DNA of 64,000 bases, taken from Chitinophagales bacterium. GTDB lineage: Bacteria; Bacteroidota; Bacteroidia; Chitinophagales; JADIYW01. The notes beneath the pieces are model-generated. The model did not search any database. It had not been told where the DNA came from and worked only from the letters and a program-made list of their open reading frames with translations. Both the position numbers and the translations under genes were made by a program. Below are positions 1 through 64,000 of this stretch, piece after piece. Every line of letters starts with the position of its first letter. The first letter of the stretch is position 1. Location: contig JAIBAX010000002.1 in assembly GCA_019694955.1 (NCBI GenBank), positions 1 through 64,000 of the forward strand, in the 5' to 3' direction.

Positions 1-186
1 TGTATCGGAAAGTAAAAGTAGTAAACTATAATGAAAGTCAATAATAATAAGTGTTTATGACCATAACATATGATAAAATTATTTCGCTTTCGTAACTTTT
101 TAGTTACATTTATGTGCTTCAACTTATACGTCTGTATGCAATACAAAAGTTTGGAAATAGGAAAAATGCTAAAGGCTCCTGAAATA

Positions 187-222
187 GAAAGTAGTCCACT
201 CGTGTTCGCGTGAAGACACGTG
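187..222 (-). repeat. Dispersed hairpin repeat, copy C
   Basis: Read on the minus strand, this segment has a small hairpin (CGTGT...ACACG) followed by GAGTGGACTACTTT. The same order occurs at 12080-12138 and 33091-33153. The surrounding 1-308 stretch has no credible gene. The repeat is seen directly; its function is unknown. Confidence 0.5.
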
Positions 223-308
223 AATAGGGGGTCAGATTTTACTAAATGGACTATTTAAAATTACTTTTGCGATTATTTAACCACCTTGATATAAACAAAA
301 AAGCGACA

Positions 309-965
309 TCACAACCTCAAATCCTCCACAGTAACACCGGGATGTTTGACCTTGTCGAAGGTGAAAAAGGCATCTTCTAAGACAATTTTTGAGTTGAAGG
401 AGTTGATATCATAGAAATACCTAATTCCGTTCTTGTCGAAGATCTTCATTTTCTTTACCATTTTATTGCTATTATCCAACCATAAACGAACCTTAAAAAA
501 TGGCTTCGTTTTATCGATGGGCGTTAAATCTATCATATTACACTTCACTTCGCCGACATTTTCATCACCGGAATACAAATAATAGAAATCGCTTTTGTAG
601 ATGGTAAAAATATTGCTGGGCGTAATCTCGTCCTTTTGTGGTTCATAATCCGTGATTTGAACTTCATTCATATCTTTTAAATATGTCCAAACGACCTTAC
701 TATCACAAATTACTTCTTGGTCATCAAAAACAAGTTTGTACTTCTCTCCCTTCAGAAAAATCTCTCCCTTCGTCTTGCTAGAAGTATTGTCAGGATTCTG
801 CGTGGTGAATGTAAACTTAGCATTTACCGACTTGTACGTCTTATAGTTGGCGGCGGACTGATCTAAGATTGTTTTCGCCTTTGGGTCATTCTGATTCGGC
901 TTTACACGAGAAATATTCGCTACCAAAACAAATGGAAATAATATGAAAAGCAACTTCTGAAACAT
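309..965 (-). CDS. lolA: LolA-like outer-membrane lipoprotein carrier protein
   Basis: This 218-residue protein begins with a hydrophobic export signal (about residues 1-17). The rest fits the LolA/LolB-like fold: repeated beta strands with family-typical segments such as GEIFLKGEKYKLVFDDQEVICD and a C-terminal region ending ITVEDLRL-like (GVTVEDLRL). LolA is a periplasmic chaperone that carries lipoproteins from the LolCDE transporter to the outer membrane. It lies 23 bp downstream of ftsK on the same strand, the same gene order as ftsK-lolA in enterobacteria, which supports the call and suggests co-transcription. The start is an ATG with no better internal alternative. Substrate range is unknown. 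Confidence 0.8.
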   Translation of the reverse strand: MFQKLLFILFPFVLVANISRVKPNQNDPKAKTILDQSAANYKTYKSVNAKFTFTTQNPDNTSSKTKGEIFLKGEKYKLVFDDQEVICDSKVVWTYLKDMNEVQITDYEPQKDEITPSNIFTIYKSDFYYLYSGDENVGEVKCNMIDLTPIDKTKPFFKVRLWLDNSNKMVKKMKIFDKNGIRYFYDINSFNSKIVLEDAFFTFDKVKHPGVTVEDLRL

Positions 966-988
966 GATGGACAGTTTTGGATTATTCG

Positions 989-3451
989 TTATTCAATTCC
1001 CTGCAAAATTCGTTCCAATTCTGCCTCGGTAGAAATATAAACTTCTCTCGCCTTGCTTCCAAGGTTCGGCCCTACGATACCGGCCACTTCAAGTTGATCC
1101 ATTAATCGACCTGCCCGATTGTATCCTAGCTTCAATCTCCGTTGTATCAAGGAAGTAGATCCTTGCTGATGCTGTACAATGATTCTGGCGGCATCATCAA
1201 AAAGTTCGTCCTTATCGCCCAGCATCTCCGATGCCACATTGTTCTCATCCGTAGGATCAATAAACTCCGGCAATAAGAATGCTTCCCCATAACTGGGCTG
1301 ATGCTCAATGTGTTCGCAAATTTTTTCCACTTCCGGCGTATCTACAAAAGGACATTGCAACCTGATAATGTCGCCATTAATAGATAATAGCATGTCCCCG
1401 CGACCAATTAGCTGATCGGCGCCACCGGCATCTAAAATGGTTCTAGAGTCAATCTTTGATGTTACCTTAAACGCTATCCTTCCCGGGAAATTGGCCTTAA
1501 TAGTACCTGTGATGATATTTACACTCGGGCGCTGTGTAGCGATAACTAAATGTATACCAATAGCACGTGCCAACTGCGCCAAACGTGCAATCGGCGTTTC
1601 TACTTCTTTTCCGGCGGTCATCATCAAATCAGCAAACTCATCCACCACCAGAACGATATAGGGCAAAAATTTATGTCCATTATGTGGATTTAACTGGCGT
1701 GCCACAAATTTGGCGTTGTATTCTTTAATATGCCTCACCTGCGCCTGTTTCAACAAGTCATACCGCTGATCCATCTCGATACACAACGCATTGAGCGTAT
1801 GTATCACTTTTTTCGTATCCGTTATAATCGCTTCTTCTTCGTTGGGAAGTTTTGCCAGAAAATGATTTTCTATCAATTTATATAAGGTCAACTCCACCTT
1901 CTTTGGATCCACCAACACAAATTTGAGCTCTGCGGGATGTTTTTTATATAACAGGGAAACTAAAATGGCATTCAATCCCACCGATTTCCCTTGACCTGTC
2001 GCTCCTGCCATCAGCAAGTGCGGCATTTTAGCCAAGTCCATGATGAAATTCTCATTGGAAATGGTTTTTCCCATCGCCACAGGTAAGTCCATATCAGTAT
2101 TAACAAATTTCTCTGATGCCAATAGTGACTTCATGGAAACAATGCTCTTTTTAACATTTGGCACTTCAATACCAATGGTACCTTTTCCGGGAATCGGGGC
2201 TATAATACGAATACCCAATGCCGCCAAACTAAGGGCAATATCATCCTCCAAGTTTTTAATCTTAGAAATGCGAATTCCGGGAGCAGGAACAATTTCATAT
2301 AGGGTAACCGTTGGTCCCACCGTTGCCTTAATTTTAGAGATTTGAATATTGTAATTACTCAACGTCTCAATGATTTGGTTCTTATGTTTTTCTAATTCGT
2401 CCTTATTAATAGTGATTTCTCCGTCACCATGCTCTTCAAGAATTTCTAAGGTAGGAAAAATGTATCCCGATAAATCCAAAGTAGGATCGTAGCTGGTGTT
2501 TAATCCTTTGTGTTCGATTTCCTTTACAACGACTTCTTCCTTTACCTTTTCAATGTCCATTTCTACATCTTCCTGAAAGAGTGAGGCCTGCTTGTCTTTT
2601 TTGACATTAACCATCGGCGTCAACTCCAATTCTTCTTCTATAATAGTCGCTTCTTCTTCAAAAATAATGGGGGACGTCTCTTCTTTTACTAGGACTTCAT
2701 AATCATTCGCTTCAAAATGTGGTGTTGGTCGCTCCTTCTCTTCTGGAATGATGCTTTCCTTAGGTATTTCTATATCGAAGGATTCTGTTTCGCCCAATTT
2801 ATCCCATTCCGGATCGTCCTCATGGTGTTCTTTTTGCATAAGGCTCTTCATACCTGCCTTCCAATCCCAACTGATACTGAAAGATAGATATAATAGTAAT
2901 AATACCCCCAATAGAATTCCCAACCCTAGAAAACCAAGCAATGTTGACAGCCATTCAAACAGCATCTTACCAAGACCACCGCCCGCAGGAAAGGCAGAAT
3001 TATGAAAGATAAAAGCAAAAATCGTCGAAAATAAAAGGGTAATAAAAATGGCGTGTAAGGAAATTTTGCCCAATTTGAATATCCATTCTTTAAAAGCCAA
3101 GTTCACGCCCAAAGCAAAAAACAAGTACGCCACCAAGAATGAGCAAACGCCTAACAAATCATAGAAGAAAAAATGGCTCATCAGCGCACCCAACCTACCC
3201 AATTGATTATCAACGACAATATCCCTGCTAAACAAAAGTTTCCAAGAGAACTCCAATACTTTATCCTGATCCTGCTTCCATGTAAAAAAATAAGATATAA
3301 ACCCGATAAACATGAAAACTGATAATAGAATCAATGCAATACCTACCCCTCGCAACACCCTGTCACGATTTAAAAAAGGACTGACATCTTCCTCTTTTTC
3401 ACTACTTCTTGTGCGCTGTCTTTTACTTTCTGACACTGTGGTCTTTCCCAT
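989..3451 (-). CDS. ftsK: DNA translocase FtsK/SpoIIIE
   Basis: This 820-residue protein is a septum-anchored DNA pump that clears and aligns chromosome termini at division. Four N-terminal membrane segments are visible (about residues 33-57, 97-120, 131-150, 168-192). They are followed by an acidic, low-complexity linker to about residue 310. The motor domain has the Walker A motif GATGQGKS near residue 481 and a Walker B-type VLVVDEFADLM near 600. A C-terminal winged-helix gamma domain (about 755-818) would read polar KOPS-like sequences. Length and order are normal for the family. It is followed by lolA and is divergent from the thiolase gene. Confidence 0.96.
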   Translation of the reverse strand: MGKTTVSESKRQRTRSSEKEEDVSPFLNRDRVLRGVGIALILLSVFMFIGFISYFFTWKQDQDKVLEFSWKLLFSRDIVVDNQLGRLGALMSHFFFYDLLGVCSFLVAYLFFALGVNLAFKEWIFKLGKISLHAIFITLLFSTIFAFIFHNSAFPAGGGLGKMLFEWLSTLLGFLGLGILLGVLLLLYLSFSISWDWKAGMKSLMQKEHHEDDPEWDKLGETESFDIEIPKESIIPEEKERPTPHFEANDYEVLVKEETSPIIFEEEATIIEEELELTPMVNVKKDKQASLFQEDVEMDIEKVKEEVVVKEIEHKGLNTSYDPTLDLSGYIFPTLEILEEHGDGEITINKDELEKHKNQIIETLSNYNIQISKIKATVGPTVTLYEIVPAPGIRISKIKNLEDDIALSLAALGIRIIAPIPGKGTIGIEVPNVKKSIVSMKSLLASEKFVNTDMDLPVAMGKTISNENFIMDLAKMPHLLMAGATGQGKSVGLNAILVSLLYKKHPAELKFVLVDPKKVELTLYKLIENHFLAKLPNEEEAIITDTKKVIHTLNALCIEMDQRYDLLKQAQVRHIKEYNAKFVARQLNPHNGHKFLPYIVLVVDEFADLMMTAGKEVETPIARLAQLARAIGIHLVIATQRPSVNIITGTIKANFPGRIAFKVTSKIDSRTILDAGGADQLIGRGDMLLSINGDIIRLQCPFVDTPEVEKICEHIEHQPSYGEAFLLPEFIDPTDENNVASEMLGDKDELFDDAARIIVQHQQGSTSLIQRRLKLGYNRAGRLMDQLEVAGIVGPNLGSKAREVYISTEAELERILQGIE

Positions 3452-3561
3452 GGTGCTAATTTTGGCAAAAAAAACGGGCTGTAAAACGTTAAAGATTCAA
3501 CGATTGTGGATAATAGCTATTGTATAAACCCAAATCCCGTATCATAAGAAAATACCATACA

Positions 3562-3616
3562 TCTTGCCCACATCCCGATATATCGGTCCCGATTCATCCA
3601 CTCATCGGGAGACCAC
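3562..3616. repeat. CCCGAT/ATCGGG inverted-repeat cluster
   Basis: In the ftsK-thiolase intergenic region, CCGATATATCGG is a perfect palindrome, and CCCGATTC...ATCGGG forms a second hairpin beside it. Similar CCCGAT...ATCGGG hairpins occur near 12517-12535 and 43832-43845. No factor is known from this sequence. Confidence 0.4.
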
Positions 3617-3674
3617 TTAGTCTTTAACCCAGAAAAAAAACTAACCCATCATACACAATTCTCTCTACGAACTG

Positions 3675-3682
3675 TATCTTTG
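3675..3682 (+). promoter_or_regulatory. Bacteroidota -7 promoter box for the thiolase gene
   Basis: TATCTTTG fits the Bacteroidota housekeeping -7 consensus TAnnTTTG and lies 18 bases before the ATG at 3701. It excludes the in-frame TTG at 3680, which sits inside the box, as the start. No convincing -33 TTG is visible. Confidence 0.65.
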
Positions 3683-3700
3683 CACCTTAAAATAATTAGT

Positions 3701-4876
3701 ATGAGAGAAGTAGTAATCGTTTCAGTGGCAAGAACGCCCATTGGAAGTATGAGTGGTACCTTATCTGCTTTGACTGCAATAGATTTAGGTGCACAAGCCA
3801 TAAAAAAAGCTATCGAAAGAGCAGGAATTTCCGGTGATGATGTAGAAGAAGTCATCATGGGCAATGTTATTCAGGCGAATACTGGTCAGGCACCAGCCCG
3901 TCAGGCTGCCATTGCTGCCGGCGTTCATGTTGGTGCAACTGTTACCACTGTTAACAAGGTATGTGCTTCCGGATTGAAATCTATCATTCTGGCTGCTCAA
4001 TCAATCATGTTAGGCGACAAAGATATTGTCGTTGCAGGTGGAATGGAAAGTATGACCAACGCCCCTTTTATGATGGCCAATGCAAGAAATGGCTACCGCT
4101 ATGGCAATAGCACATTAATAGATGCCATCGTAAGAGATGCCTTACAAGATCCGTACTCCGGACAAATGATGGGAAATAGTGGCGACAGATGTGCCGTTAA
4201 ATTTAACTTCTCCCGGGAAGATCAGGATGCTTTCGCCATCGAATCTTATCGAAGAGCAACTGAAGCTTATCAAAATGGTTGGTTTGCAGATGAATTGTTT
4301 GAAGTAGAAATAAAAGGACGAGGAGATTCAACGTTTGTTAAAGAAGATGAGGAATACAAAAAACTAAGAGCAGATAAAGTGGCAACATTAAAGCCTGCTT
4401 TCGGTAAAGAAGGAACCGTTACCGCCGTGAATGCTTCTAAAATAAACGATGGCGCTGCGGCATTGGTATTGATGAGCAAAGAAAAAGCAACAGCCTTAGG
4501 CATTAAACCTTTAGCAGTAATCAAAGGCTATGCAGATGCCGAGCAAGCACCAGATGATTTTACAACCTCACCAACCCCAGCAGTACAAAAAGCATTGGCG
4601 AAAGCCGGGTTAACTGTTAGCGACATTGACTATACAGAAATAAATGAAGCATTTAGCAACGTTACCATGGCAAATACAAAACTTCTTGGCTTGGATGCAT
4701 CTAAAGTAAATGTATTTGGTGGAGCAGTAGCCTTAGGACATCCGGTGGGTGCTAGTGGTGCGAGAATTGTTTGCACATTACTGTCTGTGTTAAAGCACAA
4801 AGATGGCAAAATTGGTGCTGCAGCCATTTGTAATGGCGGTGGTGGTGCCAGTGCCATTATTATTGAGAAAGTTTAA
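3701..4876 (+). CDS. Acetyl-CoA C-acyltransferase (thiolase)
   Basis: This 391-residue thiolase II family enzyme either condenses two acetyl-CoA to acetoacetyl-CoA or cleaves 3-ketoacyl-CoA. The nucleophilic cysteine is in NKVCAS (C88). The catalytic histidine is in GHPVGASGAR (about 347), and the second cysteine is in ICNGGGGAS (about 377). The start is the ATG giving MREVVIVSVARTPIG, the usual family N-terminus. It is monocistronic, with its own promoter and a strong terminator. Chain-length preference (acetoacetyl-CoA versus longer beta-oxidation substrates) cannot be decided from sequence alone. Confidence 0.93.
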   Translation: MREVVIVSVARTPIGSMSGTLSALTAIDLGAQAIKKAIERAGISGDDVEEVIMGNVIQANTGQAPARQAAIAAGVHVGATVTTVNKVCASGLKSIILAAQSIMLGDKDIVVAGGMESMTNAPFMMANARNGYRYGNSTLIDAIVRDALQDPYSGQMMGNSGDRCAVKFNFSREDQDAFAIESYRRATEAYQNGWFADELFEVEIKGRGDSTFVKEDEEYKKLRADKVATLKPAFGKEGTVTAVNASKINDGAAALVLMSKEKATALGIKPLAVIKGYADAEQAPDDFTTSPTPAVQKALAKAGLTVSDIDYTEINEAFSNVTMANTKLLGLDASKVNVFGGAVALGHPVGASGARIVCTLLSVLKHKDGKIGAAAICNGGGGASAIIIEKV

Positions 4877-4893
4877 TAACACCGATATCAATA

Positions 4894-4924
4894 AAAAAAG
4901 CCGGGCATTTAACCCGGCTTTTTT
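4894..4924. terminator. Bidirectional rho-independent terminator
   Basis: AAAAAAGCCGGG and CCCGGCTTTTTT form a perfect stem around a 7-base loop, with an A-run on one side and a T-run on the other. It can end both the thiolase transcript (+) and the convergent outer-membrane protein transcript (-). Confidence 0.9.
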
Positions 4925-4928
4925 ATTG

Positions 4929-4944
4929 ATCGTTGATAATCAAC
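4929..4944. repeat. GTTGATnATCAAC palindrome (intergenic copy)
   Basis: ATCGTTGATAATCAAC is one copy of a short palindrome that recurs across the window. It sits between the terminator and the stop codon of the next gene. See the dedicated finding. Confidence 0.6.
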
Positions 4945-4950
4945 TGTTTT

Positions 4951-5493
4951 TTAAAACTTGAAGGTTACGCCTATTTTTGCCCAAGACAACTCAGTAGCAC
5001 CAAACTCAAATTGTGCACCCATCCAGTCAGCGAAGTAGTAACGAACACCCAATGAACTACCAAATCCAAAACGAAAAGGATGATAATCTAAATCTTTCCA
5101 ATTACTAATACGGCCACCTAAAGCCAATGAATAATAAAGATCTAATTTGTCACTTAGTAAATCGTTACCTTTTTTATCACCGATTAATTTACCCCAATGG
5201 AAATTTCCTCTAGCACCAAAAGCCATTGCACTAAAACCGCTTCTTCCAGCAAAACCAAAGTATGGCCCAACGCTCACGTAGTCATGCACACCGAAGTCAA
5301 CATTGACTGTTCCACCTGGAACAAACCCGCCATAACCATATAAATATCCACCACCGAGGAAACCACCATAATATCCAAGGTTAAAATTCGGAGAAACCAA
5401 GATATCTCCTTTCTCAATTACCTGAGCTTGCGCACTCAGACTGCCAAACAATACCAAACAAGGTATCATGAGGAACGCTAAAAATTTTTTCAT
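4951..5493 (-). CDS. Small outer-membrane beta-barrel protein
   Basis: This 180-residue protein has a clear signal peptide (about residues 1-24, ending SAQAQ). It is then glycine- and aromatic-rich with alternating strands (GGYLYGYGGF, VDFGVHDYVSVGPYFGF) and ends in FKF, a C-terminal aromatic typical of outer-membrane barrels. It resembles the small porin/opacity-type proteins common in Bacteroidota. No ligand or specific function can be named. It is convergent with the thiolase gene across a shared terminator. Confidence 0.7.
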   Translation of the reverse strand: MKKFLAFLMIPCLVLFGSLSAQAQVIEKGDILVSPNFNLGYYGGFLGGGYLYGYGGFVPGGTVNVDFGVHDYVSVGPYFGFAGRSGFSAMAFGARGNFHWGKLIGDKKGNDLLSDKLDLYYSLALGGRISNWKDLDYHPFRFGFGSSLGVRYYFADWMGAQFEFGATELSWAKIGVTFKF

Positions 5494-5882
5494 AGGACTA
5501 ACTCTTTTTGTTGACCCAAATATCTTATTTTATTTTTTAATAATGTTACACATTTTTCAACACTTTGTGATGCTATTTTTTGCCATTATTTGTATAAAAA
5601 ATTGATTTACTTATATTTATAACGCTTTTACAGATAAAAAAATATGAGCATATATATAATATCCTTATATTAAAAATTGTTTTGCAATACTAAAAAATGT
5701 ATCTAAAAAGCTGAATTTCCGCTCTACCAACGTTTTTTCCTACTTAGAAAAATAAAGCCATCGTGTTAGAAAAGATATCAAATGCTCAAATATTTTTGTT
5801 CAAAATCATATATTCATCCGGATTAGGGGTTAAAATATCATAAAAACTTGAAAAATACACTTGTTTGCACGACATTTGAATC
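5494..5882. other. AT-rich divergent intergenic region, no gene seen
   Basis: This stretch of 389 bases between two divergent genes is very AT-rich. I see no ORF with family features, no RNA gene and no convincing repeat. It presumably holds promoters for the barrel protein (-) and the secreted protein (+), but no box matches TAnnTTTG cleanly. Confidence 0.5.
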
Positions 5883-6761
5883 ATGTTTGTCATGAGAAGG
5901 TTACTGCTAATAATGGTGTTGATTGCTTGCTTTGCAAAAAGCCAGGCACAAATAAACGATCTGGAGACAGAAAAAATGGTGGCTTACGAAGATACTTTAC
6001 GTATGCTTTTGGATACCATGGACAATAGCCCGTTTCCGGAAAAACGGCTGAATGCTTCCTTTTTCGTTATAAAAACTTTAAAATCGGCACTAAAAACTCC
6101 CCATTCTTTCTATTATCCTTTCGGAGAATTGCCAGCATTTTCAGTCATTAAACCAACATCTGGATTGTTTAAAATTTTTACATGGCAGGTGGAACTGATT
6201 GACGGCTCGCACAGAAATTTTGGCGCCATACAAATGAAAAGTGATACATTACGCTTATTTCCCTTGGTCGACTATGGCGATGTTTACGACAACCTAAGCA
6301 TGCAAATCGTTGATAATGAACGATGGATAGGCGCCTACTACTATAATATCATCGAAAAAAAGGTAAAAAAACAAAAATACTATTTCCTTTTTGGTTGGGA
6401 TGGACAAGATACTTTGGTCAATCGGAAATACATAGATGTACTTTGGTTTAAAGACGGACAGCCCCGTTTTGGAGCACCTGTATTCCAAACCGGAAATGGT
6501 GACGAGCTTTCTATGCGTTTTGTCTTAGAATATAAAGACGATGCCCAAGTAGGTTTAAATCTGAATATAGAAGAAGAACGCATAGAATACGACCATCTCG
6601 AAGCACTCATGGGATTGCCACCACTAATAGGTTCAGATAAAGTCCCGGACGGCACTTACGAAGGTTTCGAATGGAAAAAGAAATATTGGAAACATATCGA
6701 TAAGATTGAGTATCAACAGCTACAAGATGGTGAATTTCCCATTATGGAAACCCCAAAATAG
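5883..6761 (+). CDS. Secreted protein of unknown function
   Basis: This 292-residue protein has a signal peptide (MRRLLLIMVLIACFAKSQAQ in the second-ATG reading, start 5892). I do not recognise a named domain. The body is rich in aromatic residues and beta-prone (FFVIKTLK, YYFLFGWDGQDTLVNRKYIDVLWF), which suggests a soluble periplasmic or outer-membrane-associated protein. Its 3' end overlaps the convergent RNA methyltransferase gene by 20 bp. A copy of the dispersed palindrome lies inside it at 6306-6324 and encodes IVDNER. Confidence 0.65.
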   Translation: MFVMRRLLLIMVLIACFAKSQAQINDLETEKMVAYEDTLRMLLDTMDNSPFPEKRLNASFFVIKTLKSALKTPHSFYYPFGELPAFSVIKPTSGLFKIFTWQVELIDGSHRNFGAIQMKSDTLRLFPLVDYGDVYDNLSMQIVDNERWIGAYYYNIIEKKVKKQKYYFLFGWDGQDTLVNRKYIDVLWFKDGQPRFGAPVFQTGNGDELSMRFVLEYKDDAQVGLNLNIEEERIEYDHLEALMGLPPLIGSDKVPDGTYEGFEWKKKYWKHIDKIEYQQLQDGEFPIMETPK

Positions 6762-7473
6762 CTTTCGAACAAATGATGGCCATAGAAATGGCGGCATTTA
6801 AACTTTCTGCATCACCCATCCTTGGTATAGTGACAGATTGCGAAATATAAGGTTGGATATTCGGAGAAATGCCATGCCCTTCATTGCCTATTAGCAAATA
6901 CCCCTTTCGTTGAAAATCAACGTCTTGAAGGTTTTCTCCATTCAAAACCCCACCATATATTGGCAAATCCGTCTTGGAAAAAACTTCCCCCAAATCTGCT
7001 TCACATACCTCCACACGAGCAATAGAACCCATCGTAGATTGTACCACCTTGGGAGAAAAAGCATCTACACACCCCTTACTCACCAGTACTTTTTTTATGC
7101 CAAACCAATCTGCTGTTCGAATGATTGTTCCCAAGTTTCCCGGATCCTGGATCTCATCCAATGCCAATATCCATTCATCGCCGGAAGAAAATGTCTTCCG
7201 CTCTGGAATATTAAAAACGGCATATACTGCATAAGGAGTCTGTAAGCAAGTAATTTTCTTCAAATCCGTTTCAGGAACAAATTTTGCTACTGACAATGAA
7301 GACAATTTAATATCACTGTAACCATCCTGCAATAGCAAGAGCACAGGCGTAAATCCGGAATCTAAGAGATCCGAGATGATTTTTGGCCCTTCTGCAATAA
7401 ATTGCTGATACTTATAGCGGTATTTCTTAACTTTGAGCGCAGTTAAATGTTTTATTTCATTCTGAGAAAGCAT
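6742..7473 (-). CDS. SpoU/TrmH family RNA 2'-O-methyltransferase
   Basis: This SPOUT-fold enzyme of about 243 residues would 2'-O-methylate rRNA or tRNA with S-adenosylmethionine. An N-terminal substrate-binding domain (about 1-95) precedes the catalytic domain. The catalytic domain carries motif 1 DPGNLGTIIRTADWFG, motif 2 LLIGNEGHGIS and motif 3 IPRMGDAESLNAAISMAI, which form the knotted cofactor site. The ATG at 7473 is preferred over the TTG at 7479. The 5' end overlaps the divergent TamL start by 27 bp, and the 3' end overlaps the preceding convergent gene. The exact RNA target (RlmB- or MRM3-like) cannot be read from sequence. Confidence 0.88.
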   Translation of the reverse strand: MLSQNEIKHLTALKVKKYRYKYQQFIAEGPKIISDLLDSGFTPVLLLLQDGYSDIKLSSLSVAKFVPETDLKKITCLQTPYAVYAVFNIPERKTFSSGDEWILALDEIQDPGNLGTIIRTADWFGIKKVLVSKGCVDAFSPKVVQSTMGSIARVEVCEADLGEVFSKTDLPIYGGVLNGENLQDVDFQRKGYLLIGNEGHGISPNIQPYISQSVTIPRMGDAESLNAAISMAIICSKAILGFP

Positions 7474-9828
7474 ATTCAAATATTATTAAGTGGTTACAAA
7501 AAGTGGTGGATCCTCTTTTTGATACCTTTCTTTTTTTCGTGTAAAGCTACCAAATACCTCGATAAAGATGAAAGCCTTTTGACCAGTAATAAGATAATTA
7601 TTCATGGAAATGCTTCCAAAACTGAAAAAAATGAACTTAAATCTGAGTTGGATAAGCTCAATAACCAAAAACCCAATAAAAAATTCCTGTTTATTTTTAG
7701 GTTGAGACTAGGATTATATACTGCCGCCAATAGACCTAAGAAGGCGACCAAAGACACAAAATTTAAAACATGGCTGCGTGATAAGATTGGAGAACCACCT
7801 ATAAAATTAGATACAACGCTGATTGACCCTACTCAAAACAGAATGAAGAACTATATGTTCAACAAAGGATATTTCCACAACAGTGTCTCTGCTGCATATG
7901 CCGTTAAGAAGAAAAAGGCGACCATCACTTATACCATCGAACCAAACGACCAATTTATTATCAATGAATATCAATTATATTCACTGGATACGGCCCTCGA
8001 CTTTATTAAAACTAAGGAAATCGATAAGTCATATATTAAGCCCGGAGATCCTTATGACAGTGATAATATCAAAAAAGAGAGAACTAGAATATCTGATCTT
8101 GCGCGTGAGCAGGGATATTATACTTTTAATAGAGAGTATGTCTCCTTTCAAGTTGATACAACTATTGGAAACAACCAAGTAAATATCGACCTTCTGGTCA
8201 ATTTCATGGAAGACTCCACCGTACACAAAAAATATTATATCGGAACGGTTCAGTTTAGCTTAGATAAAAAGGCAACGGCAAAGGACGACCTCTCCAAAAT
8301 TGACACTTTTGACATCAGAGAATTACAGATTCTGCTCACCTCTAAAGACATAAAACCCGATATCCTTGCACGTTATATTTATTTTAACACCGATTCAACA
8401 TTTAGGGAGTCAGATTATGAAAAAACGGTCTCCAGGCTAAATAGTCTGGGTATATTTAAGTTCGTAAAAGTTGAATACGAACCCTTTCAAATTGCCATTG
8501 ACGAAGGTATCGTGGATGTAAACATAAGGGCATCGATGGCTAAAAAGCAAGGTGCTACACTTGAATTAGAAGGAAATACAGATAATAGAAGCAGCTTAGG
8601 CATAGGATTGAACCTCGCTTATACCAACAGAAATATCTTTAAAAAAGCGGATAGACTTCAGTTCAATCTATCCAGTGGTCTTGAATTAAATTTTAGAAAC
8701 ATTAATTCTAACAATACGAATCAGCAAACTTCCTTGCTCAACACGTTGGACTTAACCAGTGATGTGAAAATATACTTCCCAAAAATCCTGTTTCCGGGAA
8801 AGAAAATCAATAAGACATATACGCCTTACCAATTCAAACCAACTACTTTTGTCGGAGCAACCTATAATTATGAAAGGCGGTTAAATTTCTATTCCATTCA
8901 TACTGCCAATGTTTCCTATGGTTACGATTTTAAAACATCTGACGAATCAAGGCATATCATTACATTTCCATTGTCTTTAGTACGCCCAGTTGAAAAAAGT
9001 TTCTCTCCCGCTTTTCTTGAAAACTTAGAGAAATCTCCGTTCCTAAGACAGAGTTTTGAGCAACAATTTATTGCTTCACTGGTTGATTATACCTATTTCT
9101 ATACGAGTCAAAATTTTGGCAAACTAAGAAACTTCTTATATTTTAAGGGCAACATGAACCTTTCAGGAAATATACTTTATGGGGCAAATAAACTCTTTAC
9201 ACCTAAAAAAGAAGCGCCTTACGAAATCATAAAAATTCCTTATTCGCAATTCGCAAGATTTGAAGGCGATTTTCGTTATTACTTCAATTTCAACAAGAAA
9301 CAAACCTTGGTCACACGTGCCTTCGCAGGAATTGGGATCCCTTACGGCAATGCAGAAGTATTGCCTTATGTAAAACAATTCTTCGGTGGTGGCAGTCAAT
9401 CATTACGTGCCTGGCGCTATAAAACCATTGGCCCGGGAGGCTTCGATACTAAAAATGCTGATTTCGTGCTTGACCAAACAGGAAATATGAAACTAGAAGC
9501 AAATGTAGAATATCGCTTCGATATTTATAAGGTCTTGAAAGGCGCTATCTTTGCCGACATGGGCAATATATGGTCACTAAAAGCAGACACCTCCCGTCCA
9601 CTTGGAAATTTTGATGCCAAAAGATTTACTAAAGAAATCGGCATCGGCATCGGTTTAGGATTGAGAATAGATTTCAATTATTTCATCATAAGATTTGATG
9701 CTGCAGCACCCATCAGAGATCCATCGTATCCTGACGATGACAGATGGATGTTCAATAAATATGACAATTTTAGAAATTTTTGGAAGAATTATTTAACAAA
9801 AAACCTCGGAATCGGTTATCCGTTTTAA
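7447..9828 (+). CDS. tamL: TamL-type lipoprotein, BamA/TamA-family outer-membrane assembly protein
   Basis: This 793-residue protein has a lipoprotein signal with the lipobox cysteine at about residue 32 (PFFFSC). POTRA-like repeats follow (about 100-330), then a C-terminal 16-strand Omp85 barrel with family features (FFGGGSQSLRAWR near 640, GLGLRIDFNYFIIRFDAAAPIRDP near the end). In Bacteroidota such lipidated TamA homologues replace TamA and help insert outer-membrane proteins. The ATG at 7447 overlaps the divergent methyltransferase gene, but no later ATG or GTG leaves a usable signal sequence. The next gene encodes a T9SS surface protein 1 bp downstream. Confidence 0.88.
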   Translation: MFYFILRKHIQILLSGYKKWWILFLIPFFFSCKATKYLDKDESLLTSNKIIIHGNASKTEKNELKSELDKLNNQKPNKKFLFIFRLRLGLYTAANRPKKATKDTKFKTWLRDKIGEPPIKLDTTLIDPTQNRMKNYMFNKGYFHNSVSAAYAVKKKKATITYTIEPNDQFIINEYQLYSLDTALDFIKTKEIDKSYIKPGDPYDSDNIKKERTRISDLAREQGYYTFNREYVSFQVDTTIGNNQVNIDLLVNFMEDSTVHKKYYIGTVQFSLDKKATAKDDLSKIDTFDIRELQILLTSKDIKPDILARYIYFNTDSTFRESDYEKTVSRLNSLGIFKFVKVEYEPFQIAIDEGIVDVNIRASMAKKQGATLELEGNTDNRSSLGIGLNLAYTNRNIFKKADRLQFNLSSGLELNFRNINSNNTNQQTSLLNTLDLTSDVKIYFPKILFPGKKINKTYTPYQFKPTTFVGATYNYERRLNFYSIHTANVSYGYDFKTSDESRHIITFPLSLVRPVEKSFSPAFLENLEKSPFLRQSFEQQFIASLVDYTYFYTSQNFGKLRNFLYFKGNMNLSGNILYGANKLFTPKKEAPYEIIKIPYSQFARFEGDFRYYFNFNKKQTLVTRAFAGIGIPYGNAEVLPYVKQFFGGGSQSLRAWRYKTIGPGGFDTKNADFVLDQTGNMKLEANVEYRFDIYKVLKGAIFADMGNIWSLKADTSRPLGNFDAKRFTKEIGIGIGLGLRIDFNYFIIRFDAAAPIRDPSYPDDDRWMFNKYDNFRNFWKNYLTKNLGIGYPF

Positions 9829-9829
9829 C

Positions 9830-12061
9830 ATGAGAAAATATTTATTATATCTATTTATTTTTTGTTGTGGCATTTCTCTAAAATCTCAGGAAGTATATCG
9901 CCCCTTTTATTATACACAAGTTTTTATCGGCGATAACCAATTAAAATCTCCTTGGGTAGGAGGGCTGAACAGCCCACTCATTCAGGGTGCCGATTTAAAT
10001 AGAGATGGTTTTAAAGACCTAGTCATTTATGAAAAAGTTGGACAACGCATACTCACTTTCTTAAATGATGGCTTAGACGGCGGACATTATACTTTTGCTC
10101 CGGAATATGCCACAAACATTCCTCCTATTACCGGATGGTTTATTTTGGAAGATGTAACCTGTGATGGCATTGAAGATTTCTTTACGGACACCATTCAGGC
10201 AGGCACATTCTCTTTTTTTAAAGGTGCATATGATGCAAATAATCATCTTATTTTTACGATAAAGCAAAGAACAATGCCCTATGAGAGTGCTTCTGGTATT
10301 TCAAATGTGTACTCAACAGTTATAGAAAAACCCACCCTCGATGACATCAATAATGATGGAGATGTAGATGTATTAAGCTTTAACGTAGACGCTACCAGAA
10401 TTACTTATTACGAAAACCAGCAGGTGGAAAAAGGTCTGCCTTGTGACACTTTGATTTTCAAGCGTTTGGATGATTGTTGGGGCAATATTAAAGAAACTGG
10501 TCTCTCCATACCCTTGGATTTAAGAGATACCTGCTTTAATAAACCCCCATTAAGAGAAATTGAAGCACAACCGAATTTGCACGCTGGTTCGGTAATGGAA
10601 ATATACGATGTAGATGGAAACGGTAGAAAAGATGTTCTCTTGGGGGATGTTATCCTACAAAATGTGAATTTTCTAAAAAATACCGGGACTCTTGATTATG
10701 CCTCCGTATTAGAGCAAGACACGGCATTTCCCTCCTATGATGTACCCGTTTCAATTAATTCCTTTGCAAATCCTTTTATCTTTGATTTTGATAATGACGG
10801 GAAAAACGACTTATTGGTCAGTCCATTTGAGGCAAATGGAGGAGAGAACTATAAAAATATTCTTTTTTATAAAAATATCAGCAATACTGCTGCTTTAGAT
10901 CTTCGGTTTCAGGCTCGAGATGTTATTGTCTCCGACATGATAGATATCGGCTCTGGAGCCATACCTGAATTTTTTGACTATAATGCGGATGGCAAATTAG
11001 ACATCATTCTTGGTAACGACGGGAGAAAAGAAGGAAACAACGACCCTGAATATCTCCTCAGTGTTTATGAAAACATTGGCACAAATACATATCCCTATTT
11101 TAAATTAGCACAAACAGACTATATGGGATTAAATGCCAATGGCCTACAAACACCTTCTGCTGCACCTGCATTTGCAGATTTGGATGGCGATGGCGACCAA
11201 GATGCCCTTATAGGCAGAGAAGATGGCAGGCTCATGTATTTTAAAAATTTGGCTGCAAGTGGCGGTGTTCCACAGTTTTCATTTGTACAGCTTTTAAAAG
11301 ACAATAGCAATAATGAAATTGACATACAACAAAATGCCATGCCAGAATTTGTAGATATTGATCGCAATGGAACGATGGACTTAATTCTTGGAGAAAGAAA
11401 CGGGAATTTAAATTATTATAAGAACATTGGAACGACCACTAATTTTAGCTTCACATTAGTGACAGATTCCTTGGGTAAAATAAAAGTGGGCGGTGGCGGA
11501 TTCAATCCGGGGTATAGTTATCCGGAGGTGGAAGATTATGATGGAGATAGTAAATGGGATATGCTCTTAGGAGATATTTATGGAAATGCCTTTTTTTATA
11601 GCAATATCGAGGACAATATGCAAGGACCTTGGACGCTTACTTCCGATACGCTTCTAAAAACAACCAAAGCAACTCGCTCAACGTTTGCAACGGCAGACCT
11701 TACAAATGATGGTAAATTGGAAATTTTAAAAGGGTATTACACTGGTGGACTGGAGATATTTTCACCAGCACCTCCACCCTATCAACCGGTAGGTATCAGA
11801 AACACCTTACAGCCAACTTTGGCTATACAAATATTTCCCAACCCAACTTCTGGACAATGCATGATTAGATTGCCAAAAAATATGGGTGAGCAAAATTATT
11901 TAGTTGAAATATATACACTCGAAGGAAAACAAGTATACAGCAAATCGTACAAAAACGATGAAAATATATCTATAAGCACTTCTCAATGGTCGTCAGGCAT
12001 TTATTTTATTAGATTGAGCAATGAAAAGAGTTATGGAATTGCTAAGATGGTGGTACAATAA
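9830..12061 (+). CDS. FG-GAP/VCBS-repeat surface protein with T9SS type A sorting domain
   Basis: This 743-residue exported protein has a signal peptide (about 1-19). About nine calcium-binding FG-GAP/VCBS-type repeats are visible, each with a D-x-[DN]-x-[DN]-G core (for example DLNRDGFKDLVI, DINNDGDVDVLS, DLDGDGDQDALIG). They suggest a beta-propeller adhesion or scaffold protein. The last 75 residues form a type IX secretion sorting domain (IFPNPTSGQ... SGIYFIRL), so it should be carried across the outer membrane and anchored or released. It follows tamL with a 1-bp gap. No enzymatic domain is seen. Confidence 0.87.
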   Translation: MRKYLLYLFIFCCGISLKSQEVYRPFYYTQVFIGDNQLKSPWVGGLNSPLIQGADLNRDGFKDLVIYEKVGQRILTFLNDGLDGGHYTFAPEYATNIPPITGWFILEDVTCDGIEDFFTDTIQAGTFSFFKGAYDANNHLIFTIKQRTMPYESASGISNVYSTVIEKPTLDDINNDGDVDVLSFNVDATRITYYENQQVEKGLPCDTLIFKRLDDCWGNIKETGLSIPLDLRDTCFNKPPLREIEAQPNLHAGSVMEIYDVDGNGRKDVLLGDVILQNVNFLKNTGTLDYASVLEQDTAFPSYDVPVSINSFANPFIFDFDNDGKNDLLVSPFEANGGENYKNILFYKNISNTAALDLRFQARDVIVSDMIDIGSGAIPEFFDYNADGKLDIILGNDGRKEGNNDPEYLLSVYENIGTNTYPYFKLAQTDYMGLNANGLQTPSAAPAFADLDGDGDQDALIGREDGRLMYFKNLAASGGVPQFSFVQLLKDNSNNEIDIQQNAMPEFVDIDRNGTMDLILGERNGNLNYYKNIGTTTNFSFTLVTDSLGKIKVGGGGFNPGYSYPEVEDYDGDSKWDMLLGDIYGNAFFYSNIEDNMQGPWTLTSDTLLKTTKATRSTFATADLTNDGKLEILKGYYTGGLEIFSPAPPPYQPVGIRNTLQPTLAIQIFPNPTSGQCMIRLPKNMGEQNYLVEIYTLEGKQVYSKSYKNDENISISTSQWSSGIYFIRLSNEKSYGIAKMVVQ

Positions 12062-12079
12062 ACCACAAAAGCCCATTTC

Positions 12080-12138
12080 TGTGTCTCATGTCGACATGAG
12101 AACACGAGAGGACTACTTTATAAATCATCTTGTTATTA
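12080..12138 (+). repeat. Dispersed hairpin repeat, copy A
   Basis: CTCATGTCGACATGAG is a perfect 16-bp palindrome framed by GTGT and ACAC. The following bases 12110-12138 are identical over 29 bp to 33125-33153. The element lies directly after the stop codon of the T9SS gene. Confidence 0.7.
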
Positions 12139-12230
12139 TTTGCTTTTGTGACTAGATAGGTTATCATGGAAATACTGGATTTGCGAATCGATATTATCAT
12201 AGAGGAATTTTATAACTAACCATAATAAAA

Positions 12231-12251
12231 AAGGCACTCAAAGAGTGCCTT
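12231..12251 (-). terminator. Terminator of tRNA-Cys
   Basis: On the minus strand, AAGGCACTC and GAGTGCCTT form a 9-bp stem with a 3-base loop, followed by a run of T. It begins right after the tRNA 3' end. Confidence 0.88.
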
Positions 12252-12253
12252 AG

Positions 12254-12324
12254 AGGTCGGTGGCGGATTCGAACCGCCGTACAAGGTTTTGCAGACCTCT
12301 GCCTAGCCACTCGGCCAACCGACC
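12254..12324 (-). tRNA. tRNA-Cys (anticodon GCA)
   Basis: The minus strand folds as a full cloverleaf. The acceptor stem is GGTCGGT/ACCGACC. The anticodon arm is GAGGT-CTGCAAA-ACCTT with anticodon GCA, and the T arm is GGCGG-TTCGAAT-CCGCC. CCA is not encoded, so the CCA-adding enzyme seen at 25.4-26.8 kb would be needed. The gene is about 71 bases with its own downstream terminator. Confidence 0.97.
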
Positions 12325-12473
12325 ATTTTTCTTATGAATGGACTGCAAAGTTACACTTTTTCAATTTTCTACCAAATCTAGCATAAAAATCTTTGTTATT
12401 ATTTTATAATTGAACATAAACATAGATTACGCAATAGAAGAAAACACGATCCAAAGAAATGTTAGACGGCTAT

Positions 12474-12540
12474 TTTTGTCAATAGTCAACGGTCAATAGT
12501 TGTCGGCAGTCCATCCCGATGAATGAATCGGGACTGAGGA
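12474..12540. repeat. Short-period intergenic repeat plus CCCGAT hairpin
   Basis: GTCAATAGTCAACGGTCAA shows imperfect 7-base periodicity. It is followed by CCCGATGAATGAATCGGG, a 6-bp-stem hairpin. There is no coding potential. Comparable low-complexity stretches lie near 37.5 and 43.8 kb. Confidence 0.5.
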
Positions 12541-12599
12541 AAAGGAAAAATTAATTTTTCTCATATAATGCGTAATTTAGACTTATTAAACTCGCTTAA

Positions 12600-13274
12600 T
12601 TATTGCGTGGAGGAAAACTTGGAAATGATGATACCGACAACGGCAGCCATGTAGAATTGTCCGGCCATTCCAAAGAAAGCGGTTACTAAGCGTGCCATAT
12701 CTGAAATAGGATATATGTCCCCAAAGCCAATGCTGGTGAGTGTAATAAAGCTAAAATAGGACATTTCGTTATATATAATAGCAACGTTTCCATAAGTAAT
12801 GCCATGAAATGACTGAGAAAAGTTCAATTCAATGAACAAATAGGAAAACAAGGCTATTAAACTGAGTAACATATACCCACAAAACGAACCTATAATTACA
12901 TTCACACGGACTTCTCGAGACTGAATTATTTGATACATCACCACACCAAAAATGAATGCGTAATAAATAATAAAGAAGATGGTGAGTGTTTGTATAAACC
13001 AAAATTTGGAAGAAAATAGCATGAAGGCAAATGGCATGAGTATGCTGACGGTGCCTAATACGTTGCGCACTGCTTTTAGTTTCCTATTGTGCTCATAGAA
13101 AATGCCAAAGCACGCAAAAGAAATGATGATCATATTGAAAGGCCAAACGAACTTAAGAAAGATTTCGTTGTCCGGGAAGAATATTTTATCAAACAATAGC
13201 AATAAGAGCGCAACTAGTAAGAATTCATACCTATATGCACCCAAATGGCGATGTATAGCGTTACTGTTTTTCAT
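12600..13274 (-). CDS. Potassium-channel-like ion channel protein
   Basis: This 224-residue membrane protein has about five to six hydrophobic helices. It ends in a pore module: pore helix and selectivity filter TLTSIGFGDIYP (filter residues 181-186, a variant of TVGYGD), then a final helix (about 196-219). This fits the voltage-gated-like/Ion_trans_2 channel superfamily. The tyrosine-to-phenylalanine change in GFGD is also seen in functional K+ channels. There is no cytoplasmic RCK/TrkA or cyclic-nucleotide domain, so the gating signal is unknown. It lies 35 bp downstream of the ammonium transporter gene. Confidence 0.83.
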   Translation of the reverse strand: MKNSNAIHRHLGAYRYEFLLVALLLLLFDKIFFPDNEIFLKFVWPFNMIIISFACFGIFYEHNRKLKAVRNVLGTVSILMPFAFMLFSSKFWFIQTLTIFFIIYYAFIFGVVMYQIIQSREVRVNVIIGSFCGYMLLSLIALFSYLFIELNFSQSFHGITYGNVAIIYNEMSYFSFITLTSIGFGDIYPISDMARLVTAFFGMAGQFYMAAVVGIIISKFSSTQ

Positions 13275-13309
13275 ACCTACAAAGATGATTCTTTTGCAAG
13301 AATATTGTA

Positions 13310-14623
13310 TTAGCTATCGAGCATTCTTTCGCCGTGTTGGCTGAGATCTAATCCCATGAGTTCTTCTTCCGGTGTTACGCGCATAGGTACTAACATATCC
13401 GTAATTTTATAAAATATCATGGATCCGCCAAAGGCAAAAACGCCTACGATAACCACCGTTGCGAGGTGTTTAAAAAAGGTTGGGTTATGGATGTCATAAA
13501 CAATTCCTACATTGGCGGCAAATACGCCGGTTAGTATGGTACCAACAATTCCACCCATACCATGGCAGGGGAATACGTCTAAAGTATCATCCAGTCCGGT
13601 TTTATTTTTAAGGTGAACGGCATAATATGAGATTATTGAGGAAATGAAGCCGATAAACATGGCCTGACCGACATTCACGTATCCGCAGGCTGGTGTAATC
13701 GCTACCAAACCTACTACGGCACCAATACATCCGCCCATTGCAGATGCTTTGTTTCCTCTGATGTTATCTAGGAACAACCATGTAAGCATGGCCGCTGCCG
13801 CAGCGGTATTTGTTGTTGCAAGCGACATCGCCGCTGTACCGTTTGCTGCCAATGCTGAACCTGCATTGAATCCAAACCAGCCAAACCAAAGTAGTCCTGT
13901 TCCAATAATTACCCTTGGAATATTAGAAGCTTCATGTGCATGATTGACATTGAGCATTACTTTTCTTTTTCCTAAGAAAATTGCTCCTGCTAATGCAGCA
14001 AATCCTGCCGACATGTGGACTACCGTTCCACCTGCAAAGTCTAGAACACCCCATTTTCTTAAAAGACCGTCCGGATGCCATGTCATATGTGCCAGCGGGG
14101 CATAAATAAACAATGAGAAAAGACAAATAAATAATAGATAGGAGGAGAATTTCACCCTTTCTGCAAAACTACCTGTAATCAATGCCGGTGTTATGATGGC
14201 AAATTTCAATTGAAACATAGCATATAAAACTAAAGGGATGGTGGGGGACAAGTCTTTATTGGTTTCGAAGCCCACATGGTTAAACATCAGGAATGTCCTT
14301 GGGTCGCCAATAATTCCGCCTATGCTTTCTCCAAAACAAAGACTAAATCCTACAAATACCCATAGAACGCTGATAACTCCTAAGCAGACTACACTCTGAA
14401 AAACTGTGGAGATAGCATTTTTCTTGCTCGCCATACCGCCATAAAAGAAGCCTAAGCCGGGTGTCATAATTAGCACCAAGGCAGAGGCAACGATTACCCA
14501 GCCAGTATCTGCACCATTTATTGGATCTCCTGAATTTAAAGAAGTTGTAGTAGAAGGAAGGAATAAGCCTAAGATACTTACTGCTGCTACTACTAAGAAT
14601 GAAACCCATGCCCTCGCTTTCAT
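13310..14623 (-). CDS. amt: Ammonium transporter (Amt/Rh family)
   Basis: This 437-residue protein has about 11-12 transmembrane helices and strong family signatures (DTGWVIVASALVLIMTPG near the start, FAGGTVVHMSAGFAALAG, FPCHGMGGIVGTILTGVFA). It conducts ammonium/ammonia into the cell. The N-terminal helix probably acts as a cleaved signal or first membrane segment. No glnB/glnK PII gene is adjacent, although such pairing is common, so its regulator must be elsewhere. The downstream neighbour is an ion channel, possibly co-transcribed. Confidence 0.95.
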   Translation of the reverse strand: MKARAWVSFLVVAAVSILGLFLPSTTTSLNSGDPINGADTGWVIVASALVLIMTPGLGFFYGGMASKKNAISTVFQSVVCLGVISVLWVFVGFSLCFGESIGGIIGDPRTFLMFNHVGFETNKDLSPTIPLVLYAMFQLKFAIITPALITGSFAERVKFSSYLLFICLFSLFIYAPLAHMTWHPDGLLRKWGVLDFAGGTVVHMSAGFAALAGAIFLGKRKVMLNVNHAHEASNIPRVIIGTGLLWFGWFGFNAGSALAANGTAAMSLATTNTAAAAAMLTWLFLDNIRGNKASAMGGCIGAVVGLVAITPACGYVNVGQAMFIGFISSIISYYAVHLKNKTGLDDTLDVFPCHGMGGIVGTILTGVFAANVGIVYDIHNPTFFKHLATVVIVGVFAFGGSMIFYKITDMLVPMRVTPEEELMGLDLSQHGERMLDS

Positions 14624-14771
14624 TTTAGTATTTTTTATATATGAATAATATTTCTTAATAAAATAAGATGGAGGTAAATTTATATATAAATAATCAAATA
14701 AAAATCGGCATGAATTGGGTTTTAATGATTTAATAAGATAAAATCCATTTTAAAATAATGGATGCTTCATT

Positions 14772-15335
14772 TTAATATCCAGTATTGGCTTCAAAAGGGG
14801 TGCCGCCGTCGAAAAGGATGCCTGTTTTTTCAGATACTTGTTTTCTGAGACAAATATTATTCACCTCTAAGTCGAAAATTCTTTTGCCCTCAATTTTAAA
14901 CCGAACTGCTGTAAGGTATTGATGAAATCCTTGAATGCCTGCGGCACCCGGATTGATGTGTAGATGTTGATTTTCAACGTCTTTCAATACTTTTAAAATA
15001 TGGGAATGCCCACAAACAAGGATGTCAACGGGGTGTTTTTTAAGCAAATCTATAATCCTCTTTTGATATTTCCCGGGATATCCTGCGATATGTGTAATAA
15101 ATACTTTTACTTCTTCGATTTGGAAAAAGAGGTTAAGTGGGTAGCGTTCTCTCACGGATTTTCCGTCAATATTACCATATACGGCCTTTAGGGGCTTAAA
15201 ATCGGCTAATTTCTCTGCCACTTGAATATTGCCGATATCTCCGCCGTGCCAAATTTCGTCACAATCTTTGAAAAAATCAAAAATGGCATGCGGCAAAAAG
15301 GAATGCGTATCGGAAAGAAGACCAATTTTTTTCAA
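14772..15335 (-). CDS. YfcE/MJ0936-type metallophosphoesterase
   Basis: This predicted phosphodiesterase of about 187 residues shows the metal-binding blocks in order: SDTHS (residues 8-12), HGGDIGN, GNIDG, and VCGHSH with a later HINPG. Homologues hydrolyse phosphodiester bonds with Mn2+ or Ni2+; the natural substrate is unknown. The family usually begins M-K-I-G-L-L-S-D-T-H. For that reason I place the start at the TTG at 15335 and treat the in-frame upstream extension to 15425 as untranslated. The last about 20 residues (ILFDGGTPFEANTGY) are a tail beyond the usual domain end. Confidence 0.8.
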   Translation of the reverse strand: MKKIGLLSDTHSFLPHAIFDFFKDCDEIWHGGDIGNIQVAEKLADFKPLKAVYGNIDGKSVRERYPLNLFFQIEEVKVFITHIAGYPGKYQKRIIDLLKKHPVDILVCGHSHILKVLKDVENQHLHINPGAAGIQGFHQYLTAVRFKIEGKRIFDLEVNNICLRKQVSEKTGILFDGGTPFEANTGY

Positions 15336-15565
15336 TAGTAATTTTTCCCAAAAGTACGGTTTGGTTGTCAAGAATGAAAACTTTTTGTTAAGGTTCGAGG
15401 AAACCAAACCTACTGAAGGCTTCAATGGCCTGTTCTACTTAAACATTGGAACGTAGCATCTCTATGGTATCACTATGTACACAAAGGAGATCCAAAGGTT
15501 CACCAAGAATTTGAAGTGGTAGTCGTTTACAGATAGTCGCATTTTGCAAAACGCGGTAAGCTGTA

Positions 15566-17278
15566 CTAAAATCCCAGTTCCTTCTTCATCATGTCCATCA
15601 GTTTTTGGATATGTGCTTCTGAGAAATCGAATGGCACTCCTGCTACTGCATAGGTTTCCGGCAATGGTTTTGTATAACCTAATGCAAGTGCTTGTTTGTA
15701 TTGAGCAATGGTTGCTTCCTTGTTTTCTCTGAAATTCATCCACATGCCTAAAGCGCCTAATTGTGCGATGCCATATTCAATATAGTAAAAAGGTACTTCG
15801 AAGATATGCAGTTGTTTTTGCCATGTATAGCGCATGGTTTCTTCATATCCGGACCAGTCCATTACTTTTGTGCCGAAACTTGAAAAAATTTCCATCCATG
15901 CCGCATTCCTTTCCTCGACAGTATGTCCTTCATGTGTATAAATCCAATGTTGGAATTTGTCTACGATGGCAATCCAAGGAAGCATGGATACAATTTTTTC
16001 CAATTGTTCCATTTTTGCTTTGTTAAAATCGTTTTCATTGGGATAGAAGGTTTTCCATTCTTCCAACGTAAAGAGTTCCATACTCATGGAGGCTAGTTCT
16101 GCAATTTCTGAGGAGATTTCTTTTTCGAAGTCAAACTTCAAGTCTCGCATCAGAAATGAATGAACGGCATGTCCACCTTCATGAACCATGGTGACGACAT
16201 CACGCTGTGTTCCGGAAGCATTCATAAAGATAAATGGGACGCCAATTTCCGGCAGGGTCATATTATACCCTCCCGGGCTTTTTCCTTTTCTACTGGATAG
16301 GTCAAGATGACCCATTGTATCCATTGTTGCCAGACACCAAGCAAAATAATCATCCACATTTTGTAGTACATGGATGGTTTTTTCTACCAAATCTTTATCA
16401 TCGGTAAATGGCGATAGTGCATTTTCATCAGGAAGGGGTGCATCAGCGTCATAGGGACGATAGCTATCGTAACCTAGTTTCTTTTTGTTTCTTTCTTGTA
16501 TGAGTTTTGCAACGGGAACGACTTGATTCTTAATGGCTTCGTGAAATGCTTCACAAGCCTCCACACCATAGTCGAACCGACCGAGTGCTTTTAATTTATA
16601 GTCGCGATAATTTTCAAACCCGGCATTTTTTGCAATTTTGGAACGAAGGACTAATAATTCGTCGAATAAATTATCGAGGATGTCTTTGTCTTGCAGTCTT
16701 CTTTCGGCTATTTTATCAAAAACGGTTTTTCTGAGCGCTCTATCATCACTTTGCAATAGTTTTGCCGCTTGATATAGTGTTAACTCTTGTCCTTCGTGTT
16801 CGATGGTCATTCTACCAATGATGACACCGTATTCTTGTTCCTTCAAGTTCATTTCTGTCAGCAAAGGAATATTTTCTTCTTTGAAGAGCTCGATGCTATT
16901 TTCAAGGTGCTTGACATATATGTTAAGCCCTTTCGCTTCTAAGGCTTCCAATAATCCTGTGGCAACGACCAACTTGTCTAATTCGTTGTTGGCGACCATC
17001 ATTTGCGGTGCTATTTTTTCCACGAAATATTCGTATGCTTCTGCAAACGCTTTGTTTTCTGTGTCACAGGATTGACGGATATACCTCCAGCGGTACTCGT
17101 CTTCTATAGCTGCTGTCAATTCACTTCTATTGGCCATCCATTGAAGCAAGGCATCTATTTCTGTAACTTGTGCCGCTTTTAATGTGTTGAAATAGGGTTC
17201 AATGGCTTCCCATGTGTTGACGACGAGGTCTTCGGGAATAAAATTCCGAGTGGGTCTTTTTAAGGCTTCTATTTTCAT
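15566..17278 (-). CDS. M3 family oligoendopeptidase (PepF-like)
   Basis: This cytoplasmic zinc metallopeptidase of about 570 residues would degrade short peptides. The zinc site HEGGHAVHS (HExxH) lies near residue 365, with a downstream glutamate region (EIAELASMSMELF) supplying the third ligand. Length and the N-terminal helical oligopeptidase domain are typical of M3 oligoendopeptidases. The start is ATG 17278 (ATG 17287 is also possible). It follows the DUF5606 gene with essentially no gap, so the two are likely an operon. Confidence 0.9.
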   Translation of the reverse strand: MKIEALKRPTRNFIPEDLVVNTWEAIEPYFNTLKAAQVTEIDALLQWMANRSELTAAIEDEYRWRYIRQSCDTENKAFAEAYEYFVEKIAPQMMVANNELDKLVVATGLLEALEAKGLNIYVKHLENSIELFKEENIPLLTEMNLKEQEYGVIIGRMTIEHEGQELTLYQAAKLLQSDDRALRKTVFDKIAERRLQDKDILDNLFDELLVLRSKIAKNAGFENYRDYKLKALGRFDYGVEACEAFHEAIKNQVVPVAKLIQERNKKKLGYDSYRPYDADAPLPDENALSPFTDDKDLVEKTIHVLQNVDDYFAWCLATMDTMGHLDLSSRKGKSPGGYNMTLPEIGVPFIFMNASGTQRDVVTMVHEGGHAVHSFLMRDLKFDFEKEISSEIAELASMSMELFTLEEWKTFYPNENDFNKAKMEQLEKIVSMLPWIAIVDKFQHWIYTHEGHTVEERNAAWMEIFSSFGTKVMDWSGYEETMRYTWQKQLHIFEVPFYYIEYGIAQLGALGMWMNFRENKEATIAQYKQALALGYTKPLPETYAVAGVPFDFSEAHIQKLMDMMKKELGF

Positions 17279-17279
17279 G

Positions 17280-17705
17280 TTATTCATTTTCTATAGATTC
17301 TTCTGAAGGCTTTTCTTCCGGCTTTACAATTACGCCGGATGGTTCCAATAATTGGTACCATTTAATGAGTTTCTTTATATCGGAAATCTGTACTTTATCC
17401 CTGTCGAAGTCGGGAAGGATTTGTGCGAGGTATCCTCTGAGTTTCTCGGGATCGCTGTTGGGTTCAACTGGTGGGTTGGTTTCTTGTTGATTTTTCATTT
17501 CCAACATGACATCTAACAATGGTGTGGAGTCTTCTTCTGTGTAGATGGAGATGTTTTCAAGTGGTGAAAACAGGTGAATTCTATTGGAGTAGAACTTTTT
17601 GTTTTCGCCGTCCATATCGGCTAAAATCAATCCATCATTGCGTTGTGCAATAATTCTTTTTAATCCGGCCATTCCACTAACGGCAACAATTTCTTTAAAG
17701 GTCAT
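17280..17705 (-). CDS. DUF5606 family protein
   Basis: This 141-residue conserved Bacteroidota protein opens with MTFKEIVAVSGMAGLKRII, the type of N-terminus seen in DUF5606. A predicted small beta domain (about 1-70) and an acidic, charged C-terminal tail (PEEKPSEESIENE) follow. There is no signal peptide, so it is probably cytoplasmic. Its function is unknown. It is translationally coupled to the downstream oligoendopeptidase gene. Confidence 0.72.
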   Translation of the reverse strand: MTFKEIVAVSGMAGLKRIIAQRNDGLILADMDGENKKFYSNRIHLFSPLENISIYTEEDSTPLLDVMLEMKNQQETNPPVEPNSDPEKLRGYLAQILPDFDRDKVQISDIKKLIKWYQLLEPSGVIVKPEEKPSEESIENE

Positions 17706-17813
17706 AAACTAAAATTAGGGGGACAAAGGTATGTTTTTTTCATGATTTCAAATGTTAAAAATGCATCTTGTGTAAGGGATTGGAGCGTTACCTTGTATAA
17801 GCGGAAAGCCCGA

Positions 17814-17839
17814 CCCTGCCGACAATTTTGTTGGCAGGG
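17814..17839. promoter_or_regulatory. 26-bp imperfect palindrome upstream of uvrB
   Basis: CCCTGCCGACAA and TTGTTGGCAGGG pair over 12 positions with one G-T wobble and almost no loop. It lies between divergent genes, about 80 bp before the uvrB promoter. It could be an operator or a transcript hairpin. No T-run follows, so it is not a standard terminator. Confidence 0.4.
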
Positions 17840-17916
17840 ATACACCCTGAAAAATCTTTTCTGCTTTGTGCGATTTCTGGAAGTGAATATTTCATTCAAA
17901 TATGGGTGAAATGCTT

Positions 17917-17924
17917 TATTTTTG
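17917..17924 (+). promoter_or_regulatory. -7 promoter box of uvrB
   Basis: TATTTTTG fits TAnnTTTG and ends 9 bases before the ATG at 17934. The in-frame TTG at 17922 overlaps the box and cannot be the start. The transcript would have almost no leader. Confidence 0.6.
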
Positions 17925-17933
17925 AACACTGTC

Positions 17934-19976
<2,043 letters not shown>

Positions 19977-20056
19977 TATTTCAATATAATGATTCGTTCT
20001 TTATTGTCAATACGTTGTAGAAGAAATGCTTGATGACCTGCATTTGTTTTAAAATG

Positions 20057-20087
20057 GTCAGTTCCTCAAAAATTATGAGGAACTGAC
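20057..20087. terminator. Stable hairpin between convergent genes
   Basis: GTCAGTTCCTCA and TGAGGAACTGAC form a perfect 12-bp stem with a 7-base loop, between uvrB (+) and the convergent lipoprotein gene. There is no T-run on either side, so it is a likely but non-canonical bidirectional terminator or mRNA 3' stabiliser. Confidence 0.55.
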
Positions 20088-20100
20088 AATGACATCCATT

Positions 20101-21072
20101 TTAGAGGTTTTCAAGTGCTTGGTTGATGGCATTTAGGGTGGTGGGATTTAAGTCTATTGTGATGTTTCCGTTTGGCGTGATGGTAATATCTTTAAAGCTT
20201 GAATAGTATTGGTCATCTTTTTTGCCGATGGCGACGATGGTTACTTGCAAACCGACCGGAATATTTGCTCCAACAAAGGCTGATTGATTGTAATAGGCTG
20301 ACATAACGGAATGTATATCTCTGAATACCACAAACACGTTACAGTTTGATTGGTCGAAACCGCCAGTTGTTTCAATTTCAAAATTGGTATAATCGTTATT
20401 GTCATAGAAATTATCAAAGTTTATCCAACCAAAACCCTCTAAAGGAAAGTAAAAATATCCTCCGGAAGAGTCAATAATAGAGTCAAATGACGTGTCGTTG
20501 AAGATCGGAGGAATAACCGTAGAGTCTAATGGTTGCCAAACAATTATGCTATCTGTTGGGTCGGGAGTAGAGTCGTTTGGAATGGAATCTCCTCTAAACA
20601 CCATCGTGCTGTTTTCATTGGTAAAGTTGGGAACATAAATATCTATTTGATTTCCGGGTTTAATCTTGAGGGATTCTCCGTTTTGGGTAGCATTGATGTA
20701 AAATTCTCCTTGCGAAATCAAAAGTCTGCCATTGGACATGGTGGGGATATTGGATTTTACCATATCTCCTTTGTCAAAGACCTCTTTGAGTTCAATTTTT
20801 ACATTTCCTGTTACGGGGCTTCCATCTTGGTGTTGTAAGATGTTTGGAAGAATAGTAATAACGGTGCCTTTCTTCCCGATAACTGAAGAATAGCTTGCGG
20901 CATCGACGGTAAAGTGTTCGCTTTTTGTCTGATTTTCAGCGAAGAATTTTTTCATGGTGAATTCTTTCTGCGCAGTAAAAATTTCTTCCCGTTTGCAGGC
21001 AAACATGGAGATTAAGCCCAATAATACAAGGGCTAAATTTAATTTTCTGAGATTCATTGCTTTGTTGTTCAT
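20101..21072 (-). CDS. Predicted lipoprotein of unknown function
   Basis: This protein of about 320 residues carries a lipoprotein signal ending ISMFAC, with the lipidated cysteine near residue 26 (or 21 from the inner ATG at 21057). The next residues are KREE, a charged segment that fits surface-exposed lipoproteins of Bacteroidota. The mature part is beta-rich. Its first domain (about 55-160: GTVITILPNILQHQDGSPVTGNVKIELKE) looks like the extracellular ZU5-like/beta-sandwich domains of such lipoproteins. A Pro/Asp/Ser-rich linker (DSIPNDSTPDPTDS) follows. I cannot assign a function. Confidence 0.65.
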   Translation of the reverse strand: MNNKAMNLRKLNLALVLLGLISMFACKREEIFTAQKEFTMKKFFAENQTKSEHFTVDAASYSSVIGKKGTVITILPNILQHQDGSPVTGNVKIELKEVFDKGDMVKSNIPTMSNGRLLISQGEFYINATQNGESLKIKPGNQIDIYVPNFTNENSTMVFRGDSIPNDSTPDPTDSIIVWQPLDSTVIPPIFNDTSFDSIIDSSGGYFYFPLEGFGWINFDNFYDNNDYTNFEIETTGGFDQSNCNVFVVFRDIHSVMSAYYNQSAFVGANIPVGLQVTIVAIGKKDDQYYSSFKDITITPNGNITIDLNPTTLNAINQALENL

Positions 21073-21172
21073 TGTTAAAAAATTTTATGGTTTAGAAATC
21101 AATTTATTTTTTTAAGGCATACTTCTCTCTCTCCAATTTTTCAATTGGCTCATTATCAATAACTTGCGTTTT

Positions 21173-21949
21173 TTAATCTGATTTGATTACTTTGTCGATG
21201 AAGATGCCTTTATCGGTACTTACTTTTATTAGATATATGCCACTTGGTAAATCGCCGAGTGTTAAGTTAATACTCTCAGCCTCTACAACCTCGCTCTGAT
21301 ATGTCTTACCATCTATACCAATGATATCAATCGCTTGGATGATGAGTCCTTTTTTGTTACGAACATACAATTGATTGTTTGTCGGATTCGGATAAATACT
21401 GAAGTATTTATTTAATTCAAACTGCGGTATTCCAGTAGGTTTAATAACGAATACTGTATCATTTGTTGGATCAAACAAGACTAATGTATTATCAGCAGTT
21501 CTACCCAACATACTCCTAATTTTTATGGGAACATGTATGCCAACACCCGGCACATCGTCTTCAGTCACCAATTTAATTTCACCTATTGAACCAAACCCTT
21601 TTCTATTTCCATTATTGCTTTTATAAGAAATATCAATATCTCCATCCAACTCATTCGGCAAGAAAGAACTAGATTCTGACAAAAAACTGGTATTATTAGG
21701 TAAAAAGAAGAGCGTGTCCACCTTAACGTTTGCGGTGTCAATACGTATATGAAGAACGAACTCTGCTAAACTATCAATTGGATTTTGTGCTGTCCCCAAA
21801 ATGATATCAACTGAAAAATTAGTAGAAACCGGAACAGTATCCGCCGATGCCCTCAATTGAACGACCTCATTTACTCCTCCTGCGAAAGTCGATTTTTCTA
21901 TACCGAAACATAGAACCAAAAGAATTATATAAATGATATTCTTAGTCAT
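21173..21949 (-). CDS. T9SS type A sorting-domain protein with cohesin-like domain
   Basis: This 258-residue exported protein has a signal peptide (about 1-23). An N-terminal beta-sandwich (about 30-160; VPVSTNFSVDIILG ... GFGSIGEIKLV) has the strand order and wording of cohesin-like domains. The last about 80 residues form a type IX sorting domain (FSIYPNPTNNQLYV ... LPSGIYLIKVSTDKG). It should be secreted through T9SS. Cohesin-like domains mediate protein-protein contact, but no dockerin partner is visible here, so that role is inference only. Confidence 0.75.
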   Translation of the reverse strand: MTKNIIYIILLVLCFGIEKSTFAGGVNEVVQLRASADTVPVSTNFSVDIILGTAQNPIDSLAEFVLHIRIDTANVKVDTLFFLPNNTSFLSESSSFLPNELDGDIDISYKSNNGNRKGFGSIGEIKLVTEDDVPGVGIHVPIKIRSMLGRTADNTLVLFDPTNDTVFVIKPTGIPQFELNKYFSIYPNPTNNQLYVRNKKGLIIQAIDIIGIDGKTYQSEVVEAESINLTLGDLPSGIYLIKVSTDKGIFIDKVIKSD

Positions 21950-22094
21950 TTTAAAATTTATACGTCAAAAGTAAATCAAAAAATCTTATAAAAAATATCA
22001 ATATTTGCATGTTTGTTGTGTTTGTTCTTTATAATAATTTAAAAACAAACTATTATATAAATTGATAATCAAACATATATGAAATATAATTTGC

Positions 22095-23546
22095 ATGAAA
22101 AAAGACATATTGTTGATTATGGATATTAGGAGAAATAAATTTTTTAGGATTTATTTAGCTTTGACAAAAGTTAAGCAGCAACAATTTAGCCTTTTTGTAC
22201 AAAAGCACAAGCCTGAAAAAAACAATCTACAACAATTTTTGGATGCCATTGAGGATAGGAATCTATATGTCAATGAGTTTACTTTAGATAAAAGCCAGTT
22301 GTTTGCCAGAATTTCTGAGAAATCGATGTATGATGACGCCATCATACGGCAACATTTTTTCGAATTGAATCAGGTTTTAGCTTCCTTCTTACTTTTGGAA
22401 CATCATCGAAATGTGTATCCCTATTTTACATTTATAGAGATTTTTAATGAATTAGGTTTAGAAAGGGAAGTTTCGGACACCATTTTTGATTTTGAGAAAG
22501 TGTTGGCATCGAAACCAAAAGATGACAAAATGCTCACTCAAAGGTACAACCTTTTACAATATAAGAATGATTTAGATATCCAAAAGGGGAAAAGAGATGA
22601 CGGCAGCATCAGCCGACAAATGATGGATACTTTAGATGAATTCTATTTTTCGCAAAAACTTAGGTTGGCGTGCATTCTCCTCAACAATAAAAACATATGG
22701 GCGCAGGAGAAAGAGATTGTCCTTTTGAATGAAATTGTACAAACTGTTTCTGTATCCGGTTATTTCCATAATCCATATATTGCGTTGTATTTCAGTGTTT
22801 ACCAACTTCTAACGCTCAGCCAACCGGATAATTTATTAGAACAATCAGAAAGGATTATCATAGAGAATAAGGATGCCATGGATGCAAAGTCATTGCGTGA
22901 AATTTTCATCATTCTTCAAAATTTTTGTATTCGCAAATTGAAAGAAGGAGGCGTTTATTTTGAACAAAAACTGTTTGACATCTATAAAAGACAGATTGAA
23001 CTTGGGTTGATTGCCGAGAAAAATATCGTTTCGCCTTGGACATATAAGAACATTATCACGATCAGTTTTCGATTGAAAGAGTATGAATGGGCAAAAAACT
23101 TCATGACGGCATATAAAGATTTTCTCCCGGAAGGAGAGCGGGAAAATGCGTACAATTATAATCTTGCCAATTATTATTTCAGAACGGGTAATTATGAGAA
23201 GTCCATGCGCTTATTACAACGGCTGGAGTTTACAGATTTGTTTTATAAATTAGGATCAAAGCTTATTTTGCTAAAAATATATTTCGAACTCAATGAAGAA
23301 GAGGCTTTCGAAAATCATTGTATATCATTTAAAGGGTTTCTTACCAGAGAGAAAAAACTCAATATTGAACAAAGAAGACCCTATATAAACCAGATAAAAT
23401 TCAGCCACCTCATTTTTCAGAACAGACACCATAGAAGAAATTTGAAACTCATAGAGCAAAAGATTCAAAAAAATTCTACCGTTGCAGATATCCATTGGCT
23501 TATTGAGCAAATTAATATTAGAAAAAACATCACCAAAAATGGTTAG
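22095..23546 (+). CDS. Conserved hypothetical helical-repeat protein
   Basis: This cytoplasmic protein of 483 residues has no signal peptide. It is almost entirely helical, with repeat-like segments such as WAKNFMTAYKDFLPEGERENAYNYNLANYYFRTGNYEKSMRLLQRL (about 345-390) that look like degenerate TPR units. I do not recognise a named family. Upstream DNA is very AT-rich. The PI-PLC-like lipoprotein gene follows on the same strand 50 bp later, so the two may be co-transcribed. A scaffold or regulatory role is possible but unproven. Confidence 0.6.
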   Translation: MKKDILLIMDIRRNKFFRIYLALTKVKQQQFSLFVQKHKPEKNNLQQFLDAIEDRNLYVNEFTLDKSQLFARISEKSMYDDAIIRQHFFELNQVLASFLLLEHHRNVYPYFTFIEIFNELGLEREVSDTIFDFEKVLASKPKDDKMLTQRYNLLQYKNDLDIQKGKRDDGSISRQMMDTLDEFYFSQKLRLACILLNNKNIWAQEKEIVLLNEIVQTVSVSGYFHNPYIALYFSVYQLLTLSQPDNLLEQSERIIIENKDAMDAKSLREIFIILQNFCIRKLKEGGVYFEQKLFDIYKRQIELGLIAEKNIVSPWTYKNIITISFRLKEYEWAKNFMTAYKDFLPEGERENAYNYNLANYYFRTGNYEKSMRLLQRLEFTDLFYKLGSKLILLKIYFELNEEEAFENHCISFKGFLTREKKLNIEQRRPYINQIKFSHLIFQNRHHRRNLKLIEQKIQKNSTVADIHWLIEQINIRKNITKNG

Positions 23547-23596
23547 AAAAAGATTGACTTATACGATTATTTCATATATTCACATAAAATACACGT

Positions 23597-24466
23597 ATGA
23601 AAAATGGAATATGGATGATTTTTGTTTGCGTAGTTATTCTTGGTGGTTGCAAGAAAGAATCCTCTAAAGAAGCAGATAAGCAATTGTGTAACGGTCACAA
23701 CATCCTCTGTGGTAAAAAGTACAATGAAGTAGCCTATTTAGGGGCTCATAATGCCTTTAATTATAAAGGTCCTTTTGCTTTTCCCAATCAAAATATTTCC
23801 ATTACCAAACAATTGCAAATGGGCGTAAGGTGCTTTATGATTGATATTTACCTGGAGGGAGATAAGATTCTTGTCCACCATGGTGTAAAAGCCTTGGGGT
23901 ATCAAACCGGGGAACAAGTATTTGGGGAAGTACTCAATTTTATGGTTGACCACCCGGACGAAATTGTAACGCTGATACTGCAAAATGAGGCGGTAACAAC
24001 ATCAAAAATTGCAGCATTGTATGATGCGCTTGGATTAGATGTATTTGGATATCAACACGATGAAACTGCCGGCTGGCCGTACCTATCAGACATGATTGCT
24101 CAAAATAAGCGATTGGTGACATTCGTAGAAAACGACGATAGTGATATCGACGATTATCCTTATATCCTTGACGGGTATACTTATATGTTTGAAAATGAAT
24201 ATGAACACACGCAGATTTCTGATTTCAATTGTGATGAAAAAAGAGGCAGTGGTGGCAAAAGAGAAATCTACTTGCTGAATCACTGGATCGGATTATTAGG
24301 CGATGAGAACGGCGCTAAGAAAGTCAATAAGTTTGATTTTTTAGCGAATCAGGTAAAAGACTGCACCGAGGAAAAAAATCATATGGTTAACTTTGTAGCC
24401 TTGGATTTCGTAGATATTGGTGATGGGCTGGCAGTAGTAGATTCTATTAATGGCGTGAATGAATAG
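23597..24466 (+). CDS. PI-PLC X-domain lipoprotein
   Basis: This 289-residue lipoprotein (lipobox VVILGGC, C18) carries a phosphatidylinositol-specific phospholipase C X-like TIM barrel. The first catalytic histidine is in YLGAHNAFN (H51). The second lies in DIYLEGDKILVHHG (H94/H95) with an acidic residue at D83, matching the two-histidine chemistry of the family. It would act on phosphodiester lipids or glycans outside the cytoplasmic membrane. The true substrate is unknown. The calcium-independent bacterial form is the expected type. Confidence 0.78.
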   Translation: MKNGIWMIFVCVVILGGCKKESSKEADKQLCNGHNILCGKKYNEVAYLGAHNAFNYKGPFAFPNQNISITKQLQMGVRCFMIDIYLEGDKILVHHGVKALGYQTGEQVFGEVLNFMVDHPDEIVTLILQNEAVTTSKIAALYDALGLDVFGYQHDETAGWPYLSDMIAQNKRLVTFVENDDSDIDDYPYILDGYTYMFENEYEHTQISDFNCDEKRGSGGKREIYLLNHWIGLLGDENGAKKVNKFDFLANQVKDCTEEKNHMVNFVALDFVDIGDGLAVVDSINGVNE

Positions 24467-24472
24467 AAAATG

Positions 24473-25381
24473 CTAAATGTTGAATGATGTTCTGAGAAAT
24501 GCTTTCATGTCGAAATCATTGTGCATTTCCAGCCATTGAATTTCTTTGTCCTTTTGAAACCAAGTCATCTGTCGTTTTGCATATTGTCTGGTGTGAATCT
24601 TAATGAGTTCTACAGCTTGTTCGAAAGTCATTTTTCCTTCAAAATGATCAAAAAGTTCTTTGTAACCGACGGTTTGTAAAGCATTCAGGTGTTTAAAGGA
24701 TTGGAAGGCACAGGCTTCTTCTAAAAGACCGGCTTCCATCATCTGATCTACACGTTTAAAGATTCTATCTTCTAGGTGTGTTTTATCCCATCTCAACCCT
24801 AATTTTACTATGTTGAAAGGGCGGTCTTTTTTATTATCCTTTCTAAAATAAGAGATAGGCTTACCAGTAAAAAGCAGCACTTCTGCCGCACGAATGACCC
24901 GCTGTGTATTTGCTCTGTCAATACTATTAAATGTTTCGGGATCTTTTTCCTCCAACTCGTGCAACAAAAATGGCAACCCTTCTTCTTTAACTCTTTTGTT
25001 GAGTGCTTCCCTGAAAGCCATGTCTATTGGTGGCATGTCGTCCATTCCTTCACAAAGTGCCTTTATGTATAATCCTGTACCTCCTGCTATTACCACTGTA
25101 TTTCTGTCGGAAAGTACCTGATGTATCGCTCTCAACGCATCACTTTCATAATCGCCGACGCTATAATGTTGCTGTATAGAAACATGTCCAATAAGATGAT
25201 GGGGTACTTCTTCTAATTCTTGTTGTGAAGGTTTTGCAACACCAATATTTAATTCGGAATAAATTTGTCTGGAATCGGCAGAGATTATTTCTGTGTCGTG
25301 CATTTTTGCCAACTCAATAGCAAAACTTGTTTTCCCTGAGGCCGTAGGACCACAAATGATATAGGCGGTTTTTCCTTTCAT
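24473..25381 (-). CDS. miaA: tRNA dimethylallyltransferase
   Basis: This 302-residue enzyme transfers a dimethylallyl group to N6 of A37 in tRNAs that read UNN codons. The P-loop GPTASGKT is at residues 11-18, followed by the substrate-binding DSRQIY. The IAGGTGLYIKAL and RAAEVL motifs are present, and a C-terminal HTRQYAKRQMTWFQKD segment contacts tRNA. Length is normal. Its start overlaps the end of cca by 4 bp (ATGA), showing translational coupling in a run of tRNA-maturation genes. Confidence 0.95.
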   Translation of the reverse strand: MKGKTAYIICGPTASGKTSFAIELAKMHDTEIISADSRQIYSELNIGVAKPSQQELEEVPHHLIGHVSIQQHYSVGDYESDALRAIHQVLSDRNTVVIAGGTGLYIKALCEGMDDMPPIDMAFREALNKRVKEEGLPFLLHELEEKDPETFNSIDRANTQRVIRAAEVLLFTGKPISYFRKDNKKDRPFNIVKLGLRWDKTHLEDRIFKRVDQMMEAGLLEEACAFQSFKHLNALQTVGYKELFDHFEGKMTFEQAVELIKIHTRQYAKRQMTWFQKDKEIQWLEMHNDFDMKAFLRTSFNI

Positions 25382-26814
25382 GCATTTTGTGGAACTACCG
25401 TTAGCCCAATTTCCAGCCCTTTTTGTATCATAAATTCATACGCTTCGTGATACTCATTTCTAATGTCACCATCTAAAATGCCTTCGCGAATGAAATTCTT
25501 GATAATGCCCACTTCTTTGCAGGGAGTTAATCCAAATGTTTGCATAATTAACTCTCCGGATATGGGTGGTTGCCAGTTGCGCAACCTATCACGTTCTTCT
25601 ACTTCTTCAATTTTTTGCTTGACAAGTTGGAGATTTTTGGTATACTTCCTTACTTTCTCCGGGTTCTTAGAGGTGATATCAGCCTCGCATAATAGCAGCA
25701 GTGCTTCCAAATCCTCATCAGCCTCTACAATTAAGCGACGAATGGCCGAGTCTGTTATGTTTTCTTTAGTAAGACTGATGGGGCGAAGGTGTAATGCTAC
25801 CAGTTTCTGAACAAATTTCATTTTCTCGTTCAAAGGCAGCTTTAAAGCGGTAAAAATTTTTGGCACCATACGTGCACCTACGGCATCATGACCGTGAAAT
25901 GTCCAACCATGCCCTTCCTCAAACCGCTGTGTATTAGGCTTAGCGATGTCGTGGAGGATGGCTGCCCAACGCAACCAGAGATCACCACCTCTGTCAACGA
26001 CATTATCCAACACTTTTAGGGTATGGTAGAAATTGTCTTTATGACCATAGTTTTCTACTTGCGCAACACCTTGTAAACGAGCCATTTCCGGAAAAATGAC
26101 TTGTAGTAATCCAGTATTAAACAAATGCTTGAATCCCAAAGAAGGCTTTTCAGTCATAACGATCTTATTAATTTCATCTATGATGCGCTCTTGAGAGACG
26201 ATTTTTATACGTTCTTTTAAAGGTTCTATGGCTTTGTAAGTGGTGTGTTCAATCTTGAAATTTAACTGCGTCGCAAAGCGTATAGCACGCATCATACGCA
26301 ATGGGTCGTCATCAAAAGTTTCGGTAGGTGTCAGCGGCGTTCTGATGATACCGTTTTCTAAATCCGCTAGTCCGTTGAAAGGATCCACAATATTTCCGAA
26401 ATCTTCGCCGGAGAGTGCTATTGCTAGCGCATTTATAGTAAAATCTCTGCGATTTTGGTCGTCTTCAATGGTACCATCTTCAACGATAGGCTTTCTACTC
26501 TCTCTTCTATAAGATTCCTTTCTGGCGCCAACAAATTCCACATCTATACCATTGTAATGGAACATGGCCGTGCCAAAATTTTTAAAATAACTGACATGTA
26601 TATTGGCTGATAATAACCCGGCTGTTTTCTTGGCCAATTCGATACCACTTCCTTCACAAACAATGTCAATGTCTTTACAAGGTCTTCCTAAAAGGAGGTC
26701 TCTAACATATCCGCCAATGGCAAACGCAGGGACATGCATGTCCGCTGCTGCTGCTGCAACGTTCTCAAGGATATACCTTTCTTCTGTAGAAACTTTGTCT
26801 TTAATAGAAAACAT
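25378..26814 (-). CDS. cca: CCA tRNA nucleotidyltransferase with HD domain
   Basis: This 478-residue class II nucleotidyltransferase adds or repairs the 3' CCA of tRNA. The head motif FAIGGYVRDLLLGRPCKDIDIVCEG (about 36-60) has the G-[GS] and DxD catalytic elements. The RRDFTINALA segment follows, and an HD domain (HDIAKP, near 290) lies in the C-terminal half. The tRNA-Cys gene in this window lacks an encoded CCA, in keeping with a need for this enzyme. It is coupled to miaA and lies 24 bp after tsaC. Confidence 0.92.
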   Translation of the reverse strand: MFSIKDKVSTEERYILENVAAAAADMHVPAFAIGGYVRDLLLGRPCKDIDIVCEGSGIELAKKTAGLLSANIHVSYFKNFGTAMFHYNGIDVEFVGARKESYRRESRKPIVEDGTIEDDQNRRDFTINALAIALSGEDFGNIVDPFNGLADLENGIIRTPLTPTETFDDDPLRMMRAIRFATQLNFKIEHTTYKAIEPLKERIKIVSQERIIDEINKIVMTEKPSLGFKHLFNTGLLQVIFPEMARLQGVAQVENYGHKDNFYHTLKVLDNVVDRGGDLWLRWAAILHDIAKPNTQRFEEGHGWTFHGHDAVGARMVPKIFTALKLPLNEKMKFVQKLVALHLRPISLTKENITDSAIRRLIVEADEDLEALLLLCEADITSKNPEKVRKYTKNLQLVKQKIEEVEERDRLRNWQPPISGELIMQTFGLTPCKEVGIIKNFIREGILDGDIRNEYHEAYEFMIQKGLEIGLTVVPQNA

Positions 26815-26838
26815 GAAGGGACAAATTTATGAATAATT

Positions 26839-27402
26839 CTATTCACGAATGACTTCGAGATTACTAGACTCGTCAAATTTGACTATTTTACTAGCATGTC
26901 CTTTGGAGGAATCAAATTTAGGGTCAATGATTTTATCCACTTTGCTTTTAACATCTTCGTGGATATCAATAAACGCCTTAGGATATGGCTCGCCGGAGAG
27001 ATTGGCGGAGGTGCTGATAATTGGTTTGCCCAATTCTTTAATTAATGCAGCTGAAAATCCGGATTTTACCACCCGCACAGCAACACTACCATCGGCAGCA
27101 AGTACTGATTCCGGGAGATTTTTTGCCTTTGGATATATTATAGTAAAAGGTCTTTCAAAATCTTCTTTGATGAGGGAGAATGCTTTCTCAGGGATAAAGC
27201 TTACATATTTCGCCAACATCTCTAGTGAATCTACCAATATGATACAGGCTTTATCGGCCTTTCTTTTCTTTAAACGATAAACTTTCTTAACGGCTTTTTC
27301 ATTTAGGGCATCACAACCAACACCCCAAATGGTATCTGTTGGGTACAGTATTATGCCACCCTGCTCAAGAATTTCTTTGGTTATATTGATTTCGTCTTTC
27401 AT
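26839..27402 (-). CDS. tsaC: L-threonylcarbamoyladenylate synthase (Sua5/YciO/YrdC)
   Basis: This 187-residue single-domain YrdC-fold enzyme makes threonylcarbamoyl-AMP from threonine, bicarbonate and ATP for t6A37 modification of ANN-decoding tRNAs. Typical elements are ILYPTDTIWGVGCDA, YRLKKRKADKACIILV and a PIISTSANLSGEPYPK segment. It lacks the extra C-terminal Sua5 domain. It sits between a glycosyltransferase gene and cca in a tightly spaced operon. Confidence 0.9.
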   Translation of the reverse strand: MKDEINITKEILEQGGIILYPTDTIWGVGCDALNEKAVKKVYRLKKRKADKACIILVDSLEMLAKYVSFIPEKAFSLIKEDFERPFTIIYPKAKNLPESVLAADGSVAVRVVKSGFSAALIKELGKPIISTSANLSGEPYPKAFIDIHEDVKSKVDKIIDPKFDSSKGHASKIVKFDESSNLEVIRE

Positions 27403-27410
27403 AATATCAA

Positions 27411-28523
27411 CTACAATAAAGAACTATATAGTTCCATAATTTTTTTAGTTTGGTGCAAAGGTTCAAATTTTTTTATGAATTCCGAGTTTTTATTTCTTTT
27501 CTCAATCAAATCTTCATCATTTTGAAACATTAAATTAATAGCATTCGCTATTTGTTCCATGTTTCCGGGATCTACCATGGAGCATCCTTCTCCGGCAACT
27601 TCCTTTAATCCGCCTTTGTCTGAGGTAATCACCGAGATGCCCATTTTCTGCGCTTCCAAAACCGGAAGTCCAAATCCTTCATATTGCGATGGATAAATTA
27701 ACCCTTTAGCCATAGCATAAATACAGGGAATATCATACCAAAGGATATGTTCCAAAAAAAACAATCTATGTGACAGCTGCCATTTCACCCCTAGCTTCCG
27801 AATGGCATCAATACCATGACTCCCGATAATTACTAAAGGAACATCCTGATTTTCGGGCAAGGAAAGCGCCTTTAAGACCGTTTCAATATTCTTTCTTGGG
27901 TTGCCAGTGCCAACAAATAAGAGAAAATCCTCGGGTAAATGAAATTCTTTTCTTTTCTTATCGATGACTTCGTAGGTATAAACATGTTCGTATTCTTGTC
28001 CCCATGTTTGATAACATACCTGAATCTTCTCTTCTGGAATTTTTAACAACTCGATTAAATCTTCTTTTGTTGACTCAGATATAGCAATGATTTTGTCGGC
28101 TTTTTGACAAGCTTTCTTCACTTTTGCTTTAAAAACCATTCTGTCGAAAAATGGGAAATGCTTGGGATAGCGCATGAAAATAAGGTCATGAATGGTAACC
28201 ACACTTTTAATACCTGAAGGCATACCTACTGGCAACTCGTTGCTAAGTCCATGGTAGAGTTGAATTTGCTGTTGCCTTAAATCTTTAACAATTCCTTTGG
28301 CTCGCCAAGTATTGGGATTGCCTCCTTGAACAAAAGAAGTTCTTGTTTTAAAAAACGAATTGTCAAAAACAGTGTTTTTCAAATACGCTTGGTGTGCGAA
28401 GATGGTGTACTGATGCTCTGGAGAAAACCTGACAAGATTGCGCAATAATGTTCTGGAGTAGTTGCCAAGTCCGGTGCTATTCTGAAAAATTCTTTTCCCA
28501 TCAAAGCCAATATGCATGCTCAT
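27411..28523 (-). CDS. Family 4-type glycosyltransferase
   Basis: This GT-B glycosyltransferase of about 370 residues has an N-terminal acceptor half (MHIGFDGKRIFQNSTGLGNYSRTLL). The C-terminal nucleotide-sugar half has the GT4 E-x7-E motif in EGFGLPVLEAQ (near 280-290). It probably builds surface polysaccharide or a glycoconjugate; donor and acceptor are unknown. The start at ATG 28523 lies 4 bp after the dapD stop, and ATG 28517 is an alternative. It is the only envelope gene in a run of lysine-pathway and tRNA-maturation genes. Confidence 0.87.
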   Translation of the reverse strand: MSMHIGFDGKRIFQNSTGLGNYSRTLLRNLVRFSPEHQYTIFAHQAYLKNTVFDNSFFKTRTSFVQGGNPNTWRAKGIVKDLRQQQIQLYHGLSNELPVGMPSGIKSVVTIHDLIFMRYPKHFPFFDRMVFKAKVKKACQKADKIIAISESTKEDLIELLKIPEEKIQVCYQTWGQEYEHVYTYEVIDKKRKEFHLPEDFLLFVGTGNPRKNIETVLKALSLPENQDVPLVIIGSHGIDAIRKLGVKWQLSHRLFFLEHILWYDIPCIYAMAKGLIYPSQYEGFGLPVLEAQKMGISVITSDKGGLKEVAGEGCSMVDPGNMEQIANAINLMFQNDEDLIEKRNKNSEFIKKFEPLHQTKKIMELYSSLL

Positions 28524-28527
28524 CAAA

Positions 28528-29343
28528 TTATACGGAAACACTAAAATCTCTCAAAGCATCATTCAGCGACGTTTTAAGATCGGTAGATGGTTTCCTTTTG
28601 CCAATAATTAATGCACAAGGTACTTGAAAATCTCCGGCCGGAAATGTTTTGGTGATACTTCCTGGAATTACCACAGAACGCTCCGGAACAACGCCTCTGT
28701 ATTCGATAGGTTGCTCTCCGGTAACATCGATGATTTTTGTACTCATAGTCAGTACGACATTTGCACCTAAAACGGCTTCTTTTTCTACCCGAACACCTTC
28801 AACCACAATACATCTGGAGCCAATAAAACAGTCATCCTCAATAACAACCGGGGCAGCTTGTACGGGCTCTAAGACGCCTCCAATGCCAACACCACCGCTC
28901 AGGTGAACATTTTTGCCAATCTGTGCACATGAGCCAACCGTTGCCCACGTATCCACCATTGTGCCGCTACCTACATAAGCTCCAATGTTTACGTACGAAG
29001 GCATGAGGATAACGCCCTTCTCCAAAAAAGAACCGTGGCGAGCAATTGCATGTGGCACCACGCGTACACCAAGATCTTTATAATGGCGCTTCAAAGGAAT
29101 TTTGTCATGGAATTCAAAGGGGCCTACTTCTATCGTTTCCATCTTCTGTATTGGAAAGTATAGAATTACACCCTTCTTTACCCAATCATTTACAATCCAT
29201 TTGTCTGCTACCTTCTCGGCAACCCTTATTTCACCTTTATCTAATAAAGAAACAAGTGCCTGAATAGTTTCCTGTGTGTTTTTATCTTCCAGCAAGCTAC
29301 GATTTTCCCAAGCTGCCTCAATAATCTTTCTTAAATCATCCAT
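28528..29343 (-). CDS. dapD: Tetrahydrodipicolinate N-succinyltransferase
   Basis: This 271-residue trimeric left-handed beta-helix enzyme uses succinyl-CoA to succinylate tetrahydrodipicolinate, a step to lysine and meso-diaminopimelate for peptidoglycan. Hexapeptide repeats are clear (about 100-210: VNIGAYVGSGTMVDTWATVGSCAQIGKNV). The start is set at ATG 29343 (MDDLRKIIEAAW) because the -7 box at 29364-29371 lies upstream. The longer frame to 29406 would be outside the transcript. Confidence 0.95.
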   Translation of the reverse strand: MDDLRKIIEAAWENRSLLEDKNTQETIQALVSLLDKGEIRVAEKVADKWIVNDWVKKGVILYFPIQKMETIEVGPFEFHDKIPLKRHYKDLGVRVVPHAIARHGSFLEKGVILMPSYVNIGAYVGSGTMVDTWATVGSCAQIGKNVHLSGGVGIGGVLEPVQAAPVVIEDDCFIGSRCIVVEGVRVEKEAVLGANVVLTMSTKIIDVTGEQPIEYRGVVPERSVVIPGSITKTFPAGDFQVPCALIIGKRKPSTDLKTSLNDALRDFSVSV

Positions 29344-29363
29344 TTGTCTTAATTTTGAACCCA

Positions 29364-29371
29364 CAAAAATA
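29364..29371 (-). promoter_or_regulatory. -7 promoter box of dapD operon
   Basis: On the minus strand TATTTTTG matches TAnnTTTG and lies 20 bases before the dapD ATG. It supports the shorter dapD start and drives the dapD-GT-tsaC-cca-miaA run. Confidence 0.55.
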
Positions 29372-29415
29372 AACAAACAATTTTGCCGTTTTAAAGATAT
29401 TGCCATATGAGTTAC

Positions 29416-30015
29416 ATGAAGAAATTATTATGCATTGTTTTTGCACTGGGCGTATTTTCTTGCCAGCAAAATAAAAAAGTCACGATACGTGATAATCAAG
29501 GGAATGTTATCTATCAATACTATGTACTTTCAAAAGATATGAAAGTAAAAAATGGGCCCTATGAGGCGTTCTACGAAGATGGTACTTTAATGGAGAAAGC
29601 AACATATAAGCAAGGCGTATTAGAAGGGGAAAGAAATCTTTATTATCCCAATGGTGCGGTAAATGTAGTAGAACATTATAAGGAAGGTGTCTTTGAAGGT
29701 TCTTATGCAGAATTTTTTAATCATGGCGGGAAAAAATCTGAGGGACAATACGTAAACAATGAGATGACAGGATTGTGGAAGTTTTATTTCAATGAGCCTA
29801 AGAATCAACTCAGAGAAGAAATACATTTTGAGAAAAATCTTGAAAATGGGCCATATGTACTTTACTCAAAGAAGGGTTTTCGTTTAGAAAGTGGCAACTA
29901 TAAGAATGGTTTTGAAGAAGGAAAGATCCAAATCTTCGACACTATTTCTGGGAAATTAATTCGCGAAACTGTTTTCAAAGACAGCATGGTATTGGAAACC
30001 AAGCGCATTCAATAA
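29416..30015 (+). CDS. YwqK-like MORN-repeat lipoprotein
   Basis: This protein of about 199 residues (start ATG 29416; ATG 29407 also possible) has a lipoprotein signal MKKLLCIVFALGVFSC with the lipidated cysteine at residue 16. The body carries about five MORN-type repeats (GPYEAFYEDGTLMEKATYKQG, YVLYSKKGFRLESGNYKNG). Such proteins are often called YwqK-family antitoxins by homology, but no toxin gene lies next to it. A structural envelope role is at least as likely. Confidence 0.75.
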   Translation: MKKLLCIVFALGVFSCQQNKKVTIRDNQGNVIYQYYVLSKDMKVKNGPYEAFYEDGTLMEKATYKQGVLEGERNLYYPNGAVNVVEHYKEGVFEGSYAEFFNHGGKKSEGQYVNNEMTGLWKFYFNEPKNQLREEIHFEKNLENGPYVLYSKKGFRLESGNYKNGFEEGKIQIFDTISGKLIRETVFKDSMVLETKRIQ

Positions 30016-30039
30016 AAAAGCCACCGATGGTGGTGGCTT
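30012..30039 (-). terminator. Terminator for the sigma/head-GIN gene run
   Basis: On the minus strand AAGCCACC and GGTGGCTT form an 8-bp stem with a 6-base loop, followed by a T-run (A-run on the + strand at 30012-30017). It lies just after the DUF2807 gene and overlaps the stop of the convergent gene. Confidence 0.8.
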
Positions 30040-30065
30040 AAGATAACATAATCTTATAAACAGAA

Positions 30066-30788
30066 TTATCTAATTTTTTTGATTTTTGCAGTACCACTGC
30101 TGGTGGATGTTATATCTGCATCGCCATAATAGTGTACTGTTGAACTTCCGGAAGCCTCAATGTCTAATGTTTTTGATGCGGAAATATCAATAGAACTTGC
30201 CCCACTAGTTCTTACCTCCGTTTCTTCTGTTTTAAAGGTCTCTCCCTCAAAATCCGAAGCACCCGAAAGATGTATTTCTACATGAGCGGCACTGCCGGAT
30301 AATGTTACGTTGGAAGCACCGGAGAGGTCTACTTCTAAGTTGCTGGCAACAAGTTGTAGCGAGATTTCTGCGGCACCACTACCATCCATTTCGAATTCAT
30401 CACTATTATTGAATACATTGGTACTGCGAAATTTGCTGGCACCAGACGCATCAATGCCCCTTAATTTTGGTAACGTAATCGATACCTTTATTTCGCGATT
30501 GATTTTGTACTCATAATCAGGATTCATTGAAATCCATAGTTTGTCTCCTTTAACAATCACTTTTACATAAGGCAGTATGTTTTCTTCTCCTTCCAGTTGC
30601 AGGGTGGTTTGTTCGCCTTGCGTGAGGACAACATCAAAAATGCCACCGGCAGAAATTTCTGTAAAAGTCGCTGTGTTTCTACTTTCTTTAGTGATTTTTC
30701 CGTTTCCCTTTATTTCACCGCCACCGGCAAAGATGAAATTGCTTTGCAACAGAAAAATTAATAATGTGCAAAAAATTGTTCTTTTCAT
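30066..30788 (-). CDS. Head-GIN domain (DUF2807) protein
   Basis: This 240-residue exported protein has a signal peptide of about 21 residues. It then forms a repetitive right-handed beta structure with GIN-domain wording (FTEISAGGIFDVVLTQGEQTTLQLEGEENI; repeated SGAS and GSG turns). The family is described as a putative auto-transporter adhesin head; cell-surface or periplasmic location is expected, and biochemical function is unknown. It is the last gene of an ECF sigma - anti-sigma - beta-protein - head-GIN run, so it is probably a member of that regulon. Confidence 0.82.
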   Translation of the reverse strand: MKRTIFCTLLIFLLQSNFIFAGGGEIKGNGKITKESRNTATFTEISAGGIFDVVLTQGEQTTLQLEGEENILPYVKVIVKGDKLWISMNPDYEYKINREIKVSITLPKLRGIDASGASKFRSTNVFNNSDEFEMDGSGAAEISLQLVASNLEVDLSGASNVTLSGSAAHVEIHLSGASDFEGETFKTEETEVRTSGASSIDISASKTLDIEASGSSTVHYYGDADITSTSSGTAKIKKIR

Positions 30789-30804
30789 TGTAATAAGTTT
30801 AAAA

Positions 30805-31863
30805 TTATTTAAAAGTTACCTCGCCGTAGTTAACGAATACCTGTATCAGTGGAGACGCACTCGCTGCGGATTTTGTTTTTGCTTTCAATGAATAGAAATT
30901 GTTTTCATCAGATTCAAGAACAACTGTTAGCGGAACGGCATCATAATCTGCGCCACCATCCTTACCGGAAACCTCCATGCGTATTGGATTCGCTTCGTTG
31001 ATATTAAAACTAAAGTCTGCATATGTCCCTTTACAGGTTATTCCTGTGAATGTGGGAGAGACATTTTTAACAACCAATTCTCCATAGGTATTATTGGCGG
31101 AGAGGGTTTCCGTTAAATTGCCAATTTCGATATCAGAATAAGTGGTTTTAAAGCTTCCAGTCCCTAAATTTGAAATGACGATATCACAATAATTGCCGTT
31201 AAATTTTGTGACATTTTCTGTGCTGCCAAGGAAATAATCAGAATAATTGCTGTTAATTGCAATAGACTTGGATTTGTCAATATGAAAATCACCATAATTT
31301 GCATTGATCTTTACATCATTCGTTTCCTGAACGCTGACATCTGAATAATTACTCGTAATGGTTAGCTCTTTCTGAACTTCATCTATTTTTATATCACCAT
31401 AACTGGAAGATAAGTTAAGTTTGACAGGAATGAGTCCGGCGACAATATCACAATATTTAGATGTTAAGGATAGTTCTGACAGATTATTAGGCAAATAAAT
31501 TTCCCCTTCCAAACTTATATTTAGGTTATTACCGGAAAATATTTTTCTAACATAAGATTCGTTATTGCTGTAATTAACAGAAATATACAGCGCACCATCA
31601 ACGGTTTTTGAACTGATGTTTACCTTCTCAGTCAATTCTGCCGTGGTGATGTTCTCATTTTCAGAGGTAACCGATACACTGTATTTAATTTTATTCTCAT
31701 TCCAAAAAAGCACTTTAACATCCTGATAGTCAATATCTAAATGGACATGTGTATTTGGATTGGTATTCCATTCTTTAACAATAGTTTTTGTAACCTCCGG
31801 ATTGCTTGCAAACAATACTGTGTTTGAAAGGCTAAATAGATATATCGCTATGATTCTTTTCAT
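30805..31863 (-). CDS. DUF4097-like beta-repeat envelope protein
   Basis: This 352-residue protein has a signal peptide (about 1-19). It shows many short repeats in the pattern S-x-Y-[SG]-D (SKYCDI, SSYGDI, SNYSDV, ANYGDF, SNYSDY, GNYCDI, TTYSDI), about 20-23 residues apart. This predicts a beta-helix related to DUF4097/GIN proteins. It starts inside the 3' end of the putative anti-sigma gene (32-bp overlap) and is followed 16 bp later by the DUF2807 gene. Function is unknown; an envelope-stress output is the likeliest role. Confidence 0.72.
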   Translation of the reverse strand: MKRIIAIYLFSLSNTVLFASNPEVTKTIVKEWNTNPNTHVHLDIDYQDVKVLFWNENKIKYSVSVTSENENITTAELTEKVNISSKTVDGALYISVNYSNNESYVRKIFSGNNLNISLEGEIYLPNNLSELSLTSKYCDIVAGLIPVKLNLSSSYGDIKIDEVQKELTITSNYSDVSVQETNDVKINANYGDFHIDKSKSIAINSNYSDYFLGSTENVTKFNGNYCDIVISNLGTGSFKTTYSDIEIGNLTETLSANNTYGELVVKNVSPTFTGITCKGTYADFSFNINEANPIRMEVSGKDGGADYDAVPLTVVLESDENNFYSLKAKTKSAASASPLIQVFVNYGEVTFK

Positions 31864-32410
31864 TGTTATATTTTTTATTTATGTCAATACTCTTTTCTAA
31901 TCTATCGAGTAGTTTAATTTTTGCCTGATAATACTCAATCAAGGCTTCTTGCACCATTTTGTTTTGAGGATTATTGCGGAGTTCGTCAATAAGTTCTTTT
32001 TGTTCGTGATGTGTAAGTGTTATTTCATTGATGACTACCTCGGGAATATCAATTTCCTTTAACGCTTTTTTGTCCAATAGTTTCACTTTTTCCTGAAAGG
32101 TTTTCTCATAGTTGATAACTTCAGAGCAGAAGGTTGCTGGAACGCCTTTGATGCTACAAACTTCGATGGGTTTTTCAGAGACATTGTTCTGACGATTGTA
32201 TAACCAGAAACAAGCACCTAACACAAATACTGCTGCCACTGAGCGTTGCCACCACTTGTTTTTAAAGAAATCAATCATCTTACCCTTTTTTGTAGGCTGT
32301 TGAGTAAGTTCAGTTTCTAATCTTTGCCATATGGCATCCTTGTCCCAAGCCGCCTTGTCAAAAGAACCTTTATTCTTTCTTATAAATGACTCCAATCCAT
32401 CCTGCTTCAT
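31832..32410 (-). CDS. Putative membrane anti-sigma factor
   Basis: This 192-residue protein has an N-terminal cytoplasmic region of about 53 residues, one membrane helix (WWQRSVAAVFVLGACFWLYN, about 53-72) and a periplasmic helical domain. Position and topology match anti-sigma factors: it follows the ECF sigma gene by 39 bp. There is no zinc-binding HxxxCxxC motif. I infer the role from context; sequence alone would leave it a hypothetical membrane protein. Confidence 0.62.
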   Translation of the reverse strand: MKQDGLESFIRKNKGSFDKAAWDKDAIWQRLETELTQQPTKKGKMIDFFKNKWWQRSVAAVFVLGACFWLYNRQNNVSEKPIEVCSIKGVPATFCSEVINYEKTFQEKVKLLDKKALKEIDIPEVVINEITLTHHEQKELIDELRNNPQNKMVQEALIEYYQAKIKLLDRLEKSIDINKKYNNEKNHSDISI

Positions 32411-32449
32411 ATCTTAGTGTTTTATTATTATAACTAATATCATTTCTAC

Positions 32450-32977
32450 TCATCCACGGTTCAATATTTCCCTTATTTTTTTCTTCGCCTTGAAGAACTG
32501 CGTCTTCGCCGTCGATTCAGTTATTTGCAGTATATCTGCAATTTCACGGTGTGTATAATCCTCAAACATGTAAAGATTGAAGACAATCTTATATCCCTGC
32601 GGCAATGCTTCGATGGCAGATTTTATCTGCTCGACACTCCAAGCGCTTTCTTCTTCTTCATATTCCCCTTCATCTTCCAAATCCATATGGTCAGACAGTT
32701 CTGTTATAAATATGCGCTTCTTTTTTACAGCATTCAGGCTGTGATTGATAACTATTCGTTTTATCCACGCACCCAAAGTACTGCTTCCATTAAAGGATGC
32801 TATTTTTTCAAAGACCTTCATAAACGCTTCTTGCAAAACGTCCTCCGCATCAGTAACATTTCCTACGATTCGGTGACATACAACAAACATTCCATCTGCA
32901 TAATCATCATACAATTGCTTGCAGGCATGTATATCACGCTGTTTAATCCTTTGGATGATATGTTGCGTTGCGTCCAA
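32450..32977 (-). CDS. ECF RNA polymerase sigma-70 factor
   Basis: This sigma factor of about 175 residues has region 2 (YDDYADGMFVVCHRIVGNVTDAEDVLQEAFMKVF) and region 4 (ALPQGYKIVFNLYMFEDYTHREIADILQITESTAKTQFFKAKKKI) joined by an acidic linker. It belongs to the extracytoplasmic-function group. No ATG fits: the frame is open to a TTG at 33034, but homologues start near MDATQHII, so I use the TTG at 32977. It probably controls the membrane and beta-helix genes behind it. Confidence 0.87.
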   Translation of the reverse strand: MDATQHIIQRIKQRDIHACKQLYDDYADGMFVVCHRIVGNVTDAEDVLQEAFMKVFEKIASFNGSSTLGAWIKRIVINHSLNAVKKKRIFITELSDHMDLEDEGEYEEEESAWSVEQIKSAIEALPQGYKIVFNLYMFEDYTHREIADILQITESTAKTQFFKAKKKIREILNRG

Positions 32978-33090
32978 TTGGTTGATTCTATTATTAAAGA
33001 CAAAAAAAAGTAAATAGGTTGCCTGAAAAGGCAAAAATGTGTGATGTTATCACAAAAGTAATTATAAAATAGCCCATTAATAGAACCAAA

Positions 33091-33153
33091 TTCCTCGTTC
33101 TCTTGTCTACATGAAAACAGGAGTGGACTACTTTATAAATCATCTTGTTATTA
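33091..33153 (+). repeat. Dispersed hairpin repeat, copy B
   Basis: This copy is about 85 percent identical to 12080-12138, with 29 identical bases at 33125-33153. The repeat end supplies the TAA stop codon of the minus-strand radical SAM gene, so the element has inserted at or extended into that gene's 3' end. Confidence 0.7.
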
Positions 33154-34188
33154 ATCTACATCAAAGCTAAAATTAACCTCACAGCCCTCTGAACAATTGG
33201 TACAGATATCTATTTCCTTCCTTCCCTTCACCAGCTTGGCCCTGAAATTTTTATATACCTCAGAATTCCAGATGTTCTTAAATGTTTGCGTTTGTAAATC
33301 CCCAAGCTGATACTGAGCATCTTTATCAAAACAGCAGGGAACGACCTTGCCATCCCAAGTTATCACACAGGCATGCCAGAGTTTCCAACAACTGTTTTCT
33401 AGAACATTTTTAATCTGATAAGTACCGTCTCCCAGTTTTTTGTACCTGGAATACTGTTCATTCTCCGGAATCAAGGCATTCCCTTGTTCGTAGTCATATA
33501 CTTGAGCCGTTTTCAGTATCACCTCGTCAACACCAATTTTCTTTGCCAGTTGCTTGACCTCGTCAATTTGATGCTCATTTGGTTTTACTACCAGAAATTG
33601 GAATATAACATGTGGCTTTGCACTATTTAAAGCCTTTTTCCATTTGATAATATGCTCGGCACCAGTGATTACTTTTTCGAGTTTCCCGCCAATTCGGTAT
33701 TGCTGATAAGTTTCCTGCGTAGTGCCATCAATAGAGATAATTAATCTATCCAGCCCGGATTCCACCGTTTTTTTGGCGTTCAAGTCACTCAGATAGTGCG
33801 CATTTGTAGAAGTGGAAGTATAGATGTTGTGTGCTTCCGCAATAGCAACCATTTCAAGAAAATCTTTATTTAAATAAGGTTCTCCTTGAAAATAAAACGT
33901 AAGATATATGAGTTCATCCTTGAGTTCTTCAATCGTTTTCCTGAAAAAATCTACCTGTAACATGCCTGTTTTTCTGGTAAATGAACGCAACCCACTCGGG
34001 CATTCAGGACACCTCAGATTACAATAGGTCGTAGGTTCTATAGATACAGAAAAAGGCGTTCCCCATTGTACGGGTCTTTTTAGCCATTTTGTTAAGTAAA
34101 AGGAGGCATATACCTTCATCATATTCCAAATTCTCCAAAAAGTTAATTTGGAAATAAAGTTTTTGGTATTTGCATCCAATGCCGCCAT
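33151..34188 (-). CDS. Radical SAM/SPASM domain protein
   Basis: This 345-residue radical S-adenosylmethionine enzyme binds a 4Fe-4S cluster through CNLRCPEC (C56, C60, C63). Its C-terminal SPASM region is cysteine-rich (CWKLWHAC, VVPCCFDKD, DICTNCSEGC) and would hold auxiliary clusters. Family members modify peptides or sugars, or act as maturases. No precursor peptide is visible next to it, so the substrate is unknown. It is a single gene; its stop codon lies in a dispersed repeat. Confidence 0.88.
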   Translation of the reverse strand: MAALDANTKNFISKLTFWRIWNMMKVYASFYLTKWLKRPVQWGTPFSVSIEPTTYCNLRCPECPSGLRSFTRKTGMLQVDFFRKTIEELKDELIYLTFYFQGEPYLNKDFLEMVAIAEAHNIYTSTSTNAHYLSDLNAKKTVESGLDRLIISIDGTTQETYQQYRIGGKLEKVITGAEHIIKWKKALNSAKPHVIFQFLVVKPNEHQIDEVKQLAKKIGVDEVILKTAQVYDYEQGNALIPENEQYSRYKKLGDGTYQIKNVLENSCWKLWHACVITWDGKVVPCCFDKDAQYQLGDLQTQTFKNIWNSEVYKNFRAKLVKGRKEIDICTNCSEGCEVNFSFDVD

Positions 34189-34286
34189 GACAGTTCAAAA
34201 TTAAGTAAGTACCCAACATTTTCTTATTATATTATTGTTTTTCACCTCTAAAGCAGTTAAAAAAGTGATTTTTTGGTTGAAATACT

Positions 34287-34294
34287 TATTTTTG
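34287..34294 (+). promoter_or_regulatory. -7 promoter box of rpoN
   Basis: TATTTTTG matches TAnnTTTG and lies 33 bases before the rpoN ATG. Confidence 0.5.
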
Positions 34295-34327
34295 ACACAT
34301 CATTAAGGTCGTAAATATTATAAAAAC

Positions 34328-35818
34328 ATGTTGAATCAGCGTTTATCGCAAAAGATGTTGCAAAAGCTATCGCCACAACAAATACAGTTGATGAAGCTTT
34401 TACAAGTTCCTACTGCCAATCTCGAACAACGAATCAAAGAGGAACTGGAGGCAAATCCTGCTTTAGATGAAGGAACAGCAGACCATGACGACCAATTCGA
34501 ATACGAAAGTGATGGTGAAGAGTTTTCTTCTGCCGACGAATTGGATGATTTTAACCAGGAAGATACACCAGTCTCTGAAGAAGATTCATTCGATGTTTCA
34601 GACTATATTAAAGAAGATACAGATTATGATTATCGAACAGAAGGGGATGATTTCTCTAATGAAGATGATAAAAAAACCATTCCATTTGCCGTACAAAGCA
34701 GTTTCCATGAAATCCTCGAAGAACAATTGCAAATGCTTGATTTGGACGAAAGAGAATTTAGCATTGCAGAACACCTCGTCGGAAGCATTGACGATGATGG
34801 TTATATTAGAAGAGAGTTAGATGCCATTGTCGATGATTTGTCTTTTACTTCAAATATTCAAACAGATGAAAGGGAATTGGAAAAATTCCTCAAAATCATC
34901 CAAAAATTTGATCCTCCCGGAGTAGCGGCACGTACCCTTCAGGAATGTCTACTAATTCAGCTGGAAAGAATAGAAAAGCCGGATCTTACTACCGAATTGG
35001 CAAAGAAAATACTCAAAAACTATTTTGATGCGTTTACAAAGAAGCATTACGACAAACTGCTCAGGGCATTAAATGTAGATGAGAAAGAACTTAAACTTGC
35101 CATCGATGAAATCTTGAGATTAAATCCCAAACCCGGTGGCGCAATACTGACAACAAATGTCAATCATCAGAGCATTATTCCTGATTTTACCATCGTCAAC
35201 GAAAACAATAAACTCGAAGTATTGCTCAATTCCAGAAATGCACCAGATTTACGCATTTCAGATTCGTTTAGAGAAATGCTGACAGCATATTCAAGAAATA
35301 AAAACAGAGACAAAAAGCAGAAAGAAGCGGTTTTGTTCATAAAGCAAAAAATCGACTCCGCCAAGTGGTTCATCGATGCCATCAAACAAAGACAGAATAC
35401 CTTGTTGGTCACCATGGAAGCCATTCTATTGCACCAAGAAGAATACTTTAAATCCGGAGATGAAACAAAAATGCGCCCCATGATACTTAAAGATATTGCA
35501 GAAAAAACAGGATTAGACATTTCCACAGTATCAAGAGTCGCTAATAGCAAGTATGTTCAAACAGAGTTTGGCACCTATCAGTTAAAGTCCTTTTTCTCAG
35601 AATCTTTACAAACAGATAGTGGGGAAGAGGTTTCTACCAGAGAAGTAAAGAAAATACTGGAAGACCTCATCGAGGCGGAAGACAAATCAAAACCACTATC
35701 TGATGAAGCATTAACAGATATACTAAAAGAAAAAGGGTATAATATTGCAAGAAGAACCGTCGCAAAATATAGGGAGCAATCCAATATTCCTGTTGCCAGA
35801 TTAAGAAAAGAATTATGA
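34328..35818 (+). CDS. rpoN: RNA polymerase sigma-54 factor
   Basis: This 496-residue sigma factor recognises -24/-12 promoters and needs AAA+ activators. Region I is clear (RLSQKMLQKLSPQQIQLMKLLQVP, glutamine/leucine-rich). An acidic region II (about 50-115, many D and E) comes next, then the core-binding domain and the DNA-binding domain. The RpoN box ARRTVAKYRE lies near the C-terminus. The acidic stretch is long but usual for the phylum. The PAP2-like gene overlaps its stop by 4 bp. Confidence 0.96.
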   Translation: MLNQRLSQKMLQKLSPQQIQLMKLLQVPTANLEQRIKEELEANPALDEGTADHDDQFEYESDGEEFSSADELDDFNQEDTPVSEEDSFDVSDYIKEDTDYDYRTEGDDFSNEDDKKTIPFAVQSSFHEILEEQLQMLDLDEREFSIAEHLVGSIDDDGYIRRELDAIVDDLSFTSNIQTDERELEKFLKIIQKFDPPGVAARTLQECLLIQLERIEKPDLTTELAKKILKNYFDAFTKKHYDKLLRALNVDEKELKLAIDEILRLNPKPGGAILTTNVNHQSIIPDFTIVNENNKLEVLLNSRNAPDLRISDSFREMLTAYSRNKNRDKKQKEAVLFIKQKIDSAKWFIDAIKQRQNTLLVTMEAILLHQEEYFKSGDETKMRPMILKDIAEKTGLDISTVSRVANSKYVQTEFGTYQLKSFFSESLQTDSGEEVSTREVKKILEDLIEAEDKSKPLSDEALTDILKEKGYNIARRTVAKYREQSNIPVARLRKEL

Positions 35819-36453
35819 TGAAGACCGTTTCCAACATCACAGCTTATCTGACACATCCCCTTTTATGGCCGGGATACATGATATTGTTGATGAAATACTT
35901 TAATCCATATGCCTTTCATGCTGTTGATAAGAAGATGTTGTTGAGTTTTCTGGCAAATACCATGTATTACCCCATCATTTGTTTGTTGCTTATGAGAGCC
36001 ATCGGATTAATCTCAGACTTTAAAATGCAAACCCAAAAAGAAAGGATTATACCCTTCATCGCCATCATGATATTTTATATCTGGAGCTACAAAGTAATCC
36101 GAGACTATCAGCTCGTCAACCCGGAAGGCTCCTTCCCAATGGTAATGAGCATCTTCATGCTGGGCACCTTGATTTCCGTATTTTTGGCATTCTTCATCAA
36201 TAATTTTTATAAATTAAGTTTACATATGGTCGGTATGGGAGGCATGTTGCTCACCATTATCTTTCAATCGATTTATGCACCTACAAATCTTAATTATATT
36301 CTCTTGCTTTTTGTTATGCTCACAGGTTTTGTAGCCACCACAAGACTATATCTCAATGCACATACCTTGATGCAGGTGTACACAGGTTTTTTGGTGGGGC
36401 TTATTGGACAAATTACAGGGATATTCTTCTTTTTGCAAACCGCCTTCAAATAA
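35815..36453 (+). CDS. Membrane protein, divergent PAP2-like
   Basis: This 212-residue protein has about six membrane helices and overlaps rpoN (ATGATG at the stop). Three short motifs resemble PAP2 lipid phosphatases in order: K-x6-R in KMQTQKER (about 63-70), LSLH in place of PSGH, and TR-x5-H in TRLYLNAHTLMQVYTGFLVG. The residues match the acid-phosphatase pattern only loosely, so the substrate and even the activity are uncertain. It may act on a membrane lipid phosphate. Confidence 0.55.
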   Translation: MMKTVSNITAYLTHPLLWPGYMILLMKYFNPYAFHAVDKKMLLSFLANTMYYPIICLLLMRAIGLISDFKMQTQKERIIPFIAIMIFYIWSYKVIRDYQLVNPEGSFPMVMSIFMLGTLISVFLAFFINNFYKLSLHMVGMGGMLLTIIFQSIYAPTNLNYILLLFVMLTGFVATTRLYLNAHTLMQVYTGFLVGLIGQITGIFFFLQTAFK

Positions 36454-36501
36454 CATCGGAGTTTACGGCAGTTTTTTCACAAAAGGACTGATTTTCATAG
36501 A

Positions 36502-36524
36502 AATTCAACCTCGAGGGTTGAATT
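36502..36524. other. 9-bp inverted repeat
   Basis: AATTCAACC and GGTTGAATT face each other across 5 bases. The repeat lies between the PAP2-like gene (+) and a MITE-like element. No T-run follows. Confidence 0.45.
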
Positions 36525-36525
36525 A

Positions 36526-36588
36526 AACCCAGAAATAGATATGAAGTAGAATTTTCTTGCAGTAAATTTCTAATGCTTTTTCTGGGTT
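36526..36588 (-). mobile_element. MITE-like element, short copy M3
   Basis: This 63-bp copy has AACCCAG and CTGGGTT ends. On the minus strand it carries GCATTAGAAATTTACTGC, identical to the left part of the copies at 53608 and 56935, but the rest is deleted. TTAA flanks the left end. Confidence 0.65.
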
Positions 36589-36594
36589 AAAACA

Positions 36595-36606
36595 AATGCA
36601 TGCATT
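36595..36606. promoter_or_regulatory. 12-bp palindrome before SDR promoter
   Basis: AATGCATGCATT is a perfect palindrome. It overlaps the region where a -33 element (TTG at 36605) would lie for the SDR gene, so it could be an operator. Low certainty. Confidence 0.3.
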
Positions 36607-36623
36607 GTTTTAATTTTTTTTAT

Positions 36624-36631
36624 TAACTTTA
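36624..36631 (+). promoter_or_regulatory. Probable -7 box of SDR gene
   Basis: TAACTTTA is one base off TAnnTTTG. A TTG sits 16 bases upstream, a plausible -33 element. Confidence 0.4.
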
Positions 36632-36649
36632 CATATATAATAAGCGGTT

Positions 36650-37459
36650 ATGAAAAATTTTAAAGACAAAAATATTGTAATTACAGGAGCCGGCTCGGGA
36701 ATGGGACGTTGCATGTCGATAGAATTAGCTGGAAAAGGTGCTAAGATTATAGCTTCCGATATTAATAAGCAAGGATTGGAAGAAACCGTTGAGATGGTTA
36801 AGAGAAATGGAGGAACCATCCATAGCCACCAAGTAGATGTTGGAAAAGAAACAGCCGTTTTTGCCTTTGGAGAAAATGTCTTAAAAGAACATGGGCATGT
36901 AGATGTATTAATCAACAATGCGGGCTTCGCCTTGGGTAAAATAAATTTTAAATCGTTGAAGATGAACGATTTTCATAAGATAATGGACGTTAATTTTTGG
37001 GGTGTTGTCAATCACACCAAAGCTTTTATCGACAATCTTCTAACCAGACCTGAAGCTTCCATTGTAAATATCTCCAGTTTGTTCGGCATCATTGGTGTTG
37101 CAGATCAAGTTCCCTACTGTACCAGTAAATTTGCCGTTAAAGGGTTTTCTGAAGCATTGAGAATGGAATTAATGAATAGCAATGTAGTAGTAACCTGTGT
37201 TCATCCCGGCGGCATAAAGACAAACATCGCCAAGAATGCGGTACACTACGGAGATGATGAGACTATGGATAAGTTTGAGAAAAGAGCCTTGCGCATCCCG
37301 GCAGAAGAAGCTGCATCGCTGATAATCAAGGCCATAAGAAATAAACAAGAGAGATTATTAATCGGTCCGGAAGTATACATGGCAGATAGCTTAGTGAGAA
37401 CATCCCCTGTCGGCTACGGCAAAGTCCTCAAATTCATTATGGATAAAGCCATGCAATAG
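36650..37459 (+). CDS. Short-chain dehydrogenase/reductase
   Basis: This 269-residue NAD(P)-dependent oxidoreductase of the SDR superfamily has the cofactor motif TGAGSGMG (about 12-19). NNAG lies near residue 90. The catalytic serine is in the NISS segment, and YCTSK is the YxxxK pair. Substrate cannot be predicted. It is monocistronic, with a MITE-like copy upstream, and is convergent with thiC. Confidence 0.9.
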   Translation: MKNFKDKNIVITGAGSGMGRCMSIELAGKGAKIIASDINKQGLEETVEMVKRNGGTIHSHQVDVGKETAVFAFGENVLKEHGHVDVLINNAGFALGKINFKSLKMNDFHKIMDVNFWGVVNHTKAFIDNLLTRPEASIVNISSLFGIIGVADQVPYCTSKFAVKGFSEALRMELMNSNVVVTCVHPGGIKTNIAKNAVHYGDDETMDKFEKRALRIPAEEAASLIIKAIRNKQERLLIGPEVYMADSLVRTSPVGYGKVLKFIMDKAMQ

Positions 37460-37483
37460 CTTTTTGTATTGCATTTCATTGCC

Positions 37484-37565
37484 AATCTCCACATTTTCAC
37501 ATTCCCAAATCTACCATGAACTGTGAACCGTGAACCATAAACTCTTCGACCATTGCCAATTGACA
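37484..37565. repeat. Dispersed GTTCA(T/C)-type intergenic repeat
   Basis: The reverse complement of about 37490-37530 matches 43799-43840 closely (core GTTCATGGTAGATTTGG). The neighbouring bases have imperfect 7-base units such as GTGAACC. It sits between the convergent SDR and thiC genes. No coding sequence is seen. Confidence 0.55.
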
Positions 37566-37654
37566 TTCCCAAATATAAAATGGCTTGAGGTGTTATGTGT
37601 TTTGATTTGAGACCTTGAATTTTGGAATGCAGAACAGTTGCTCCAAAGAAACGC

Positions 37655-39562
<1,908 letters not shown>

Positions 39563-39763
39563 TTAACCGCCAGCCGTGGCTGTGATGATTAGAATATTGT
39601 CTTTTTCTTTTAAATGTGTTATAGCCCAATTGCCTTTAGGGATAATGGTTTCATTCACAGCAATTGCAATGCCATCTTTGCGTTGCAGCTGTTTTTCAAT
39701 AAACTCGCTGACAGAGATATTGTCTCCCGTTTCAACTACATTATTATTAACGATTACTTCCAT
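39563..39763 (-). CDS. thiS: Sulfur carrier protein ThiS
   Basis: This 66-residue ubiquitin-like protein ends in Gly-Gly, the site of thiocarboxylation in thiazole synthesis. MEVIVNN and the internal NETIIPKGNWAITHLKEKDNILII match the family. It is the first gene of the short thiS-thiC unit. No thiamine pyrophosphate riboswitch is recognisable in its short upstream region. Confidence 0.92.
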   Translation of the reverse strand: MEVIVNNNVVETGDNISVSEFIEKQLQRKDGIAIAVNETIIPKGNWAITHLKEKDNILIITATAGG

Positions 39764-39839
39764 GTCCGTTTGACTTGTATAAACAGTTAGTAAAGTTAAT
39801 TGTTTTATGAATTATTTGGTAAAAATTGGGCAGAAGGGT

Positions 39840-41885
39840 TTATTTCGTTATTAAATCAGCAAATTCTTGTAGTTTTTGGAGATTTGGGTGATGATTGCTT
39901 TTGGCTATTGCAATATGTGGCTCTAAATTCCAACCGATTGATTTAGCACCTTTTGAAATCAGATTGGATAGTTCCTGCTCTCCTTTTTCATACCATGAAG
40001 CATAGTGGGCATATCTATAGAACCATAATTCTGCAAGAAGCCCTAATTCTTCTTGATCAGCTAATTCAAATGCCTTGTTTATATATGTCTCCGCATTTAA
40101 AAAATCATGCTCAGCAATGATTAAATGATGTGCATAGTTGCCATTATTGTTGGCATCGTTAGGATTTATTTCGATGGCTTTCTTATAGAATTCCTCCGCT
40201 TTATCATATTGTTTGAGGATATCTGAAAGGAATAGGGCATAGTTGTCAAGATTGTTGGCATCATTAGGATTTATTTCGATGGCTTTCTTATAGAATTCCT
40301 CCGCTTTATCATATTGTTTGCGGATATCTGAAAGGAAAAGGGCATAGTTGCCAAGATTGTTGGCGTGATTAGGATTTACTTCGATGGCTTTCTTATAGAA
40401 TTCCTCCGCTTTATCATATTGTTTGCGGATATTTTTAAGGAAATTTGCATAGTTGCCATGGAAATCAGCATTATTGGGATTTATTTCGATGGCTTTCTTA
40501 TAGAATTCCTCCGCTTTATCATATTGTTTGCGGATATCTTTAAGGAAAATGGCATAGTTGTTAAGATTGTAGGTGTGATTAGGATTTATTTCGATGGCTT
40601 TCTTATAGAATTCCTCCGCTTTATCATATTGTTTGCGGATATCAGAAAGGAAATGGGCATAGTTGCCAAGATTGTTGGCGTGACTAGGATTTATTTCGAT
40701 GGCTTTCTTATAGAATTCCTCCGCTTTATCATATTGTTTGAGGATATTTTTAAGGAAATTGGCATAGTTGCCAAGAACATCAGCATTGTTGGGATATTCG
40801 GTCAATCCCTTTTGATAAATTTTATTTTTCTTCTCCACATCCTTTTCTGAATATGCCTCATATAAATATTTTAATGCCCCTGTAAACAATTCCTTTGTGT
40901 CGTCACCGATATCTTCACTTTCTTTAGATATTTTATCGAGTAAATTTTTTAGCGTATTGTTTAAATTATTTATCCTTTTTTTGGTAGCCTCAACAAACGG
41001 ATGTTTATCAGGGTCATCTAAATTTTCAAAGACTTTATAATCTAATGCGTCATTCAACGAAATCATCAATTCATCAAACCCTTTGATTTTAACAAAGAAA
41101 TCTTTTTCTGTTAAAAGATCTTTGATCTTGTCATTGATTTCATTTTCATTTCTAATGCACCAATAAATAGCTTTCCTATCTTGTGCGTCAATGCTTTTTA
41201 AGTAATCCATTAAGCTGCCGTCATTTCCTCCATAACCGATAACCAGTAAATTGAAATTTCGCAGTATCGGTAACAAAGCATTTTTCCACTCATCTTTTAG
41301 TTTTTGGGTGTCAGTGTTATCATTGAAAGGATGTAAAAAAAGGTCGCGATGAACTTTAATGATGGTGGGTCTTTCCGTTTGAGAAGAGATGAATTCTGCT
41401 AATGTTTCGTGGCCAGCTGAAAAGGGCTTTTTAGACGTGTACATTCTCACGGAATCTTCAATCAAATAATCGAAATTGGTGGTGATAACAAAATTGTGTC
41501 GCTCCGTAGTGATGATTTGTGAGAGGATAACATAACCGATGCTGGGTTCAATGTTTTCCATTAGTTTCTTAAATTCTTCATATCCTATTTGTGGGGAGGT
41601 TTCATATCTTTTTTTGTATAAATACGGATAAAAAGCAGCAATATTTGCCGGATCAAAATGAATTTCCTTTTCCCAAACTGCTAGTTCTTCTGTACTTAAA
41701 TCTTCTTTCAAAATTTTGTACCATTCTTCTGCTAACTCCCATCCGGTTTTTATTCCCGAACTTTTTGATGCTCCGGCACCAATCAAAAAGCAAAAACGGG
41801 TTTCATCGCTTTTTAACCGCTTAATATCCTTGAATAAAGTTACCAGTCGCTTTTGGGTTATTTCGGAAGGTGTATTATTTTCCAT
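39840..41885 (-). CDS. SIR2-like NAD-binding protein with TPR array
   Basis: This 681-residue protein has two parts. The N-terminal part (about 30-270) is a SIR2-like (SIR2_2) fold: GAGAS at 36-40, ITTNFD at 134-139 with the predicted catalytic N137, KVHRD with H179, and GYGGND at 217-222. The C-terminal part (about 330-610) has TPR units, including six nearly identical 35-residue copies of KQYDKAEEFYKKAIE. The combination of NADase-like SIR2 and a repeat sensor is characteristic of bacterial immune effectors; here that role is an inference. There is no signal peptide and no obvious partner gene. It stands alone between thiS and glyS. Confidence 0.85.
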   Translation of the reverse strand: MENNTPSEITQKRLVTLFKDIKRLKSDETRFCFLIGAGASKSSGIKTGWELAEEWYKILKEDLSTEELAVWEKEIHFDPANIAAFYPYLYKKRYETSPQIGYEEFKKLMENIEPSIGYVILSQIITTERHNFVITTNFDYLIEDSVRMYTSKKPFSAGHETLAEFISSQTERPTIIKVHRDLFLHPFNDNTDTQKLKDEWKNALLPILRNFNLLVIGYGGNDGSLMDYLKSIDAQDRKAIYWCIRNENEINDKIKDLLTEKDFFVKIKGFDELMISLNDALDYKVFENLDDPDKHPFVEATKKRINNLNNTLKNLLDKISKESEDIGDDTKELFTGALKYLYEAYSEKDVEKKNKIYQKGLTEYPNNADVLGNYANFLKNILKQYDKAEEFYKKAIEINPSHANNLGNYAHFLSDIRKQYDKAEEFYKKAIEINPNHTYNLNNYAIFLKDIRKQYDKAEEFYKKAIEINPNNADFHGNYANFLKNIRKQYDKAEEFYKKAIEVNPNHANNLGNYALFLSDIRKQYDKAEEFYKKAIEINPNDANNLDNYALFLSDILKQYDKAEEFYKKAIEINPNDANNNGNYAHHLIIAEHDFLNAETYINKAFELADQEELGLLAELWFYRYAHYASWYEKGEQELSNLISKGAKSIGWNLEPHIAIAKSNHHPNLQKLQEFADLITK
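40140..40780 (-). repeat. 105-bp tandem repeat inside the SIR2-TPR gene
   Basis: Six in-frame copies of a 105-bp unit encode the TPR units. A core of about 40-50 bases is the same in all copies, while linkers differ. The high DNA identity implies recent duplication or gene conversion and potential copy-number variation. Confidence 0.88.
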
Positions 41886-42022
41886 TCTTTAAGTTATTAT
41901 GTATTTTAGGTAGGAAGTATTCCAACTGACTAAATTAGTTATTTTCTTGAAAAAGGAAAAATATTTTGTTTGATTGAGTGACAGAAATGGTTGTAGTCTA
42001 AAGCGTAAGTGCGTTGAATGTC

Positions 42023-42042
42023 GTTGTTTGTTAACAGACAAC
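42023..42042. other. 20-bp palindrome (one mismatch)
   Basis: GTTGTTTGTTAACAGACAAC is symmetrical except one position. It lies between the end of glyS and the SIR2-TPR promoter region, so it could be an operator or a terminator-like hairpin. Bases AGTCCACT follow, reminiscent of the dispersed hairpin repeat. Confidence 0.35.
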
Positions 42043-42174
42043 AATAGTCCACTTATCCTTACGTAATTTGGGATAATTCAGTTTTAAGTTGGAAAAACAT
42101 TTAGATTTCAGATCTTGTCAATCTTATTGTTTATTTTCCATTAAAGGTTAAAAATCAACGTTTAAGGGTGTTTC

Positions 42175-43704
42175 CTATGCCATTGCTTTCCTCAGCAGCA
42201 CATTCATATCTACCTTGGCAGCCACGAGTTGCTCTATTTGGTCGATATGAATCCTTTCTTGTGCCATCGTGTCTCTTTCACGGATGGTGACGGTATTGTC
42301 TTCTAACGTTTGGTGATCGACGGTGATGCAGAATGGGGTACCGATGGCATCCATTCTTCTATACCGTTTTCCAATGGCATCTTTTTCCTCATAGAATGTT
42401 CTTCCTACAAATTTCAGCTTATCAACGATGGCTCTTGCTTTTTCTGGCAATCCATCCTTTTTTAACAAAGGAAGCACAGCAACTTTTATAGGTGCCAATG
42501 CAGGGGGAAGACTCAATACGACCCGTGTTTCTCCGGTATCAGGAACGATTTCTTCCTTTAAACTTTCAGAGATTACCCGTAGAAACATTCTATCTAAACC
42601 GATAGATGTTTCAATCACATATGGCACATAGTTTTGGTTGAGTTCTGAGTCGAAGTATTGTAATTTTTTACCAGAATATTTTTGATGCTCGGTTAAATCG
42701 AAGTCGGTTCTTGAATGAATTCCTTCCAATTCTTTGTATCCTATTGGAAACTTAAACTGAATATCTTCGGCGGCATTTGCATAGTGCGCTAGTTTTTCAT
42801 GTACATGAAACCTCAAATTATCCTGCGGTGTACCGAGTGCAAGATGCCATTTCATTCTGATTTCTTTCCATTTCGCAAACCACTCTAATTCTGTTCCCGG
42901 GCGCACGAAGAATTGCATTTCCATTTGTTCAAATTCGCGCATTCTAAAGACAAACTGACGTGCAACGATTTCATTTCTGAATGCTTTTCCAATCTGTGCG
43001 ATTCCGAAGGGTATTTTCATTCGCGCCGTTTTCTGTACATTAAGGAAGTTGACAAAAATACCTTGTGCGGTTTCGGGACGTAAATAAAGCTCTGTTGATG
43101 TTTCTTCTAAAGAACCTAATTTTGTACCGAACATTAGGTTGAACTGCCTCACGTCTGTCCAGTTTTTGGAACCACTTACTTCACAGACTATTTCATACGC
43201 TTCTATAAGTTCCTTGTATCTTTTTAAGTCGCCAGCTTCAGCGGCAGATTTATAGGCTGCTTCCAGGGCTAATCCCTTTGCATAATCTCTACTTGCCTTG
43301 ACTTTATCGTCTTCCGACGATGATAAATCTATGCCTTTTTTCGCAAGTTCCTTCTCGCCTTTTTCTTTAAGTTTATCAATTTTTTCTTCTAACAAAACAT
43401 CTGCACGATATCTCTTTTTAGAATCCTTGTTGTCAATCAATGGATCCATAAATCCATCCACGTGTCCGGATGCTTTCCATGTGGTGGGATGCATAAAGAT
43501 AGCGGCATCAATTCCAACGATGTTTTCATTCATCTGCACCATGCTCTTCCACCAATATTCTTTGATGTGGTTTTTGAGTTCTGCACCAAATGGTCCGTAA
43601 TCATAGACGGCACCAAGGTTATCATATATTTCACTGGACGGAAAAATAAATCCATATTCCTTACAATGGGAAACAATGCGTTGTAATGTATCTTTTTCTT
43701 GCAT
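42175..43704 (-). CDS. glyS: Glycyl-tRNA synthetase (dimeric, class II)
   Basis: This enzyme of about 509 residues charges tRNA-Gly. The N-terminal motif gives PSSEIYDNLGAVYDYGPFGAELKNHIKEYW. Class II motif 2 (FRNEIVARQFVFRMREFEQMEMQFF) and motif 3 (GLDRMF) are present, and a C-terminal anticodon-binding domain follows. It is the single-chain alpha2 type, not the GlyQ/GlyS tetramer. The start is ATG 43704, because the TTG at 43713 lies inside the -7 box. Confidence 0.95.
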   Translation of the reverse strand: MQEKDTLQRIVSHCKEYGFIFPSSEIYDNLGAVYDYGPFGAELKNHIKEYWWKSMVQMNENIVGIDAAIFMHPTTWKASGHVDGFMDPLIDNKDSKKRYRADVLLEEKIDKLKEKGEKELAKKGIDLSSSEDDKVKASRDYAKGLALEAAYKSAAEAGDLKRYKELIEAYEIVCEVSGSKNWTDVRQFNLMFGTKLGSLEETSTELYLRPETAQGIFVNFLNVQKTARMKIPFGIAQIGKAFRNEIVARQFVFRMREFEQMEMQFFVRPGTELEWFAKWKEIRMKWHLALGTPQDNLRFHVHEKLAHYANAAEDIQFKFPIGYKELEGIHSRTDFDLTEHQKYSGKKLQYFDSELNQNYVPYVIETSIGLDRMFLRVISESLKEEIVPDTGETRVVLSLPPALAPIKVAVLPLLKKDGLPEKARAIVDKLKFVGRTFYEEKDAIGKRYRRMDAIGTPFCITVDHQTLEDNTVTIRERDTMAQERIHIDQIEQLVAAKVDMNVLLRKAMA

Positions 43705-43710
43705 AATGGG

Positions 43711-43718
43711 CAAAGATA
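43711..43718 (-). promoter_or_regulatory. -7 promoter box of glyS
   Basis: On the minus strand TATCTTTG matches TAnnTTTG and lies 6 bases before the ATG at 43704, implying a transcript with almost no leader. The same box precedes the thiolase and helicase genes. Confidence 0.6.
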
Positions 43719-43739
43719 AACAAACTGTTGTATTCGAAA

Positions 43740-43930
43740 AAATTTGGCGATGGGAATTTGGGAATGTGGAGATGTGAAGATGTGGGGATTTGAAAATGTC
43801 AGTTCACAGTTCATGGTAGATTTGGAAATGTGAAGATCCCGATACGGGACAGGTTATGGAGATTTGAAAATGTCAATAGGCAATCGTCGAAAAGTTCACA
43901 GTTCATAGTTCACGGTTCACAGAATTTTTC
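43740..43930. repeat. Short-period intergenic repeats
   Basis: The first part has 7-8 base units like GATGTGGA and GATTTGAAAATGTC. The second part has GTTCACAGTTCATAGTTCAC, with 7-base periodicity. Similar units lie at 37484-37565 in reverse orientation. No gene is seen. Confidence 0.6.
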
Positions 43931-43980
43931 GATTTGAGGTTTGAAAATCCCTATAAATCAGGCAAGTTGTGGAGATCTTT

Positions 43981-44580
43981 CCCCCTTGTTTTTGCGTCTC
44001 CACGAAAATAAACGCTTTGTACACCTCATTACAGGGTATCTTTAAAACCAACAAAAATACCAAAATCGTTGATAATCAACTTATAATTGATTTTTTTTAA
44101 CGCTGCCTCTTTGGTATTCTTCCCCCTGTTTTCATGTCTCCACGAAAATAGACATTTCTTAAAACCTCATTACTACTTACAACAGGGTGTCTTCAAAAGC
44201 AACCAAAATACCAAAATCATTGATAATCAACTAATAATTGATTTTTTTTAAACCCCGCACTCTTTGGTGTCCTTTCTTTCCCATGTTTTCGTGTCTCCAC
44301 GAAAACAGACGCTTTGTAACACCTCATTACTACTTACAACAGGGTGTCTTCAAAAGCAACCAAAATACCAAAATCATTGATAATCAACTAATAATTGATT
44401 TTTTTTAAACCCCGCACTCTTTGGTGTCCTTTCTTTCCCGTGTTTTCGTGGAGACACGAAAACAGACGCCTCATTACTGCTTAACAACTGGTATCTTCAA
44501 AAGCAACAAAATTACCAAAATCGTTGATAATCAACTTCTAATTGATTTTTTTTAAAACTCCGCACTCTTTGGTGTTCTTG
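43981..44580. repeat. Tandem array, about 150-bp units derived from the asnS 3' end
   Basis: Four units follow one another. Each carries a TTTTCGTG hairpin, CACCTCATTAC, the sequence AAAATCrTTGATAATCAAC, TTGATTTTTTTTAA and then a copy of CGCACTCTTTGGTGTCCTT. That last piece is the reverse complement of the last codons of asnS, and the final unit is the real asnS end. Units two and three are almost identical for more than 110 bp. No ORF or RNA gene is seen. Confidence 0.85.
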
Positions 44581-45979
44581 GAAAAGGAATAACATCCCTG
44601 ATATTGCTCATACCGGTTACAAAAAGCACCAATCGCTCAAAACCCAATCCAAATCCCGCATGCGGACATGCACCAAATTTTCTGGTTTCTAAGTACCACC
44701 AAATACTTTCTTCTTCAATACCGACAGCGTGTGCCCGTTGTTTTAGTTTGTCATAATCATCCTCTCTTTGTGACCCACCAATAATCTCACCAATGCCGGG
44801 GAATAAAACATCCATTGCCCTAACCGTCTTTCCATCTTCGTCCTGCTTCATATAGAAAGCTTTTATTTCGGTCGGATAGTTTGTAAGGATCACGGGTTTC
44901 CTAAAATGTTTCTCTACCAAGTAACGCTCATGTTCACTTTGTAAATCAGTCCCCCAGTCTACTGGAAACTGGAATTTTTTCTTAGCATTCTTTAGAATCT
45001 CCACCGCATCCGTATAGGTTAGTCGGACAAAACTATTGTTCACCACAAAATTCAGCCTTTCTAAAAGACCGAGTTCACTGCGTTCCTGTTGTGGCTTTTG
45101 CTTTTCCTCCTCAGCATTGCGCTGATCCAGAAATTTTAGGTCATCATTGCAATGTTCGATGGCATAAGCCACTAAATATTGAAGGAAGTCTTCTGCTAAA
45201 TCCATGTTGTCTTCCAACTCAAAAAAGGCTACCTCCGGTTCTATCATCCAAAACTCTGCAAGATGTCTGGAAGTATTGGAATTTTCGGCACGAAAAGTTG
45301 GACCAAAAGTATACACTTTTGATAGTGCCATTGCACCCAACTCCCCTTCTAATTGACCGCTGACGGTTAGATTTGTTTCCTTACCAAAAAAATCTTCCTT
45401 GTAGTTGATACTACCGTCTTCGTTTTTCGGAGGATGGTTCATATCTAAAGTAGTTACACGAAACATTTCTCCGGCACCCTCCGCATCAGAACCCGTAATG
45501 ATAGGCGTATGTAGGTAATAAAAGCCTCTGTCATTAAAATACTTATGAATAGCAAATGCCAAAGCATGTCTGATTCGCAAAATGGCACTGAAAGTTTGCG
45601 TGCGAGGTCTCAGATGCGCAATTTCTCTCAAAAATTCTAAAGAGTGGCGCTTGGGTTGGAGTGGATATTTTTCAGGGTCTGCTTTCCCATATACCTCCAC
45701 GGCTTGTGCCTTCACTTCCACCGCTTGACCACTGCCCTCAGAAGCCACTAATATGCCACTGATACAAACACAGGCGCCTGTATTAACATCCTTTAATTGC
45801 TCTTCAGGGATAGATTCAAAATCTACCACCGCCTGAATATTATGGATAGTTGTTCCATCGTTAATATTTATGAAAGCAAACGCCTTGCTGACACGCTTGG
45901 TGCGCACCCATCCTCTAACCTTTACTTCTTGACCAATTTGGCCATCCTTTAAAATTTCTTTTATAAAAATGTTCTTCAT
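44552..45979 (-). CDS. asnS: Asparaginyl-tRNA synthetase
   Basis: This 475-residue class IIb synthetase has an N-terminal OB-fold anticodon domain (about 1-110; [22 protein letters not shown]). Motif 2 lies in [26 protein letters not shown], and motif 3 in [15 protein letters not shown]. It charges tRNA-Asn directly. It follows two acyltransferase genes on the same strand. Its last nine codons are repeated in the tandem array behind it. Confidence 0.96.
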
Positions 45980-45998
45980 AATATTTATTGATGAAAGA

Positions 45999-46577
45999 TT
46001 AAATATATCGTTGATCCAGGCTGTACAATTCCGGATTCCTGGGAGTTATGTTTTTATAAAATGCCATAATTTCGCGCATGTCCTTTTCTAAATCCGTCGG
46101 ATAAATTAATTTGCCGATGCCGGCTTCTTTCTTGGCATAATCAAGATAACCCAATCCTATCGGAACGCCAGCCATTTTTGCAGTATGCCAAAATCCTGTT
46201 TTCCATTCCGTTCTTTTTGACCGCGATCCCTCGGGTGTGACCATTACAGATATTTTGTCATACTTTGTAAACAACTCTGCCATAGCTTCTACCATGCTTG
46301 GGCGTGGATCACCGGGTTTCTTGGGTGTTCTGTCAATAGGAATGCCACCCATTGGACCAATCAACAAATTAAAAGGAAACCGAAACCATTCCTTCTTAAT
46401 GGTAAAACGCACCGGAATGCCCATGTCGAAATAACCACCCATGGCATGTACTAAATCCCAGTTACTGGTATGTGGAGCCGCAATAACCACCGAGCGTTCA
46501 ACACCCTTAGGATAATTGGGATTCATTTTCCAGCCCATCAATTTATACAGGAAATAAAAAATGTACTTTAAAAGCAT
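45999..46577 (-). CDS. PlsC-like lysophospholipid acyltransferase 1
   Basis: This 192-residue membrane-associated acyltransferase has the HX4D motif in [12 protein letters not shown], the [11 protein letters not shown] block and a PEGSRSKR motif near 115. It would move an acyl chain to a glycerolipid intermediate. The product type is unknown. Its closest relative in the window is the next gene, with the same motifs, so the pair is a tandem duplication. Confidence 0.85.
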
Positions 46578-46753
46578 ACATGAATTTTTGCAAAGGTACG
46601 ATTTATAGAAATATTTGGAAGTGTTTATCTTGTCAAGTTGTTGATTTCGTACTAAGTTTTGAGAAAATCTTCAAATCTCCAAGCCCAGACATTTTTACCT
46701 CAACCTTCAAATGCTAAATACCGTAAAAGGTGAATCAACCAACTGTGAGCGCC

Positions 46754-47323
46754 CTATGAATAGCGTTCGTCTAGTGCAAATTGCGGTTTTTTTCCTTTTT
46801 TATCTTTGTAAAATGCCATAATCGTCCTCATATCTTCTTCAAAATCGTTGGGAATGAACGACTTGAGTATTTCGGCAGTTTTTGTTTCGTAATTTAAATG
46901 TCCCAGACAAATAGGAACATTAGCGAGCTTTGCCGTATACCAAAACCCTGTTTTCCATTGCGACCGCAATGACCGAGAACCTTCGGGTGTAACCGTCATT
47001 GCAATTTTGGTATATTGCGCAAAAATTCCCGCCATGGCTTCTACCATACTTTTTTTCTCTATATCATTTTTCTTTTTTGTCCGATCTATAGGAATTCCTC
47101 CGAGCGATTTTATTAATAGACCAATTGGAAATCGAAACCATTCTTTTTTCATGGCAAAATGTGCAGGGATGTCTAGTTCATAAAAGGCTCCTACACCAAA
47201 AACAAAATCCCAGTTCGATGTATGGGGTGCAACAATCATCACACATCGCTGTGCATCCTCAGGAACTTCGTTGCGCACTTTCCAACCCGCAATCTTATAT
47301 ACCAAATAAAAAACAATTCTCAT
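46754..47323 (-). CDS. PlsC-like lysophospholipid acyltransferase 2
   Basis: This protein of about 189 residues begins MRIVFYLVYKIAGWKV. It repeats the motifs [31 protein letters not shown] and TPEGSRSLRSQWKTGFWYTAKLA. It is a diverged tandem copy of the neighbour at 45999-46577. A longer GTG-started frame to 47359 is possible but less likely. Both lie upstream of asnS on the same strand. Confidence 0.84.
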   Translation of the reverse strand: MRIVFYLVYKIAGWKVRNEVPEDAQRCVMIVAPHTSNWDFVFGVGAFYELDIPAHFAMKKEWFRFPIGLLIKSLGGIPIDRTKKKNDIEKKSMVEAMAGIFAQYTKIAMTVTPEGSRSLRSQWKTGFWYTAKLANVPICLGHLNYETKTAEILKSFIPNDFEEDMRTIMAFYKDKKGKKPQFALDERYS

Positions 47324-47433
47324 TTTTGGCAAGTTTTTTGACAAATTTATACTATTCACGTAAATATTGACGTATAAGTATTAAGATAATTTGAACAAAC
47401 ATACAATGATAGAGAAAACCAACATCAACCTGC

Positions 47434-47441
47434 TATCTTTG
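47434..47441 (+). promoter_or_regulatory. -7 promoter box of helicase gene
   Basis: TATCTTTG, followed by CACC as in the thiolase promoter, lies 19 bases before the TTG start at 47461. Confidence 0.6.
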
Positions 47442-47460
47442 CACCTCAATTTTAACTGCC

Positions 47461-48984
47461 TTGGATAAAGTAATCGACATATTGCCACCAGAAAACCAAA
47501 AAACGCTTTATCCCTATCAGGTCGAAGCCATAGAAAAACTGCTGGAACACCTTTTGCACAACGAAGAAAAGGAAAACATCATTTTTCAACTACCAACTGG
47601 TGGAGGAAAAACGGTCATCTTCTCGGAAATTACCAAAAGACTTATCCAACTGACCGGAAGAAAAGTACTCATTCTTACCCATAGAATCGAATTGCTCAAG
47701 CAAACATTTGGTGTACTTTCTGAAGTAGGCATTCCATCTTGTATCATTACAAGCGAGGTAGGAAAGATTGAAGATCATACACAATATGAGTGTTACTTGG
47801 CGATGGTGGAAACGCTTAACAATCGACTGCAAGAGTACGAAAACTATCTCCCCAATATAGATTTAGTAATTGTTGATGAGGCACATTACAATTCTTTTCG
47901 TAAGATATTCCAGTATTTCAAAGATGCCGTCATTCTGGGTTTTACGGCTACTCCACTGAGCTCAAATATTAACCTGCCATTAAAGGAAAACTATCAAAAA
48001 CTCCTTGTCGGGCAATCCATTGCAGAGCTGATTAAGAAAGGATTTTTAAGTGAGGCAACCACCTATACTTTTGATGTTAACCTAGAGTCATTAAAAATTG
48101 GCATTGATGGAGATTTTTCTGTCAGCAGTTTGGAGCGTTTGTATAGCGAATATGATATGCAAGACAAGTTGCTCAAGGCTTATGAAGAATGTGCACTTGG
48201 TTCTAAGACGTTGATATTCAACAGCTCCATTGCTTCTTCAAAAGTTGTTGAGAACCTATTTATCAAGGCAGGTTATGAAATTAAACACCTCGACAGCACT
48301 TATCCTAAAGAGGAAAGAAAAGAAATTTTAGCATGGTTCAGAGAAAAACCGGATGCGATTCTTACCTCCGTAGGTATCTTAACTACAGGGTTTGACGAAC
48401 CAACAGTGGAAACCATCATCTTAAACAGGGCAACACGATCCTTAACGCTGTATCACCAAATGTGTGGACGTGGTTCGAGGGTGCTTCCTAATAAAAAGTT
48501 CTTTAAAATCATAGATCTTGGAAACAATGCCAAACGACTGGGATTGTGGCAAGACTATGTGGATTGGAAGGAAGTGTTCCTCAATCCTACAAAATTCCTC
48601 GAACAAATGGCAGAGTGGGAAGAGAAGCTCAATAGCGGGTTAGTATATTCACTTCCTGACTACATCAAAAGGAGTTTCCCAAAATCCATGGATTTCTCTT
48701 TTGACATGGAAGAAGAATATTATTCTAGATTGAAGAAAGCGAAAAAAACCATCGAAGCCGTAGATGCCTCTATTGAAAACCACTATCAAAGAATTGTTGA
48801 AAATGCCGGCGACCTCTATGAAGGGTTAGATTTATTAAATCTGCTTCAAGATGAAATACAGTTCAGGTTGAGGGTTTATACCAATTGTCTATCAAAATCA
48901 ACAAAAAATTATTTCAATTATTTGTTGGAGAATTACAACGAAAAGATAAAAAGTAGATTAAGGAAGGAATTCTATCGCTTCTAG
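47461..48984 (+). CDS. DEAD/DEAH-box helicase family protein
   Basis: This 507-residue superfamily 2 helicase uses a TTG start placed just after a promoter box. Walker A PTGGGKT is near residue 50 and the DEAH box VIVDEAH near 140. The SAT-like motif FTATP follows, and the C-terminal motif is YHQMCGRGSRVLP (about 330-340). The last about 110 residues are helical and unassigned. Nucleic-acid target is unknown. Its end overlaps the convergent PPTase gene by 27 bp. Confidence 0.86.
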   Translation: MDKVIDILPPENQKTLYPYQVEAIEKLLEHLLHNEEKENIIFQLPTGGGKTVIFSEITKRLIQLTGRKVLILTHRIELLKQTFGVLSEVGIPSCIITSEVGKIEDHTQYECYLAMVETLNNRLQEYENYLPNIDLVIVDEAHYNSFRKIFQYFKDAVILGFTATPLSSNINLPLKENYQKLLVGQSIAELIKKGFLSEATTYTFDVNLESLKIGIDGDFSVSSLERLYSEYDMQDKLLKAYEECALGSKTLIFNSSIASSKVVENLFIKAGYEIKHLDSTYPKEERKEILAWFREKPDAILTSVGILTTGFDEPTVETIILNRATRSLTLYHQMCGRGSRVLPNKKFFKIIDLGNNAKRLGLWQDYVDWKEVFLNPTKFLEQMAEWEEKLNSGLVYSLPDYIKRSFPKSMDFSFDMEEEYYSRLKKAKKTIEAVDASIENHYQRIVENAGDLYEGLDLLNLLQDEIQFRLRVYTNCLSKSTKNYFNYLLENYNEKIKSRLRKEFYRF

Positions 48985-49644
48985 ACGATGAATTATACAT
49001 TGTGAGGGATTTTTATCAAAACAAATAAATGAGGAATAACCCGTTTCGATAGTGAGTTCCTGATACCACCAATTTTTACCATCACATTGGATAAGTTGCT
49101 CGTCTTTTCGTTCAGATTTCTGTAAGAGAATGGAACCACGCCCATCGGCTTTGATTACACTCTCTTTTAATGACCAATAATAAAAGAATCGACTTAATGG
49201 GTTGTCGGCGTGAATCATATCATGCCATTCATTGGTGGAAAAATACCTGTCAAAGACAGAAAACTCTATCTCCCGATGTTTTTCGATATCAACACCGATA
49301 GCACAATTTTTCGCTAGCGCACAAAGAACATATTTCCCCGAGTGAGAAATATTAAAGTCAATAAAATCGTTGATATTCAACAATTTTGTATCGAAGTAAG
49401 GGCGATCTTTTATTTGATATCTTACGTGTTTTAGCAGTTCGATATCTAAACCAGCCTTTTCAATAGCCATTTTTAGGAGCAAATTCCCAAAGAGGGACGC
49501 CTGATAATCGCGCCATTTCTTATAGGAAAGGATTTTCTCATGAAGATTCTCAGGAAGTTCTGATAGCCATTTATCAAAGGTGGTTTTCGGCAATTCTTCC
49601 TCAAAACTAGATATAAGAAGCCATATTTCAGCTTGTTCTCCCAA
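48958..49644 (-). CDS. Sfp-type 4'-phosphopantetheinyl transferase
   Basis: This 228-residue enzyme attaches phosphopantetheine to carrier proteins. The magnesium motif GVDIE is at 117-121 and WSLKESVIKADG at 157-168. The double-domain length is that of Sfp-type enzymes, which serve secondary metabolism, not of the short AcpS type. It is the last gene of the PKS operon and overlaps the thioesterase gene by 17 bp, so it most likely activates the ACP of that PKS. Confidence 0.9.
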   Translation of the reverse strand: MGEQAEIWLLISSFEEELPKTTFDKWLSELPENLHEKILSYKKWRDYQASLFGNLLLKMAIEKAGLDIELLKHVRYQIKDRPYFDTKLLNINDFIDFNISHSGKYVLCALAKNCAIGVDIEKHREIEFSVFDRYFSTNEWHDMIHADNPLSRFFYYWSLKESVIKADGRGSILLQKSERKDEQLIQCDGKNWWYQELTIETGYSSFICFDKNPSQCIIHRLEAIEFLP

Positions 49645-50326
49645 TGGTATCTTTTATTATATTGATTACAAACGGGGCGTTGTCAAATAGAAAGAAATGC
49701 CCTCCGTCTTGATGAGGAATCACCTGAACATCTTTAAAATGATTGCTCCAACCCTCCGCCTCTGCCAAAGAAATTCTGTCCTTTGTACCATATATTACGG
49801 TGGCAGAAACGGGCATCTTGAAAGGCTTCTCAGGGGTAAAATTTTCCAAAGCCTTGAAATCTGCCCTCAAAATCGGCTCAAAAAGTTCCCGAAGTTCAGG
49901 ATGATCAATTAAGGCTTGTGGGCAACCACCATATTTTTGTATGCCTTCCCAAAATAAAGAAGCATCTAAATGTGCGATTTTCGCATAATCAGCATAAGAA
50001 TCTGGGCATCTTCTAGAAGTAAGAAAAATATGTTTGGGTAAGCTTAAATCGTTCATAACCAACGATTTTGTCAGCAGAAAAGCTGCTAATGCACCCATGC
50101 TATTCCCTAAGATTACATAAGGTTCATCCAAATAGGGATGAAGTTGTTGCATCAAGTCATTAGTAATGTCTTCCATTTCGTCTAGCAAAGGCTCTCCGAA
50201 GCGATCTCCCCGACCCGGCAATTCTAATGCAATAGGCATTAATTCGGGTTTGAGTAAATCCATATACTCCCGAAAGGAATACTTATCTCCACCGGCATGG
50301 TGTAATAAAATGATGCGCATCATCAA
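49628..50326 (-). CDS. Type II thioesterase
   Basis: This 232-residue alpha/beta hydrolase belongs to the type II thioesterases of polyketide and peptide synthases. The nucleophile elbow is GNSMG (S76), with Asp183 in YGTKDR and His210 in HQDGGH completing the triad. It may remove stalled chains or release the product. It overlaps the PKS gene by 4 bp and the PPTase gene by 17 bp, so all three are coupled. Confidence 0.9.
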   Translation of the reverse strand: MMMRIILLHHAGGDKYSFREYMDLLKPELMPIALELPGRGDRFGEPLLDEMEDITNDLMQQLHPYLDEPYVILGNSMGALAAFLLTKSLVMNDLSLPKHIFLTSRRCPDSYADYAKIAHLDASLFWEGIQKYGGCPQALIDHPELRELFEPILRADFKALENFTPEKPFKMPVSATVIYGTKDRISLAEAEGWSNHFKDVQVIPHQDGGHFFLFDNAPFVINIIKDTIGRTS

Positions 50327-53300
50327 TTATTTATGGAAGGAAGCTTAGCGTCAAACTTCTTAAATAACCTCAACAACCAACCATCTGTTGGCTTGATTTC
50401 ATGCCAATCACCATCTTCCTCCTCTTCTTCCAAAACGTTACCTAAGATGATATCATTCATCAATACACCACCAGCACTATTATCGACATATTTTTTACAC
50501 AAGTAGTCATGTAAATCATGTATATTGATATATATATGTAATAAAGAAATATCTAAAGTAGTATGTAGGTACTTCTCTAAAGCTGTTAAATACTCGCCAC
50601 TCATCATGGAATCAAATCCCTGATCCCTAAGTGATTTGTGGTCATCGAGTTTAGCAGATTTCTCTAGTCCTAACACCCTGTTACCTTCTTTATGCATGAT
50701 TTGATAGAAAGTTTCTCTTGTCAAAACGCTGGAAACTTCATGCTGTTCAACTTTAATTTTATTGGTTTTATCGGCAATTACAGATGTATTGGATGTTTCG
50801 TAATTGATTCGTACCGGATCATACCAATATTTTTTTCTTTGCCATGCGTAGGTCGGCAAGTTGATTTTTGTGACATGCTTTCCTTCGTATAGTTGCTTCC
50901 AATTTATTTTGACACCTGAGATAGCAAGTTGGGCAAGTCCCAACATCATACAATGTGTATCTTCTGTACCCTTTTTTGCAGAATGTATCCAAACTGTCTG
51001 AGGTGCATCGATACTTTGTTTTCCTAAACCAACAAGGGTAGGATTTGGTCCTGTTTCAAGGAACATTTCAATGCCGAGTTGCTCGTATGCATATAAAATA
51101 TTTTCTCCAAAACGGACAGTACCTCTTAAATGATTGCTAAAATACGATGGAGTCAAATCAGATAGAGAAATTTCTCTGTTTAGAACATTTGAAATGACAG
51201 GAATTTGAGGTGTATGAAACTGCGTTTTTGCCACTTCTTCCTGAAATGCTGACAGAATCGAATCCATGAGATGCGAGTGAAAGGCATGGCTGACCGTTAA
51301 GGAGATGGCTTTTATTTTTGCTTCTTTTAAGCGATCCACAACTGCTTGAACGGCATCTTTCTCTCCGGAAATCGTGGTGCTCTTGGGAGAATTGGAGGCT
51401 GCGATAGACACTTTATCCGCATAGTCTTGCATAAATGGTTGAATATCTTCTACTGAAGCAATAACAGCAGCCATGGCACCTACTCCTTCCGGCAATGATT
51501 GCATGTGCTTTCCGCGCGCTGCAATGAGCCGAAGGGCGTCTTCCAAATGTAGTGCTTCTGCCAAGGTAAGTGCAACAAACTCCCCAACACTATGACCAAA
51601 AACAACGGCAGGTTCCATTCCGAGGCTTTGCCAAAGTTTTGCCAATGCATATTCTACAACAAATAAACCGGGTTGTGTATATTGGGTTTGGTTAATCAAA
51701 TCCTGATCCTCCGCATGAAAGAGAATGTCCTTGATAGAAATTGGTAAATACGCTTTCAGTATTTCATCACATTGGTCGAAAGCGGCTTTAAAAACAGGTT
51801 CTTGGTCATAATAACCCTTACACATACTAAAGTACTGTGCGCCTTGCCCCGTAAACATGAATGCGATGTCTTTAGCCGGCATATTTTCTGTATCGTTGAC
51901 TATCAACGATTTGTGATTTTCTCCGACAACAAAAGCCTGTAGTGCATCCACTACTGTAGCGGCATCGGCTGCAACAATGGCTAATGTATGTTCATAATGG
52001 TTTCTTCCTGTTTGAAGGGTGTAACAAACGCTGTGAAAGGGTGCGGTCTTCCAGTTTTCTTCTCCAATGTATTTTTGAGCAAGTTCCTTTAAACTATCTA
52101 CGGACTTTGCACTCAAGCAAAAAACATTGACAGGATAAGTCGGAAAGGAGTCATTCGCCACTTTTTGGGGAGGTTCTTCAAAAATCATATGTACATTGGT
52201 ACCACTGTATCCACTTAGATTAATGGCTACCTTCATGGGATGCGTGCCTTTCCATTCAATAGTTTCTGTTGGTATTCTAGCGTGAATCTGTTCCCAGTCA
52301 ATATCGGTATTTGGCGTTGAAATATGAATATTTGGCGCTATTTGATGGTGTTTTAATGTTTCTATCACTTTGAAAAGCATCCCCATACCAATGGCAGCTT
52401 CTAAATGTCCTATATTTGGCTTAAGGGATCCGATATAAATGGGTGAATTTCTGTGCTTATAACCATTCTCAATGGCCTGAATTTCCATAGCATCCGTGAA
52501 TTTATTTCCAATACCATGTGCTTCTACAAAGCTGACTTCTTCAGGATTTACCCCAGATATCTCCAAAGCTTCTTTTATTACTGCAATTTGCGCTTCCGGA
52601 TTAGGTGCCGTAAAGCCATTGCTAGTTCCATCGTGTTTTACTGATGAACCTTTTATAATACAAAGAATATTATCGTTATCTTTCTCGGCATCTGCTAATC
52701 TCTTAAGTATAACGACACCACATCCTTCCCCACGAACATATCCGTCGGCATGCTCATCGAAGGCTTTACATTTTCCTTCTGAAGAGAGTGATCCCAATTT
52801 CGATAACCCAACATATAACTCGGGTGTTAAAATAAGGTTGGCAGCTGCAACAACGGCACAATCTGCCCTGCCCGTTTTGAGGTCTTCACTGGCGAGATGC
52901 AATCCAACAATAGAAGAAGCACAAGCGGCATCTAATGCAAAGTTCGGCCCTCTAAAATCGTACAAATACGATAAACGTCCGGCGGCTGTTGCGAAAGGTA
53001 TGCCCGTTGTATCATATACATCCACGTCTTCAAGATGTCCACTTCTTAATCTTGCAGACATGTAGTCGGAATTTCCTAAAGCTATATAAACGCCGGTTTT
53101 ACTCCCTTTTAGCGAGTCGCTGGCGATTCCTGCCGATTCGAATGCTTCTAAGGTTACTTCGAGTATCATCCGCTGCAAAGGGTCTATAGACTTAGCCTCT
53201 CGAGGAACAATGCCAAAGTACTCAGCATCCCATTCAGTAACATCATTGGTTAGGAATCCACCATGATTAGCATTCGTTTTACCCGGTTTTAATGGATCGG

Positions 53301-53550
53301 CATCATAAATTTTGCTATTATCCCACCGCGATTTAGGGATAGTAGTAATCTTATCACTTTTTTGAACAAGTGTATCCCATAAAAGTTCTGTATTTGTTAT
53401 TCCACCAGGAAGTCTTGCTCCAACACCAACAACTGCTATGGGGACATTGGGGGTGTTTTTCTTACTGGCTTCCAATTCTGCTTCTAGGCGTTTAATGGTA
53501 ACCAAAGATTTTTTAAGCATTTCCTGCATTTGCAAGAGCTGTTCAGACAT
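50323..53550 (-). CDS. Single-module type I polyketide synthase (KS-AT-ACP)
   Basis: This protein of about 1075 residues begins with a coiled-coil docking-like helix (1-32). A ketosynthase follows (about 36-460), with C210 in DAACASS, H345 in VEAHGIGNK and H382 in NIGHLEA. The acyltransferase (about 565-860) has S654 in GHSVGE and HAFHS at 755-759, which suggests malonyl-CoA. One ACP carries S981 in GFDSM. No KR, DH, ER or integral TE domain is seen. The last about 45 residues are acidic. The start is ATG 53550; the longer frame lies upstream of the probable promoter box (TATCTTTA at 53568-53575). Confidence 0.92.
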   Translation of the reverse strand: MSEQLLQMQEMLKKSLVTIKRLEAELEASKKNTPNVPIAVVGVGARLPGGITNTELLWDTLVQKSDKITTIPKSRWDNSKIYDADPLKPGKTNANHGGFLTNDVTEWDAEYFGIVPREAKSIDPLQRMILEVTLEAFESAGIASDSLKGSKTGVYIALGNSDYMSARLRSGHLEDVDVYDTTGIPFATAAGRLSYLYDFRGPNFALDAACASSIVGLHLASEDLKTGRADCAVVAAANLILTPELYVGLSKLGSLSSEGKCKAFDEHADGYVRGEGCGVVILKRLADAEKDNDNILCIIKGSSVKHDGTSNGFTAPNPEAQIAVIKEALEISGVNPEEVSFVEAHGIGNKFTDAMEIQAIENGYKHRNSPIYIGSLKPNIGHLEAAIGMGMLFKVIETLKHHQIAPNIHISTPNTDIDWEQIHARIPTETIEWKGTHPMKVAINLSGYSGTNVHMIFEEPPQKVANDSFPTYPVNVFCLSAKSVDSLKELAQKYIGEENWKTAPFHSVCYTLQTGRNHYEHTLAIVAADAATVVDALQAFVVGENHKSLIVNDTENMPAKDIAFMFTGQGAQYFSMCKGYYDQEPVFKAAFDQCDEILKAYLPISIKDILFHAEDQDLINQTQYTQPGLFVVEYALAKLWQSLGMEPAVVFGHSVGEFVALTLAEALHLEDALRLIAARGKHMQSLPEGVGAMAAVIASVEDIQPFMQDYADKVSIAASNSPKSTTISGEKDAVQAVVDRLKEAKIKAISLTVSHAFHSHLMDSILSAFQEEVAKTQFHTPQIPVISNVLNREISLSDLTPSYFSNHLRGTVRFGENILYAYEQLGIEMFLETGPNPTLVGLGKQSIDAPQTVWIHSAKKGTEDTHCMMLGLAQLAISGVKINWKQLYEGKHVTKINLPTYAWQRKKYWYDPVRINYETSNTSVIADKTNKIKVEQHEVSSVLTRETFYQIMHKEGNRVLGLEKSAKLDDHKSLRDQGFDSMMSGEYLTALEKYLHTTLDISLLHIYINIHDLHDYLCKKYVDNSAGGVLMNDIILGNVLEEEEEDGDWHEIKPTDGWLLRLFKKFDAKLPSINN

Positions 53551-53607
53551 ATTTAAGCATTTTAGTGTAAAGATAACATATTTACCTTTTACTACCAATA
53601 TTGCTTA

Positions 53608-53784
53608 AACCTAGTATCAGCATTAGAAATTTACTGCAAGAAAATTCTATTTCATATCTATTTCCGTACTCATTTTTCTGTCCTCAAAGTAGTTATTACT
53701 ACGTCTGTGGAAGAAAAGTTCCGTGCCTCATAGCTATTTTGCATAATTTCCTTTCGCTACAAAGTCTAATGCGGATGCTGGGTT
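53608..53784 (+). mobile_element. MITE-like element, full copy M1
   Basis: This 177-bp copy has imperfect terminal inverted repeats, about 17 of 20 bases matching (left begins AACCTAGTATCAG, right ends GATGCTGGGTT). There is an internal GTAGT-TATT-ACTAC hairpin. TTAA-like bases flank it. It has no ORF and fills most of the space upstream of the PKS operon. Confidence 0.7.
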
Positions 53785-53807
53785 AAAAGGATAAGAAAAC
53801 CATTTTG

Positions 53808-54047
53808 CTAATGGCTTTTCTCAAGGGCAGTTTCTTTAGAATAGTGTAAGATATGATTGATGCTAAACGCTGATGGTGCAATCAAATCATCTTTTTCTAG
53901 TGCTAAAACGACTTCTTTTAATTCGCAAACTTCCTGTTGCAATTTCGGATTGTTTTGAAGTTCTTGTTCGATTATTTGGGGAGATGTTGCATCCAAATTG
54001 CCGTAAACATACTGTAAAAGAAGGTCTTGTGTAAAAATCGATTCCAT
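53808..54047 (-). CDS. Small conserved hypothetical protein
   Basis: This 79-residue protein starts MESIFTQDLLLQYVYGNLD. It is acidic and helical with no signal peptide or membrane segment. Its opening resembles the N-terminal part of short Bacteroidota anti-sigma-like proteins that count and bind through helices (LLLQYVYGNL ... EIEQELQNNP-type). No sigma gene is adjacent. The function is unknown. Confidence 0.5.
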   Translation of the reverse strand: MESIFTQDLLLQYVYGNLDATSPQIIEQELQNNPKLQQEVCELKEVVLALEKDDLIAPSAFSINHILHYSKETALEKSH

Positions 54048-54213
54048 GTAAATAATATTTGTTATATCAAATAAACGGAAAACATTTTGATTTATTGTAT
54101 GTGTAAAAAAAATAATTTGTTCAGGTTAAAACTGATACACTAACAATGTCTGAAGACAACCAAGCTGACTTTATATTATTCCTTTAGGATTTAAATATTT
54201 AACAGAAAAGGCA

Positions 54214-55800
54214 TTAGAATTTGTCAAAAATCTCATCATCATTATTATGACCTTCTTCAGATGCTTTTGAAGGCATGGTAATAAAATTATTGCCGGAATT
54301 GTCTTTTTGCACAGGTTGGTATTCGTGCAAGTCATCAAACGGATTGATATCGGTAAATTTAGCAAACTTGTTGATGAATCGAAGTGGTACTGTCCCGGTG
54401 GGACCGTTTCTATGTTTGGCAATGATGACTTCTGAAACGCCATGCGTGGAGTTCCCTTCCGCATCTTGGGTAAAGCCATAATATTCCGGACGGAATAAGA
54501 ACAATACCATGTCCGCATCTTGCTCAATGGAACCGGACTCACGAAGATCGGAGAGTTGAGGTTTTTTATCTGTTCTGGATTCAACGGCACGACTCAACTG
54601 TGAGAGGGCTATTACAGGCATTTCCAATTCTTTCGCAATACTTTTCAGCGATCTGGAAATATTGCTGATTTCTTGCTCACGGTTAAATCCTCTTCCGTCA
54701 GCACTGGTGCCACTCATCAACTGGAGATAATCAATAAATACCATCTTTACACCATATGCACTCACTAATCTTCGGCATTTTGCCCTTAACTCAAAGATAT
54801 TGATAGCAGGAGAGTCGTCGATATAGATAGGAGATTCTGCTAATTTTTCTACTCTTCTATTGAGTTCTGCCCATTCATGCTCTGTTAAAGTGCCATTTTT
54901 TATTTTATCGCCTTCAATTTCACATTCTGCAGAGATAAGCCTCTTAACCAACTGAACAGCACTCATTTCTAAAGAAAATATGGCTACCGGAATGCCATTG
55001 TCCACAGCGGCATTTCTGGCCATATTCAGGATGAAGGCTGTTTTACCCATTGCAGGTCTGGCAGCGGTAATGATGAGTTCCGTTTTTTGCCAGCCGGATG
55101 TGATCCTGTCCAGGGCAGTGTACCCCGAAGGTATTCCGGTCAACCCGAGTTCTTTATTTCTAATTTCACCAATTTCCATGATCGCATCGGTAACCAATTT
55201 GCGCATATCGCCGGAACCTCTGCGCAAATTGGTATCTGTAATGGCAAAAAGATTCGCCTCCGCTTTGTCTAATAAGTCAAATACATCGGTAGAATCTTCG
55301 TATGCATCGTTAATTATTTGCGTAGAGGTACGGATAAGTTCTCTTTGGATAAATTTTTGGATAATGATGCGCGAATGAAATTCAACATTGGCAGAGGAAG
55401 CTACTTTATTGGTTAACTCAGCCAAGTAAAATGGCCCTCCTACTTGTTCCAACTCATTGGATTTGCGCAACTCTTCTGCAACAGTAAGCAAATCAACAGG
55501 TTCTGGGCGTTCAAAAAGCCTGCATATGGCTTTATATATCAAGCCGTGGTTGGGGTCATAAAAAGTTTCGGGCTTAAGGATTTCAATCACTTCACTCAAG
55601 GCATCCTTGTCGATTAAAATTGCGCCTAAAACGGCCTCTTCTAAATCACGTGCCTGCGGTGGCACTTTTCCATACATTAATGAAGATATATCATTCCCTG
55701 TCTTCGCAGAACGAAGCCCCAATCCTTTCAAACGACTACCTACTGATAATTCCTCCATGCTTTTTTGACCCAAAAGTAGGTCGTAAGAATGAGCTTTCAA
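54214..55800 (-). CDS. dnaB: Replicative DNA helicase
   Basis: This protein of up to 528 residues unwinds DNA at the fork. It has an N-terminal helical domain (about 45-150), then a RecA-like ATPase with Walker A ARPAMGKTA near 250 and Walker B VFIDYLQLM near 353. The arginine-finger region KHRNGPTGTVPL closes the core. The start could be the inner ATG at 55758 (MEELSV). No replication origin is recognised nearby. It lies between MITE-like copies M1 and M2. Confidence 0.95.
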   Translation of the reverse strand: MKAHSYDLLLGQKSMEELSVGSRLKGLGLRSAKTGNDISSLMYGKVPPQARDLEEAVLGAILIDKDALSEVIEILKPETFYDPNHGLIYKAICRLFERPEPVDLLTVAEELRKSNELEQVGGPFYLAELTNKVASSANVEFHSRIIIQKFIQRELIRTSTQIINDAYEDSTDVFDLLDKAEANLFAITDTNLRRGSGDMRKLVTDAIMEIGEIRNKELGLTGIPSGYTALDRITSGWQKTELIITAARPAMGKTAFILNMARNAAVDNGIPVAIFSLEMSAVQLVKRLISAECEIEGDKIKNGTLTEHEWAELNRRVEKLAESPIYIDDSPAINIFELRAKCRRLVSAYGVKMVFIDYLQLMSGTSADGRGFNREQEISNISRSLKSIAKELEMPVIALSQLSRAVESRTDKKPQLSDLRESGSIEQDADMVLFLFRPEYYGFTQDAEGNSTHGVSEVIIAKHRNGPTGTVPLRFINKFAKFTDINPFDDLHEYQPVQKDNSGNNFITMPSKASEEGHNNDDEIFDKF

Positions 55801-56023
55801 GGTGTTAATTTATCCTCATTTCTATCCACACGGATTGTCAATCCTTTTTAAGAATAAATAAAATATATGAATCGTTCATTCTCAATACCTGATGATTTAA
55901 ATGTTGACATTTGTGTTCGACACTTTAATTTTCCGTTAATAAGTCCAATGCATTGGTTGGTAAATGGTGTTTTGTTGTGGAAAAACTTGTTAATTACTAT
56001 CTAAGCTTGTTTATAATTCAAGG

Positions 56024-56037
56024 CGTTGATTATCAAC
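56024..56037. repeat. GTTGATnATCAAC palindrome (intergenic copy)
   Basis: CGTTGATTATCAAC lies just after the end of the S24-like gene. It is one of at least 14 copies in the window. Confidence 0.6.
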
Positions 56038-56043
56038 TATTTT

Positions 56044-56817
56044 CTATTGCTGTAACTCTTTGATGCCGGCAAGTTGATGTTCCATGCTTTGTAATTTAGT
56101 CATGAGTTGTTCGAGTGTAACTTCATTTGGAGAAGTTTCTTCTGTGTTAATGACAGCAGCAAATTCCCATAATTCCAAAATTTCTTGCGCAGGTATCGTA
56201 TAAGGATGATACATTTTATTGTCGGAGACCAACAACAATGTTCCATTTTCTTCTATTTTATTGAATACTCTTTTATATACAATTCCATCTCTTTCGGAGA
56301 CCAGAATGTATGTTTTACCGTCTTTTATCTCTGAGAGTTCTTCTATGAACTTTGCAATAATAATCGAACCTGATTTTATGGGGAGCATAGAGTCGCCTTT
56401 TATTGGAAAGGCTCGGTGTTTTCCTTGAGAGAACATTGGAAAGGAGAAGTTTGGCAAATGTTCTATGTACTCAGGATCGTTATATCCTCCCAAATAACCA
56501 GCAGATGCAGAAACGGGTACAATTTCTATAAGATTTTCTTTCCTTCTATCTACAATAATCGGGAAAAGCACTCTTTGTCTTCCAATTTCTATGAAGCCAT
56601 TATCGCCGGATTTGGTTAAGTCATTTTTTATTAAAACATCTACCGGGAGTTTAAAAAACTCAGAAATTCTGATTAAAATATGTAATGGAGGTTCTGATCT
56701 GGTTTCTTCATATGCCCCTAATCTGGCTCTGGTAATATCTAGTTCCGCAGCAAGTAATTCTTGCGAAAGTCCACGCAGACGCCTAAGATGTCTTAAATTT
56801 TTAGCAAAAAGCACCAT
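56044..56817 (-). CDS. XRE-family repressor with S24 (LexA/CI-like) peptidase
   Basis: This regulator of about 257 residues has an N-terminal helix-turn-helix (about 5-60; LSQELLAAELDITRARLGAYE). The C-terminal S24 domain has S143 in GDSMLP and K182 in VYKRV as catalytic dyad, plus a likely autocleavage Ala106-Gly107 in SASAGY. It could respond to DNA damage by self-cleavage. Bases just upstream, TTGCAACTTGCTACAA (minus strand), contain a loose dyad that might be its own operator. The start is ATG 56817, below the -7 box at 56835-56842. Confidence 0.88.
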   Translation of the reverse strand: MVLFAKNLRHLRRLRGLSQELLAAELDITRARLGAYEETRSEPPLHILIRISEFFKLPVDVLIKNDLTKSGDNGFIEIGRQRVLFPIIVDRRKENLIEIVPVSASAGYLGGYNDPEYIEHLPNFSFPMFSQGKHRAFPIKGDSMLPIKSGSIIIAKFIEELSEIKDGKTYILVSERDGIVYKRVFNKIEENGTLLLVSDNKMYHPYTIPAQEILELWEFAAVINTEETSPNEVTLEQLMTKLQSMEHQLAGIKELQQ

Positions 56818-56834
56818 TTTAATAATTTTATAAA

Positions 56835-56842
56835 CAAAAATA
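56835..56842 (-). promoter_or_regulatory. -7 promoter box of S24-like repressor gene
   Basis: On the minus strand TATTTTTG fits TAnnTTTG, and TTG bases about 19-20 positions upstream fit the -33 element. It lies 17 bases before the ATG at 56817. Confidence 0.6.
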
Positions 56843-56934
56843 ATACATTTTGTAGCAAGTTGCAATTTTTTTTAGTAATCACCGGATAAAATATTTGTAT
56901 TGGGAATATAAGTAGTACCGATGGAGTGGTGTTA

Positions 56935-57060
56935 AACCCAGCATTAGAAATTTACTGCAAGAAAATTCTCTTCATATCTATTTCTGTACTCATTTTTCTG
57001 TACTCACAGCTATCTTGGATAATTTCCTTTTGTTACAAAGTCTAACGCTGAATCTGGGTT
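56935..57060 (+). mobile_element. MITE-like element, copy M2
   Basis: This 126-bp copy has AACCCAG and CTGGGTT ends. It is nearly the same as M1 except for a missing central block of about 50 bp. It carries no ORF and ends 35 bp before the fkbM-type gene, where it may affect the promoter. Confidence 0.72.
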
Positions 57061-57079
57061 GAATTTATTATTTTTCCTT

Positions 57080-57087
57080 TATCTTTA
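57080..57087 (+). promoter_or_regulatory. Probable -7 box of FkbM-type gene
   Basis: TATCTTTA is one base off TAnnTTTG and lies 8 bases before the ATG at 57096, implying a nearly leaderless transcript. It begins 19 bases after the end of MITE copy M2. Confidence 0.45.
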
Positions 57088-57095
57088 CCACCAAG

Positions 57096-57839
57096 ATGGT
57101 CAATAAATTTTCACTTTCTTTAGGGAACTTTCTTTTTAAGCGTGCCTTTCCTGTTTATAAGGTATTATATCCTATTCTTAAAAGGAGGCAGGATAGGGAG
57201 GAGATTAATTTTTTCCGACAAACCATCCAACCGGGAATGACAGTATTGGATATTGGTGCAAACATTGGCTTTTATTCTCAAATATTGGCCGAATTGGTTG
57301 GTACAACGGGGACGATACACTCTTTCGAACCTGATAACGTTAATTTTCAACGACTTACAAAAAGCACTGCTCATTTGCCACAAGTTAAATTGGTGAATAA
57401 AGCGGTAACAGATTATTCGGGAGTATTGAAGATATATACATCTAAGATGTTGAATGTTGACCACAGGAGTTATGAGGTAGAAGATTATGATCAGGTATTT
57501 GAGATACCATGTACTTCTGTGGATGACTATTTAGGTGCCAATAACAAGGTAGATGTTATAAAAATGGATATTCAAGGAGCAGAGTACACGGCGTTGAAAG
57601 GCATGATTAAGACGTTGTCTGCAAATCCTCCTATACAAATGCTGATAGAATTTTGGCCTCATGGGCTCAAATCTGCCGGATATTCTGCTGTGCAACTGTT
57701 TGAACTTATTCAAGCCTACGGATTTCGCATGTATCTTAGAGAAGACGGAAAGTCGTTGGAAATCAACGATAAAAATATTTTAACGTATCAAGAAAGACCC
57801 AAAGAATATTATAGGAATATTTTAATTAAGCGTTCATAG
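57096..57839 (+). CDS. FkbM family methyltransferase
   Basis: This 247-residue SAM-dependent methyltransferase has motif I VLDIGANIGFY (about 50-60) and the acidic segment IHSFEPDN. Members O-methylate sugars or other hydroxyls, often on surface glycans or natural products. It sits 1 bp before a GT-C membrane protein gene, which hints at glycan modification. It is close to but opposite in strand from the PKS operon, so a link to that pathway is only speculative. Confidence 0.85.
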   Translation: MVNKFSLSLGNFLFKRAFPVYKVLYPILKRRQDREEINFFRQTIQPGMTVLDIGANIGFYSQILAELVGTTGTIHSFEPDNVNFQRLTKSTAHLPQVKLVNKAVTDYSGVLKIYTSKMLNVDHRSYEVEDYDQVFEIPCTSVDDYLGANNKVDVIKMDIQGAEYTALKGMIKTLSANPPIQMLIEFWPHGLKSAGYSAVQLFELIQAYGFRMYLREDGKSLEINDKNILTYQERPKEYYRNILIKRS

Positions 57840-57840
57840 T

Positions 57841-59565
57841 ATGTCACAAAAAAAGATATCACCCAGAAAGCCCGGAACCGTTTCAAAACCTAAGGTTACT
57901 CAATCGAATACGAAAAGCTTATTTGACTGGACTGAAGAAAATTTAGGTAAACATGACCTGAAGATATTTGGAGTGATTGCAGTGTTTTCCGCACTATTGA
58001 TTTTTCTACTTTTTGACTTGAAAATTTCCATAGGTCATGACGATGCCTTGTATTTGGAAGGTGGCTATAAGTATGCACAGGATTTTTTTGGCTATTTTTA
58101 CTCCGCTAATGCGCCATTATACGTTTTATTTTTATCGTTGCCAATAAAGCTTTTCGGTCTCAACTTATTTTTGTTAAAGATGTTTTCCGTTGTCTTCTTT
58201 TTAGCGGCACTTTGGATAACTTACCGATCGTTTAGAGGAAGAATACCCTATATTGTATTGTTTTTCGCATTAATTATTTTCGCTACCAACTATGCGTATC
58301 TTCAATATGCGAGTCTTACTTATACAGAATGCTTTTTTGCATGTGTGCAAGCCATCTTTTTGGGGTATTTCTTCCGGTTAATCTTTAAAACGGATGAGTA
58401 CAATTGGAAAACAATACAAGAAAATTGGAAAGATTGGCTGTTGATGGGCTTTTGGTTATGGGTAATTATTACTACACGTAGTGTGGCTACTTTTGCCGTA
58501 TTTGCGGTACTCGCTTATTTTATTCTTCAAAAGAAATGGTGGGCAATACCTACAAGCTTGATTTCCTTGGCGATATTTTGGATTCCTTGGGAAATTGCTA
58601 AGCGTGTATTGTGGGCAGGAATTGAAACCAACCAATATGCCTCTCAAAGCAAAACCCTAACCGTTACAGGGTCGAGTGCTACAGATGCTTCTGAAACACT
58701 AAGTGGTTATATCAGTAGGTTTTTTGAAAATACTGAAATCTACCTGTCGGCAAGACTTTGGGAAATATTGGGATTCAGACCCGAAAACAGTCCCAATGAT
58801 ATTAAATTAACCATTTTTACCGTTGTTATTATCTTATTGGGATTATTTTTTGCCTTCCGTAATAAGAATAAACCAATGCTGTTTACCATAATATATTTCG
58901 GTACTTTATTGGCGGGTACTTTTGTTATGTTGCAAACATTTTGGGGTCAAGCACGCTTGGTAATGGTATATTTACCTTATATTTTGATGGCGTTATTTTA
59001 TGGGTTTTACTCCTTATTCAATATGAACGGTCTTAAGATATTGCAACCATTAATTTTTATACCGTTTTTAGTTATTTGGGGGAAAGGAATGGGTGTTACC
59101 TTCCAAAAGGCAATTAAGAACCAGCCAATTGTTTCCAAAAATTTAAAGGGAGATAAATATGCCGGTTATAGTCCGGATTACGTGAATTATTTTAAAATGA
59201 GTGAATATTGTGCCGATAGTTTGCCGAAAGGTACTTGGGTAGCTGTGAGGAAGGCACCCATGTCATTCGTTTATGGGAAGGGAAAGTACTTTTATGCAGT
59301 TTATGATGTTCCATCGGAAAATGCCGATACGTTACTGGCACTTTGGAAAAAAGATAACGTTCAATATGTCATACGTGCACCATTACGCAATAATCCCTAT
59401 CTTCCATTAGACAATCCATATACGGGAAAAGTACAATACTATATGGAATTAATTAAAAACAAGTATCCTAGCACTTTTTCATTGGAAAAAACTATTGGCG
59501 ACCAAGAAGCGGCTGAATTATATAAAATCAACTATCCCGATTCATTGAAGGTTGTGCTAAAATAA
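57841..59565 (+). CDS. GT-C-type polyprenyl glycosyltransferase-like membrane protein
   Basis: This 574-residue protein has a basic N-terminal tail and about ten membrane helices, with a periplasmic C-terminal domain. The first loop carries GHDDALYLEGGYKYAQDFF, an acidic motif in the position used for metal and donor binding in GT39/PMT-like enzymes. It probably transfers sugars from polyprenyl phosphate outside the membrane. It is co-transcribed with the FkbM-type gene. No precise donor or acceptor can be given. Confidence 0.76.
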   Translation: MSQKKISPRKPGTVSKPKVTQSNTKSLFDWTEENLGKHDLKIFGVIAVFSALLIFLLFDLKISIGHDDALYLEGGYKYAQDFFGYFYSANAPLYVLFLSLPIKLFGLNLFLLKMFSVVFFLAALWITYRSFRGRIPYIVLFFALIIFATNYAYLQYASLTYTECFFACVQAIFLGYFFRLIFKTDEYNWKTIQENWKDWLLMGFWLWVIITTRSVATFAVFAVLAYFILQKKWWAIPTSLISLAIFWIPWEIAKRVLWAGIETNQYASQSKTLTVTGSSATDASETLSGYISRFFENTEIYLSARLWEILGFRPENSPNDIKLTIFTVVIILLGLFFAFRNKNKPMLFTIIYFGTLLAGTFVMLQTFWGQARLVMVYLPYILMALFYGFYSLFNMNGLKILQPLIFIPFLVIWGKGMGVTFQKAIKNQPIVSKNLKGDKYAGYSPDYVNYFKMSEYCADSLPKGTWVAVRKAPMSFVYGKGKYFYAVYDVPSENADTLLALWKKDNVQYVIRAPLRNNPYLPLDNPYTGKVQYYMELIKNKYPSTFSLEKTIGDQEAAELYKINYPDSLKVVLK

Positions 59566-59574
59566 TGACATGAT

Positions 59575-59599
59575 AAATTTCTAATGCTGATTCTGGGTT
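59575..59599 (-). mobile_element. MITE-like element, solo end M4
   Basis: On the minus strand this is AACCCAGAATCAGCATTAGA plus five bases, matching the left end of copies M1 and M2 only. TTAA flanks it. It directly follows the glycosyltransferase gene. Confidence 0.6.
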
Positions 59600-59728
59600 T
59601 AATAGATGATTATAGTATCTCAATGTCCTCAAAGGTCTTTTGTCGACGGTCATCTTTGGACAAATAACCGCCTCCAATTATTAAATTGTATCCTATTTTT
59701 CTTCTATTGCAGATATTGATCTAACCAA

Positions 59729-60571
59729 TCAATAGTCTCCTAAAGTTTCTGCAAGTTGCGCCAATGCCACATCCTTCTGCTCATCATTGGGTGCATTGCC
59801 ATGCCATTTATGCGTACCCATCATAAAATCCACACCTTGCCCCATTTGAGTCTTCATCAACAGAACAACGGGTTTGCCCTTCTTACTTTTCAACTTAGCT
59901 TCAGAGAGTGTAAAAATTACATCTTCCATCACATTACCATTCAAATGTAAAACTTCCCAACCAAAGGCATTGAATTTTGCATCCAAATCACCTAAGTCCA
60001 ATACCTGTTGCGTGGAGCCGTCTATCTGACAGTCGTTCCAGTCAACCGTAACAATCAGATTATCAACTTTTTTGGCAGCAGCAAACATCACTGCCTCCCA
60101 AATCTGTCCTTCCTGCAACTCCCCGTCTCCGGTAAGTGCAAATACCCATCTGTCATCACCATCCATCTTTTTTGCCAGCGCAGCGCCAATCGCCACAGAA
60201 ATGCCTTGCCCTAAAGACCCTGATGCAATACGTACTCCCGGCAGTCCCTCATGGGTAGTAGGGTGACCCTGTAAACGTGTATTCAATTTTCTGAAAGTAC
60301 CCAATTCAGCCACAGGGAAATAACCACGACGCGCCAAAACACTGTACCAAACAGGTGAAATGTGCCCATTTGAAAGGAAAAACATGTCTTCTCCCTTGCC
60401 CTCCATCTTAAAATCGGTATCAAGCTTCATGATTTCAAAATACAATCCCGTAAGAAAATCGGTACACCCCAATGACCCACCAGGATGACCACTCTTACAA
60501 CCATGTACCATCCTAATAATATCTCTACGAACTTGAGACGCAATATTTTTTAGTTCTAAAATTTCAGGCAT
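59729..60571 (-). CDS. Transketolase, N-terminal (TPP-binding) subunit
   Basis: This 280-residue protein matches only the first half of transketolase: GHPGGSLGCTDFLTGLYFE and the thiamine-diphosphate/metal motif GDGELQEGQ...NLIVTVDWND. It would need the separate C-terminal subunit to act. In many genomes that gene lies just behind it, but here the 163 bases downstream and the next gene (opposite strand) do not encode it. The complementary subunit must be elsewhere. Confidence 0.92.
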   Translation of the reverse strand: MPEILELKNIASQVRRDIIRMVHGCKSGHPGGSLGCTDFLTGLYFEIMKLDTDFKMEGKGEDMFFLSNGHISPVWYSVLARRGYFPVAELGTFRKLNTRLQGHPTTHEGLPGVRIASGSLGQGISVAIGAALAKKMDGDDRWVFALTGDGELQEGQIWEAVMFAAAKKVDNLIVTVDWNDCQIDGSTQQVLDLGDLDAKFNAFGWEVLHLNGNVMEDVIFTLSEAKLKSKKGKPVVLLMKTQMGQGVDFMMGTHKWHGNAPNDEQKDVALAQLAETLGDY

Positions 60572-60702
60572 AACACATTATTATCTCGCAAAAATATAAA
60601 ACACGTTTCACTTATTTTTTATTAATCCTAAATTAGTTGCTGCCTTTTCTCATTAACGACAGGATTTATAATTATGTCGCAACTTTCGACCGTAATTTTG
60701 GT

Positions 60703-60710
60703 TATTTTTG
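60703..60710 (+). promoter_or_regulatory. -7 promoter box of icmF
   Basis: TATTTTTG matches TAnnTTTG and lies 16 bases before the ATG at 60727. It is in the divergent region shared with the transketolase gene. Confidence 0.6.
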
Positions 60711-60726
60711 TACAAAATTTATCACC

Positions 60727-63700
60727 ATGGTTATTGCAGACCCACAACCTTATAAGATAAAGAATAAAATCCGCATCGTAACGGCAGCATCTCTATTTGA
60801 CGGTCATGATGCCGCCATCAACATTATGAGGAGAATTATTCAAGCTTCCGGAGCAGAGGTAATTCACCTTGGACACAATCGCTCTGTTGCAGAAATCGTG
60901 GATTGTGCCATTGAAGAAGACGCTCACGCCATTGCACTTACTTCCTATCAAGGCGGACATATGGAGTTTCTCAAATACATGTATGATTTATTAAGAGAAA
61001 AGGGATGCGGACATATTAAGATTGTAGGCGGCGGTGGCGGAACAATCCTTCCGGCGGAACAAGAAGAACTGCACCAATATGGGATAGATAGAATCTATTC
61101 GCCAGACGACGGTCGCCAAATGGGATTGCAAGGGATGATTGACGATTTGCTATCTCGCTGCGACTTCCCCTTAGGTGATAAAATAGATTTTGATGAAGAG
61201 AAACTGAAGGCAAAAAATCCCTCTTATATAGCCAGACTTATTTCTGCACATGAAAATTATCCGGAACAAAACATACACATATTTGATCAAATAAAATCAT
61301 CGATAAAAAACGATAAAAAAATACCGGTACTAGGAATTACAGGAACTGGAGGAGCAGGAAAATCCTCTCTGACGGATGAAATTGTAAGAAGATTCTTATT
61401 GGATTTCCCTGAAAAAACAATAGCCATCATCTCCGTAGACCCCAGCAGACGAAAAACGGGAGGTGCTTTATTAGGCGATAGAATCCGCATGAATGCCATC
61501 AGCAATGACCGTGTATATATGCGCTCAATGGCCACAAGACAAACCAATGCATCCACATCAAAAAGTCTGGCTCCGGCAGTAGATGTATTGAAAGCGGCAG
61601 GGTATGACCTCATCATCATCGAAACTTCTGGAATCGGTCAGTCAGGCACCGAAATACTGGATTATAGCGATACTTACATGTACGTAATGACACCGGAGTA
61701 TGGTGCCGCCTCCCAATTGGAAAAAATCGACATGCTAGATTTCGCCGATATCATTGCCATTAACAAATTTGACAAAAGAGGCGCCTTGGATGCATTGAGA
61801 GACGTAAAAAAACAATATCAAAGAAATCGAAACCTATGGACAGAAGATGTCAATACAATGCCGGTTTTCGGGAGTATCGCTTCACAGTTTAACGACCCCG
61901 GTACTAATGAATTATATTTAGCATTAATAAACAAAATAATCAATAAATCAGGCCTTGATTGGGAATCAACGATAAATTTGCGAATCGGAGATTCCGAAAA
62001 AATCTATATCATACCGCCTAGCCGTGTCAGATACCTTTCCGATATAACGCAAAACAATAGAAATTATGATAATTGGGTAAAAGAACAAAGAGAGATAGCG
62101 CAAGACTTGTACGCCATTAATCGTTTAAAGACGATTAAAAAAGACTTGGTTGAATTAACCGCGCTAGAAAAAGAAAAATCTGCATTACTACATCCAGAAA
62201 ACAAAAAACTTATAGAAACGTGGGAACAAAAAAAACAATCCTATGCAAAAGATGAATTTGAGTTTCAGGTTCGAGACAAAGTTTTAAAAATAAAAGCAAA
62301 TTCCACCTCCCTTTCCCATATAAAAATTCCTAAAGTAGCTCTTCCAAAATATGAGGCCTGGGGAGATATATTATATTGGAATTTACAGGAAAATGTTCCC
62401 GGAGAATTTCCTTATACTGCCGGTGTTTTTCCCTTTAAACGGGAAAATGAAGACCCTACCAGAATGTTTGCTGGAGAAGGCGGTCCCGAAAGAACGAATA
62501 AACGCTTCCATTATGTCTCATTGGGAATGCCGGCAAAGCGATTATCAACAGCCTTTGACTCAGTAACGCTTTATGGGGAAGACCCTGCTATCAGACCGGA
62601 TATTTATGGAAAAATTGGCAATTCGGGCGTTTCTATCTGCACCTTGGATGATGCTAAGAAGCTATATTCAGGATTTGACCTCTGCAATCCTGCAACCTCT
62701 GTCTCAATGACAATTAATGGTCCTGCGGCAACGATATGCGCTTTCTTCATGAATGCCGCCATCGATCAGCAATGCGAAAAATATATCTTCGCAAATAATC
62801 TAGTTGACGAGGTGAAACAGAAAATTGCTGAAATTTATAAACAAAAAGATGCACAAATACCTACCTACAACGTTGATAATGAACGATTACCAGAAGGAAA
62901 TGACGGCTTGGGTTTATTGCTGTTAGGCGTTACCGGAGATCAAGTTCTGCCAAAAGAAATCTATGAAAAAATAAAAGCAGACACACTTTCACAAGTAAGA
63001 GGAACTGTTCAGGCAGACATCTTAAAGGAAGACCAAGCGCAAAACACCTGTATCTTCTCTACCGAATTTTCATTAAAACTCATGGGTGATGTTCAGGAGT
63101 ATTTTGTGCAACATAAAGTAAGAAACTTCTATTCAGTATCTATTTCAGGGTACCATATTGCCGAGGCAGGTGCGAACCCCATTTCACAATTAGCATTTAC
63201 GTTGGCAAATGGGTTTTCCTTCGTGGAGTATTATCTTTCCAGAGGGATGCATATTGACGATTTTGCACCAAACCTGTCATTCTTTTTCTCCAATGGCGTC
63301 GATCCGGAATATGCCGTTATCGGTCGTGTGGCACGTAAGATATGGGCAAAAGCCATGAAATACCTTTACAAAGGGAATGACCGTTCACAAAAACTTAAAT
63401 ACCATATTCAGACATCCGGTCGCTCCTTACATGCACAGGAAATTGATTTTAATGATATCAGAACCACTTTGCAGGCGCTGTATGCCATATATGACAATTG
63501 CAACTCTTTACACACCAATGCTTACGATGAAGCTATTACAACGCCAACGGAAGAAAGCGTACGGCGCGCAATGGCAATACAGTTGATTATCAACAAGGAA
63601 CTAGGTTTGGCAAAAAATGAAAACCCCATACAAGGCGCATTCATTATCGAAGAGTTGACCGACTTAGTAGAAGAAGCAGTATATGCTGAATTTGACAGGC

Positions 63701-64000
63701 TCACTGAGCGTGGTGGTGTGTTAGGTGCGATGGAAACGATGTACCAACGCAGCAAAATTCAAGAGGAAAGCATGTATTATGAAATGAAAAAACATACAGG
63801 CGAACTTCCTTTGATAGGGGTGAATACCTTCCTCTCCTCAAAAGGCTCTCCCACCAATATCCCGCAAGAAGTCATACGTGCTACTACCGCCGAGAAAGAT
63901 CTTCAAATCAGCAACCTTAAAGCACTGCAAGAACGCAATAAAGAAGAAGCAAATCAATTGTTGACAAAGCTAAAAGATGCAGCACTCAACAACAAAAACC
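60727..64000 (+). CDS. icmF: Fused isobutyryl-CoA mutase IcmF (3' end beyond window)
   Basis: The first 1091 codons lie here and the frame stays open to the window edge. A B12-binding domain comes first (DGHDAA, cobalt-ligand His27; TSYQGGH). It is followed by a MeaB-like GTPase chaperone domain with Walker A GTGGAGKS at 206-213. The large mutase barrel comes last ([32 protein letters not shown]). The fused order is diagnostic of IcmF, which interconverts isobutyryl- and butyryl-CoA or related acyl-CoAs with adenosylcobalamin. Two copies of the dispersed palindrome lie within it (62871, 63582). No cobalamin riboswitch is seen upstream. Confidence 0.95.

Follow-up and report, generated by a model that had tools for sequence, protein, structure and literature searches.

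A KS-AT-ACP polyketide synthase as the probable last extension protein of a dispersed assembly line in a Chitinophagales family, with a possible link to an exported glycan

Results

The PKS3 gene and its domains

The window, a stretch of 64,000 nucleotides from a Chitinophagales bacterium, contains three overlapping genes on the reverse strand, encoding a type I polyketide synthase (PKS3), a thioesterase, and a 4′-phosphopantetheinyl transferase (PPTase). The original prediction of a PKS operon was confirmed, and its coordinates were exact. The PKS3 gene (50323..53550), delimited by its open reading frame, Pfam matches, and full-length orthologues, starts with the ATG at 53550, ends with the TGA at 50325-50323, and encodes 1075 aa. 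Its frame is intact with no internal stops. Pfam analysis identified ketoacyl-synt, Acyl_transf_1, and PP-binding domains in PKS3 and gave no match to KR, DH, ER, or TE, in agreement with the single non-reducing elongation module (KS-AT-ACP) proposed before. No TE or reductase domain was found by Pfam 3′ of the ACP. In cis-AT modular PKSs a release domain (thioesterase or reductase) is usual on the terminal protein, but it is neither universal nor defining.

Of the 13 genomes of the same family, 12 have a full-length PKS3; the remaining one (G001) has only a 390-aa piece, at a contig end. The alignments of 12 PKS3 sequences used below leave out this partial copy. The N-terminal docking-type helix (aa 1–34; 53449..53550) was recognized by alignment with the N-terminus of CurL, and its LxKSLxxIxxLE pattern is kept in 12/12 orthologues. 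The KS domain (about aa 37–460; 52171..53442; Pfam) has the triad C210/H345/H382, invariant in all 12. The AT domain (about aa 564–880; 50911..51861) has GHSVGE in the window's copy and GHSIGE in the other orthologues, while HAFH is kept in 12/12; its nearest solved structure is CurL (E 3.1e-83). The ACP (about aa 958–1016; 50503..50679; Pfam PP-binding) has the GFDSM signature, correctly described before as unusual, within a motif, GFDSMMSGE, that is invariant in the 12 orthologues. Past the ACP is a C-terminal tail (aa 1017–1075; 50326..50502; alignment and model) with a conserved WHxI...D...FKxxD pattern and a short helix in the predicted model, at low confidence; it has no docking tail of class 2 type. 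Judged by its sequence, PKS3 is a cis-AT type I modular PKS, with a KS Cys-His-His triad, an embedded GHSxGE AT, and a GxDS ACP.

The closest solved relative of PKS3 over KS and AT is CurL of the curacin A PKS (PDB 4mz0; E 1.8e-219), with the N-terminal helix included in the alignment. However, CurL belongs to another pathway and another taxon and has an EAHGTGT-type loop where PKS3 has HGIGN, and PKS3 differs further in its conserved C-terminal tail of non-docking type.

Among 396 sampled genomes of the order, 47 had a match to the module at 1e-150, and scores above 1700 bits were seen only in the family's own genomes. The best match outside the family reached 872 bits, within an open frame of 2856 aa. 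In contig scans, an alignment query found relatives, and the single protein found none. The genomes of the family are mostly 2–4 Mb.

Thioesterase and PPTase genes

The thioesterase gene (49628..50323) starts with an ATG at 50323 and overlaps the PKS3 stop by one base (TGATG). The PPTase gene (48958..49644) starts with a TTG at 49644 and overlaps the thioesterase gene by 17 bases. The overlaps proposed earlier are thus real. The nearest solved structure of the thioesterase is RifR (E 4.5e-35), and its S/D/H triad is invariant in 7/7 aligned sequences. As a free-standing alpha/beta hydrolase with Ser-Asp-His whose nearest structure is RifR, it has the features of a type II (editing) thioesterase, as was predicted.

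The PPTase has the length of Sfp, belongs to the ACPS superfamily, and has Sfp as its nearest solved structure (E 2.7e-32). Its assignment as an Sfp-type enzyme therefore stands; calling it the PKS's own is misleading, since it is the sole PPTase-superfamily gene detected in the genome. The same holds in each of the 13 family genomes, where it was the only ACPS-superfamily gene found and no AcpS scored over the cut-off; in this it differs from Sfp. The enzyme is therefore probably not dedicated to the PKS and probably serves fatty-acid synthesis too. In two genomes (G003 and G005) both small genes, for thioesterase and PPTase, lie away from PKS3, which indicates that the three genes need not stay together, and in another (G008) the thioesterase search gave no match.

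Partner synthases

Two further synthases were found on another contig (C62) of the window's genome, unlinked to PKS3: the fully reducing PKS1 (KS-AT-DH-ER-KR-ACP) and the ketoreducing PKS2 (KS-AT-KR-ACP). The earlier suggestion that the N-terminal helix of PKS3 implied a partner outside the window is thereby borne out. The search that had been proposed for a partner succeeded for a PKS and failed for an NRPS; no condensation domain was found anywhere in the genome, and an NRPS partner was rejected on that ground.

Only PKS2 and PKS3 have docking-type N-terminal helices, and only PKS1 and PKS2 have acidic docking-type C-terminal tails of LSxxxLxxxL type. These matching ends suggest the order PKS1>PKS2>PKS3. 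Judged by sequence, a CurL-like helical extension precedes the KS of PKS3, the putative downstream partner, as in the class 2 docking pair described in an excerpt of PMC9113145. In the related genus g3, PKS2 lies immediately upstream of PKS3 in 8/8 genomes, in three of which a contig end cuts the region, and the matching PKS2 C-terminal tail is seen wherever the contig holds it. Two points tell against such a line: PKS2 is interrupted by stops in G007, and in G008 the KS of the supposed PKS2 falls with PKS1 in the tree. In our view PKS3 very probably serves as the terminal extension protein, itself non-reducing, of a cis-AT type I assembly line with dispersed genes.

The original prediction described the three genes as a self-contained unit that would give a beta-keto product or, if PKS3 were iterative, a pyrone. 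On this reading the thioesterase would release the product. The absence of reductive domains and the overlapping thioesterase and PPTase genes that come next fit such a synthase. They are outweighed by the conserved docking helix, by PKS2 with its matching tail directly upstream in g3, and by the separate location of the two small genes in G003 and G005. We rejected the self-contained operon on docking ends and neighbourhood, which place PKS3 third and last among the proteins of the line, and we give a self-contained PKS3 little chance; PKS3 may make a pyrone iteratively, but the docking order speaks against this.

The AT of PKS2 has EryA module 3/4, MAS, and similar enzymes as its nearest solved structures. 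We take the EryA module 3/4 and MAS ATs to be methylmalonyl-type and that of CurL to be malonyl-type, which makes the PKS2 AT methylmalonyl-like and the PKS3 AT malonyl-like. Genes of the methylmalonyl-CoA mutase family are present in the window's genome.

The ketosynthase loop

The unusual KS loop VEAHGIGNKF noted before was confirmed. HGIGN (aa 345–349; 52504..52518) replaces HGTGT in 12/12 orthologues, with both threonines changed. A scan of 79 named relative loci gave 153 matches, counted as regex matches rather than genes: 142 were HGTGT, 4 were HGIGN, all in the same bacterial family, and 7 were single odd strings, some of them not KS.

In the KS tree the 12 PKS3 sequences formed one group (support 100) on a long branch (0.93) with no close neighbour among 75 other relatives, sampled as one KS per named locus (L053–L127); L049–L052, whose contigs are those of four family genomes, were omitted. 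The tree was built by a quick method with a midpoint root. The proposed check by KS phylogeny thus set PKS3 apart from these relatives, in a set that holds no reference KS of known product.

The threonines of HGTGT help to hold the pantetheine arm, and their replacement in every orthologue might point to a KS that is impaired or does not elongate and serves only to pass the chain on. However, C210, H345, and H382 are invariant, the malonyl-like AT is intact, and the histidine of HGTGT, usually lost in non-elongating KSs, is still present. We therefore consider an impaired KS very unlikely.

Glycan export and MBOAT-SGNH genes

In g3, the PKS2-PKS3-thioesterase-PPTase genes are clustered with genes for polysaccharide export, a flippase, a glycosyltransferase, and an MBOAT-SGNH acyltransferase. 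The same gene sets are spread over three contigs in the window's genome. Genes for SLBB export and Wzz-like proteins stand ahead of PKS1 or PKS2 in the window's genome, in 3/3 genomes of genus g4, and in 6/8 of g3; the contigs of the two other g3 genomes end inside PKS2. The Wzz candidate is a weak GNVR match, under the cut-off in the window's genome, and none was found in G004. With a Wzx-type flippase and an SLBB/Poly_export protein, the linked genes resemble a Wzx/Wzy-type pathway.

The SGNH gene, cl6, lies within 5 kb of PKS3 in 6/8 g3 genomes. It was found in 13/13 family genomes, together with PKS3 in all of them if the partial copies of G001 are counted, and in 5 of 47 other genomes of the order at much weaker scores. 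Pfam gave no match to cl6, and a sequence search against solved structures gave nothing meaningful. Its predicted model, a weak one at a mean pLDDT of 62.5, shows an SGNH fold, and DltD fills the first 11 rows from Foldseek; ordinary SGNH esterases rank first when this model is compared by VIA-align.

The gene order cl6-MBOAT-Wzx-GT4 is the same in the window's genome, g2, and g3; the occurrence of MBOAT, Wzx, and GT4 was read from examined stretches and is not a per-genome count. An acyl-shuttle-like motif ends the MBOAT in 11/11 cluster-type copies, as FXYXXF in 5 and as FXYXXY in 6 (g3). With an MBOAT domain, a GLWHG histidine, this FXYXXF-like C-terminus, and an adjacent SGNH protein, the linked genes outside the window are, by sequence, an MBOAT-SGNH pair. 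A GT4-like gene inside the window (27411-28541) is 27% identical to the cluster GT4 and was rejected as its counterpart, the true one being on contig C3, where four ORFs without Pfam match follow 3′ of GT4.

The gene blocks stand apart from one another in the window's genome (g1) and in g4, so the linkage rests on g3 and, via two contig ends, g2. Since all the genomes come from one family, these neighbourhoods are not independent.

Discussion

We propose a polyketide pathway that is common to the family and connected with an exported glycan, with PKS3 as its last extension step, and put the probability of this whole explanation at roughly 0.5. PKS2 would pass a 2-methyl-3-hydroxyacyl chain to PKS3, which would add one unreduced C2 unit to give 4-methyl-5-hydroxy-3-oxoacyl-ACP. 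The thioesterase may edit or release this chain, and the PPTase would arm every carrier domain, probably that of the fatty-acid ACP as well. The linked flippase, glycosyltransferase, polysaccharide-export, and MBOAT-SGNH acyltransferase genes would make a polysaccharide or glycolipid for export, and the acyl product may serve as its lipid anchor or decorate it as an acyl group. The link to the glycan, drawn from the conserved neighbourhood, has in our view an even chance of being right.

Alternatively, the product of the line might be an ordinary metabolite that diffuses away, such as a dihydropyrone, which would arise if the 5-hydroxy-3-oxoacyl chain cyclised spontaneously. The genes nearby would then be separate, clustered by shared regulation or chance, and the MBOAT-SGNH pair would merely O-acetylate an exopolysaccharide from acetyl-CoA. 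A type II thioesterase could free an acid, the shuttle motif fused to the MBOAT is typical of acyl-CoA users, and the blocks are unlinked in g1 and g4. On the other hand, three genera with only about 50% identity in PKS3 all have the SLBB/Wzz-like genes immediately ahead of a PKS gene, and cl6 accompanies PKS3 throughout the family. We regard a diffusible product as possible but rather unlikely.

The glycan-linked pathway has a precedent in the mycobacterial lipooligosaccharides and acyltrehaloses (Pks5 and others), in which a PKS-made acyl chain is placed on a surface glycan; those systems differ in their synthases, transfer enzymes, and export machinery. The acyltransferase genes resemble PatA-PatB, alginate-type, and DltB-DltD systems: the linked MBOAT has FXYXX[FY] at its C-terminus, and its partner is of SGNH fold and carries an N-terminal helix. 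In contrast to these, the pair here stands beside a type I PKS. An excerpt of PMC12148441 gives acetyl-CoA as the donor of PatA, and a free carrier protein with a separate DltX for Dlt. By title and abstract, we recognized no description of a PKS with an MBOAT-SGNH polysaccharide cluster in the open-licence literature.

A more doubtful idea is that the PKS3 carrier domain hands its chain directly to the linked MBOAT, playing the part of DltC in teichoic-acid D-alanylation. The ACP would dock on the inner face of the MBOAT, which would carry the polyketide across the membrane to its own C-terminal tyrosine; the DltD-like SGNH protein would then esterify the chain onto the exported glycan. This would account for the absent release domain, the invariant GFDSMMSGE helix, and the conserved tail after the ACP. 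GFDSMMSGE has Met at +1 together with Glu at +5, the same pattern as the DltC residues that touch DltB (PMC11035591). Of 149 other ACP motifs, 5 share the Met at +1, and not one of these five has the Glu at +5; a Glu at +5 by itself is common, however (96/149), so the likeness is weak. Fused-motif MBOATs are reported to use acyl-CoA, with carrier-protein donors known from Dlt only (excerpt of PMC12148441), and the linked MBOAT may thus simply acetylate. Membership in the Dlt system itself was rejected, as the MBOAT carries the shuttle motif itself, which in Dlt sits on a separate DltX microprotein. If direct hand-over were true, a polyketide assembly line would pass its chain by way of a membrane acyltransferase to a surface polymer, a new unloading route for polyketides and a new class of acyl donor for MBOAT-SGNH enzymes.

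Product prediction would be misled if the trio in the window were annotated as a PKS operon that is compact and complete. A PKS kept throughout the family, and repeatedly beside genes for polysaccharide export and O-acylation, looks like part of cell-surface construction rather than an optional antibiotic pathway.

PKS3 and its neighbours in the window

PKS3, the KS-AT-ACP gene, runs on the reverse strand from an ATG at 53550 to a TGA at 50323 and encodes 1075 aa. The ATG of the thioesterase gene shares 1 base with its stop, and the PPTase and thioesterase genes overlap by 17 bases. The Pfam search gave KS, AT, and PP-binding domains in PKS3 and no reductive or release domain. The overlapping trio is arranged as originally predicted. 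The nearest solved structure to PKS3 was CurL (E 1.8e-219), with whose N-terminus the N-terminal helix of PKS3 aligns; the thioesterase and PPTase were nearest to RifR and Sfp, respectively.

PKS3 is full length in 12 of the 13 genomes of the family in our collection; in the thirteenth (G001) it is a 390-aa piece at a contig end. The named members of this family are metagenome bins, their titles being Chitinophagales, Bacteroidota or Sphingobacteriales. The PKS3 relatives share 49–56% identity with the window protein. The unusual KS loop and the GFDSM signature of the ACP, both pointed out before, are family traits: all 12 share the catalytic triad, HGIGN, and GFDSMMSGE without change, and among 153 motif matches in 79 named loci HGIGN turned up only within the family. 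Across 396 sampled genomes of the order, scores above 1700 bits came from proteins of this family only. The KS phylogeny proposed in the original prediction placed the 12 PKS3 proteins alone in a single group with a support of 100, on a long branch. PKS3 is a real, family-conserved and probably terminal PKS protein that had been misread as part of a self-contained unit.

Nor does the PPTase make the trio a dedicated unit. The ACPS family search found exactly one gene in each of the 13 family genomes, which in this organism is the window PPTase, and no AcpS (TIGR00516) match exceeded the cut-off in any of them. This indicates that it is probably the general PPTase of the cell; the whole family apparently lives on one PPTase.

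Elsewhere in the window, tandem related PF01553 acyltransferases (45999–46577 and 46754–47359, reverse strand) lie just past the PPTase and a helicase. A protein at 39840–41885 (reverse strand) combines a SIR2-like domain with many TPR repeats, a make-up known from candidate anti-phage proteins. A protein with FG-GAP repeats and a Por secretion tail (9830–12061, forward strand) adjoins an Omp85-type gene.

Partner synthases and docking order

As the docking helix had suggested, partner synthases exist outside the window. Two more large PKS proteins are encoded on contig C62 of this genome: PKS1 (KS-AT-DH-ER-KR-ACP, 2177 aa) and PKS2 (KS-AT-KR-ACP, 1511 aa), which lie side by side with PKS1 first, preceded by OmpA, SLBB/Poly_export (polysaccharide export), and Wzz-like genes, and followed by a fatty-acid hydroxylase. 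An NRPS partner had also been considered, but no condensation domain was found in the genome.

PKS1 lacks an N-terminal helix but has an acidic C-terminal tail of the LSxxxLxxxL type; helix and tail are both present in PKS2; PKS3 has the helix and a conserved C-terminal tail of a different kind. Read by the class 2 docking rules (PMC9113145), these termini predict the order PKS1>PKS2>PKS3, with PKS3 last.

No separate PKS1 was found in genus g3, where the PKS2 N-terminus is unlike the PKS3 helix and unlike the PKS2 N-termini of g1 (the genus of this organism) and g4. In G008 the synthase preceding PKS3 (L040, 9486–13946) has a KS grouping with PKS1 and, in the frame that was read, no N-terminal docking helix; a domain exchange is possible. 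In-frame stops break up the PKS2 of G007 (L033, 8557–13469), through either decay or assembly error.

Gene neighbourhood in the family

All eight g3 genomes have PKS2 immediately upstream of PKS3, either complete or truncated by a contig end. SLBB and Wzz-like genes precede PKS2 in six (in G010 on a second contig bearing the other part of PKS2); in the other two the contig breaks off within PKS2. PKS3 is followed by a thioesterase match in 7/8 (the exception is G008) and by a PPTase in 7/8; the PPTase of G006 is on another contig, beside GtrA, cl6 (an SGNH-fold gene), MBOAT, Wzx (flippase), and GT4 (glycosyltransferase). In six of the eight, cl6 is within 5 kb of PKS3.

The cl6-MBOAT-Wzx-GT4 block of the window's genome lies on contig C3, in the gene order of g3 and with 41–53% identity to it. 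In g2 this block is cut off within cl6 by the end of its contig, and a different contig starts within cl6 and goes on with PPTase and thioesterase, which suggests that they are joined as in g3. The three g4 genomes all keep OmpA-SLBB-Wzz-PKS1 and MBOAT-cl6, with PKS2, PKS3, thioesterase, and MBOAT-cl6 all separated and with Wzx and GT4 not adjoining MBOAT. All 13 family genomes contain cl6, which is fragmented in G001; it also occurs, with much weaker scores, in 5/47 other genomes of the order.

The window also has miaA, poly(A) polymerase, Sua5-type, and GT4 genes consecutively (24473–28541, reverse strand); this GT4 is not the orthologue of the cluster GT4. Poly(A) polymerase and miaA border the far end of the g3 PKS cluster. 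One gene type recurs at or near the cluster in G006 (L038, 18537–19664), G009 (L039, 17044–18246), and G008 (L040, 2–865), the G009 copy being an acyltransferase-3 family protein.

Predicted chemistry and possible glycan acylation

The PKS2 AT is nearest to those of EryA, MAS and the like and carries VASH, while the PKS3 AT is nearest to CurL and carries HAFH; from the literature on AT motifs, we take these to be methylmalonyl and malonyl types, respectively. On this assignment, PKS3 would carry a 4-methyl-5-hydroxy-3-oxoacyl thioester, which in g1 would also contain a further reduced methyl-branched unit contributed by PKS1. The genome encodes methylmalonyl-CoA mutase family proteins. A fused protein with B12-binding, MeaB GTPase, and mutase domains (60637–63999, forward strand), resembling the fused isobutyryl-CoA mutase type, runs off the window end.

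The nearest PDB match of the linked MBOAT was DltB. All 11 cluster-type copies read end in FVYFQF, FFYFQF or FVYFQY, with F last in five and Y in six (all from g3); two further MBOATs of this genome end in FIYFQF and FIYVNF. PMC12148441 describes FXYXXF as the motif that shuttles the acyl group in MBOAT-SGNH acyltransferases. The low-confidence cl6 model shows an SGNH fold together with a helix at the N-terminus; DltD made up the top 11 Foldseek rows (best E 5.3e-4), and in VIA-align the best-ranked structures were ordinary SGNH esterases (Z 13), PatB scoring 10.3. The DltB likeness, FXYXX[FY] end, and modelled SGNH fold together give good support to MBOAT and cl6 as an extracytoplasmic O-acyltransferase pair, but not to any particular acyl donor.

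It seems unlikely that the PKS3 carrier domain feeds this MBOAT directly. The residues at +1 and +5 from the serine of the PKS3 ACP are indeed Met and Glu, at the positions of Met36 and Glu40 by which DltC, described as a docking hub (PMC9338922), touches DltB (PMC11035591), but Glu at +5 is widespread, being present in 96 of the 149 other ACP motifs. The missing release domain and the conserved tail after the ACP would also suit such transfer, whereas fused-motif MBOATs are reported to be acyl-CoA users (PMC12148441).

The enzyme types are known; what is new is the combination of this PKS with an exported-glycan acylation set.
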